Below, piece after piece: positions 1-41,293 of a stretch of 41,293 nt of DNA (positions within the stretch are counted from its first letter, which is position 1; each line of letters opens with the position of its first letter). The position numbers were made by a program, and so were the translations under genes. Source of the DNA: Lentisphaerota bacterium (GTDB lineage Bacteria; Verrucomicrobiota; Lentisphaeria; Victivallales; Victivallaceae). The stretch is taken from assembly GCA_015061495.1 (NCBI GenBank), contig SUWL01000019.1, positions 1 to 41,293 on the forward strand, written 5' to 3'. The notes beneath the pieces were generated by a model. The model saw nothing but the letters and a program-made list of their open reading frames with translations. It was not told where the DNA came from and searched no databases.

Positions 1-1211
1 AACGCACCATCCCCGATAGTCGTCACACTGTCAGGGATCGTCACGCTCGTCAAACTCGTGCAACCGGAAAACGCCGAATCCCCGATAGTCGTCACACTGT
101 CAGGGATCGTCACGCTCGTCAAACTCCTGCAATCGTCAAACGCCCTATTCCCGATAGTCGTCACACCATCAGGAATAACGATACTGGTGATGTTTTTATC
201 TTTTACGCCGGTAACAGTTTTGCCGTCTGCACTGAATGCGAGGACTTTCAAAGCATAACGCCCGGCTTCTTTTTCGTGGTCTGTGACCGGCAAAACTGCC
301 GGAGCGGAAGTGTTTTTATTCTGACGGCTGCCGCCGCCGAAAATAAAGCCGAATACTCCGGCAATTACCGCCACAAGCAAAATAATAAAGGCACTTTTCC
401 AGATTTTATTTCCGGAATTTGTCACTTCTGCGGGAAATGGCGGCGGTGCAACCGGCGGTTGCGGTACCGGCGGCACTGGTGGTGCCAGATTCCATGAATC
501 AAAGAGTTTTACTTCATCCCAGTCATCAACGTTGCCGTTCCAGCAGATATTTTGAGTGCCGGAGCTATTCATATTGCTATTCAACTGCTTACGGAACACA
601 CTGAAATTTTTTATTGCCGTATCACCGATGGTTTTCAACAAAGCTTTGGTAAAATAACCATGCCCGGAATCGGTATCTTCAAAGGCTTTTTCCCCGGATG
701 AGCAGGAGTTCAAAATCAACGGCGGAATAAAGCCGCTTTGCATTTTGACCGCATTATTCAGCGCAATGGAACGGCTCTCGTTACAAACAAACGCCGTACT
801 GCGCCCGGCAAGCAGATTGTCCCGGCAGCAATCCAGAATAAACAACCGCCGTACCCCGGGCTTGTTGGTCACATTCACCAATACTGACATGGGAAGAGAA
901 CCCATGCTGTATAAATTCGGATCAGCAAAGCCGTCTTTGGCGACCAGATAATGTTCATTATTCAACTCTCTGCCGTGCCCGGCGAAGTAAAAGACCAGCA
1001 TATCGCCATCTTTCATTTCTTCGCAGAAATTCCTGACTTTGTTGATCAACTCGGAACTTTTAGCTTCGTTTTCCGGGATCAGTACCGTTTTGTCAAATCC
1101 GGCAGCTCTGAATTCTCCAAATAATTCGCTGGCATCATTGCACGCACAGCGCAACGGCGTAATATCATTGCCGTAAGCATTGATGCCAATAAATATCGCA
1201 AACCGTTTCAT
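1..1211 (-). CDS. Caspase-like (peptidase C14) protease with transmembrane segment and BspA-type leucine-rich repeats, C-terminus cut by window edge
   Basis: The frame is open from the ATG at 1211 to the left edge (403 codons, no stop). It starts MKRFAIFIGINAYGN, typical of the caspase p20 domain. A histidine in YFAGHGRE (about residue 79) and a cysteine pair in ILDCCRDN (residues 128-129) match the C14 His/Cys dyad. A proline-rich linker (about 245-260) precedes one hydrophobic segment (about 273-293), then a short spacer and LRR_5/BspA repeats of 23 residues from about residue 335. The family cleaves proteins, often after basic or acidic residues. The layout suggests a protease on one side of the membrane and a repeat-based sensor on the other; that topology is inferred. 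The start is supported by a promoter at 1251-1278, although the ribosome site is weak. The number of further repeats is unknown. Confidence 0.85.
   Translation of the reverse strand, partial: MKRFAIFIGINAYGNDITPLRCACNDASELFGEFRAAGFDKTVLIPENEAKSSELINKVRNFCEEMKDGDMLVFYFAGHGRELNNEHYLVAKDGFADPNLYSMGSLPMSVLVNVTNKPGVRRLFILDCCRDNLLAGRSTAFVCNESRSIALNNAVKMQSGFIPPLILNSCSSGEKAFEDTDSGHGYFTKALLKTIGDTAIKNFSVFRKQLNSNMNSSGTQNICWNGNVDDWDEVKLFDSWNLAPPVPPVPQPPVAPPPFPAEVTNSGNKIWKSAFIILLVAVIAGVFGFIFGGGSRQNKNTSAPAVLPVTDHEKEAGRYALKVLAFSADGKTVTGVKDKNITSIVIPDGVTTIGNRAFDDCRSLTSVTIPDSVTTIGDSAFSGCTSLTSVTIPDSVTTIGDGA
10..165 (-). repeat. 69-bp tandem repeats encoding BspA-type leucine-rich repeats
   Basis: The motif read on the plus strand as CCCGATAGTCGTCACA recurs every 69 bp (near 12, 81 and 150). 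Each period encodes one 23-residue LRR_5 unit with core SLTSVTIPDSVTTIGD. The two units nearest the left edge are almost identical in DNA. The third, nearest the membrane segment, has diverged. The array continues beyond the window. Confidence 0.85.
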
Positions 1212-1518
1212 GGTATGAATTTATCCCCGTTTGATATAAATATTTTTCTTAATATAGCACAACTGCCGCATATTGCAAGAGTTGAATGATATTTTGCTTT
1301 ATGTTTTACTATATAAGGCGATTTTGCCTGGCAAATCTGACACCGTAAAATAGAAATTTTGCAATTTTTCGCGTTGCATTATGGGTGCAGGGGGGGGGCG
1401 GCGTGAGTGCCCCCCTGCAAAACGCTTGCGCGCGTACAACCGTTTGCAGACTTCTGTCAAAAAACGGCGGTAAAGCAATAAAAATTCCGCTTTTCTTGAA
1501 AAGGGTTGGGGGGTAAAA
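1212..1518. other. 307-bp intergenic region with a GC-rich inverted repeat and no convincing gene
   Basis: The left end (1212-1280) holds the promoter and leader of the caspase-like gene. Further right, TGCAGGGGGG (1386-1395) is an exact inverted complement of CCCCCCTGCA (1410-1419), a 10-bp stem with a 14-nt loop. No T-tract follows on either strand, so it is not a standard terminator. CTTTTCTTGAAAAG at 1490-1503 is a short AT-rich palindrome just downstream of the Bax1 gene stop and may help end that transcript. The only sizeable open frame (minus, 1526-1299) overlaps the end of the Bax1 gene and has a low-complexity Arg/Pro-rich product, so I do not call it. Confidence 0.5.
1251..1278 (-). 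promoter_or_regulatory. Sigma-70-type promoter for the caspase-like gene
   Basis: Read on the minus strand, TTGCAA (1278-1273) is followed after 16 bp by TATATT (1256-1251), about 40 bp upstream of the ATG at 1211. The same box pattern precedes tilS, the NagB-like gene and tpiA. Confidence 0.55.
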
Positions 1519-2715
1519 TCAATCATTCTCCGGAAAGAGGCGTTTGAGCAGGTTGACTACGGTGGCAACTCCGGGGAAGTCGCGGAAAAGCCAGCAGCGG
1601 CGGCGGATATGCGGGCGGGATTCAAAGAGTTTTTCAAACTCCTCTTCACTTTTGACCAGTGAACGGTCGATGCCTAAAATCAGCGGCAGATCGGGGTTTT
1701 CCGCCAGCAAAGTCAAACGGCGTTCGAGTTGTCCGGCGTGCCAGCGGTGAAAGAGTTCCGCATGGATAAGTTCACCGGCGGTCGAATGAAAGGAGAGATC
1801 CGGGAAGATCACCTCCTGATTGCCTGCATCGATAAAGGGTGTATCTCCCACGATCTGCCAGGTGTCCTGTTTGGCGTTAAAGAGTTTATGAAACAGACGG
1901 ATCTCTTCGGGAATATAGGATGCCAGCTGCCGGTAATGGGAAACCAGTCCGTTTTTATGGGAAAGTTTGAGTGTCAGTTCCCGGTTTTTGATTTTCACTT
2001 GTGCTTTAAGTTCCCATTTGGGCAGCAATGCGATGGCGGGCAGCAGATTCGCCAGCTGCAAAGCGTATTTTGAAGTGGCATCAAAGAGCGAAAACGGCCC
2101 GGAAATCTCCATTTGCAGCTGATTTTTTGCCGGGATGGTGAAGTGGGCAAGCAGCCGGAAAAATTTGACGGTTTTCAATAATTTTCGCAGTTCACCGGGG
2201 GCGGCATTGCGGATCGTTACCGTCATGGATTTGGCAAAAAAGAGCAATCCCTGCGCTTGAGCAAGGTTGTAGCGGTGCAGGAGTTTTTCCGGAGAAACCG
2301 CTTCAAAAGCGGCAATTTTTTCAAAATCCGGCAGATCTCCGTAGAGGTCGTCAAGGGCGGCACAGGTACGCAGTTTTTCCGGATCGGTGATGCCGGAGTT
2401 CAGCATTTTCCCGGAAGCAAGGAAACTTTTTCTGCGCAATGCCGGATAATCCGCACTCTGCGCAGCGGTAAATTCCGTGCGGTCAAGCAGCAGTTTATTC
2501 AGACCGGCAGCGATTTTTACATCACAACTCCCCCGGATCAGCGCGCCGGTGAGTTCCTCAAGTTCCTGCCGGGTCATATTGCCCTCGGCGGCACTCTGGT
2601 AGATGGCGGCAAGTTCGCCCGCCAGATCCAGCAGAAACGGGGCATCCGGGGCGATCAGCCGGGGCTTGACATCCGGCGTGGTTATGCGGTAGAGCAGATG
2701 TTCACTGCGGAGCAT
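1519..2715 (-). CDS. Bax1-like nuclease, XPB partner (DUF790)
   Basis: The product of about 398 residues begins MLRSEHLLYRI and matches the overall layout of DUF790. That family includes archaeal Bax1, a structure-specific nuclease that binds the XPB helicase and cuts DNA in a repair-type reaction. The identification rests on family resemblance plus the gene lying directly behind an XPB-like helicase, which is the usual archaeal arrangement. The C-terminal half (LPLILGIDRSLVKSEEEFEKLF region) would hold the nuclease part, but I cannot assign active-site residues with certainty. I chose the ATG at 2715 because AAGGAG sits 7 nt upstream. A TTG at 2733 would add six residues and overlap the helicase stop. 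It is the last gene of a leftward cluster. Confidence 0.72.
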   Translation of the reverse strand: MLRSEHLLYRITTPDVKPRLIAPDAPFLLDLAGELAAIYQSAAEGNMTRQELEELTGALIRGSCDVKIAAGLNKLLLDRTEFTAAQSADYPALRRKSFLASGKMLNSGITDPEKLRTCAALDDLYGDLPDFEKIAAFEAVSPEKLLHRYNLAQAQGLLFFAKSMTVTIRNAAPGELRKLLKTVKFFRLLAHFTIPAKNQLQMEISGPFSLFDATSKYALQLANLLPAIALLPKWELKAQVKIKNRELTLKLSHKNGLVSHYRQLASYIPEEIRLFHKLFNAKQDTWQIVGDTPFIDAGNQEVIFPDLSFHSTAGELIHAELFHRWHAGQLERRLTLLAENPDLPLILGIDRSLVKSEEEFEKLFESRPHIRRRCWLFRDFPGVATVVNLLKRLFPEND

Positions 2716-2729
2716 AGGACAACTCCTTT

Positions 2730-4103
2730 TCAAGTAATAAACGCATCATGTTCACGCCTTCTTTCGCTGATGGATTCTTCGGAAGTATTGGCACTTACCA
2801 ATTCGTAGAGTACTGCCTGTTTTTTGCCGGGGGCGGCGCGGAGTATCCTGCCCAGACGCTGGACATGTTCCCGGACACTGCCGCTGCCGGAAACGATGAT
2901 CCCGACTGAAACCTGCGGGACGTCCACTCCTTCATTAAGCACTTTGCTGGTGACCAGCACCGGATAATTGCCGTTGCGGAATTCTTCCAGAAACTCCTTG
3001 CGTTCAGCGGCTTTAGTGTGGTGGGTAAGCACCGGCAGCGTAAAGCGTCTGCCGATGGTGTACGCCGCATCGTTGTCAGCGGTGAAAATGATGGTGCGTT
3101 CTCCGGGGTGGCGGGCGAGGATCCTGCCGATCATTTCCAGTTTGGCTGAACCGGCACGGGCAATATGCCGCTGGGCGATAAAAGAAGCCAGCGCATCTTT
3201 GCCACCCGGCAGACGCGAGGTGGCGATCAGAAAATCGCTCCAGCCGTTTTTGCGGGCAAAATTTATTCCTGCCCGGCGGATGAAATCGGTATAGATCGTG
3301 CGGTGATGATGGTAGGCGGCAGCTTCCGCACCGGAAAGTTCCACTCTTAATTGATGCACCTGATAAGCACTTAAAATATTGCCGGACAGCTCCCTGATCC
3401 CGATGTCACAGCAAATGCCGCCCATCATGTCGGTCAACACCCGGGAGTACTCCTCATCCAGTTCCGCCGTTGCGGTCAATCCCAGCCGGAACGGAGCAAT
3501 CGCCATTGCCGCCGCCAGCCGGTTGCCCGGTGAAGGCAGATGGTGGCACTCATCGGCGATCAGCAAAGCAAAACGGCTGCCGATGAATTCCATATTCAAA
3601 ACTGCTGAATCATAAGTGCTTACCGTTATCGGCATGATTTCACGGCTGCCGCCGCCCAGCATGCCGCATCTGACATTGAAAAATTTTTCAATGGTTCCCG
3701 CCCATTGGGTGAGCAGGTCGATCGTCGGTACCAGCACCAGTGCCGGGCGCTTCAAATGTCCGATCGCCATCATCGCCAGAATGGTTTTCCCCGAACCGGT
3801 CGGCAGGGAAACCACCGCCCGGCAGTCGGCGGCGATCCAGGCGGACAGAGCTTTGCTCTGATGTGCCCGTGGAGTGATATGCTGTTTGAATTGGAGATTT
3901 TCCAGTACCTGATAATCTTTTGCCCGGTCATTGAATGGGACCTTGCTGCGGATCAGTGCCATGATCACTGCAGAATAATCGCACGCCCGCGCGCGGAAAA
4001 GCGAACTGCGTTCATCGAATACCGCCAGAGATGCGACTGTTTCCGGCAGCGTACTGCAGCCGGAGAGGGTCAAGGTGCCGGATCGGAAATCTACTGTTAT
4101 CAT
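2730..4103 (-). CDS. XPB-like DEAD/DEAH superfamily 2 DNA helicase
   Basis: The 457-residue protein carries all core SF2 helicase motifs: Walker A PTGSGKT (101-107), Walker B ADECHH (183-188), motif III TAT (210-212), motif V region TSKVLNEGVDVP (385-396) and motif VI QRLGRILR (415-422). An N-terminal region of about 75 residues precedes the helicase core, as in short archaeal XPB proteins. XPB proteins pry open DNA around lesions, and with Bax1 they are thought to perform nucleotide-excision-type incision. In place of the archaeal RED motif after motif III, this protein has AELDEE. The start at 4103 overlaps the upstream stop by 4 nt (ATGA), which suggests coupled translation. The Bax1-like gene starts 14 nt after its stop. 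Confidence 0.82.
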   Translation of the reverse strand: MITVDFRSGTLTLSGCSTLPETVASLAVFDERSSLFRARACDYSAVIMALIRSKVPFNDRAKDYQVLENLQFKQHITPRAHQSKALSAWIAADCRAVVSLPTGSGKTILAMMAIGHLKRPALVLVPTIDLLTQWAGTIEKFFNVRCGMLGGGSREIMPITVSTYDSAVLNMEFIGSRFALLIADECHHLPSPGNRLAAAMAIAPFRLGLTATAELDEEYSRVLTDMMGGICCDIGIRELSGNILSAYQVHQLRVELSGAEAAAYHHHRTIYTDFIRRAGINFARKNGWSDFLIATSRLPGGKDALASFIAQRHIARAGSAKLEMIGRILARHPGERTIIFTADNDAAYTIGRRFTLPVLTHHTKAAERKEFLEEFRNGNYPVLVTSKVLNEGVDVPQVSVGIIVSGSGSVREHVQRLGRILRAAPGKKQAVLYELVSANTSEESISERRREHDAFIT

Positions 4104-5239
4104 GGTTGAAAAACGAATAAAAAGTCAGCGGATACCTTCTTCGCCGCTTTGACCGGTATCCACAGCGGTTGAATATGGGCATTGCCCCATGAGTTGGAAA
4201 CGGCGATCTCATCTGTGCCGGCATTGTAACCGATAATCAGGCAGACATGATTATTGGTGGTACGGCGGGGGATGGAAATTTTTTTCAAGGTGCGTTTCCA
4301 GTTTTGCACACTTCCTGCCCGCGGGCGGTTGAGGCGGCTGAAGTTGTAGAGTTTATTCAATTCGGCAGTGGAATGCATACACCAGCACAGCGGCACACCT
4401 TTGTCGATATACCGGGATACGCTTTTTACTGAAACATCGGAAATTTTTGCCATGCCCAGACCGGTTTTCCGGCGGATGAAACGGATACTTTTGTTGATCT
4501 GATCGACATTGGTACCATCTTCGGGGTCGGCACCTCCCATTTTGGCGAGGTGGTGCATATCCATATTTATGCCGTAATAGAGGAAAATTCTGGACAATGT
4601 CGCCGGGACACAATATCCTTTGCTGCCCTGATCGACCATGGGGATATTTTTGATGTACACATCGCCGAAGCCGTTGCGTTCCAGATTTTTTGAGAGATCT
4701 TTTTTTGCCGGAGCATCCTTCGGCTGCCGGACGGCGGAGGGCTGGATGTGCAGCATGATGAATTCATTTTTGTCGACCTCCAGCCAGATTTTGGCGAAGC
4801 GGCACTGCCAGAGATCCATTTTGGTGCGAACCGGAACAAAATCCGGCGATTCCCGTCGGCTTTTGCCCAGCAGGGTGTGCAATTTGCCCGAAATGATCCG
4901 GCGGGCATCCTGGATGTCCGAAGCCGCCTTACGGTCATCTCCCCGATTGGCGAAATAAATGGATATCAACGTGATCTGTCTGGCGGAACGGTCAGTTGTG
5001 ATATGGATCTCTTTTGCCGGAACTCCGGCGATGTCCCCCCGGTAAAAGGTCGAATATTTGCCGCCGTTTCCGGCAAAACGCAAGCGGCTGCGCCGTAAGA
5101 ACAGCTGGAAATCCCAGGGGTTCTTTTCTGCGAAAATACCGATACCTAAAGTCCGGTTCAGATTTTGTACCGTTACCGCGCCGTCAACGGTAACTGCGGC
5201 ACCGATAATGAACAGCAGCAGCCGGAGATATTTCATCAT
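4100..5239 (-). CDS. Secreted papain-like / C39-like cysteine protease domain protein
   Basis: The 379-residue product begins MMKYLRLLLFIIGAAVTVDG, a clear signal peptide or anchor, so it probably acts outside the cytoplasm. An N-terminal region of about 190 residues has no recognised motif. The C-terminal part has the order of a papain-fold protease: VDQGSKGYCVPATLSRI (Gln and Cys, Cys near residue 210), NNHVCLIIGYN (His) and SNSWGN (Asn). This gives a plausible Cys-His-Asn triad. The substrate is unknown. I chose the ATG at 5239, one base after the stop of the upstream small membrane gene. A longer frame to 5278 would overlap that gene and place residues ahead of the signal peptide. Its stop overlaps the XPB start, so the two are probably co-translated, though a shared function is not evident. 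Confidence 0.7.
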   Translation of the reverse strand: MMKYLRLLLFIIGAAVTVDGAVTVQNLNRTLGIGIFAEKNPWDFQLFLRRSRLRFAGNGGKYSTFYRGDIAGVPAKEIHITTDRSARQITLISIYFANRGDDRKAASDIQDARRIISGKLHTLLGKSRRESPDFVPVRTKMDLWQCRFAKIWLEVDKNEFIMLHIQPSAVRQPKDAPAKKDLSKNLERNGFGDVYIKNIPMVDQGSKGYCVPATLSRIFLYYGINMDMHHLAKMGGADPEDGTNVDQINKSIRFIRRKTGLGMAKISDVSVKSVSRYIDKGVPLCWCMHSTAELNKLYNFSRLNRPRAGSVQNWKRTLKKISIPRRTTNNHVCLIIGYNAGTDEIAVSNSWGNAHIQPLWIPVKAAKKVSADFLFVFQP

Positions 5240-5240
5240 A

Positions 5241-5495
5241 TCACTTCTTTTTGGGACGCTGGAATCCGGCAGTGGCAAAGCCGATGCCGCCGACGATAAC
5301 GCCGAAAATCAGCGATTTTACCGCCCCGGTACGCATGGCGATGCCCAGAGTGAATGCCAGGCCGAAACAGAACAAGCCGACCAGGATGGCTTTGTCTTTG
5401 TCAAAACGGGGGAGGCTGTGATCGTCTCTGGCAGCTTCCAGTTCGACTTCCAGGAGTTTTTCTTTGAGTTCCGGAGAAAGCTTTTCTTCGTCCAT
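5241..5495 (-). CDS. Small membrane protein, 84 residues, two predicted helices
   Basis: No family recognised. The first 35 residues are highly charged (MDEEKLSPELKEKLLEVELE). Two hydrophobic stretches follow, AILVGLFCFGLAFTLGIAM and SLIFGVIVGGIGFATAGF, ending in a basic RPKKK tail. That fits a small inner-membrane protein with both ends in the cytoplasm. AAAGGA lies about 8 nt upstream of the ATG at 5495. It sits between the pseudouridine synthase (12-nt gap) and the papain-like protease (1-nt gap), so it is part of the same transcript. Confidence 0.75.
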   Translation of the reverse strand: MDEEKLSPELKEKLLEVELEAARDDHSLPRFDKDKAILVGLFCFGLAFTLGIAMRTGAVKSLIFGVIVGGIGFATAGFQRPKKK

Positions 5496-5507
5496 AACAG
5501 AATCCTT

Positions 5508-6434
5508 TCAACTTAAAATATTTTGCATATCCTGCGGCATCGGAGAGGTGAACTTCATGGTTTCTCCCGATGCCGGATGGGTGAATTCCAGCGATGCGGA
5601 GTGGAGAGCCTGCCGCGTCAGCAGGAGTTTTGCCCGGTCATCATCAGTCAGTTCTCCGGTGCGCTGCTTGAGGTAAAAGGTTTCGTCCACTCCGTAAAGT
5701 TTATCCCCGGCAACCGGGAACCCCAGCGAATTGACCGTAGCTCTGATCTGGTGCATCCTGCCGGTGGAAAGAACCGCTTCAACCAGAGATAAACCGTTGA
5801 CAAAAGAGATTTTGCGAAAAGCGGTCTTCGCGCTTTCAAAGGGGGGTGTTTCCGGCATGGCGGTGACGAATCTGCGTTTTTTGCGGACGACTGAATTGGC
5901 ATTGATCAGAAAACCGTCGGCAATGGTTTCTTCCGGGAAATTGCCGTGGACGATCACCAGATATTTTTTGCCGGAAACCGACCGGGTAAGTTTTTTGGCG
6001 GATTTCGGATCTTTGACCGCCAGCAGCAGACCGCTGGTTTCCCGGTCGAGGCGGTTGACGAAGTGGATCGCGCCGTAACGGGTGCAGAGCAGATGCCACA
6101 AAGTGTGTTTGAAAAACGGTCCTGCCGGGTGCATGCACAAATTGCCCGGTTTGTCGATGACCAGCAGCTGTTCATCCTCAAAGACCACCTGATAATTCAG
6201 GTCAGCCGGCGGTTCGGTGATATCCTGCGGACGGTATTCGATCTGATCGTGCAGCTGTAAAACGGTTTCCGGATCGACGGTTCTGCCGTTGAGCGTGATC
6301 TCTCCGGAAATTATGCGGCAGCACCACTCCTCGCGGGAACGGTAGGTGAATCTGCTGGCGAGATAGTCCGCCAGCAGTAAATTTGCTCCGCTCCAGTCAA
6401 TGGTGCTGCGGATGATGCGCTGCGAAAGATTCAT
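5508..6434 (-). CDS. RluA-family RNA pseudouridine synthase
   Basis: The 308-residue protein has an N-terminal S4 RNA-binding region (about 17-70, including REEWCCRIISGEITLNG) and a pseudouridine synthase domain. The domain carries the signature FVNRLDRETSG with the catalytic Asp near residue 130, plus GRMHQIRATVNSLGFPVAGD near the C-terminal part. Such enzymes isomerise specific uridines in 23S rRNA or tRNA. The common HRLD histidine is replaced by Asn. The target base cannot be predicted from the sequence, so I give no RluA/C/D symbol. The gene begins 5 nt after the rdgB stop and is co-transcribed with it. Confidence 0.9.
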   Translation of the reverse strand: MNLSQRIIRSTIDWSGANLLLADYLASRFTYRSREEWCCRIISGEITLNGRTVDPETVLQLHDQIEYRPQDITEPPADLNYQVVFEDEQLLVIDKPGNLCMHPAGPFFKHTLWHLLCTRYGAIHFVNRLDRETSGLLLAVKDPKSAKKLTRSVSGKKYLVIVHGNFPEETIADGFLINANSVVRKKRRFVTAMPETPPFESAKTAFRKISFVNGLSLVEAVLSTGRMHQIRATVNSLGFPVAGDKLYGVDETFYLKQRTGELTDDDRAKLLLTRQALHSASLEFTHPASGETMKFTSPMPQDMQNILS

Positions 6435-6439
6435 GGCGG

Positions 6440-7039
6440 TCAGAACTCGTCATCCAGGATCGACATTTCATCTTCGACGAATTCCAGCGCTTTGCGGTAG
6501 GCATCGGCGCGGTGGCTGATGCGGTTTTTCTCCTCTTGGGTAAGTTCGGCAAAACTTTTGTCGAATCCATCGGGCTGAAAGACCGGATCGTATCCGAAAC
6601 CGTTTTCGCCCCGCGGTTCAGTAAGGATCGTACCTTTTACTTCGCCCTCAAATGTTTCGATAACTTCGCCGTTGGCGGCGATGGCGATGACGCAAACGAA
6701 ACGGGCGCGGCGGTTTTCTTTGCCCTCCAATTCTTTGAGCAGTTTGGCGATCCGTTCGGCATCGGTGGCGGCGTAACGGGAAGAGTGGATGCCCGGTCTG
6801 CCGTCCAGCGCTTCGACCTCCAGACCGGAATCATCGGCAAAAGCGGGTACGTCGCAATATTTGCAGGCGGCAAGAGCTTTGATCGAAGCGTTTTCTTCAA
6901 AGGAGCTGCCGTTTTCTTCCGGTTCGGTATAATTGGGGTAGTCGTTGAGTGATTTTAGTTCAACATTCTGCCCTTCCATCAGGCGGGCGTATTCTTCAAG
7001 TTTATGCCGGTTTCCGGTGGCGGCGACGATATAAGCCAT
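6440..7039 (-). CDS. rdgB: XTP/dITP diphosphatase (RdgB/HAM1 family)
   Basis: The 199-residue protein matches the family in length and motifs: ATGNRHKLEEY at 7-17, a metal-binding ADDSGLEVEALDGRPG stretch near 68-83, SSRYA, and GENGFGYDPVF in the C-terminal half. It hydrolyses non-canonical purine triphosphates such as dITP and XTP to monophosphates, keeping deaminated bases out of DNA. Its start has GGAG about 8 nt upstream. It is the first gene of the leftward cluster and is transcribed away from tilS from a shared 99-bp intergenic region. Confidence 0.95.
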   Translation of the reverse strand: MAYIVAATGNRHKLEEYARLMEGQNVELKSLNDYPNYTEPEENGSSFEENASIKALAACKYCDVPAFADDSGLEVEALDGRPGIHSSRYAATDAERIAKLLKELEGKENRRARFVCVIAIAANGEVIETFEGEVKGTILTEPRGENGFGYDPVFQPDGFDKSFAELTQEEKNRISHRADAYRKALEFVEDEMSILDDEF

Positions 7040-7083
7040 GATCTTTGCTCCAAAAAAATGTTCAACTTCTGCGCCTTGTTCTG

Positions 7084-7111
7084 TTGCATAACGGCGCGGC
7101 GGCGTTATATT
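7084..7111 (+). promoter_or_regulatory. Candidate promoter for tilS
   Basis: TTGCAT (7084-7089) and TATATT (7106-7111) are separated by 16 bp. The -10 ends only 27 bp upstream of the first tilS ATG, so the leader would be short (about 20 nt). Confidence 0.5.
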
Positions 7112-7138
7112 ATATAAGATAAATCATATCGGGTACAA
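7109..7138 (-). promoter_or_regulatory. Candidate promoter for the rdgB cluster
   Basis: On the minus strand TTGTAC (7138-7133) and TATAAT (7114-7109) are separated by 18 bp, about 70 bp upstream of rdgB. The -10 box occupies the same AT-rich stretch as the -10 of the opposing tilS promoter. Confidence 0.45.
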
Positions 7139-8461
7139 ATGCAAATGGATAATTCAATTTTTTCGAACTTTCGCGGGACGCTGCTGGTGGGTTTTTCCGG
7201 CGGGGCGGACAGCAGTGCATTGCTGCTGCTTGCGGCAAAAGGTGCCGCGGAAAGCGGCAGTGAAGTCATTGCGGTGCATTTCAACCACCATTTGCGCGGA
7301 GCGGAATCGGATCAAGAGGCGGCGGATGCTGAAAAATTCGCCCGCAAACTCGGAGTGAAGTTCCGGAAAATAGACCTTGATATCGCGCCGGGAAGCAATC
7401 TGGAATCCCGCGCCCGGCAGGCGCGTTTGGAGAAGTGGCAGGAGTTGTGTGCCACTTTCACTGATCCGCTGGTTCTGCTCGGCCACCATCTGGATGACAA
7501 TATTGAAAATTTCTTTATCCGCATCGGCAGAGGGAGCAACAGTTCCGGTTTGAAAGGCATGGAGTTCTTTTCCGAAGTCAACGGAGTCAGGATCTGCCGT
7601 CCGCTGCTGATTTACACCCGCGATGAGATTGAGGAGTTTTTACGGGAAAACGGCGTGACTTCGTGGGCGGTGGATTCCAGCAATTTCAATTGCGACTTCA
7701 GCCGCAACGTGCTGCGCAACCGGATACTGCCGGAACTTTATCAGATCTTTCCGGGCGGAAAAAAGGCGGTCGCCGCCACGTTGAACAATATTGCCTGTGA
7801 TGCCGCGTATCTGGACGGTTTGGCAAAAACATGGTACGATGATGCCGAAGACCGTTTGTCAACGCAGTTCTGGAAAAATGCTGACCGGGCACTGACCGTC
7901 CGGATGCTCAAAATGCTTTGCAAAGAGTTGTTCAATGATGATTCACCGCTGTCAATGGCGGCGGTCGAACGTTTTGACGATATGATCCTTGCGGGTAAAA
8001 ACGGGGTCTGCGTGCTGGATGAAAAACGGCACTTGCGGATCAGCGGAGGAGAAATTTTTCCGGATGGCGCAGCGCCGGAGCCGGTCAGCTGGATGTGGCG
8101 GGATCAGCCGGATGTCCGCTGGGGGAAGTGGCATTTTACAGTCAGTATGGTGGATCGTCTGCCGGAAAAAATGAGTTTGTTTCAGAGTTGTTTCCGTTTT
8201 GCCGGTTTCCCGGAAGTTCTGGAGATCGGTGTTCCGTGCAAGGGGGAAGCAATGTTGCCGTTCGGCAGAAAAAAGATGGTGAAGATCAAAGATCTGCGCA
8301 TCAAACGCAAAATCCCCGCATTTCCGGTCAATCCGGTGCTGCGGATCCCCGGTGGAAATGCACTGTGGCTGCCCGGTATCCACCATTCCGGAGAGCTGCT
8401 GATGCGTCCGGACGAGCCGGGAGTGATGATTTCGGCGGAAAAAATCAAAGATTTTGATTGA
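7139..8461 (+). CDS. tilS: tRNA(Ile)-lysidine synthetase
   Basis: The 440-residue protein has the PP-loop ATP pyrophosphatase motif FSGGADSSALLLL near residues 19-31. It also has the TilS-typical HFNHHLRGAESDQEA, LGHHLDDNIENFFIRIGRG and RNVLRNRILPEL. TilS attaches lysine to C34 of tRNA-Ile with anticodon CAU, which allows AUA decoding, and is essential in most bacteria. The C-terminal 130 residues fit the TilS substrate-recognition domain, ending in the LPGIHHSGELLMRPDEPG region. Two in-frame ATGs, at 7139 and 7145, are both possible; neither has a strong ribosome site. It is monocistronic, with 99 bp before the next gene. Confidence 0.93.
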   Translation: MQMDNSIFSNFRGTLLVGFSGGADSSALLLLAAKGAAESGSEVIAVHFNHHLRGAESDQEAADAEKFARKLGVKFRKIDLDIAPGSNLESRARQARLEKWQELCATFTDPLVLLGHHLDDNIENFFIRIGRGSNSSGLKGMEFFSEVNGVRICRPLLIYTRDEIEEFLRENGVTSWAVDSSNFNCDFSRNVLRNRILPELYQIFPGGKKAVAATLNNIACDAAYLDGLAKTWYDDAEDRLSTQFWKNADRALTVRMLKMLCKELFNDDSPLSMAAVERFDDMILAGKNGVCVLDEKRHLRISGGEIFPDGAAPEPVSWMWRDQPDVRWGKWHFTVSMVDRLPEKMSLFQSCFRFAGFPEVLEIGVPCKGEAMLPFGRKKMVKIKDLRIKRKIPAFPVNPVLRIPGGNALWLPGIHHSGELLMRPDEPGVMISAEKIKDFD

Positions 8462-8466
8462 AAAAC

Positions 8467-8495
8467 TTGCAAAAATAACGGAACGGTGATATAGT
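8467..8495 (+). promoter_or_regulatory. Promoter for the NagB-like / ispD / sigma / ABC cluster
   Basis: TTGCAA (8467-8472), a 17-bp spacer and TATAGT (8490-8495) lie about 65 bp upstream of the ATG at 8561. No other good promoter is evident before the short gaps that follow, so this may drive all seven genes to 16574. Confidence 0.55.
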
Positions 8496-8560
8496 TCAAT
8501 GATTGCAAAAATTTCAGGTAAAGTTCGGCTCGAACCTAAAAAAACAAAAAGGAGAAAAAA

Positions 8561-9490
8561 ATGAGAGCTTTTTCCAAAATTTCCGCCGACTGGTGGGATT
8601 ACACCACTCTTGACCGCGAGATCCTCGATGCCGCATCCAGAATCACCATCGAGAATCTGAAAAGTTTTGAACGTCCCGGATTCAAAATCAACCTTTTCGA
8701 CACCTATCAGGAGTTCTACTGCGCCGAAGCATTGGAATACATCAACGTCTGGAAACAGGCCACCGCTGACAACCCCTGCGGTATCTGCGGCCCCATCGGT
8801 CCGACCGAACAGCTGCCGCTGGTCGCCCAGATCGTCAACGAAACCGGCTTGAGTTTGAAAAATGCCCACTTCTGGGGCATGGATGAATGGGCTCTGGACG
8901 GCGACGTGCCTGCCGGTCTGGATTTCCCCCTTGGTTTTGCCAAGGCTGACTGGGATCTCTGCTTCTCCCGCATCCGTCCCGAATTGCGCATGCCCGAAGA
9001 AAACCTCCACTTCCCCAACGGTGACCTCGCCGCTTATGAGAAGTCCTACGATGAGATCCGCTGCCGTCTGATGCAGGGCGGTCAGGGCGAAACCAAACAC
9101 TGGGCGTTCAACGACCCCGTCCGCCGCGCCGGTGAATACAAAGACAATCCGCCCAGCCCCGAAGAATACCGCAAACTCGGTACCCGCCTGGTCGAATTGC
9201 ACCCGATCACTCTGATCCAGAATGCCCGTACTTCCGGCGGCGGCACCGTGCAGAATGTTCCCAGCCGTGCATTCACCGTCGGTCCTGTGCAGACCTGGAA
9301 AAGCGACCGGGTCTCCATCTGGCATCCCGGACACCACGACAATCCTTTCGGTATGCGCCTGACCACCTTTATGATCTCCCAGAAGATCGCCGACAGCAGC
9401 GTGCCGATGTCATTGTTGAGCGACCACGACGATGTGGTGTTCAACTTCTACCGTCCCGGATTCGGTGTTTGTGACGTGGAGATGCATTGA
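8561..9490 (+). CDS. Glucosamine-6-phosphate deaminase-like (NagB/6-phosphogluconolactonase fold) protein
   Basis: The 309-residue protein resembles NagB in outline. [13 protein letters not shown] sits where NagB has its phosphate loop, [12 protein letters not shown] aligns with the catalytic MDEY segment (Asp/Glu near 108-109), and [11 protein letters not shown] aligns with the GHIAFNEP motif (His near 180). NagB converts glucosamine-6-phosphate to fructose-6-phosphate and ammonia. The motifs here are divergent (TKHWAF in place of DGHIAF), so the actual sugar phosphate is uncertain. AAGGAG precedes the start. A sugar deacetylase gene follows 2 nt after the stop, which fits amino-sugar breakdown. 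Confidence 0.7.
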
Positions 9491-9492
9491 TC

Positions 9493-10254
9493 ATGGCTAA
9501 AAGAGCAATCGCGATTGCCAGTCATCCTGACGATATCGAATTTATGATGGCAGGTACTCTGATCCGGCTCAAAGAGCTGGGTTATGAGATCCACTATATG
9601 AATGTTGCCGACGGCGCGCTCGGCGGCAACATGCTCAACCACAGTGAATTGGCTGCCCGCCGCCGCGAAGAGGCGATGGCGGCGGCAAAAATGGCTGGTG
9701 CCGTCTATCACGAATCCATCACCCACGATCTGGAAGTATTCTACAATACTGAACAGTTGACCAAAGTGGTGCGGGTCGTGCGGGAAGTCGATCCGGAAAT
9801 CGTCCTGACACACGGACCGTTCGACTATATGGAAGATCACATCAATGCCGGACGTCTGGCGGTTTCTGCGGCTTTCTGCCGCGGCATGGGCAACTTCCGC
9901 GGCGCGGAAGATATCGCCCCGGTGATGACCGATGTGGCAGTTTATCATTCTCTGCCGCTGTCGCTCAAAGATCAGCTTAACCGCCCGGTGACTCCGGATA
10001 TTTTTGTGGATGTGACCTCCACCATCCCGCTGAAACGGCAGATGCTCAACTGTCATCAGACCCAGAAACAGTGGCTGGATGAGAGTCAGGGCATGGATGC
10101 CTATCTGGAAGATATGGTTTCCCGCGCCAAAGCCATGGGCGACCTTTGCGGATTCTGCGAATACGCTGAAGGCTGGGTGCGGCACAATCCCAACGGCTTC
10201 TGTCCGGACAACTTCGATCCGCTTGGCGTGATCGCCCGTCCGGCAGTCAAGTGA
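9493..10254 (+). CDS. PIG-L/LmbE-family N-acetylsugar deacetylase
   Basis: The 253-residue protein opens MAKRAIAIASHPDDIEFMMAG. The SHPDD motif supplies zinc-binding His and Asp plus the catalytic Asp, and THGPFDYMEDHINAG supplies the second His-rich part. The family removes acetyl groups from N-acetylglucosamine-type substrates. In this position, directly after a NagB-like gene, a role in deacetylating an amino sugar before deamination is a reasonable inference. I chose the ATG at 9493, two bases after the preceding stop. A TTG at 9487 would add two residues and overlap. ispD follows after 10 nt. Confidence 0.85.
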   Translation: MAKRAIAIASHPDDIEFMMAGTLIRLKELGYEIHYMNVADGALGGNMLNHSELAARRREEAMAAAKMAGAVYHESITHDLEVFYNTEQLTKVVRVVREVDPEIVLTHGPFDYMEDHINAGRLAVSAAFCRGMGNFRGAEDIAPVMTDVAVYHSLPLSLKDQLNRPVTPDIFVDVTSTIPLKRQMLNCHQTQKQWLDESQGMDAYLEDMVSRAKAMGDLCGFCEYAEGWVRHNPNGFCPDNFDPLGVIARPAVK

Positions 10255-10264
10255 CTGTGCTGAA

Positions 10265-10954
10265 ATGATTTCTGATCTGGGGGTGATCATCGCTGCGGGC
10301 GGCAGTTCGCAGCGGTACGGTGAAAAGGATAAGTTGATGGAGTACCTCGGCAATATGCCGGTATTCTGTCACAGCATCCGCAACTTTTTGCCGTTGACCG
10401 CCCCCGGAAATCTGGTGGTGGCTGTCCGGGGTGAAGCTCTGGACAGTTACCGCAAAATAGCGGATGGATTTTTCCCCGGCAACCATGTGAAATGGGTTCC
10501 CGGAGGCAAAAACCGGGTGGAGTCAGTAGCTAATGCACTGGCTCAACTGGATCTGCATTCCGGATTGGTGGCGATCCACGATGCGGCACGTCCGCTGGCA
10601 ACGGCGGAACTGATGCTGAAAGTCGCAGCAAGGGCGCGTATCTGCGGTGGTGCCATTGCTGCCAGCAAGGTGGCAGACAGTTTGAAACTTGCCGGAGAAA
10701 ACGGCATGATCCTCTCGCCGGTTTCCCGGGAGATGGTTTACTGCGCCGAAACACCGCAAATATTTGATTTGCAAAATTACCGTGCCGCGTGCGCCGCATT
10801 GAATGGCGCAGTGCCGACGGATGATGCGGAGATCATGCGGCTTGCCGGATTCCCGGTGGAACTGGTGGTCTCCGGAATATGGAATATCAAACTTACTTCG
10901 CCGGAAGATCTGGCAAAATTACGTCAATGTGATCCGGGGTACAGCAATGACTAA
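10265..10954 (+). CDS. ispD: 2-C-methyl-D-erythritol 4-phosphate cytidylyltransferase
   Basis: The 229-residue protein has the nucleotidyltransferase opening VIIAAGGSSQRYG (residues 7-19, with EKDKL just after), the VAIHDAARPL motif, the AETPQIFDL segment and VPTDDAEIMRLAG near 180. All are standard IspD signatures, and the length is normal. It joins MEP and CTP to give CDP-methylerythritol in the non-mevalonate isoprenoid pathway. No clear ribosome site precedes the ATG, and coupling to the gene 10 nt upstream is likely. Its stop overlaps the sigma-factor start by 8 nt. Confidence 0.92.
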   Translation: MISDLGVIIAAGGSSQRYGEKDKLMEYLGNMPVFCHSIRNFLPLTAPGNLVVAVRGEALDSYRKIADGFFPGNHVKWVPGGKNRVESVANALAQLDLHSGLVAIHDAARPLATAELMLKVAARARICGGAIAASKVADSLKLAGENGMILSPVSREMVYCAETPQIFDLQNYRAACAALNGAVPTDDAEIMRLAGFPVELVVSGIWNIKLTSPEDLAKLRQCDPGYSND

Positions 10955-12308
10955 AAGAAAAATTTCGGCAGGATGTGACGGAGATTCCGATGCGCTTACC
11001 AGTTATCTGCGGGAATTGGGCAGCATTGAGGTGCCGGATGCAGATGAATTGCAGCAGTTGTGCCGGGATTTTGAAAATGCCGCCGGTAATTTGCGCCGCC
11101 GGGTGAGCCGTTTCGGATTTGCCGCCCGGGAGATCATCGCCATGATCGATCGCAGTGCGGCTGGTGAAGCGGAATTGACCGAATTGTTTCTGCCCTCCGG
11201 TTTCCCGGATGGCAAAGTCGCTGCACCGCCATTCTTTCAGGAGTGGAAAAACGCATTGCACGCCTTGCTTTCTGAAATCGAAAATGACCTTTCCAAAGGG
11301 AAAAATGCCGGTAAAAAGCGGGATCAACTCGAAGAGCTGCTGCAAAAATACGGCGTGCAATCCGGTGTCGCTGAAGAGTACATGAATATCATTTGCGGCT
11401 ACATCCGGATGCTGATACCTGATTTTGAAGCCGGTTCTGCGGTGCCGACTGCAGCAGAATTGCTGGCGGCGGATGATGACCGGAAAGAACTGGTTTGCAG
11501 TAAATTGCTGATGAGCATGGATGAATTGCCCGGTGAAATTGCACTGCTCTGTTCCGCGGGGATGAAGTATTCCGCATGCCGCAACAAAATGGTTGAGAGC
11601 AATTTGCGTCTGGTCGTCAGCATCGCCCAGAAGTTCCGCAACCGGGGTATCCCTTTCGCAGATCTGATCCAGGAGGGCAATTTGGGATTGATGCGCGCTC
11701 TGGAACGGTTTGACTTCAAACTGGGATATAAATTCAGCACCTACGCCAGCTGGTGGATCCGGCACAATATTTTCCGGATCATTGCGGAGCAATCCCGGGT
11801 GATCCGGCTGCCCATGCACATGATCAAATTGATTTCGGATATCCGCCGTCAGGAGCAGAATTTCCTGCAGGTCAACGGCAGAGAGCCGGATAACAGTGAA
11901 CTTGCCAAAATCATGGAACTGCCCGAAGCACGTATCAGTGCCGTCCGCAAAATGGCGATGCAGACCATCAGTTTGCAATCCCAGATCGGCAATGATGAAG
12001 ATGGTACGGTTTTAGAAGAACTTATTGCCGATCAATCGGTTTATGAACCTGCCCGGGATCTGGCGCGGCGGATTTTGTATGACCGTTTCCGGGAGATGCT
12101 CGCTTCTCTGCCGGAAAGAGAACAGCAGATAATCATTATGCGTTTCGGACTTTTCGGCAATAAGCCAACTCCGCTGGATGAGATAAGCAAAAAACTGCAC
12201 CTGACCCGGGAGCGGGTGCGGCAGCTGGAAATAAAAATATTGGCGACCTTGCGTTCGCCGGAAAAGTTGAAATATATAGACGGATGTATTCATCCGGGAG
12301 GTTTTTGA
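10947..12308 (+). CDS. RNA polymerase sigma-70 family factor (RpoD/RpoS-like, group 2)
   Basis: The 453-residue protein has a region 1.2-like segment (SDALTSYLRELGSIEV), then a divergent stretch of about 150 residues. Region 2 follows: NKMVESNLRLVVSIAQKFRN, then FADLIQEGNLGLMRALERFD, then YKFSTYASWWIRHNIFR. After region 3 (SRVIRLPMHM), region 4 carries the helix-turn-helix TPLDEISKKLHLTRERVRQLE. In the -10 recognition helix it reads WWIRHNIFR where the housekeeping RpoD has WWIRQAITR, so an alternative group 2 factor is more likely. I start it at the ATG at 10947, which overlaps ispD by 8 nt. A longer frame to 10803 lies wholly inside ispD. An ABC ATPase gene begins 1 nt after its stop. Confidence 0.88.
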   Translation: MTKRKISAGCDGDSDALTSYLRELGSIEVPDADELQQLCRDFENAAGNLRRRVSRFGFAAREIIAMIDRSAAGEAELTELFLPSGFPDGKVAAPPFFQEWKNALHALLSEIENDLSKGKNAGKKRDQLEELLQKYGVQSGVAEEYMNIICGYIRMLIPDFEAGSAVPTAAELLAADDDRKELVCSKLLMSMDELPGEIALLCSAGMKYSACRNKMVESNLRLVVSIAQKFRNRGIPFADLIQEGNLGLMRALERFDFKLGYKFSTYASWWIRHNIFRIIAEQSRVIRLPMHMIKLISDIRRQEQNFLQVNGREPDNSELAKIMELPEARISAVRKMAMQTISLQSQIGNDEDGTVLEELIADQSVYEPARDLARRILYDRFREMLASLPEREQQIIIMRFGLFGNKPTPLDEISKKLHLTRERVRQLEIKILATLRSPEKLKYIDGCIHPGGF

Positions 12309-12309
12309 G

Positions 12310-13338
12310 ATGTCATCGGTGAAGATCAGTGATCTGTGTAAAAGTTTCATCCCCGGCAAAAGGGTGCTGGATGAACTCTCTCTGGAAGTCGGTCAGGGGG
12401 AACTGTTCTTTATGCTCGGTCCGTCCGGGTGCGGTAAGTCCACACTGCTGCGGATACTTGCCGGATTGGAAAAACAGGATTCCGGTACGATCGAATTTGA
12501 CGGAGTGGAGATCTCCAATCTGCCGCCGGAGAAACGTCAGGCGGCAATGATGTTCCAGAATTATGCGTTATGGCCGCATCTGACCGTGTTTGAGAATGTC
12601 GCATTCGGTTTGCGGATCATGGGGTTCCGGGGCAGCAGGCTCAATGAACAGGTTTCTTCCGCCCTTGACGCAGTACAACTGGCGGATTTCGGGGAGCGCC
12701 GGGTACCGTCGCTTTCCGGGGGGCAGCAGCAGCGTGTGGCATTGGCACGCGCACTGGCGGTGCGTCCGGCAGTGCTGCTGCTGGACGAACCGCTCTCCAA
12801 TCTGGATGCCCGGCTGCGCGATACCATGCGCAACGAGATCGCCCGGATCTGCCGGGAACGCAACCAGACCGCCATTTATGTCACCCATGACCGGCAGGAA
12901 GCATTGAGCATGGCGGACCGGATGGCAGTACTCAAAGATGGCAGGATCAGCCAATGCGGTACGCCCAGAGAGGTTTACGACCATCCGGTTAACCGTTTCT
13001 GTGCATCATTTCTGGGGGATGTGAATTTTATATCCGGAGAGGTTTCCGGCGATAAACTTGAAACCGGTTTCGGGACATTTGCCCTCTCCGGAAATTGTGC
13101 CGGGGCAAGTTGCGGAGCGATCCGTCCGGAACGCATCCGTTTCGTGAGCGCATCCGGTGGCAAAAACGCTTTTTCCGCTGAAATCACCGGCGGTACATTT
13201 CATGGAGACAGCGCCGAATGGTTCTGCCGTGCCGGAGAGGTCACTCTGGCTGTCCGGGAAAGTGCCCCTCCGGAAAGGCGTGCCGGGGATAAGGTTTTTC
13301 TCGCATTTGATGACGGCTTTTTGCTGGCAATGGAGTGA
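12310..13338 (+). CDS. ABC transporter ATP-binding protein (iron/polyamine/sugar importer type)
   Basis: The 342-residue protein has Walker A GPSGCGKST, Q-loop MMFQNYALWPH, signature LSGGQQQRVALARA, Walker B VLLLDEPLSNLD and H-loop YVTHDRQEA. A C-terminal TOBE-like region (about 240-342) follows, as in FbpC, PotA and MalK-type ATPases. It energises import through the permease encoded two genes downstream. GGGAGG lies 8 nt before the ATG, inside the end of the sigma gene. The domain mix is closest to ferric iron or 2-aminoethylphosphonate systems, but the ATPase alone does not define the substrate. Confidence 0.92.
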   Translation: MSSVKISDLCKSFIPGKRVLDELSLEVGQGELFFMLGPSGCGKSTLLRILAGLEKQDSGTIEFDGVEISNLPPEKRQAAMMFQNYALWPHLTVFENVAFGLRIMGFRGSRLNEQVSSALDAVQLADFGERRVPSLSGGQQQRVALARALAVRPAVLLLDEPLSNLDARLRDTMRNEIARICRERNQTAIYVTHDRQEALSMADRMAVLKDGRISQCGTPREVYDHPVNRFCASFLGDVNFISGEVSGDKLETGFGTFALSGNCAGASCGAIRPERIRFVSASGGKNAFSAEITGGTFHGDSAEWFCRAGEVTLAVRESAPPERRAGDKVFLAFDDGFLLAME

Positions 13339-13344
13339 CGGATC

Positions 13345-14904
13345 ATGTTGAAAAGGCTGTTGATCTGTGCGGGATTGCTGGGACTGCTGCTGGCATTGCC
13401 CTTTTATTTCCGCAAAAAGGAGGCACCGGAGGTATTTTCCTCTGATTCTGAAACCGATACTGTCGTGGTGATCTGCGCCCACAATAAAACCGTGCGCGAC
13501 GAGTATGAGCAGGCATTTGCCAAATGGTATAAAGAAAAATTCGGCAGAAATGTCAAAATCGACTTCCGCACTCCGGGAGGCACATCTGATATCACCCGCT
13601 ACATAAATGACCGTTTCCATGCTGAATTCCGCTTTTATCTGGAAAAAAAAGGCGTGGAGTGGCGCAAGGAATACGGGGATGTTTTTGCGGATAAGTGGCA
13701 GAAAGATCACCCGATACGTCGGGATTTCCTCGCTTCTGATGTCGGCATCGGGATCGACGTTTTCGCCGGGGGAGGCACCTTTGAACACCTCCGCATGGCA
13801 GATTGCGGTTATGCGGTGGACGGCAAGGTCAAAGAACGGCATCCGGAATACTTCAAGTACATTCCGGAATTTTTCGGCGGCGACAGGATCTATCACCCCG
13901 AGGGAAAATATTACGGAGTGGTCATGTCCACATTCGGTATTCTCTACAATCGAGACCGGGTCGGAGAATTGAGCGATAAAACCCCGCCGGAAAGATGGAG
14001 CGATCTGGGCAGCGGCAGATTTTTCAATACCCTGGTGCTGGCAGACCCCACCAAGTCCGGTTCGGCAAATAAATGTTATGAGATCATCATCCAGCAGTGC
14101 ATGGCGGATACCGGATCTCCGCAGCAGGGATGGCGGGACGGAATGAATCTGCTGAAACGGATCTTCGCCAATGCCCGGACGATCACGGATTCCGCTTCCC
14201 GGGTGGCGGGAGATGTCGGCAAGGGTGAAGCTGCCGCCGGAACTGCGATCGATACTTACGGTTTCACCGAGGAGTTGTGGAGCGAACACTGTCTGGGGGA
14301 ATCCCATGTGGTTTATGTTATGCCTAAAGGCGGCACCGCTGTCGGTGCCGACCCGGTTCAGATTTTGCGCGGTGCGCCCAACCGCAAAGCAGCCGAGGCG
14401 TTTGTTGATTTCCTGCTCTCTGCGGAGGGACAGAAACTTCACGCGTTCCGGGCGGGGACTCCCGGCGGTCCGGTCAAAACCACTTTGAGCAGGGCGCCGG
14501 TGAGCAAAGAACTCTACGAAGGAGAGAACCGGCAATATCTTTTCAAACCCGGATACAACCCTTATGCTCCGGAAAATACCTTTGATTATCAGCCGAAACT
14601 TACCGGCAAATATTACACTTTGCTACGGCAGTCGATCAAATGTCTGATGCTTGATCCGCATGATGAAATGCGCGAAGCGTGGCAGGCGATACTCGCCGCC
14701 GGCGGTCCGGAAAAAGTTCCGCAGGCGATGGCAAAATTCAATGAACTGCCGTTTGAATACAGTGAAGCAGGCAAGGCTGCTGCCGCGATCCGGATCAGCG
14801 GGGAAAACAGCGCAGTACAGGTGGCGGCGACATTGCGACAATGGAGCGAAACCGCCCGCAGCAATTACCGGGAAGCCGCACGTCTGGCGAAGGAGGGAAA
14901 ATGA
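13345..14904 (+). CDS. ABC transporter extracellular solute-binding protein
   Basis: The 519-residue product starts with a signal/anchor MLKRLLICAGLLGLLLALPF and lacks a lipobox Cys. The body has features of cluster-D/FbpA-like binding proteins: TVVVICAHNKTVRDEYEQAF, GGTSDITRY, DVFAGGGTFEHLR and YYGVVMSTFGILYNRD. The GSANKCYEIIIQQ and AAGTAIDTYGF stretches, and AEAFVDFLLSAEGQ towards the C-terminus, also fit. It should capture the ligand outside the membrane and deliver it to the permease. At about 520 residues it is longer than typical FbpA (about 340), with extra material after residue 380. The stop overlaps the permease start by 4 nt. The ligand cannot be named from sequence. Confidence 0.85.
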   Translation: MLKRLLICAGLLGLLLALPFYFRKKEAPEVFSSDSETDTVVVICAHNKTVRDEYEQAFAKWYKEKFGRNVKIDFRTPGGTSDITRYINDRFHAEFRFYLEKKGVEWRKEYGDVFADKWQKDHPIRRDFLASDVGIGIDVFAGGGTFEHLRMADCGYAVDGKVKERHPEYFKYIPEFFGGDRIYHPEGKYYGVVMSTFGILYNRDRVGELSDKTPPERWSDLGSGRFFNTLVLADPTKSGSANKCYEIIIQQCMADTGSPQQGWRDGMNLLKRIFANARTITDSASRVAGDVGKGEAAAGTAIDTYGFTEELWSEHCLGESHVVYVMPKGGTAVGADPVQILRGAPNRKAAEAFVDFLLSAEGQKLHAFRAGTPGGPVKTTLSRAPVSKELYEGENRQYLFKPGYNPYAPENTFDYQPKLTGKYYTLLRQSIKCLMLDPHDEMREAWQAILAAGGPEKVPQAMAKFNELPFEYSEAGKAAAAIRISGENSAVQVAATLRQWSETARSNYREAARLAKEGK

Positions 14905-16574
14905 ATTTCCGCAGAGTATTTCAATATTTCTTGATGCTGGCACTGGCAGGATTTCTGATGATTTTTCTGCTGCTGCCGCTCTTTACCGTCGTTGGCGAGG
15001 GGTGCAGCTGGCAGCTGATCTGTGAAGTTTTCCGATCCCCGGTTTATGTGCAGGGATTGGTCAACAGTTTTGCCATTGCACTGGTCACCACCTTGATCGT
15101 GGCGGCAATGTCACTGGGGCTGGCGATCCTTTATGACCGTTATGATTTCCCCGGCAAAGAGTACTGTTCACTGTTGATGCTTCTGCCGATGATCCTGCCG
15201 CCTTTTGTCGGAGCGTTGGGGTTCCAACAGCTGCTCGGACATTACGGCGTGGTCAATTCCATTCTGGTCGATTTGGGATTCGCAAGGGTCGATTTCCTCG
15301 GTGGAGATGGCAAATTCTGGGCGGTATGCCTGATCGAAGCACTCCACTTGTATCCGATTTTTTACCTCAATCTGATCACGGCATTGGGAAATATCGATCC
15401 CGCGCTTACTGATGCGGCGGCGAATTTGGGGGCTTCCAAATGGCAGCGGTTCGTCCGGATCAAACTGCCGCTTTTGCGCAGCGGTTTCCTCGCCGGAGGA
15501 AGTATCGTTATGGTGTGGAGTTTTACGGAATTGGGTACGCCGCTGATGTTCGGATTCAACCGGGTCACACCGGTTCAGGTATTCAACGGACTCAATGAAT
15601 TGGAGAATAACCCATTGCCTTATGCGCTGGTGGTGATCATGCTGACTGTTTCAGCACTGATCTATCTGGTGATGCGCAAATTGCTCGGCAGTGCACCGGG
15701 CAGTGCGGCGGTCAAAGGTTCGATGGGGGCAAAAGCGGTGAAACTTGCCGGATTCCGGAGATTTCTGCCGGGGACAGCTTTCGGAGTGGTGGCGTTTTTT
15801 TCGGTGCTGCCCCACTTGGCACTGGTTGGAGCGGCATTTTCCCGGCGGTGGTACGGTACGGTGCTGCCGCAGATATTCACTTTGGAAAATTTCGACAATG
15901 CACTATCCAATCCGCTGGTGCTGCCGTCGATCATGAACAGTGTCCGTTATTCTGCATTGGCGATGATAATTGCAGTTTTTTGCGGCACACTTGCGGCATT
16001 GATCGTTACGCGCTGGCGTTTGAAAGGCGCCTGGCTGGTCGATCTGCTTGCCATGCTGCCATTGGCGATCCCCGGTCTGGTCATAGCTTTCGGTTTTCTG
16101 GGGATGACGGCGACCTATTCATGGGCGAAAAGTTTATTCAACCCGGTGGATAATCCGTTGTGGCTTCTGGCGATCGCATACGCTGTCCGGCGGATACCCT
16201 ATGTAGTGCGGGCGGTGGTTTCCGGTTTGGAACAGACTCCGGAAGAGTTGGAACAGGCGGCGCGGAATTTCGGTGCCGGTCCGGTGAAAACCATGGCAAA
16301 AGTCACGTTCCCGCTGATCGGGGCAAATTTGCTGGTCGGCGGATTGTTTGCCTTCAGTTTCTCCATGCTGGAAGTTTCCGATTCGCTTATTTTAGCGCAA
16401 AAAAGTGCCTTTTTCCCGATCACCAAGGCGTTGCTGGAGTTGTCGCAGATATTGGGTTCCGGAGCGGCATCGGCATCGGCATTCGGGGTGTGGGCGATGG
16501 GATTTCTGGCATTGACGCTGGCATCGGCGGGTATTTTGCTGGGAAAGAAAATCGGTGCGATTTTCAAATTTTGA
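14901..16574 (+). CDS. ABC transporter permease, fused double-domain (FbpB type)
   Basis: The 557-residue polytopic membrane protein has about 12 hydrophobic segments and two binding-protein-dependent transport domains in tandem. Each has an EAA loop that docks on the ATPase: LTDAAANLGASKWQRFVRIKLP in the first half (taken over two adjoining pieces) and LEQAARNFGAG followed by VTFPLIGANLL in the second. A fused pair is characteristic of ferric-iron and related importers. AAGGAGG at 14890-14896 precedes the ATG at 14901, which overlaps the binding-protein stop (ATGA). A longer frame to 14841 lies within the upstream gene. It ends the seven-gene cluster. Confidence 0.92.
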   Translation: MNFRRVFQYFLMLALAGFLMIFLLLPLFTVVGEGCSWQLICEVFRSPVYVQGLVNSFAIALVTTLIVAAMSLGLAILYDRYDFPGKEYCSLLMLLPMILPPFVGALGFQQLLGHYGVVNSILVDLGFARVDFLGGDGKFWAVCLIEALHLYPIFYLNLITALGNIDPALTDAAANLGASKWQRFVRIKLPLLRSGFLAGGSIVMVWSFTELGTPLMFGFNRVTPVQVFNGLNELENNPLPYALVVIMLTVSALIYLVMRKLLGSAPGSAAVKGSMGAKAVKLAGFRRFLPGTAFGVVAFFSVLPHLALVGAAFSRRWYGTVLPQIFTLENFDNALSNPLVLPSIMNSVRYSALAMIIAVFCGTLAALIVTRWRLKGAWLVDLLAMLPLAIPGLVIAFGFLGMTATYSWAKSLFNPVDNPLWLLAIAYAVRRIPYVVRAVVSGLEQTPEELEQAARNFGAGPVKTMAKVTFPLIGANLLVGGLFAFSFSMLEVSDSLILAQKSAFFPITKALLELSQILGSGAASASAFGVWAMGFLALTLASAGILLGKKIGAIFKF

Positions 16575-16592
16575 AAATTTAACAGAAAGCAC

Positions 16593-16621
16593 TTGATTTT
16601 ATAATCATAGTAATGTAAATT
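16593..16621 (+). promoter_or_regulatory. Weak candidate promoter for the RsmE-lipoprotein gene
   Basis: TTGATT (16593-16598) and TAAATT (16616-16621) have a 17-bp spacer in a very AT-rich 70-bp gap. The -10 match is only four of six, so the call is tentative. A TATAAT at 16600-16605 has no -35 at proper spacing. Confidence 0.3.
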
Positions 16622-16645
16622 ATAAAGAAGGAATTGTCAGGCAAT

Positions 16646-17809
16646 ATGCGTCGGGTATTTTGTTCGGATATCCCGGAGGCAGGCGAGGTCGCTATTCTGG
16701 AGCCGCGTGAGCAGGAACATTTGTTCAAAGTTCTGCGTGCCAGAGCCGGTGAACGTTTCGGTCTGCTTGACGGCAAAGGGGTGTGCGCTGAAGGAGTCGT
16801 GGAAAATGGAAAGATTCTGCGGGTCGTTTCGCGGGAAGTTGTTCCTGAACCGCAGGTGAAACTGCACTTGTGCTGCGCCATGCCCAAAAAACAAAAGCTT
16901 GATCAGCTGCTTAAACAGGCTGCTGAACTTGGAGTATGGAGCATCCGTCCGGTGCGCTGTGTCCATTCAGTCGCCGAAGGAGGCGGCAGAGAGCGGTGGG
17001 AAGTGCTGCTGCGTGAAGCGTGCAAGCAGTCGGGTAATCCTTTTCTGCCGCGGATCGAACCGGAAGAGAAATTGCCGGCAGTTCTGGAAAAGTTGGAACA
17101 GGAAAACATAAAAATATATTATGGTTCGGTGACAGTGGTGGAACCCGGCGGGAGGATCGCCGGGGATAAGGCAGTGTTGATCGGACCGGAAGGGGGCTTC
17201 GCCCCGGAGGAAATCGAAATGTTGGAGAAAAAGAGTGCTGAACCGTTGAACCTCGGACCCTATGTCCTGCGTTTGGAAACTGCCGCCGTCTGTGCATTGG
17301 CAGTTCTGCGTAAATTGTCAGTGTTTATGTTGACTTTGCTGGCAGTTTTCGTCATGACCGGATGCGGTGATGATTGTCAGGAGCTGATCGATGAGGGCAA
17401 TGAATTGGTCGAGAGCGGTGACGGCAACGGGGCAGTGATAAAATTCCGGATGGCGATCGCCGAAAATCCTGAAAACCCCAATGGATATCTCGCCCTTGCC
17501 AAAGTTTGCGATGAAAAACTCAATGAGCCGGTCGAAGCACTCCATGCCTATGAGATGTATCTCAAAAAAATCCCCCAGGATGAAGTTGAACAGAGAGGAA
17601 TTGTTGAAGCGGCTATCAAAAATATCAAAGACAAACTTGCCGGTGAGTGGAGCGATGGCAGCAGCACTGACAGCAATGCCGAAGTTATGGAGCTGCAGCA
17701 TCAGGTGGAAGTATTGCAGAAAGAATTGAACAAAGTCAAGAAACAGCGCGACAAAATGATGGCAGACAACAATAAATTGCGTTCTGCATCTAAAAACGGA
17801 AGACGGTAA
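16646..17809 (+). CDS. rsmE: RsmE 16S rRNA (uracil-1498-N3) methyltransferase fused to a lipoprotein-like TPR/coiled-coil domain
   Basis: Residues 1-222 look like a complete RsmE. There is an N-terminal PUA-like part (MRRVFCSDIPE, EQEHLFKVLRAR) and a SPOUT knot with AVLIGPEGGFAPEEIEML and LNLGPYVLRLETAAVCALAVL. RsmE methylates U1498 of 16S rRNA. The frame continues without a stop into LTLLAVFVMTGCGDD, which is a lipoprotein signal peptide with a lipobox. A TPR-like segment (AVIKFRMAIAENPENPNGYLALAK, in two parts) and a Lys/Glu-rich coiled coil to residue 387 follow. A cytoplasmic enzyme with an internal export signal makes little sense, so two products or a lost stop are likely. I chose the ATG at 16646; a TTG at 16634 also exists. 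The next gene overlaps by 1 nt. Confidence 0.8.
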   Translation: MRRVFCSDIPEAGEVAILEPREQEHLFKVLRARAGERFGLLDGKGVCAEGVVENGKILRVVSREVVPEPQVKLHLCCAMPKKQKLDQLLKQAAELGVWSIRPVRCVHSVAEGGGRERWEVLLREACKQSGNPFLPRIEPEEKLPAVLEKLEQENIKIYYGSVTVVEPGGRIAGDKAVLIGPEGGFAPEEIEMLEKKSAEPLNLGPYVLRLETAAVCALAVLRKLSVFMLTLLAVFVMTGCGDDCQELIDEGNELVESGDGNGAVIKFRMAIAENPENPNGYLALAKVCDEKLNEPVEALHAYEMYLKKIPQDEVEQRGIVEAAIKNIKDKLAGEWSDGSSTDSNAEVMELQHQVEVLQKELNKVKKQRDKMMADNNKLRSASKNGRR

Positions 17810-18237
17810 TGAAGCATTTTATTGCCGCATTCGCCGCCATGTTGCTGCTGGCTGCCGGTTGCGCTCATACTTCCACGCTGGAGTGGGAAAAGGCGGCTCC
17901 CGGCAGAGTGAGCAGCAAAGGTAATCCCGTGGTTTACGATATGAGAGCAACGAACCGCGGGATGTACCTGTTTAATTGCATTCCGCTCTGGTCGGGAAAC
18001 ATGTCCGGACCCAACCGGCATGAGTACCGGTTGCTGCAGAATAAATTGACCCGGGCGGATATGAGAAGGATGTTTGAGGTACATCGGGAAAAAATGGGAT
18101 TCGACCACGTGGAGGATGTGGAAATCAAGAGCTCTTCATCCGGGGCATTTTCACTGTGGATCGTGTGGCGCAGAAACATGTCAGCCACCGCTGTTGCAGT
18201 AAAGATGGCATCGAATCTTGAAAAAACTGAACCATGA
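17809..18237 (+). CDS. Small lipoprotein of unknown function
   Basis: The 142-residue product has a textbook lipoprotein signal, MKHFIAAFAAMLLLAAGC, with a lipobox LAAGC at residues 14-18. The mature part is mostly polar, with no recognised motif (MRATNRGMYLFNCIPLWSG, KMGFDHVEDVEI). It should be anchored to a membrane facing the periplasm. Its ATG overlaps the TAA of the preceding gene (TAATG), so it is probably co-translated with the lipoprotein-like part of that gene. This supports both being envelope proteins. Confidence 0.8.
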   Translation: MKHFIAAFAAMLLLAAGCAHTSTLEWEKAAPGRVSSKGNPVVYDMRATNRGMYLFNCIPLWSGNMSGPNRHEYRLLQNKLTRADMRRMFEVHREKMGFDHVEDVEIKSSSSGAFSLWIVWRRNMSATAVAVKMASNLEKTEP

Positions 18238-18251
18238 TATAAAGAAAAGAC

Positions 18252-18279
18252 TTGAAAAAAGCATTTAATATGCTATATT
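18252..18279 (+). promoter_or_regulatory. Promoter for the tpiA-secG-pilus cluster
   Basis: TTGAAA (18252-18257), a 16-bp spacer and TATATT (18274-18279) lie 99 bp upstream of tpiA, giving an AT-rich leader of about 90 nt. AAGGAG (18364-18369) provides a strong ribosome site 9 nt before the ATG. Confidence 0.55.
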
Positions 18280-18378
18280 TGTCTGTCTGCACGATTTTTT
18301 TAATGCGGGCGGATTGTGCTTTTTAGTTTAAAAAACATAATAATCAATATTAACGAATTTATTAAGGAGTAAGAAAAG

Positions 18379-19152
18379 ATGAGCCGTAAAGTGATCATCG
18401 CCGGTAACTGGAAAATGAATAAAAATGCCGCGGAAGGCAAAGCATTGGTCGAGGAGCTCAAAGCGATCTGCAGTAATTGCTGCTGCTGCTGCGAAGCTGA
18501 CGTGGTGGTTTGCCCGCCGTTCACTTCCATTGCAGCAGTTGTTGAAGCAGCCAAAGGCACGGCGATCAAAGTTGGCGCCCAGAATATCCACTGGGAAGAT
18601 AACGGTGCGTTTACCGGCGAGATCTCCGGTGACATGCTCAAAACTTCCGGTGTTGAATATGTCATTATCGGTCACAGCGAGAGACGTCAGTACTTCGGCG
18701 AAACCGATGCCACGGTCAATGCCCGTTTGAAAGCCGCCCTCAAGTATGATCTGATCCCCATCGTTTGTGTCGGTGAATTGCTCCAGGAACGCGAAGATAA
18801 CCAGACTGAAGCTGTCCTGACCCGTCAGATCCGTTGTGGTTTTGAAGGAATTTCTGCTGAAGATATGGCAAAGACCATCGTCGCTTACGAGCCGGTCTGG
18901 GCGATCGGTACCGGCAAAACTGCCACGCCGGAAATGGCGCAGGCAGCACATGCCCACATCCGCAAAGAGATCGCCGGTATGTTCGGTTGCGAAGTCGCCG
19001 AAAAGGTCCGCATCCAGTACGGCGGCAGCATGAAACCTGCCAACGCCCGCGAATTGGTCGCCCAGAAAGATATCGACGGCGGTCTGATCGGCGGTGCTGC
19101 GCTCAAAGCGGACAGCTTTGCTGAATTGGTCAAAGAAGCTCTCGGTAAATAA
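18379..19152 (+). CDS. tpiA: Triosephosphate isomerase
   Basis: The 257-residue enzyme has all catalytic landmarks: GNWKMNKN near the N-terminus (catalytic Lys), VIIGHSERR (His), AYEPVWAIGTGKTA (Glu) and the C-terminal YGGSMKPANA and GGLIGGAAL phosphate-binding loops. It interconverts dihydroxyacetone phosphate and glyceraldehyde-3-phosphate in glycolysis. One oddity is a run of five consecutive cysteines (ICSNCCCCCEAD, around residues 34-38), encoded by five TGC codons just before the conserved VVVCPPF strand. secG follows at 15 nt, a pairing seen in many bacteria. Confidence 0.97.
   Translation: MSRKVIIAGNWKMNKNAAEGKALVEELKAICSNCCCCCEADVVVCPPFTSIAAVVEAAKGTAIKVGAQNIHWEDNGAFTGEISGDMLKTSGVEYVIIGHSERRQYFGETDATVNARLKAALKYDLIPIVCVGELLQEREDNQTEAVLTRQIRCGFEGISAEDMAKTIVAYEPVWAIGTGKTATPEMAQAAHAHIRKEIAGMFGCEVAEKVRIQYGGSMKPANARELVAQKDIDGGLIGGAALKADSFAELVKEALGK
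18478..18492 (+). repeat. (TGC)5 trinucleotide tract in tpiA
   Basis: Five TGC codons in a row encode Cys-Cys-Cys-Cys-Cys in a surface segment of triosephosphate isomerase before the second beta strand. The tract is in frame, so unit changes would alter only the number of cysteines. Confidence 0.9.
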
Positions 19153-19167
19153 TTTTGTGAGGAAAAA

Positions 19168-19509
19168 ATGCCCGTTTTGACAGTTCTTCTTTATGTGGCG
19201 ATTTTCATCGTTGCACTGCTGTTGATCGTGCTGATTCTGATCCAGCCGTCCAAGTCCGGCGGTATGGGTGCGGCATTCGGCGGGATCGGAGAGTCGGTTT
19301 TCGGCGGTAAAGCCGGCAGCCACCTGACCAAGACCACCGTTATCATGACTGCGATCTTTTTTGTGATCGCTCTTACTCTCGCCGCGGTTATCGGTTTGAA
19401 CCGCGGTGATGACGGAGTCAGTAAGGCGTTGGCAAATGCTGAAAGCGTACAGCCTGCTGCTGCCAAAGGCGAAGCCGCTCCTGCGGCGAAAACTCCGGCT
19501 GACAAGTAA
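19168..19509 (+). CDS. secG: Preprotein translocase subunit SecG
   Basis: The 113-residue membrane protein has two hydrophobic helices (about 5-26 and 54-76) flanking the SecG hallmark loop LIQPSKSGGMGAAFGG followed by GESVFGGKAGSHLTK. SecG supports the SecYEG channel during export. The C-terminal tail (AESVQPAAAKGEAAPAAK) is a low-complexity Ala/Lys extension, common in this group. It lies between tpiA and the pilus-like genes, so export capacity and the envelope machine are made from one transcript. Confidence 0.93.
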   Translation: MPVLTVLLYVAIFIVALLLIVLILIQPSKSGGMGAAFGGIGESVFGGKAGSHLTKTTVIMTAIFFVIALTLAAVIGLNRGDDGVSKALANAESVQPAAAKGEAAPAAKTPADK

Positions 19510-19521
19510 GCGGAGCGGAGG

Positions 19522-20238
19522 ATGTTTGACAGATGGTGGATCATCATAGCGGCTGTGGTGCTGCTGGGTGGTTCACTGTCGGCTGGAAACAACAAGTTGA
19601 TTTCCGGCGTGGATGTGGATGTGATGCTGGTTGAAGCTCCGGAAGTGGAGTATAAGTCCGGCAAAAAAATCGCTTCGAAATCCGAAGCGGAAAACCGGTG
19701 GCTGATGGTTCAGGTGGAATTCACCGCCAGAAACGCCGGAGTAAAGGCAAAACCGCAGCTTACGCGCAGCGGCAAAGGCTATGTCCTGCAAATGGGCGGT
19801 TTTGTGGATGATTTGCAGTTGGGTGTCCGGGTACTGCAGAATACCGGTCTGTCGGTGTCCGGCAAACCTTTGTGGGGAATGTATACCGGTGAGACCCGTT
19901 TCTATACTGTTCGTTTGGACGGGAAAAAGCATCTGGCATTGATGTTTGTGCCGGCGAAATTGATCGACCGTTACAGTGGTTCTGTTTCCGGAGATATCCG
20001 TAAGTTGAACAAAGATGACTTCAAAGTAGAGGTCGTATTCAGTGTCAACGGCAGGGAACTTGCCAGAAAGTACCGGGGAGTGTCCGGAACTGAAAGTTTT
20101 GAAGAATTGTGCAGAATGGTTCCGGTCAATATGGTTATGAATGATGGGGTGTTTCCGCGTTCCCGGACACCGTGGGCGTATTTGGGAAGCGAAAATTTTG
20201 ATTTGGAAAGAGATTGGCCGGTGCCGCAGCACAGATAA
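19522..20238 (+). CDS. Amuc_1102-like pilus-associated protein
   Basis: The 238-residue product has an N-terminal signal segment (RWWIIIAAVVLLGGSLSAG) and a mature region with no enzymatic motif. This includes LISGVDVDVMLVEAPEVEY and WLMVQVEFTARNAGVK, suggesting a beta-rich periplasmic domain. I assign it to the Amuc_1102 type from its size, exported nature and position directly before the PilM-like gene, as in the Akkermansia pilus-like locus. That is mostly a context argument. GGAG at 19512-19515 is 6 nt from the ATG. A gap of 50 bp separates it from the next gene. Confidence 0.6.
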   Translation: MFDRWWIIIAAVVLLGGSLSAGNNKLISGVDVDVMLVEAPEVEYKSGKKIASKSEAENRWLMVQVEFTARNAGVKAKPQLTRSGKGYVLQMGGFVDDLQLGVRVLQNTGLSVSGKPLWGMYTGETRFYTVRLDGKKHLALMFVPAKLIDRYSGSVSGDIRKLNKDDFKVEVVFSVNGRELARKYRGVSGTESFEELCRMVPVNMVMNDGVFPRSRTPWAYLGSENFDLERDWPVPQHR

Positions 20239-20288
20239 ATACAGTTTTGCAGAAAATTTGAAAATTTTGAAATAAGTTGGAAGAAAAG

Positions 20289-22094
20289 ATGGGAAAAGAC
20301 AATACAATTCTGACAGTTGATATTGGAAGCCGCAATTTGAGAATGGCGGAATTCCAGTTTCAAGGCAGTAATATCCTGCTGATGAATTTCCTCACCCGCA
20401 AAATGGAATTGATCGGGGAGGAGAGCATGGCAGATTGCTTTGAACGCAACTATCTGGAAATGCTCGCCGAAGGTGGATTTTCCGCTAAAAATGTACGTTT
20501 GGCGTTGCCGTCCAGTACCTCTTTTCAACGTTTGAGCAAACTTCCGCCGGTTCTGGGAAATGCTGCCAATGTTGCAAAGATCATCGAATTTGAAGCCGCC
20601 CAGGCTGTCCCCTATGCCATGCACGAGATCGAATGGGGTTATCAGCTGCTTCATCACGAATGGGATGATACCGTTGAGGAACTCAATGAAGATGGTGAAG
20701 TTGAAAAAGTCGATGTCCACAATGAAGAGTTTGAAGCACTGTTCGTTGCAGTAAAAACCGAGGATGTCGTTTGTTACACCGATGCGATTGAGCGTTCCGG
20801 CAAAAAGGTGGTTTCAGTTGAATTGTCGTCGCTCAACATCTTCAATGCGGCAGTGGTTGCCCAGATCAATGAAAATGAGTGTACCATGCTGCTGGAAATC
20901 GGTTCCAAAGGTACGTGTCTGATGATCGCGGACAACCGCCGGATTTTTATGCGCAACATCCCGATCGGCGGAGACAGTGTCAATGCTCAGATCGCCCGTG
21001 AATTCGGCGTTTCTGATCAGGAAGCTGAAGATTTGAAACGCCGCTACGGATTTATTGCTCTCGGCGGTGCTTACGATGAACCGGAATCAAAACTGGCGGC
21101 AACCATTTCCAAAATCGCCCGTAACGTGATGACCCGTCTGCACGGAGAGATCAGCCGTTCGATCAATGTCTGGCGTGCTATGCACAATGGCAACGCTCCG
21201 GTGAAAACTTTACTCGCCGGCGGCGGATCCACCATGCAGTATACCATTGAATTTTTCAAAGAAAAACTGCACATGCCGGTGGAATATCTCAATACTTTCG
21301 GTCTGGTGACGATCAATCCGGCAGTTGACCGCAATGTTCTGCAGGCATCGGCATCCATGGCGCAGAGCATGATCGGTATGGCTCTGCACAGCATCGGCAG
21401 TTGTCCGGTGGATATTTCGCTGATTCCGCGGCAGATCAAAAAGCAGGCCGAATTGGATGCCCGCAAACCCTATTTCTACGCTTCGGCTGTGGCGTTGATC
21501 AGCTGTCTGCTGATCAGTGTAGTCGGTATTCTGCAGGTCAAATATTTTGAAGATACCCGTGTCGGCAGAGTTGAAGCAGACGTTAAGCGCGCCGAGGCAG
21601 AAGTTTCCAAAATCAACGGTATGAAAGGTGAACTTGACCGGCTTCGCGGCGACTATGAGAAGTCGGTGAAGTTTTTGAAGACCCGTGATAATTTCGGTTC
21701 AATGCTCCGGCTGCTGCAGCAGGAGATGCCCAGCGACCGTATGTGGCTGGTGGCGCTGGAACCGGTGCTTGAGAGTGGCGAAGAGGATAGTATTGCCGCA
21801 ATGGGAGACGAAGGAAAACCGGTTGCTAAAAATCTTGATCACAACAGGCGGATCACTCCCGAACAATTCAGTACGATCCGGGAGATCAAAAAACTCCGTT
21901 TGGTCGGTTACGTATGGCGTATTGACTCATTGGACAATGCCGAGGACCGTAACGTGGTGAAAGAGTTTGTCAACAAACTGGAAGAGAAAAAAGATGTATT
22001 CATCAGCGTTCAGCAGGATGAACGTCCGGACGGAAATAGCAACCTGAACTATTTTGAAATCGTTCTGGAGCTTAAAGAAGTGATTAAAAAATAG
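20289..22094 (+). CDS. PilM-PilN fusion, type IV pilus-like assembly platform protein (Amuc_1101-like)
   Basis: The 601-residue protein begins with an actin-like PilM ATPase fold: ILTVDIGSRNLRMAEF (phosphate loop 1), LLEIGSKGTCLMI (phosphate loop 2, about 201-213), NIPIGGDSVNAQIARE, and TLLAGGGSTMQ (adenosine motif, 308-316). A transmembrane helix lies at about 396-415, followed by a coiled coil (420-470) and a PilN-like periplasmic domain to the end. PilM normally binds the PilN cytoplasmic tail; here the two are one chain. I chose the ATG at 20289, with GGAAG 5 nt upstream, over a TTG at 20277. The next gene begins 15 nt later. Confidence 0.8.
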   Translation: MGKDNTILTVDIGSRNLRMAEFQFQGSNILLMNFLTRKMELIGEESMADCFERNYLEMLAEGGFSAKNVRLALPSSTSFQRLSKLPPVLGNAANVAKIIEFEAAQAVPYAMHEIEWGYQLLHHEWDDTVEELNEDGEVEKVDVHNEEFEALFVAVKTEDVVCYTDAIERSGKKVVSVELSSLNIFNAAVVAQINENECTMLLEIGSKGTCLMIADNRRIFMRNIPIGGDSVNAQIAREFGVSDQEAEDLKRRYGFIALGGAYDEPESKLAATISKIARNVMTRLHGEISRSINVWRAMHNGNAPVKTLLAGGGSTMQYTIEFFKEKLHMPVEYLNTFGLVTINPAVDRNVLQASASMAQSMIGMALHSIGSCPVDISLIPRQIKKQAELDARKPYFYASAVALISCLLISVVGILQVKYFEDTRVGRVEADVKRAEAEVSKINGMKGELDRLRGDYEKSVKFLKTRDNFGSMLRLLQQEMPSDRMWLVALEPVLESGEEDSIAAMGDEGKPVAKNLDHNRRITPEQFSTIREIKKLRLVGYVWRIDSLDNAEDRNVVKEFVNKLEEKKDVFISVQQDERPDGNSNLNYFEIVLELKEVIKK

Positions 22095-22109
22095 CTGGAG
22101 TTTGATCAA

Positions 22110-23849
22110 GTGAGCAAAAAAAATAACAAAAATCTGTTTATGATCGTGACCCTGGCTTCCACTGGTGTGGTGGCAGTCGGGCTGCTGATTTTTATGGTGA
22201 TCGTGTTTTTTCAGTGGAATACTTCCCGGAAAAAGACGATCACAACACGCGAAACCATCCAGAAACTGGTCGCGTCCAAGCCTGCTCCCGGTAAGGAAAA
22301 TGAAGCGCGTATCCAGGACGATATCGACTTTTATACCAAAGTCGGTAAAGGTTTGGTGGATAACTTCAAATCTCCGCTCAATGTCGCTGTGGATATCTTT
22401 ATCGACGAATTGCAGCCGCCCAATATCAGCGCGCTGACCACTGAAGAGCAGGAGTTGTACAAGGTCGAGGGAAGCGGGGTCGAAGCGACCGATGAAAAAC
22501 CGGCAGTTCCGCTCAAGATCCGCAAACTGACCAGAAGCGAATTCAAGGAGTTTTTCCAGAAACGCTTTGATGAGTTCTGTTCCAAAAAGAATATTTCCGA
22601 AGATCGTGATAAAATTTCGTTGACGACCCTCCGCAATTTCATCAGTGAATGCCGGGATATCTTCCCCACCGGTAACTGGAACTCCGCTGTTGCCAAATTT
22701 ACCCAGGCGGCACGTCCGCTGACCTATGAGGTCATTGACGGGTCCAACGAATTGCCGATCCTGCTTTCCGCAATGGGAATGATCCGGCGGGTCGATGATC
22801 AGCCGGGTGTCTTGCGCAATCAGGTCAGCAGCATGATCCTCAAAATTAAAGGAAAAGTCCGGGAAAATATTCAGGAAAATATGAAAGTTGCCCTCAATGG
22901 CAAAGAACCGGATGAAGCACTGCTCAACGGAGCTGTCGATCACTTTTTTGCTGCAGATGCTCTGGCATTCATCGGCGGTGGCAGAGAGGAAAAGCATGAC
23001 TCATTGACCGTAGCTGAATATCCGATGGCATTTTTCCATTGGGATGTATTCGGTGATATTGCCGCACGGCTCAGCGCCGTCAGAGTACACACTCTGGTCA
23101 AAGTGATTTTGCGCGGTAGAAATGCGGAAGACGGTGGAGACGGAACTAAATCTTCCGGTAAAGTCAATCTTGCTGAATCGTTTGAAGAGGACGGAAACTT
23201 CAAACTGCATCATTACACCGTGGTATTTACCGGCGATATGAATTCCATTCGCGAGGTGGTGAAGTCTTTTGACAACGCCTGGAGAGGGGATAAAAACGGT
23301 AATGGCCGGCGGATGTATATTGTGCGTTCACTTGCACTCTATGCCACTGATAACGGCGCCGTGAAAATTATTGAAGACGGAATGGCAGATGAGAAAAAAG
23401 AGCAGAGTACTCAACAAAATAATCAACCGCGCCGCCGTCGCCGCCGGATCATTGCAGAGAATCAGAGCAGCCGCAATCAGGATGGCAGCCGTCAGACTGA
23501 AGATGTCAAAAGTTCCGCCGAACTCTCCGTTAAAGAGGCCAGAGAGAGATATTATGATGTGATGATACGCCTGGAAAAAGAGGAAGAGGAAAGAAAGAAT
23601 CCGCCTCCGCCACCGGAGAAAAAGTTTGTCCGGAATCAGGATGGCACTATTTCTGAAGTGTTAGTCGAGCCGGAGAAAAAAGAGGAAAAACAGCTTTCAG
23701 CTGAAGAAAAAGAGGCTTTTTATGACAAGTATGAAGATGGAAAGCCGGAAAATTTGAGATTCGGGTACGGTCAGACTGTTATCGGCAACCATTCCGATGA
23801 GTGTCTGGCGTACTTGGACATTGACTATGTGGTTTTGGAACAGAAGTGA
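22110..23849 (+). CDS. Amuc_1100-like anchored pilus protein (PilO-like position)
   Basis: The 579-residue protein has one N-terminal membrane helix (about 9-37, LFMIVTLASTGVVAVGLLIF) followed by a large soluble domain. A charged, low-complexity stretch lies at about 425-550 (PRRRRRRIIAENQSSRNQ; EEEERKNPPPPPEKK). The position after PilM-PilN and the topology match Amuc_1100, the Akkermansia outer protein known for TLR2 signalling. That protein is only about 317 residues, so this one is much longer. The start is GTG at 22110, with GGAG 9 nt upstream. The assignment is from context and topology; I see no diagnostic motif. Confidence 0.6.
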   Translation: MSKKNNKNLFMIVTLASTGVVAVGLLIFMVIVFFQWNTSRKKTITTRETIQKLVASKPAPGKENEARIQDDIDFYTKVGKGLVDNFKSPLNVAVDIFIDELQPPNISALTTEEQELYKVEGSGVEATDEKPAVPLKIRKLTRSEFKEFFQKRFDEFCSKKNISEDRDKISLTTLRNFISECRDIFPTGNWNSAVAKFTQAARPLTYEVIDGSNELPILLSAMGMIRRVDDQPGVLRNQVSSMILKIKGKVRENIQENMKVALNGKEPDEALLNGAVDHFFAADALAFIGGGREEKHDSLTVAEYPMAFFHWDVFGDIAARLSAVRVHTLVKVILRGRNAEDGGDGTKSSGKVNLAESFEEDGNFKLHHYTVVFTGDMNSIREVVKSFDNAWRGDKNGNGRRMYIVRSLALYATDNGAVKIIEDGMADEKKEQSTQQNNQPRRRRRRIIAENQSSRNQDGSRQTEDVKSSAELSVKEARERYYDVMIRLEKEEEERKNPPPPPEKKFVRNQDGTISEVLVEPEKKEEKQLSAEEKEAFYDKYEDGKPENLRFGYGQTVIGNHSDECLAYLDIDYVVLEQK

Positions 23850-23871
23850 CGGATTGCCGGAGGATTGAACA

Positions 23872-25701
23872 GTGGATTTCTTGAAAAAACATTATGAAAA
23901 AGTCATCCTGTTGGGGCTTTTTGTATTTTTTATCGGATTGATGTATTTGGTTCAGTCAGTGATCAGCAGTACCCGGGAAGTTACCGATGCCGACTTGAAA
24001 TTGCCGGTTCGTAAACCGGATTATGAAAAGGTCGAACGGAAAAATCCGGATTTTGATACTGTCAAACTTTGGTATGACAGTCACCTCAAGTGGGAAAACA
24101 ATAATAAAGCCAATACCAATGACTTTGTGTCTGTTATAAAAATGGCACGCTGCCCGTATTGTGGTAAAGCACGGGAAAACGACAGCGAAGTTGAATATAC
24201 TTCGATTATTCCCCTGTCTCACTTTTCGGACGGGAAATGTCCTGAATGCGGCAGCGAATTGAAACCGCCCTGGAATGTCAATGTTGACGAAATGATGGAA
24301 AAATTCCGCGTGCAGGATGCGGAAAAGCTCCGCTTGGAAGAAGAACGCCGCCTTGCTGAAGAGAAAAAACGTCAGGAAGAAGAAGAGCTCAAGCGTATCG
24401 AAGATGAAAAACGTAAAGAGGAAGAAGACCGTATCCGCACCGAGGAAGAGGCAGGAAACCGCCTTGCCGAAGAAAAAAGACGTATCGACGAAGATTTGAA
24501 ACGCGAAGAGGACGAGCGTGTCCGTCTGGAAGAAGAGGAGACCCGGCGTATTGAAGAAGAGAAAAAACGTGTGGAAGAAGAAAAACGTGAACGTGACCGT
24601 GACGGTGATGGTATCCTCAATAGTGATGAAACCCGTTTCGGAATGGATCCGGAAGATCCCCACGATGCCAGATATGATAATGACGGTGACGGTTTCTCCA
24701 ATATCTTCGAACTTGAACAGGGGTATTGGCCCAATAATCCGTTGGATCACCCGCCGCTGTGGTGGCGTTTGAAGGTAAAAGAGGTCAAAAAATCCGAACT
24801 TGACGTCAAATTCATGGCATTGAATGATAACGGCAGTTCGAATAAAAAGGATTGGATGGTTCAGTTCAACCACCCGGATCCGAACCCGCGCCGTAAAGGA
24901 CGTATGACCAGTTCTTATCTCTATCTTGATACGGTATTCCCCGGTACGATCGACGGAAAACGTTACAAAGTGTTGGATATTGAACGGGTCACAGTAGAGA
25001 AAAAACGTGCAGCCAGCGCCCTTGAAGCCAGTGAAAAAGGTGAAATCGTCGAAAAGGTGGACGAATCTTTTGTGACCATGATTGAAATCGTCGAGCCCGG
25101 TAAAACTGCTGAAAAATTGAAATTCGTCATCAACCAGCAGGCGTATTCCAACGATCATCGGCCGATATTTGTGGATACCGGCAGTATCCGTTCTGCAAAG
25201 AGACGTGAATTCACCTGCCGTATCGGTGAAACTTTCAAACTCGGTTTGTTCGGCAGCAGTAATGAAAAAGGAGAAAAACTTACCCGTAAGCAGCTGCTTG
25301 GTGAAGTGCGTTCTTACCGTTTGAAATCTGTTGACGATGCAAAGCTCTCTGTCGTGATCGAAGAGGTTTTGCCGGAAGGTTCAAAAGAGAAGCCGCAGGT
25401 TTTTGAAATCAACAAAGATGGTAAGATCCCGGCTAAACAGCTGCCGATCCGGAAGGTTCAGAAACAGAATGTTGAAGACGATGTCTTGAAACAGGATGCT
25501 CCGATCGTTCAGGACGGTTCTGAAAAGCAGGATAAAAAGAAGAATCAGGAAGAGACTTCCGCCGATCCCCGTCTGCCGAGAAAACCCCTGATCGGTGCCC
25601 AATCCACTGATGGTTCACCGCGTCAATCAATGTTCGCCGATGAACCTGTGGAGGACGAGAATGATGATTACAACGGAATCCGCAGACCGTTGGGCAGATA
25701 A
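23872..25701 (+). CDS. Amuc_1099-like anchored protein with zinc ribbon, coiled coil and calcium-binding repeats
   Basis: The 609-residue protein is modular: a membrane helix at about 11-32, a zinc-ribbon pair CPYC (94-97) and CPEC (123-126), then a nearly pure Glu/Arg/Lys coiled coil at 148-242. Two thrombospondin-type calcium motifs follow, DRDGDGILNSDE (242-253) and DNDGDGFSNIFE (269-280), then a long C-terminal region with beta-rich stretches and a charged tail. It starts at GTG 23872 with CGGAGGA 9 nt upstream. The place between the Amuc_1100-like and secretin genes matches Amuc_1099. The layout suggests a rod spanning from the inner membrane towards the secretin, which is inference. Confidence 0.65.
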   Translation: MDFLKKHYEKVILLGLFVFFIGLMYLVQSVISSTREVTDADLKLPVRKPDYEKVERKNPDFDTVKLWYDSHLKWENNNKANTNDFVSVIKMARCPYCGKARENDSEVEYTSIIPLSHFSDGKCPECGSELKPPWNVNVDEMMEKFRVQDAEKLRLEEERRLAEEKKRQEEEELKRIEDEKRKEEEDRIRTEEEAGNRLAEEKRRIDEDLKREEDERVRLEEEETRRIEEEKKRVEEEKRERDRDGDGILNSDETRFGMDPEDPHDARYDNDGDGFSNIFELEQGYWPNNPLDHPPLWWRLKVKEVKKSELDVKFMALNDNGSSNKKDWMVQFNHPDPNPRRKGRMTSSYLYLDTVFPGTIDGKRYKVLDIERVTVEKKRAASALEASEKGEIVEKVDESFVTMIEIVEPGKTAEKLKFVINQQAYSNDHRPIFVDTGSIRSAKRREFTCRIGETFKLGLFGSSNEKGEKLTRKQLLGEVRSYRLKSVDDAKLSVVIEEVLPEGSKEKPQVFEINKDGKIPAKQLPIRKVQKQNVEDDVLKQDAPIVQDGSEKQDKKKNQEETSADPRLPRKPLIGAQSTDGSPRQSMFADEPVEDENDDYNGIRRPLGR

Positions 25702-25772
25702 AACCGTCAGGATCAGTGTGAATGGTAAGGAATTGTAAAATTCATAAATATATTTCGGAAGGAAAAAGACGA

Positions 25773-28442
25773 ATGAAAAAGAAGGCAGTATTTGCTTCAG
25801 CTCCGTTGGTGTTGTGTGCAGCCGCAGTAATGGTCTGTATGACATCTTCGCTTCATGCCCGCAGTGTGACGGAACAACATGAAAAAATCAGTGAGAAGGG
25901 ATACGAAGAGCAAGAGAAAGCAGTTGCGCGCAGCAGAAATTTTGCAAAAGACGGCAAGTACGATCAGGCGATCCGGACTCTTCAGGACGAAGTTGTCGCG
26001 CCTTTGGAATTGGAAGCCGGTGAGATCGACAGCTGGAAGGCCCGCAAACGGCTTGCTCAATATCGTCAGGAGCTCCGCAATCTGCAGTTGACTTATGGTA
26101 ATCTTAAACTCAAAGCCGCGGAAAATGCCATCGTGCAGGGACGTTTCAACGAAGCGATCGCGCTTGCCAACGAAGCAAGGTTGATCACTCCGCTGCTCAA
26201 TGAAAAGGCTGAAAATGTGATAAGTTCTGCCAGCGGCAAAAAGAAGGTTTCTGACCGTACCGCTAAAACTTCTGCCGAAACATCCGATCCCGAGATCATC
26301 GAGCGCGAAGCAAAAATCAAACGTCTGCTTGATGAGGCTCGGGTCTGCTTCCGCAACGGCCGTTATGATCTGGTTTGGAAAAAGGTCGAGGAAGTTTATG
26401 TCCTCAATCCTTACAATGCCGAAGCAAGTTATCTGGCATCCCAGGCGTATAAAAAGTACTACCAGACCGGATATCAGCGGCGCAGAGCAGATATTCAGGC
26501 GCAGTTCGCTTATGAAGCATGGCAGTGGGTCGAACCGGTTTTCCCGGTGAAAAGTGAAAATATGTCTTCCAGCGAAGAGGATAAACCTGCTCCCGAGGTC
26601 AACGATTATGCTATCCAGAAAAAACTTGATGAGATCGTTCTGCCGGTGGTGACCTTCAACAAACAGGATATCGAAACTGTTATTCAGTTTTTGCGTGAGC
26701 AGAGCGCGCGTTGGGACAAAGACGGGAAAAAAGGGGTGAATATCGCTTTTATTCAGGAAGCGCGCAAAAAAACTCCGGCAGTTAATGAGTCTGCCGCCGC
26801 CGCTCCGGAAAATGCCGAAAAAACTGCCAATGCCGAAAATCCGGAAAATCCTGCCGGCGATGGAAATGATGACGAATTCGATTGGAATTCAGAAGAGAGC
26901 GATGCTGCCGCTGCAGAGGGAAAAGACAAAAACGCCCAGAAGGAAAATGGTATTTTTGTAACTCTGTCATTGCAGAACGTTTCGCTGCGGCAGGTTTTGA
27001 ATTACGTCAGTTATCTTACCGATTTGCCCTATGTCGTGCGTGAGGATCGTATCCTTTTCGGTACGCCGGATAATGAGTTGACAACCAGAAAATATGAATT
27101 GTTCAACAGTGTCAAGGCGATGATCGCCGGACAGAAAAGTAATGCCGGAGCCGATGCGGCTGCCGATGCCGGAGCTGATGCGGCTGCCGATGCCGGAGAC
27201 ATGGGTGAAGGCGGCGATGCTGATGCTGGCGAAGGCGGTGATGCTGGTGCTGCTGAAGGCGCTGCTGCCGCTCCTGCTGCTCCTGCTGCTCCTGCGGCAA
27301 TCGATGAGAGTGCCATTACCAGTGATGCATTGAAGAACTTTTTTGAAATTTACGGCGTTTATTTCCCGAAAGGCAGTTCAATAAGTTATTTCCGCGGCGA
27401 AGTGCAGATGAGAAACACTGCCGAAAACCACCGTCACATGCAGGAGATCCTCAAAGGTTTGAATGTGGAAGCTCCCATGATCGAAGTTGAGGTCAAATCC
27501 ATTGAGCTTACCGAAAACGATATGGAAGAACTCGGATTCACCTGGGCTCTGGGCGTGATCAAAAATAATAAAGTTACAGTTCAAAAGGGCAGCAATACCT
27601 CGGTTGACGGCGAGGGCGCCGTCCTTAAAATGCTCGATGGTCTGCTCAGCGGTGTTGACTCCCGGATCGTGAGTAATCTCAATATTTTCCCGGATATTTT
27701 CGGATCATTCAAACCTTTCGGTATTGATGAAAGTTTCAACCTGACCCTGACGATCAATGCATTGGATCGCAGTGACCGCACCGAACAGATTTCCGCTCCG
27801 CGGGTACTGGTCGCCAATGGTGTTTCTGCCCGGGTCAAGATGACTAAAGCCTACTTCTTCCCTGAAGACTGGGAAGAGTTGGAAATTGAAACGGAAGAGG
27901 TCGGTGATAATGGTAATCTTTCTGTCAATATCACTCCGCCGAGTCCGGAATTTTCCGAAACTGAAGAGGATATCGGAACGGTCTTCACCGTTACTCCGAC
28001 GATCCGTGAAGGCAATAAAGTCATCAATTTGAAACTCAATCCCAAAATTACCGCTTACACCGGTAAAGACGAAGCCGAAGTGGTGGTTGTCGAGGAACGC
28101 CGCGACGAGATCGGTTCCGAATGGGTGCAGACGATTCACCGTTATACCGTGTGGCGTCCGGTCATCGCCACCCGTGAGGTCACCGTGGATGTTGACTTGA
28201 ACCACGGAGAAACGATGGTGATCGCCGGATTGTCCGACAGTACTTCCCAGAAACGCATGGATAGAATTCCGATTTTATCGGATATTCCATTTATCGGCAG
28301 ACTTTTCCAGACCCAGTCTGAATTGTCGACCCGGAGAAATATGTTGATCTTTGTGACAGCAAGACTTGTCAACAATGACGGCATTCCGCTGCCTCGTACT
28401 GAAAGCCTCGGTAATGGCGGTATTCCCATGTTGTCACGCTGA
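25773..28442 (+). CDS. PilQ/GspD-type outer-membrane secretin (Amuc_1098-like)
   Basis: The 889-residue product has a signal peptide (MKKKAVFASAPLVLCAAAVMV), then TPR-like helices (KDGKYDQAIRTLQDEV; NGRYDLVWKKVEEVYVLNP). N-domain-like segments follow (VTLSLQNVSLRQVLNYVSYL), then an Ala/Gly/Asp linker (about 455-510) and a C-terminal secretin domain. That domain includes APMIEVEVKSIELTENDMEE, LNHGETMVIAGL and the hallmark RIPILSDIPFIGRLFQ. Secretins form the gated outer-membrane ring for pili or type II secretion. I chose the ATG at 25773 with GGAAGGA 9 nt upstream, not 25722, because the signal peptide starts there. The second secretin begins 22 nt after the stop. Confidence 0.88.
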   Translation: MKKKAVFASAPLVLCAAAVMVCMTSSLHARSVTEQHEKISEKGYEEQEKAVARSRNFAKDGKYDQAIRTLQDEVVAPLELEAGEIDSWKARKRLAQYRQELRNLQLTYGNLKLKAAENAIVQGRFNEAIALANEARLITPLLNEKAENVISSASGKKKVSDRTAKTSAETSDPEIIEREAKIKRLLDEARVCFRNGRYDLVWKKVEEVYVLNPYNAEASYLASQAYKKYYQTGYQRRRADIQAQFAYEAWQWVEPVFPVKSENMSSSEEDKPAPEVNDYAIQKKLDEIVLPVVTFNKQDIETVIQFLREQSARWDKDGKKGVNIAFIQEARKKTPAVNESAAAAPENAEKTANAENPENPAGDGNDDEFDWNSEESDAAAAEGKDKNAQKENGIFVTLSLQNVSLRQVLNYVSYLTDLPYVVREDRILFGTPDNELTTRKYELFNSVKAMIAGQKSNAGADAAADAGADAAADAGDMGEGGDADAGEGGDAGAAEGAAAAPAAPAAPAAIDESAITSDALKNFFEIYGVYFPKGSSISYFRGEVQMRNTAENHRHMQEILKGLNVEAPMIEVEVKSIELTENDMEELGFTWALGVIKNNKVTVQKGSNTSVDGEGAVLKMLDGLLSGVDSRIVSNLNIFPDIFGSFKPFGIDESFNLTLTINALDRSDRTEQISAPRVLVANGVSARVKMTKAYFFPEDWEELEIETEEVGDNGNLSVNITPPSPEFSETEEDIGTVFTVTPTIREGNKVINLKLNPKITAYTGKDEAEVVVVEERRDEIGSEWVQTIHRYTVWRPVIATREVTVDVDLNHGETMVIAGLSDSTSQKRMDRIPILSDIPFIGRLFQTQSELSTRRNMLIFVTARLVNNDGIPLPRTESLGNGGIPMLSR
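27144..27191 (+). repeat. Two 24-bp tandem repeats in the secretin linker
   Basis: Two copies (27144-27167 and 27168-27191) differ by one base and encode AGADAAAD twice. They sit at the start of an Ala/Gly/Asp-rich linker that is probably disordered and may vary in length. Confidence 0.85.
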
Positions 28443-28464
28443 TTAAGATCGGAGGATTATAACG

Positions 28465-30765
28465 ATGATAAATAAGAAGATGATGTTGTTGCTCCCGGGT
28501 GTGGTTTGGGGCGCAGTAGTTATGGCCGATGATCCGAGCGGCAAAAACGTGTTCCCTGCAAACTCCGGAGTTGCGTGGCAGGCTGATGTTATGGAAAATA
28601 TCGGTCGTCAGAAGCTGTTGTTCGACAGTAATGAAATGGTCAAAAAAGCCAATAAACTGATGCTTGACGGCAAGTATCGTGATGCGATCGCCGAGTACCG
28701 TGCCATCGTGAAACGGTTGAAACCGTTCGGCGCAGGACGTGTATTCAGGGAAAGAATTGAATTTTGCCAAAAGCGAATCGCGGAATGTTATTACAATATG
28801 GCTGAAGATGTGATGAAACAGGCCGAAGATTTCGCTTCAACTTTGAATTTTGAAGAAGCCATCAAAATCTGTCAGGAAGCTGTCAAATTCTGTCCGGAAC
28901 GGGAAAAAGAACTCCAGGAGCGTATCAAATACTATCAGCAGCGGCGGGAAGCTGCTGTTTACCGGGAGAGTTTGGAAATCGATAAAATCGATCCCGATTT
29001 TAACACGCAGAAATATGAGATCCAACTGCTGATCGAACAGGGAATAGTCCTGGTGCGCCGTAATGAATATATGAAAGCCCGCCGGAAATTTGAAGAGGTG
29101 CTGCTGATCGATCCCTACAATGCCGTCGCTCTGCAGAACCTCCTCGGAATCAATACCAAAATCAGAGATGCGGCAGTGCACCGTTCCAATAACACCAGCC
29201 GTCACAATGTCGGCGGTGTGGAGTGGAGTGCGGCGATCCCGATCGTAGCTGATTCTTCAGCCGGCATCGGAGAAAATCAGCTGGATGCTCCCGCTCAAAA
29301 GGTCGAAGGCGGGCAGAGTGAATTGGAAAAAACTCTCCGGGAAGTTGTGATCCCCAACTATGTGTTGTTTGACGATGCCATGTCTTTCCGCGAAGCTATC
29401 GACGAGTTGCAGAAACAGATCCGGGATGTCAGACCCCAGGGAATCAACTTCGTGGTTCGCGATGCAAGTTATGCCAACGAGGGGGAAGCCCCGAAAATGC
29501 CCGGTTTCGCCCCCGGAAAAATGTCCGTTTATGAGATCCTTAACGAATTGCAGAAACGCGGAGACCTGACCTTTAAACTGGAAGATAACGTGGTCGTGAT
29601 CGCTGCAAAAGGGCAGGTGTTGGAAAAGATGACGGTCAAAGTATTCAGTTTTGGCATGTCCTCGGATGAGACCAATGAAACGCTGATGGAAAACCTCAAG
29701 TCCGCCGGTGTTACTTTTGATGCCGGTGCTTCGATTACTGCGTTCCCCGTGCGCAACGAGGTCATCTCCCGTAATACCCCCTCCAATCAGAAACTTATTG
29801 AACAGTGGCTCGCTGCCAACAGCGACAAGGGTACTCCCATGGTGCAGATCATGTTCAAGTTTCTGGAAGTCGCACAGAATGACCTTGATGAACTGGGATT
29901 CAACTGGGAGTACTCACGTTTCAACAGCAATGTCAGTTTTGAAGCCGGCGGTAATGCGCTGCTGCGCCATTATGCCAACGAAGATGCCAACGACCGTTTC
30001 GGCGGCACCGGAGTTACCTCCTCTAAAAATAGTAAAGGTATCGATGAGGATGCCACTTACAACGTTACCTGGAGAGACGGTAAAAATGCCTTGAGTTTCG
30101 GAGTTTACGCTCTGGATTGGGCTGATTCATCCGATGTTCTCTATTCGCCCCGGGTCACGACCAGAAATGATACTACGGCGGTGGTCAATATGGGTGAGAA
30201 ACACCATTACCCCGGTGACTATGAAGATGTGGATAATGAGAGTTCCGACCTCGCCAGGGTGTATGTCACTGCCCCCCAGCCGACACTGGATGATGAGAGA
30301 ACCCTCGGTATCCGTTTCTCCATCCGTCCCAAGGTTAACGGAAATCTGATCCAGGCCCAGGTCAACTTCAACATTCTGACCTTTGACTCCTGGCTGGTTG
30401 TAGACAGCCGTAACCTGAATGATGACGATGATGATGGTGAATACCAGAAAAAAGCGGTGCTTAACACCCGTGCCATCAACACCAACGTGACTTTGAGAGA
30501 CGGTGAAACCGTGTTGATCGGCAGTATTTCCCAGGATCTGACCAATGTCATGCATGACAAAATTCCGATTTTGGGAGATATCCCGTTCGTCGGAAGATTT
30601 TTCCAGTCCAAATACACGGTCAGCAAAAAGAACAATCTGTTGGTGTTCATGACCTGCAAACTGGTCGGTCCCGACGGTTCCGCATGGAACAAGGATCCGA
30701 AAACCGGCAAGCCGCTTAATGTCGGCGGCGAACGCGGATTACCGACCTTCCCGAGAAACCTGTAA
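28465..30765 (+). CDS. Second PilQ/GspD-type secretin
   Basis: The 766-residue protein has a short signal-like N-terminus (MMLLLPGVVWGAVVMADD) and TPR-like helical repeats (LMLDGKYRDAIAEYRAIVKR; RRKFEEVLLIDPYNAVALQN). A C-terminal secretin domain follows, with MVQIMFKFLEVAQNDLDELG, VTLRDGETVLIGSI and the terminal signature KIPILGDIPFVGRFFQ. It has the same overall build as the secretin just upstream but lacks the Ala-rich linker and is clearly divergent, so it is an old duplicate. It could form a mixed ring with the first or serve another substrate. GGAGG lies 9 nt before the ATG. It is the last gene before the terminator. Confidence 0.88.
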   Translation: MINKKMMLLLPGVVWGAVVMADDPSGKNVFPANSGVAWQADVMENIGRQKLLFDSNEMVKKANKLMLDGKYRDAIAEYRAIVKRLKPFGAGRVFRERIEFCQKRIAECYYNMAEDVMKQAEDFASTLNFEEAIKICQEAVKFCPEREKELQERIKYYQQRREAAVYRESLEIDKIDPDFNTQKYEIQLLIEQGIVLVRRNEYMKARRKFEEVLLIDPYNAVALQNLLGINTKIRDAAVHRSNNTSRHNVGGVEWSAAIPIVADSSAGIGENQLDAPAQKVEGGQSELEKTLREVVIPNYVLFDDAMSFREAIDELQKQIRDVRPQGINFVVRDASYANEGEAPKMPGFAPGKMSVYEILNELQKRGDLTFKLEDNVVVIAAKGQVLEKMTVKVFSFGMSSDETNETLMENLKSAGVTFDAGASITAFPVRNEVISRNTPSNQKLIEQWLAANSDKGTPMVQIMFKFLEVAQNDLDELGFNWEYSRFNSNVSFEAGGNALLRHYANEDANDRFGGTGVTSSKNSKGIDEDATYNVTWRDGKNALSFGVYALDWADSSDVLYSPRVTTRNDTTAVVNMGEKHHYPGDYEDVDNESSDLARVYVTAPQPTLDDERTLGIRFSIRPKVNGNLIQAQVNFNILTFDSWLVVDSRNLNDDDDDGEYQKKAVLNTRAINTNVTLRDGETVLIGSISQDLTNVMHDKIPILGDIPFVGRFFQSKYTVSKKNNLLVFMTCKLVGPDGSAWNKDPKTGKPLNVGGERGLPTFPRNL

Positions 30766-30771
30766 GAGTAT

Positions 30772-30799
30772 AAACCCCCGGTTCAGCCGGGGTTTTTTT
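30772..30799 (+). terminator. Rho-independent terminator of the pilus/secretin cluster
   Basis: CCCCGG (30776-30781) pairs with CCGGGG (30787-30792) around a TTCAG loop. Flanking A/T pairs extend the stem, and seven T residues (30793-30799) follow. It begins 7 nt after the second secretin stop. Confidence 0.9.
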
Positions 30800-30801
30800 G
30801 A

Positions 30802-31614
30802 ATGATGAGCATGGATAAGTGGGAATTTCAACCGATCGGTGTGGTGCATTCGGCGCACCGTTACCGCTTTGAAACTCCGCGTCAGGGTGTGTTTTCCGCC
30901 AGCGGCGGTGAGATCGAATTGTTTTCGGAATTTGCCGGGGATGCGATTGCTGATCTCGCCGGATTTGAGCGGATTTGGGTGATATTCTGTTTCCACCTGA
31001 ATCAGCACCGGAACTGGAAACCCAAAGTCCGTCCGCCGTTTCCCGCTTCCGGACACTGCCGCAGTGTATTTGCCACCCGTTCGCCCTACCGGGTCAATCC
31101 GATCGGATTAAGTTGTGTGGAACTGGCGGGGATTTCCGGAAACCGGTTGTTGCTGCGCCATATAGATATGCTCGATGGTACGCCGGTGTTGGATATCAAA
31201 CCTTATATTCCCGAAGCAGATGCGTTCCCGGATTCCGCCGTCGGCTGGCGCAGCGAAGTCCCGGAAGATCCGGATTTGAAGTGGCAGCTGGAATTTTCTC
31301 CATTGTTTACCCGGCAGGCGGAATTTATTTTGCGTGCCGGGGCCGTGGATTTGGCAAACTTCGCCGGAGTCCAGCTTGCGCATGAGCCGTTGGATGCTTC
31401 CCGAAAGCGCGTCAGGCAGATCGATGAGGAACGGTGGCAGTTGAACTGCCGGACTTGGAAGATCATTTTTGCACCTGATATGGCGGCTCGGAGCATAAAT
31501 GTTTTGGAAATCGTTTCCAATTACACTGATGATGAATTGCTTGCGGATGCTGAAGATCGCTATGGAGATAAGGAATTGCACCGGAAATTCAACCGGGAAA
31601 TCAAAAATATATGA
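30802..31614 (+). CDS. trmO: tRNA (N6-threonylcarbamoyladenosine-37-N6)-methyltransferase TrmO
   Basis: The 270-residue protein matches the TrmO (YaeB/TsaA) family. The N-terminal barrel has WEFQPIGVVHSAHRYRFETP, GFERIWVIFCFHLNQ, and SVFATRSPYRVNPIGLSCVEL, the last a family hallmark taken with neighbouring residues. It continues with LDGTPVLDIKPYIPEAD. TrmO methylates t6A37 of certain tRNAs using SAM. Three in-frame ATGs (30802, 30805, 30811) are possible; the fold starts after the third. The first ATG lies 3 nt after the T-tract of the preceding terminator, leaving no room for a normal leader. An M20 peptidase gene follows after 9 nt. Confidence 0.9.
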   Translation: MMSMDKWEFQPIGVVHSAHRYRFETPRQGVFSASGGEIELFSEFAGDAIADLAGFERIWVIFCFHLNQHRNWKPKVRPPFPASGHCRSVFATRSPYRVNPIGLSCVELAGISGNRLLLRHIDMLDGTPVLDIKPYIPEADAFPDSAVGWRSEVPEDPDLKWQLEFSPLFTRQAEFILRAGAVDLANFAGVQLAHEPLDASRKRVRQIDEERWQLNCRTWKIIFAPDMAARSINVLEIVSNYTDDELLADAEDRYGDKELHRKFNREIKNI

Positions 31615-31623
31615 GGTAAAACT

Positions 31624-32748
31624 ATGATCGTTGAACTTTTACAGGAATTGATCCGCATTCCATCGGAAAATAACGGGGTGACCGGTTATGAATATGCCGT
31701 TCAGAAATACTATTATGACTTTTTGCGGAATAACGGTATAGATGCCGAAATGATCTTCCCCGATGAGATCCCGGGATTCGCGGAAAGTCCCGGACGCTTG
31801 AAAGAGCATCTCATGTATATGCGTCCGGCTGTCATCGCATCTCTCACCGGTAACCGCCCCGGCAAAACTCTGCTGCTTCTGGCACATGCCGATACGGTTC
31901 CGGTAGGTGAGATCGCCCGGTGGGAAACTCCGCCTTTTTCCGGCATGGTCAAAGACGGCAGGATCTACGGCAGAGGCAGCGGAGATGATAAATTCGGCAT
32001 GGCTGTGATGGCGGGGCTGATCATCGAACTGAAAAAACGCAACTGCGATTTCCCCGGCAAACTGATCATCGCTTCTGTCCCAGATGAGGAGAGCGGCGGC
32101 GGCAACGGTACCGCAGCGGTATTTGCTCACGGCATTACCGCTGATGAAGCTGTCTTTCTGGATGGCGGATCCAATCAGACGGTGTGGAATGCCGGTATGG
32201 GCGGCGGATTCTGTACGATTTCCGGCGGGGATACCGAAGAGATCAAGCATGCCGTCTATCAGGTCAAAGAGGAGATCATCCGCAAAATCGAGAATCACCC
32301 CTGTTTCGGAGAGAGATTTTATCAGACTATCGGCAAACGGGATCGGTCGATGAGCGTGACCGACGGCGCGGTGACCTTTTTCTACGATACGCTGCCCGGC
32401 GACGATGAAGAGGCTCTCAAAGCGGCTCTGGAAGCGCAATTGCCGGGGTGTTCATTCAAATGGATGAGCCGTTTTCTCAAACCGGCTTATGTACCGGAAA
32501 ATGCTCCGATTATCCGGGATCTCGGAGAAGCATTCCGCAAAGTTACCGGCAGGGAAATGGCGATACTCGGCGGCATCCAGAGCGATCAGGGGTTGGTGAT
32601 GATGCTGGCAGATATCCCCTGTATAGATTTCGGCTGCAGCCGCCGTGGATTGCCCGGTGGCCCCCACCAGCCGGATGAATTTATCGAAATCAAGGTCTTG
32701 GAAGAGGTCTACGAAGCATTGCTGGAAATGATCGTCAACCGGAAATGA
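31624..32748 (+). CDS. M20-family metallopeptidase (ArgE/DapE/ACY1 type)
   Basis: The 374-residue cytoplasmic protein has the full set of M20 metal ligands in order: LLLLAHADTVPVGE (His, with Asp beside it), GRGSGDDKFGMAV (bridging Asp), VPDEESGGGNG (catalytic Glu and metal Glu), FLDGGSNQ (Asp) and GGPHQPDEF (final His). M20 enzymes cleave acyl-amino acids, dipeptides or succinyl-diaminopimelate with two zinc ions. The lid region contains no clear specificity motif, so I assign no substrate. GAGGT precedes the ATG by 6 nt, overlapping the trmO stop. The Gfo/Idh/MocA gene begins 15 nt after its stop. Confidence 0.88.
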   Translation: MIVELLQELIRIPSENNGVTGYEYAVQKYYYDFLRNNGIDAEMIFPDEIPGFAESPGRLKEHLMYMRPAVIASLTGNRPGKTLLLLAHADTVPVGEIARWETPPFSGMVKDGRIYGRGSGDDKFGMAVMAGLIIELKKRNCDFPGKLIIASVPDEESGGGNGTAAVFAHGITADEAVFLDGGSNQTVWNAGMGGGFCTISGGDTEEIKHAVYQVKEEIIRKIENHPCFGERFYQTIGKRDRSMSVTDGAVTFFYDTLPGDDEEALKAALEAQLPGCSFKWMSRFLKPAYVPENAPIIRDLGEAFRKVTGREMAILGGIQSDQGLVMMLADIPCIDFGCSRRGLPGGPHQPDEFIEIKVLEEVYEALLEMIVNRK

Positions 32749-32763
32749 AGGGTGAATAATAAG

Positions 32764-34011
32764 ATGAAAAAATGTGTGCGTGTCGGTCTGGTCGGTTTGG
32801 GACCGCGGTGTGAAACTCTGGCGGCGACCTTATTCAATTTTCCGTCAAGTGAGGTGGATATTACGGCTGTATGCGATATCCGTCAGGACAGAATCGACTT
32901 GATGCAGGAGATACTTTGCAGGCATGACCGGCAAAAAGCCCAGGAATTCACCGATTTCCGGGAATTGGCAAAGTTCGACCAGGTCGATGCCGTTTTGATC
33001 CCGACTTCGTGGAACAGCCACCTCGCCATTGCTGAAGAGATGATGCGCCACGGCAAATATTGCGCTATCGAAGTCGGCGGGGCATCTTCCATCAATGAAT
33101 TGTGGCAGCTGGTGCGGGCGGCGGAATCCACCGGGGTGTCCTGCATGATGCTGGAAAATTGCTGTTACGGCAGAAATGAACTGCTTTGCCTCAATCTCGC
33201 CCGCAAAGGCTTGCTCGGCGAACTTATCCACTGCGAATGCGGTTATGAACATGATCTGACGGATGAACTTATTTTGCGTGATAAGGTCGAAACCGAACGG
33301 GCGGTCCACAATCTCCGCCGCAACGGTGAACTTTATCCGACCCACGGGATCGGACCGGTGGCGAAAATTTTGCGTATCAACCGGGGTAACCGCTTTATGA
33401 CGCTTACTGCCACCGCCAGTAAATCCCGGAGATTTGCCGAAGTCGCGGAAAATGCCGGACTGGGACGCCGGGTATTCAACGAAGGCGATGTGATCACCAC
33501 AGTTATTAAATGCGCCAACGGCGAAACGATCACCATGACTCACAGCGTGTCGCTTCCCCGGCCTTATACCAGAAATCTGCGGGTGCAGGGGACGAAAGGA
33601 CTTTTTCTGGAAGATGCCAACGCCGCTTTCATCGAGGGGATCAGCCCGAGCCGTACCGAATTGGATGTCGCCGGCAATCCCTACAGTGTGCATGATTGGA
33701 CGCCGGTGGCGGAACTTTATGAAAAATATGACCATCCCATTTGGCAGGAATTCCGCAACAATGTTGTCGGCGGCCACGGCGGGATGGATGCTCTGGTGAT
33801 GGGGGCATTCTTTGAAGCGGTGCGCAACCGGACCGCTCCGCCGATCGACGTGTACGATTGCGCCGCATGGATGAGTATCACCTGTTTGAGCGAACAATCC
33901 ATCGCTATGGGCGGTATGCCGGTGGCATTCCCGGATTTTACCGACGGCAAATGGATTTACGAGGGGCGCAGAAGTTCCGGCAAATGGGATCTGGACGAAG
34001 TCGATGATTGA
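32764..34011 (+). CDS. Gfo/Idh/MocA-family protein, GH109-like
   Basis: The 415-residue protein has an N-terminal NAD-binding Rossmann motif (VRVGLVGLGPRCETLA, with AVCDIRQDR after) and the IEVGGASSINELW nucleotide-site segment. The C-terminal substrate domain contains ELYPTHGIGPVAKIL and GGHGGMDALVMGAFF. The YPTHG and GHGGMD stretches resemble GH109 enzymes, which use bound NAD to hydrolyse alpha-N-acetylgalactosaminides. A plain sugar dehydrogenase is the alternative. I chose the ATG at 32764 with AAGGG about 11 nt upstream. The GTG at 32752 would add four residues. Confidence 0.82.
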   Translation: MKKCVRVGLVGLGPRCETLAATLFNFPSSEVDITAVCDIRQDRIDLMQEILCRHDRQKAQEFTDFRELAKFDQVDAVLIPTSWNSHLAIAEEMMRHGKYCAIEVGGASSINELWQLVRAAESTGVSCMMLENCCYGRNELLCLNLARKGLLGELIHCECGYEHDLTDELILRDKVETERAVHNLRRNGELYPTHGIGPVAKILRINRGNRFMTLTATASKSRRFAEVAENAGLGRRVFNEGDVITTVIKCANGETITMTHSVSLPRPYTRNLRVQGTKGLFLEDANAAFIEGISPSRTELDVAGNPYSVHDWTPVAELYEKYDHPIWQEFRNNVVGGHGGMDALVMGAFFEAVRNRTAPPIDVYDCAAWMSITCLSEQSIAMGGMPVAFPDFTDGKWIYEGRRSSGKWDLDEVDD

Positions 34012-34032
34012 CCGGTGGTGCAGTTTGACAAA

Positions 34033-34111
34033 AATGCACTAAAGTATTTGTCTATCTCGCTGATTTTATACGTTTTTTTTATGTAAAAGCAGTGCGATAA
34101 TGCACTAAAGT
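34033..34111 (+). promoter_or_regulatory. Two operator-like direct repeats (AATGCACTAAAGT)
   Basis: The 13-bp sequence AATGCACTAAAGT occurs at 34033-34045 and again, exactly, at 34099-34111. The core of the second copy extends to the inverted repeat CACT-AA-AGTG. The second copy abuts the -35 box at 34112 of the downstream promoter, where a bound protein could block or recruit polymerase. The regulator encoded at 39689 in the same cluster is a natural candidate, by inference only. Confidence 0.5.
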
Positions 34112-34141
34112 GTTGTTTTTTTATTCTTTAAACGATATATT
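34112..34141 (+). promoter_or_regulatory. Candidate promoter for the glycosidase-like / regulator / prepilin cluster
   Basis: TTGTTT (34112-34117), an 18-bp spacer and TATATT (34136-34141) lie 41 bp before the ATG at 34183. The -35 box matches moderately; the -10 equals that of other promoters in the window. Confidence 0.4.
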
Positions 34142-34182
34142 TTGTCTGTGATTGGAAACAGACAGAAAAGGTGTGAAAAAAG

Positions 34183-36933
34183 ATGAAAAAACTTCGCATT
34201 TTGTTTTTGCTGCTGATTTGGGCGGGAACCCATTCTGCCGTCGCGGGAAATTGGGAACTTCTTTCGGTTTTCTACCGCCCGTTCCGCGACACCAAAGTGC
34301 AGGCATGGGGCAGGGATTGGAATGTATTTCAAAGCAACGGCAAAATGTTGCGCCCGTGGATCGATTGCCAGTGGATGGAAAATTGCAGTACGACCTTTGA
34401 AATTTATCTGGTAAACCGGCACAGTACGCCGGTGCAGATCAAAGATATCCTGCTTGATGGTAAGAAAATTGCGGATTGTTACCGGGTAACGGGCAATGTG
34501 ATATGGCACCGGGTGGAACCTGCAACTGTCATGCCGGGGCAGGTGGTATCGTTGCTGATAAAATTCTGGTATACCCCGGCAAAGAAATTTGAATTGACAT
34601 TTCTGACCGGAAATGGCAGGGATTTCCGGTACACCGTTGATTTTTCGGATTTGCGCTGCAATGGATTGATCAGCCGTGTTACAGTTGATCCGGACATGGA
34701 TAAGATCCATTTGTGGCTTCACGGCGGAAGTCCGGTCAGCCGGATACTGCTGGACGGGCGTGATTATACTTCCAAATCCCGGATCGGCAAGATTTACGGT
34801 AATTTTATCCCGGTGACGGTAAATGTCGGTGAAAAACTGCAAAAGGGTTCATTGCACAATATTTATGTCGGCAGAAAAGATATCGGCAGTGCAGTGACAT
34901 TCCGGGCATTCAGCAATGATTTCCGTATCGGTATCTACAATGCTCCGATTGGCTGCGGGGTGAAGTATCACCACTTTGATGATATTTGGAATATCCATCA
35001 GGAACGGTTGGAATTTGTAAAAAATGCCGGAAATGAAGATCTCGGCATAATCGCTTCCATTCCCGATGGGCAGTTGAAAAATTATGCCGCTCAACCCAAC
35101 ATGACCGCCAATTATCTGCCTGACGAGCCGGATGCCGGAGAGGTGAGTAAATTCAAACACATCCGCTGGCAGGGACAGCGGTTGGGAATGCTTGCCCCGC
35201 AAGTCAACAGCAAGGCAAATGAGTGTATCCGGCATGCCGCGCATCTGCCGAATATGCTGGTGCTTGACAAGACCAACCGGCCTGCCAATTTTTTCGCCTA
35301 CGGCAGAATGGCTGATTTTACAGCGGTGGATTATTATTGTATAAGTTCAGATCTGCAGCCGCTGACCTGTTATCCGACAGCCAGAGTTTCCCGTATCGCG
35401 GCGGAACCGCTTCCAAGCTCGATGGTGCTGGGATGTTTCAGCCGTCCGGACAGCTCCAAGTGGAAACGGTATCCGAATCCGGCGGAAATGCGGCTGATGG
35501 CGTGGAGTTCCATTGCCGGAGGCGCCACATCCATAAGTTATTGGATGTACCCGGATGGGAAAAAGACACGCGGACCGCAAAGCAATCCGGAATTGTGGAA
35601 CAGTATGGGAAAACTTAACGGGGAAATGAAAATTGCAGGCGCATTGATCGCCAAAAGTTTCCCGGTGGATTCTTCCGTCGTGCAGGTGCCGGAAACGGTG
35701 ATCGCTTCAGTATTGCGCAGTGCGGACGATGAGGCGACCATTTTGATCTTGCTGAATAAAAACTGCCGTTCGGATGCCGGTGGAATGAGTGTGCCGGAAA
35801 TAACCGGCTTGCCGGTACGGCTGCAGCTGCCGCCGGCAAGCCGCGCCGCCGGATTGTACCGTTTGTCGGCAAGCGGGATGGAAAAGTGCCGCTTTACCGC
35901 AGAAAACAGCAGTATTTCATTTTTGATACCCGAGGTGGCGGAATGTGCTGTTTTTGCGGTATTCCATTCCGCGGCGGCGGCGGAAAAGCTGCAGCGGATT
36001 TATCAGCAGGATATCGTTCCTGGCAATAAGAGCGCTGATCAGATCCTTCATGGTAAATTATCACTGCCGGAAGCCGGCTTCAAAGAGTTTGTCCTGCGTT
36101 ATCCGGCGGCGGAAAAAATTGCTCCGGAAGTGACCGGCAGTGCCGTCGCGGTTGATATCAATGCTTCGGTATTGGATTATCCGCAGGGGCAGAATTTTTT
36201 GCAGGCAGGAGAAAATCCGGCAGAGATATGCTGGACGCTGCCGGAAGAACCGGGATGCGCATTTTTGCAATATTCAGTTGGTGAAATAACCTCTGCAGAA
36301 ATAATATATCCTGACGGAGTCCGGCAAATGCTGCTGCTTCCGGCAGATCGCCGGATCGCCGGATTGAAACATGATGGCAAAAAAGCCCGCTTGAAACTTT
36401 CATTGCCCGCCGGAGGCAGTGCGGGAAAATTTCTCGCTTTTGCCAAAGCTGAAAACGCCGCAGATTCATGGATTCCGCTGCCGGTCAGATGTACCAGCAG
36501 CGGTGATGAGCCATTCAGTCCGGAAAAGGCAGACACTCTTACTGACGGGGATTTGCTGAAAGGACCGCGCTGGTCAAATTCCAAAAACCGGCTGCAGAAT
36601 AAAAAAATTTCCATAACGGTCGAACCGGCAGGCGATGCCGCTTGGCGGCGGCTGACAGTTTGCGGTCACTATAACCGGATGTATGGTATCCGGGAACTCG
36701 GCGGGACGGTGTTTTTTGCCGATGGTTCACAAATGCCGCTTGTTCCGCAAAAAAGTTTTTCCGGAGGGCGTGCCAATGGATACCGCAAATATCTGCTTTA
36801 TTGGGAGCTGCCGGGGAAAACGGTGAAAAAAGTTGTCCTGAACCCGGTACCTGCCAATCATTTCTGGTTGTATTTCGGAGAGGTCATCGCACTTGGCGAA
36901 ACTGCTTCATCCGGTATAAAAGGAGAGAAATAG
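34183..36933 (+). CDS. Large secreted glycoside-hydrolase-like protein, paralogue 1
   Basis: The 916-residue protein has a signal peptide (KKLRILFLLLIWAGTHSAVAG). No named family is recognised. An N-terminal beta-rich region of about 260 residues precedes a barrel-like region containing ANYLPDEPDAGE (about 310-320). Further along are WKRYPNPAEMRLMAWSSIAGG and SISYWMYPDGKK, which resemble the acid-bearing strands of clan-A-type glycosidases. The C-terminus has a probable beta-sandwich with LTDGDLLKGPRWSNSKNRL and ends WLYFGEVIALGE, like a discoidin-type carbohydrate-binding module. The neighbouring paralogue shares all these blocks. Polysaccharide cleavage is inferred from the DEPD motif and context. 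The next gene starts 1 nt after its stop. Confidence 0.65.
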   Translation: MKKLRILFLLLIWAGTHSAVAGNWELLSVFYRPFRDTKVQAWGRDWNVFQSNGKMLRPWIDCQWMENCSTTFEIYLVNRHSTPVQIKDILLDGKKIADCYRVTGNVIWHRVEPATVMPGQVVSLLIKFWYTPAKKFELTFLTGNGRDFRYTVDFSDLRCNGLISRVTVDPDMDKIHLWLHGGSPVSRILLDGRDYTSKSRIGKIYGNFIPVTVNVGEKLQKGSLHNIYVGRKDIGSAVTFRAFSNDFRIGIYNAPIGCGVKYHHFDDIWNIHQERLEFVKNAGNEDLGIIASIPDGQLKNYAAQPNMTANYLPDEPDAGEVSKFKHIRWQGQRLGMLAPQVNSKANECIRHAAHLPNMLVLDKTNRPANFFAYGRMADFTAVDYYCISSDLQPLTCYPTARVSRIAAEPLPSSMVLGCFSRPDSSKWKRYPNPAEMRLMAWSSIAGGATSISYWMYPDGKKTRGPQSNPELWNSMGKLNGEMKIAGALIAKSFPVDSSVVQVPETVIASVLRSADDEATILILLNKNCRSDAGGMSVPEITGLPVRLQLPPASRAAGLYRLSASGMEKCRFTAENSSISFLIPEVAECAVFAVFHSAAAAEKLQRIYQQDIVPGNKSADQILHGKLSLPEAGFKEFVLRYPAAEKIAPEVTGSAVAVDINASVLDYPQGQNFLQAGENPAEICWTLPEEPGCAFLQYSVGEITSAEIIYPDGVRQMLLLPADRRIAGLKHDGKKARLKLSLPAGGSAGKFLAFAKAENAADSWIPLPVRCTSSGDEPFSPEKADTLTDGDLLKGPRWSNSKNRLQNKKISITVEPAGDAAWRRLTVCGHYNRMYGIRELGGTVFFADGSQMPLVPQKSFSGGRANGYRKYLLYWELPGKTVKKVVLNPVPANHFWLYFGEVIALGETASSGIKGEK

Positions 36934-36934
36934 A

Positions 36935-39658
36935 ATGAGAAAAATGGTGAAAATGTTATGTTTATGCATGCTGAATTGTGCAGTAGCTTTATCGGTATCC
37001 GCCGGAGATTGGCAGCGGACGGCAATGACTTATGCTCCTGACCGGGGGTATGAAAATGCTGCGGCACATTATGTGGAAAAATGGGGCTGGAAAGATGCCG
37101 CCGGAGAGATAATCCAATATTATCCGAAGTATTTTACTCCGGGCGGGATGCTGGAAATGACTTTTATCTATCGGGGCAAAGAGCGCAAACTTCCCCCGTT
37201 GGAATTGTCGGTAGACGGAGTCAGACAGCAGGAGGTAATGGATCAGCCGGGGCGGAATGTCGTCTGGTATCGCATTACACCGCTTTCTCCGCTGCCGGGT
37301 GCCGTGGTCAGAGTGATGGCGCGTTTCCGCGCTCATCCGGATAAACCGGTTGCACTGCAGTTGAATTCCGGCACGCAAAAGGTGTGGGAAGAGGTGGTGG
37401 ATCTCCGGAAGCTGCCGCGCAGCAGACTGCTCCGGATGACGATGGATGACAGCATGAAACAGCTTAATATTTTTGTGCGGCACAGTGCCGGAGCAAAATT
37501 GGGAAAGGTTTTGTTTGACGGAATGGATCTGTCCGCAAATGTCTCCGCCGGCAGCGTATATGGGAACATCCTGCCGCTGAAATTGACTTTGCCCATGCCG
37601 CTTGCCAAAGGCAGTCACCATACGCTGATTTTTGAGTACGGTTCAGTCGTCAGCAGTTATGGATTTCAGGCGCACCGCAATAACTTCGGATGTGCGATTT
37701 ACGGCGGACCGCACCCGGAAAATATGAAGTGGCACAATTTTGATATCTATTTTGATCACGGTTCCACCCAGATCAGCCGGATCATGGCCAATTACCGCAA
37801 CGGGATCGAGAGTGTATTCATGATCAAAGGCGCATATCACCAGTACCGGGAATTGCCCGGTATTCTGGGAGATTATTTGACCGATGAACCCGATGTGGGG
37901 GATTTTATGCACTATAAGAGTATCAATCCGCCATATTTGCGTCTGGGAATGAATGCTCCGAAACTGAATAAAAAGGTGCAGGATAAAAATCAGCAGGCTC
38001 AAAGTTTGCTCAATATTTCCACGATCAACGGTACATTCAAACCCGGAGAATACTACAATTACGCCCGGATCACCGATGTGGTGGCAATGGATCCCTATTC
38101 CGTATCAGCCGGACGCAGCGTAATGGAAGTTTACGATTTGGGCAAAGTTGTCCATGCCGCAAATGAACCGGGGATTTTCTGGACGCTGATCGGATGTTAC
38201 GCGTACAAAAAAGCTCACTGGAAACGTTTTCCCAATGACGATGAGATGTTGTTTATGGTTCGCAGTGCAGTTGCCGCGGGTACTCAAAGTATCGGATATT
38301 GGATGTATGTCAACGGTTCACTGACCTACGGTCCGGTTGCCAATCCGGGCTTGTGGCGTACCATGGGCAGGATCAACGGTGAATTGAAAAATGCCGCGCA
38401 TCTGCTGCGGAAATCCTGTCCGGCAGAGGTCCCGGTCAAAGTTCCTGACGGGGTCGCCGCACATTTGTTGCGGACGATCGATGATGAAGCAACATTGATC
38501 ATGCTGATCAATACCGGATGTGTATCTGATGCCTCCGGAATCACCATCCCGCCGGTGAAAAAATTCCGGTTGGAAACCGTTTTGCCGCCGGGATGTCCTG
38601 CCGTCGAAGTTTTCCGTATGACTCCGGACGGCCCTGAAAAATGTAAATTTACAACCACGTCTGACGGAAAAACTGCCTTTGAGATCGATATGACCCATAG
38701 TGCATTTTTTGTGATCCCGCACCATCGCAATGCGGCAGATAAGATCATTGATATCTGGAAAAAGAAGATCCTGCCGAACAATCTGATGGCGGAGAAGATT
38801 TTCCGGGGGAGAACTGTCGCTGCAGAGAGCGATTTGAAAGATTATCCGGCGCTGGTGGATTCCCGATTGATCGCTCCGGCAAAAGAGTGCGGCGGCAGAG
38901 AAGAGACCCTGAACGGCGCATGGGTCGATCATTTTCAGGGGCAGAGCTACCGGAGAGCAGGCGAGGAAAAAATGGAGATCAGCTGGCAGCTGCCCCCGGA
39001 AGCCGGTGACATTTATCTGCAGTATTCATCTGAAGAACAGCCGGTCATTTCCCTTGTTAAAAGCGACGGTGTCCGGGAGGATATGATCCTGCCGCCGGCT
39101 CGGCGTACCGGTATAAAGATCGCTCATGACGGCAAGGCACAGCGGATGACACTGGCACTGACGTCCGGAGTTTCCGGCAGATCGCTGTTTTTCGTACCAC
39201 GCGCACTGGCGGATAAAAAAATGAAGTTCCACCGCTCTGCGGATGTGAAAATTCTGGGAGATGAACCGGTTTCTCCGGAAAAAGCCGCCGCGTTGACCGA
39301 CGGCAATTTGGTCAAAGGACCGCGCTGGTCCAATTCCAAAAACCGGCTGAAAAAGCATCAGCCGGTGATCCGGTTGGATTTCCCCGAAGCAGTGAAGTTG
39401 AAAAATGTGATCGTATGCGGCTGGAACAACCGTACCTACGGTATCAACCGGCTTTACGGCAAGGTCACGTTTGCCGACGGATCGTCTGTGACACTGCCGG
39501 ACAGAAAAAGTTTTACCGGAGGGAACGGTATCTGGTACCGGAAATATATTTTCTGGTGGGATCTGCCGGATAAAGCGGTGAAAAATGTGGAAATTATTCC
39601 GTCTCCGGCAAATTTCCTCTGGATCGATATCGGTGAAATTATTTGTGTGGAACGTTGA
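36935..39658 (+). CDS. Large secreted glycoside-hydrolase-like protein, paralogue 2
   Basis: The 907-residue protein has a signal peptide (MVKMLCLCMLNCAVALSVSAG) and the same layout as its upstream neighbour. The matching segments are GDYLTDEPDVGDF, RLGMNAPKLNKK, WKRFPNDDEMLFMVRSAVAAG, SIGYWMYVNGSLTYGP and the C-terminal LTDGNLVKGPRWSNSKNRLK. By eye, identity is roughly a third overall and higher in these blocks. The retained Asp-Glu-Pro-Asp in both copies suggests a shared active site. Signal-peptide cleavage after SVSAG would release the mature enzyme. GGAGA precedes the ATG, and the gap from the first gene is 1 nt. The regulator follows after 30 nt. Confidence 0.65.
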   Translation: MRKMVKMLCLCMLNCAVALSVSAGDWQRTAMTYAPDRGYENAAAHYVEKWGWKDAAGEIIQYYPKYFTPGGMLEMTFIYRGKERKLPPLELSVDGVRQQEVMDQPGRNVVWYRITPLSPLPGAVVRVMARFRAHPDKPVALQLNSGTQKVWEEVVDLRKLPRSRLLRMTMDDSMKQLNIFVRHSAGAKLGKVLFDGMDLSANVSAGSVYGNILPLKLTLPMPLAKGSHHTLIFEYGSVVSSYGFQAHRNNFGCAIYGGPHPENMKWHNFDIYFDHGSTQISRIMANYRNGIESVFMIKGAYHQYRELPGILGDYLTDEPDVGDFMHYKSINPPYLRLGMNAPKLNKKVQDKNQQAQSLLNISTINGTFKPGEYYNYARITDVVAMDPYSVSAGRSVMEVYDLGKVVHAANEPGIFWTLIGCYAYKKAHWKRFPNDDEMLFMVRSAVAAGTQSIGYWMYVNGSLTYGPVANPGLWRTMGRINGELKNAAHLLRKSCPAEVPVKVPDGVAAHLLRTIDDEATLIMLINTGCVSDASGITIPPVKKFRLETVLPPGCPAVEVFRMTPDGPEKCKFTTTSDGKTAFEIDMTHSAFFVIPHHRNAADKIIDIWKKKILPNNLMAEKIFRGRTVAAESDLKDYPALVDSRLIAPAKECGGREETLNGAWVDHFQGQSYRRAGEEKMEISWQLPPEAGDIYLQYSSEEQPVISLVKSDGVREDMILPPARRTGIKIAHDGKAQRMTLALTSGVSGRSLFFVPRALADKKMKFHRSADVKILGDEPVSPEKAAALTDGNLVKGPRWSNSKNRLKKHQPVIRLDFPEAVKLKNVIVCGWNNRTYGINRLYGKVTFADGSSVTLPDRKSFTGGNGIWYRKYIFWWDLPDKAVKNVEIIPSPANFLWIDIGEIICVER

Positions 39659-39688
39659 GAATTTGATCCCCGGTTGTTGAGATAACGT

Positions 39689-40789
39689 ATGCGTAACGCG
39701 GCAAGTATATTGAAAAATATTCTGTTTGAGCATGAAGATATTTCCAGACAGACGCTGATCCGTATTTCCGGACTGGATCCGCGGACGGTCAGCCGCTGTA
39801 TGAGAACTCTGGCGGCAAAGCATCTGGTTGCCATCAGCCGGCGCAATTCCGGCTGCGGCAGACCGGCAGAGTATTATACTTTGCAGATGCAGAATGTCCG
39901 TTTTGTTCATTTTATAGTGACCAAAAGCGAGATCTATACTGTGGTCAGCGATGTCCGCCGCTTCCCGCTGTTTCTTGACCGGGAAGAGTTCTCCTGGAAC
40001 CGCTCTCACCCGGAAAAGATGACTGCCCGGCTGAAACAGCTGGCACTTGCAGCTCTGGAATTGCCGGAGTTGAAAGATGCTTTTGTGGTTGCCGCCGGAT
40101 TGGGGTACATGCTTAACAGAATACCGCCGGTTAATATCCGGCAGCGCTGGGTAGATGCGCTGGAAATGATTTTTCAGTGTCCGTGTCCGGTGTTGAGTGC
40201 CGATACATTTTTGTTGTCGCAATATCAGGTGAACAGTTGTCTTGCCGGTAAAATGGCGGGGATCACGTACAAAGATGATATCCAATGCGTGGCACTCAAT
40301 GATTCGGTGACCGACCGGAATTTGCAGCTCAAAGCGGAAAAGGTGATCGCCGATGCCGGGGCAAAAGAGATGGGGTTTACCAATTTTATCTGCAAATTTC
40401 ATCCAAACACATTGAAAAATTTGCAGGATTTCCCGCCGGGAAAATATTACAATGCTGTTTGTATGCTTGCTATGAACGGGGATGAACCGGCAGAAAAGCT
40501 GCTGCGTTCTTACGGTAATTTTTTGGGCGGGATTCTGGTGGAACTGGCAAAAACCGAGGCGTTTGATCATCTGACACTGCTGCATCCCCGGCAAATGGTA
40601 AGTGCCGGTGCCATGGAAACTTTCCGCGCCGCATTTCCGGAGTTGCCGCTTTATATGGTGAATTTTTCTCCCAATGGATTTATTCTCGCGCCGGCAGGAT
40701 ATTTGATCCGGGGCGTGCGGGAATTTGAACACGGCAGAAGATTGAATGGATATAACCGGTATTATCAACCATTTTCAGGAAAGGAATGA
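39689..40789 (+). CDS. Winged-helix transcriptional regulator, possibly ROK-related
   Basis: The 366-residue protein begins with a DNA-binding region: ILKNILFEHEDISRQTLIRISGLDPRTVSRCMRTLAAKHLVAISRR (in consecutive pieces), followed by GCGRPAEYYTL. This is the arrangement of ROK/NagC-type regulators, with a recognition helix in DPRTVSRCMRTL. The remaining 290 residues loosely follow a ROK sugar-kinase fold (VVAAGLGYMLNRIP, LSADTFLLSQYQ). The usual glycine-rich ATP and zinc motifs are absent, so it should sense a ligand without kinase activity. It lies directly after the two glycosidase-like genes and is likely to control them. Its last codons contain the ribosome site of the prepilin gene. Confidence 0.7.
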   Translation: MRNAASILKNILFEHEDISRQTLIRISGLDPRTVSRCMRTLAAKHLVAISRRNSGCGRPAEYYTLQMQNVRFVHFIVTKSEIYTVVSDVRRFPLFLDREEFSWNRSHPEKMTARLKQLALAALELPELKDAFVVAAGLGYMLNRIPPVNIRQRWVDALEMIFQCPCPVLSADTFLLSQYQVNSCLAGKMAGITYKDDIQCVALNDSVTDRNLQLKAEKVIADAGAKEMGFTNFICKFHPNTLKNLQDFPPGKYYNAVCMLAMNGDEPAEKLLRSYGNFLGGILVELAKTEAFDHLTLLHPRQMVSAGAMETFRAAFPELPLYMVNFSPNGFILAPAGYLIRGVREFEHGRRLNGYNRYYQPFSGKE

Positions 40790-40793
40790 CAGT

Positions 40794-41293
40794 ATGAGTA
40801 AAAAATCAGCTAAAATCAGCTTCCCTTTCGGGAAAAATCGGCAGCAGAGAGATGTTTTGCCACGATCGGGGTGCCGGCGGATGCAGTTGTTTCAGCATTG
40901 CATATTCTCACTGCTCTTTAAAACGGACTTTTCTTTGAAAGAGCAAGATGGCGCAGCGGGTTGCGGAAAAACTCGCCCTTCCGTCTTCGTTTCACTACGC
41001 CGTGACGAGTCGCTTCGCTGGGGCTCGGATATACCATCACAAAGAAGCCCGCTTTTTTTGAAAGAGAAAGGGGGCGCGGGGGAAAGGGAAAACTTTTTTT
41101 CTCGCCCGCGCGGCGGGTTGCGGAAAAACTCGCCCTTTTCTTTGCTGGGGCTCGGACAATATATAACCCAAAGAGTACCGCTTTTTTTGAAAGAGAAAGG
41201 GGGCGCGGGGGAAAGGGAAAACTTTTTTTCTCGTGAAAAAAAGTTTTCCTTGTCCCCCGCACACTCCCATTTCACTTTAATAGAATTGCTGGT
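40794..41293 (+). CDS. Type IV prepilin-like protein with 159-residue repeat-built leader, C-terminus cut by window edge
   Basis: The frame is open from the ATG at 40794 to the right edge. AAGGA lies at 40781-40785, 8 nt upstream, and the regulator stop is 4 nt upstream. It begins MSKKSAKISFPFGKNRQQRD and reaches HFTLIELLV at residues 159-167, the conserved start of the type IV pilin/pseudopilin helix with the glutamate at position +5. Normal prepilin leaders are about 6-30 residues; this one is 159. The residue before the cleavage site is His, not the usual Gly. The leader holds two copies of PLFLKEKGGAGERENFFSR and is very basic. Prepilin peptidase would cut before Phe160. The mature pilin lies outside the window. 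Confidence 0.75.
   Translation, partial: MSKKSAKISFPFGKNRQQRDVLPRSGCRRMQLFQHCIFSLLFKTDFSLKEQDGAAGCGKTRPSVFVSLRRDESLRWGSDIPSQRSPLFLKEKGGAGERENFFSRPRGGLRKNSPFSLLGLGQYITQRVPLFLKEKGGAGERENFFSREKKFSLSPAHSHFTLIELL
40956..41233 (+). repeat. Duplicated DNA module inside the prepilin leader
   Basis: Three blocks recur in order with spacers. GCGGGTTGCGGAAAAACTCG plus CCCTT is at 40956-40980 and 41111-41135. GCTGGGGCTCGGA is at 41017-41029 and 41144-41156. A 56-bp block starting CCGCTTTTTTTGAAAGAGAA is at 41049-41104 and, exactly, at 41178-41233 (129 bp apart, 43 codons). A decayed version of the third block's start (CTTTGAAAGAG) occurs at 40933-40943. Confidence 0.8.

Follow-up and report, generated by a model that had tools for sequence, protein, structure and literature searches.

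The usual beta4 motif of clan GH-A is Asn-Glu (NE). GH20 enzymes are substrate-assisted and carry a consecutive Asp-Glu (DE), and GH84 uses Asp-Asp (DD). For GH164 the clan is recognized by catalytic residues on beta4 and beta7; in the beta-mannosidase Bs164 these are Glu160 and Glu297, and the nucleophile, Glu297, was identified partly with an E297Q variant (PMC7105311). BT_1012 has a putative catalytic Glu284 (PMC4032388). The GH123 superfamily is substrate-assisted and defined by the consecutive acids DE; its Asp stabilizes the 2-acetamido group of the substrate and its Glu is the acid/base (PMC11087588). GH71 enzymes are barrels that use an acidic dyad and act with inversion (PMC12394665).

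The window analysed here is the whole 41,293-nucleotide stretch of contig SUWL01000019.1 from a Lentisphaerota bacterium, a gut bacterium. It holds a tandem pair of genes for large secreted proteins that are GH-A-like by fold and not by catalytic residues. Our argument starts from computed results on fold, motif position, paralogy, co-inheritance of a regulator and absence of the beta7 nucleophile. We think it probable that these proteins are secreted and glycan-active, and that their GH-A-like barrels dispense with the standard GH-A nucleophile. The best reading of the tandem is an inducible, secreted glycan-degrading pair, probably working without that nucleophile. The features on which the argument turns are these.

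34033..34048, +: operator-like repeat 1 (AATGCACTAAAGTATT), with a similar site at the homologous place in the nearest relative, L001
34099..34114, +: operator-like repeat 2 (AATGCACTAAAGTGTT), 66 bp downstream of repeat 1, with a similar L001 site
34183..36933, +: copy 1, secreted multidomain barrel protein of 916 aa (open reading frame; paralogue of copy 2; L001 orthologue 56% identical)
34183..34248, +: copy 1 signal-peptide-like N-terminus (KK, hydrophobic stretch, AVA|GN), read off the translation
34924..35637, +: copy 1 (beta/alpha)8 barrel, placed by homology through alignment to the copy 2 model
35122..35133, +: copy 1 DEPD (D314-E315-P316-D317), end of beta4, invariant in 11/11 relatives
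35329..35337, +: copy 1 beta6 D383-x-Y385, from the superfamily alignment
35431..35433, +: copy 1 beta7 nucleophile slot, Gly417, on a strand without a nearby acid (alignments to GH42 structures)
36460..36897, +: copy 1 C-terminal F5/8C-CBM32-like domain with KGPRWSNSKNRL, by homology to copy 2
36935..39658, +: copy 2, secreted multidomain barrel protein of 907 aa (open reading frame; AlphaFold2 model; L001 orthologue 62% identical)
36935..37003, +: copy 2 signal-peptide-like N-terminus (SVSA|GD), read off the translation
37688..38392, +: copy 2 (beta/alpha)8 barrel, residues 252-486 (AlphaFold2 and DSSP)
37883..37894, +: copy 2 DEPD (D317-E318-P319-D320), end of beta4 (310-315 in the model)
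38192..38194, +: copy 2 beta7 nucleophile slot, Gly420 (beta7 is 414-420 in the model)
39215..39655, +: copy 2 C-terminal F5/8C-CBM32-like domain with KGPRWSNSKNRL (separate model, pLDDT 82.8)
39689..40789, +: winged-helix regulator, N-terminus weakly like MreA/Mlc/NagC, with a 50% identical orthologue adjoining the L001 tandem

Tandem copies, domains and fold

A single base separates the two open reading frames, and the copies align over their full length at 34% identity (E 3e-166), far beyond chance. The motifs run in the same order in both: DEPD, then ISYWMY or IGYWMY, then KGPRWSNSKNRL (residues 793-804 of copy 1, 794-805 of copy 2). This bears out the earlier note, which had described tandem paralogues with ordered shared motifs. 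It had also called them secreted and glycosidase-like, and the signal-peptide-like N-termini, together with a GH-A-type barrel in which DEPD sits at the catalytic, C-terminal end of beta4, support that description.

The fold was predicted from an AlphaFold2 model of copy 2 built on an alignment of eight sequences (pLDDT 80.5, pTM 0.77). The predicted architecture has N-terminal beta domains to about residue 245, a GH-A-like (beta/alpha)8 barrel at 252-486, a beta domain at 494-595, a long helix and a C-terminal beta region that ends in an F5/8C-CBM32-like domain. Within the barrel, beta4 runs into DEPD, beta6 (382-386) ends at a conserved Asp, beta7 ends in LIGC and beta8 (452-456) lies within IGYWMY. 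VIA-align places the barrel closest to the GH164 beta-mannosidase (Z 20.8), the GH140-like BT_1012 and its relatives (19.7-19.9) and GH42 (19.5). Foldseek alone matched many other barrel glycosidases, above all GH2. The earlier suggestion of a clan GH-A barrel is therefore right for the fold, since the best structural matches, at Z about 20, belong to that clan.

A separate model of the C-terminal part of copy 2 matches, over its last 147 residues (about 761-907), F5/8C-containing fucosidases, other chains and CBM32 modules at Z 9-11. CBM32 reaches 10.5, and other chains that contain F5/8C reach as much as 11.3. No Pfam family of F5/8C or CBM32 type turned up when the full-length proteins were scanned to E 1. 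The model places KGPRWSNSKNRL in an F5/8 type C/CBM32-like beta-sandwich. Judged from this model, the domain probably binds glycan.

Neither copy has an above-threshold match in Pfam, NCBIfam or PDB sequences. The earlier statement that no named family could be recognized holds for these three. The family is real and undescribed in Pfam and NCBIfam, a statement that covers those libraries and not CAZy. The named families nearest by fold or motif can be taken in turn. The GH42 profile PF02449 scores 11.4 bits against copy 1 (E 0.2, cut-off 21), does not match copy 2 in the Pfam scan, and reaches at best 19.2 bits over a whole protein among the relatives, again under the cut-off of 21. These weak matches and those to GH42 structures share a consistent register. 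We reject GH42 membership on the sub-threshold score and the missing nucleophile. The GH140/Apiosidase-like profile PF13204 has no match to the window copies in the Pfam scan and matches two far relatives below its cut-off (E about 0.02-0.1). GH164 matches in fold only (5% identity), and without a beta7 Glu the copies lack the beta4/beta7 catalytic pair. GH123 membership is rejected on sequence: the Pfam scan found no PF13320 match in either copy, and comparison with the four GH123 members of the same genome by hhalign gave E 0.21 over 35 columns, which is no profile relation. Solved GH123 structures are absent among the matches listed by Foldseek and the best 50 from VIA-align, which does not count against a relation in fold.

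Barrel residues and the possible mechanisms

The 11 close and intermediate sequences share eleven invariant residues, numbered here as in copy 1: D314, E315, P316, D317, R333, Y373, D378, D383, Y385, R429 and E435. To look across the superfamily we aligned 58 members to a barrel-only profile, A6. Position 314 is Asp in 57 of the 58 and position 385 is Tyr in the same number, position 315 is Glu in 41 and Asp in 16, and position 383 is Asp in 40 and Glu in 16. The beta7 slot is Gln in 45, Gly in seven and Glu in only two; both window copies have Gly (VLGCF and LIGCY). HMM alignments put the nucleophile Glu of three GH42 structures no more than one residue from this slot, and neither copy has an acidic residue within two residues of it.

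By position, then, the putative acid/base of clan GH-A is present at the end of beta4 (E315 in copy 1, E318 in copy 2, both in DEPD), and the nucleophile Glu that should end beta7 is absent. With this second catalytic Glu missing, DEPD alone is unable to run the standard GH-A double displacement. It had been argued that retention of the acidic motif in both copies speaks for catalysis; for the ordinary GH-A route this fails, since the beta7 Glu is absent from both copies and from nearly all relatives. With one of the two usual catalytic residues missing, the proteins either cleave sugars in a different way or do no more than bind them.

We infer that the barrel would use the Asp-Glu pair of beta4, and no enzyme nucleophile, to hydrolyse glycan. 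The route that we favour, tentatively and by analogy, is substrate assistance: the Glu would be the acid/base, the preceding Asp, like its counterpart in GH20 and GH123, would orient the 2-acetamido group, and the beta6 Tyr would assist. If this is right, the likely substrates are glycans containing N-acetylhexosamine. Several points stand against it. In a comparison made by sequence and with GH123 alone among the substrate-assisted families, no relation to GH123 was found. An inverting acid-base pair would explain the conserved Asp of beta6, and the Glu/Asp exchange between it and the beta4 acid, at least equally well. A barrel that only binds would likewise show a lost catalytic residue, and a GH109-like gene beside the tandem is not kept in L001.

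The main rival is an inverting glycosidase, which we consider possible but somewhat unlikely. Its acid would be the beta4 Glu (Asp in one clade), its base the beta6 Asp (Glu in that clade), and in most of the superfamily the beta7 Gln would position the water. What speaks for it is that positions 315 and 383 keep one Glu and one Asp while the order swaps: E/D in 40 of 58 members, D/E in 16, and one each of L/W and E/H. GH71 is a precedent for a barrel with an acidic dyad and inversion (PMC12394665). The members that pair DD at beta4 with Glu at beta6, in place of the DE and Asp seen in the others, form a clade (L013, L018, L052-L061, L069, L074, L075 and L087). The swap is mostly confined to this one clade, with only two changes on the tree (one or two independent pairs), so the members are statistically non-independent and the swap is suggestive rather than independent evidence. 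GH42 structures share the beta6 Asp yet retain their nucleophile; the Asp may therefore be ancestral and structural. The window copies, moreover, have Gly at beta7 and not Gln.

The second rival, which we think unlikely, is a non-catalytic glycan-binding or structural protein: catalysis would have been lost, and the barrel and F5/8C-like domain would capture glycans or shape the cell surface. The nucleophile is gone from nearly the whole superfamily, and among the members found here none has a known enzyme activity, as this rival would have it. Against it, D314, D378, Y385 and, for the most part, R429 and E435 are near-invariant across very divergent sequences, which would be unusual without a catalytic or specific binding role, and members adjoin sulfatases, GH38, GH94 and GH2.

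An ordinary retaining GH-A glycosidase that draws its nucleophile from elsewhere, for example copy 1 Glu408 near beta7, is improbable: the GH-A fold and the beta4 acid/base position suit it and Glu408 is kept in the six closest sequences, but it is missing from four of five intermediate relatives, for which we reject it as the nucleophile, and in the model its copy 2 counterpart, E411, precedes strand 414-420, away from the catalytic end.

Relatives, regulator and neighbourhood

Of the named relatives, the nearest are Lentisphaerae SIG82 (L001) and a Lentisphaeria genome from sheep colon (L002). In L001 both genes of the tandem are present, 56% (copy 1) and 62% (copy 2) identical; the secretin and TrmO genes lie upstream of them, and the regulator follows downstream. 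L002 keeps the order copy 1 then copy 2. Since both carry the copies in order, the tandem duplication is old and, as read from these three genomes, predates them. The copy 2 orthologue of L002 (3637-5560) lies in two frames with a break near 4509, and its match stops at about residue 626; an assembly error or decay would each account for the split.

The full family is rare. Of 388 phylum genomes only nine have a match at E <= 1e-10, and in most of these the match covers just part of the protein. The barrel is far more widespread: profile A6 finds matches in 78 of 289 sampled phylum genomes at E <= 1e-8, and in ten places in the genome of the window, the two copies included. Profile comparison joins the family to the intermediate relatives (E 1e-52) and the far relatives (E 3e-15). 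A phage or plasmid origin was rejected, since no relatives were found in viral contigs or plasmids.

The regulator travels with the tandem. Among 40 relatives it occurs in both of those with the tandem and in none of the 38 without it (exact test p 0.0013). The 14-bp TGCACTAAAGTRTT occurs twice upstream of copy 1 (34035-34048 and 34101-34114), and L001 has a similar repeat pair, with 65-bp spacing, in the homologous location. The adjacent winged-helix regulator probably controls the tandem through these two repeats. The earlier note had proposed an inducible polysaccharide locus. The inducible part gains from the co-inherited regulator and the conserved upstream repeats, and distant relatives do lie near carbohydrate-degradation genes; the neighbours here (secretins, TrmO and an M20 peptidase) are not a polysaccharide cluster.

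Those distant relatives adjoin genes for GH2, an SGSH-type sulfatase and a heparinase-like protein (L003), GH38 (L093) and GH94 (L094), and several of the barrel relatives in the genome of the window have CBM4_9 domains within the same chain. These neighbours and domains support a carbohydrate role and do not fix the substrate. L003 comes from a Guaymas MAG whose record is titled Chlamydiae; its family member sits beside GH2, PhoD, sulfatase and heparinase-like genes, and the host assignment of the contig may be wrong.

Two genes lie between TrmO and the tandem: an M20 peptidase (31624-32748) and a GH109-like Gfo/Idh oxidoreductase (32752-34011; PF21252, E 3.5e-49). Both are missing from the syntenic L001 locus, and for this reason we give the oxidoreductase little weight as a clue to substrate. 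Side by side at 25722-30765 are two secretin-family genes whose N-terminal parts are TPR-like; they are next to the tandem in L001 as well.

Elsewhere in the window, a caspase-like peptidase C14 is fused to BspA-type leucine-rich repeats (3-1211, -), and an XPB-type helicase gene overlaps a C39-like peptidase gene (2730-5278, -). At 40930-41278 lies a dispersed repeat, roughly 220 bases long, which contains both direct and inverted parts; the genome holds 68 pieces that match it, several of them at contig ends. It runs directly into a prepilin-like start (HSHFTLIELL), and it is possible that this is a repeat family linked to prepilin genes. No Rfam RNA was found in the window.

Comparison with known enzymes

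We would put forward, with reservation, a still wider proposal: that secreted enzymes of GH-A fold form a large undescribed superfamily in Lentisphaeria and elsewhere in the phylum, and that this superfamily may have replaced the two-Glu retaining mechanism with a substrate-assisted or inverting one, through loss of the beta7 nucleophile and a change of beta4 from Asn-Glu to Asp-Glu. If its members are catalytic, this would be a mechanism switch within one of the best-known enzyme folds, in about a quarter of the sampled phylum genomes, and would account for part of the uncharacterized glycan-degrading capacity of Lentisphaeria. It would also supply natural intermediates (DE or DD at beta4, D or E at beta6, Gln or Gly at beta7) for testing how a glycosidase mechanism changes.

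The closest resemblance by structure is to clan GH-A. Like GH164 (Bs164, 6t6g), GH42 (5xb7) and the GH140-like BT_1012 (3kzs), the window family has the barrel (Z 19.5-20.8 over about 320-330 residues) and an acidic residue ending beta4, and it has a weak match to the GH42 profile. It differs from them in having Gly or Gln at beta7, where GH164 and GH42 have a catalytic Glu (BT_1012 has its putative Glu284), with identities of only 5-13%, and from the usual clan member in having DE rather than NE at beta4. Gln, the residue of the E297Q variant of Bs164, is the usual beta7 residue of this superfamily.

By motif and description, the likeness is to GH20 and the GH123 superfamily: a consecutive Asp-Glu in a (beta/alpha)8 barrel with no enzyme nucleophile. 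Both beta4 forms, the DE of GH20 and the DD of GH84, are present in the superfamily. Unlike GH123, however, the copies have no PF13320 match and no profile relation to the four GH123 members of their own genome. GH71 and GH99 are alike by description in having a (beta/alpha)8 barrel and two acids without the classical GH-A pair (PMC12394665), but their dyad is non-consecutive (DxxE in GH71). At the C-terminus the proteins lack a Pfam match to F5/8 type C and CBM32 domains, and resemble them in their sandwich (Z 9-11).
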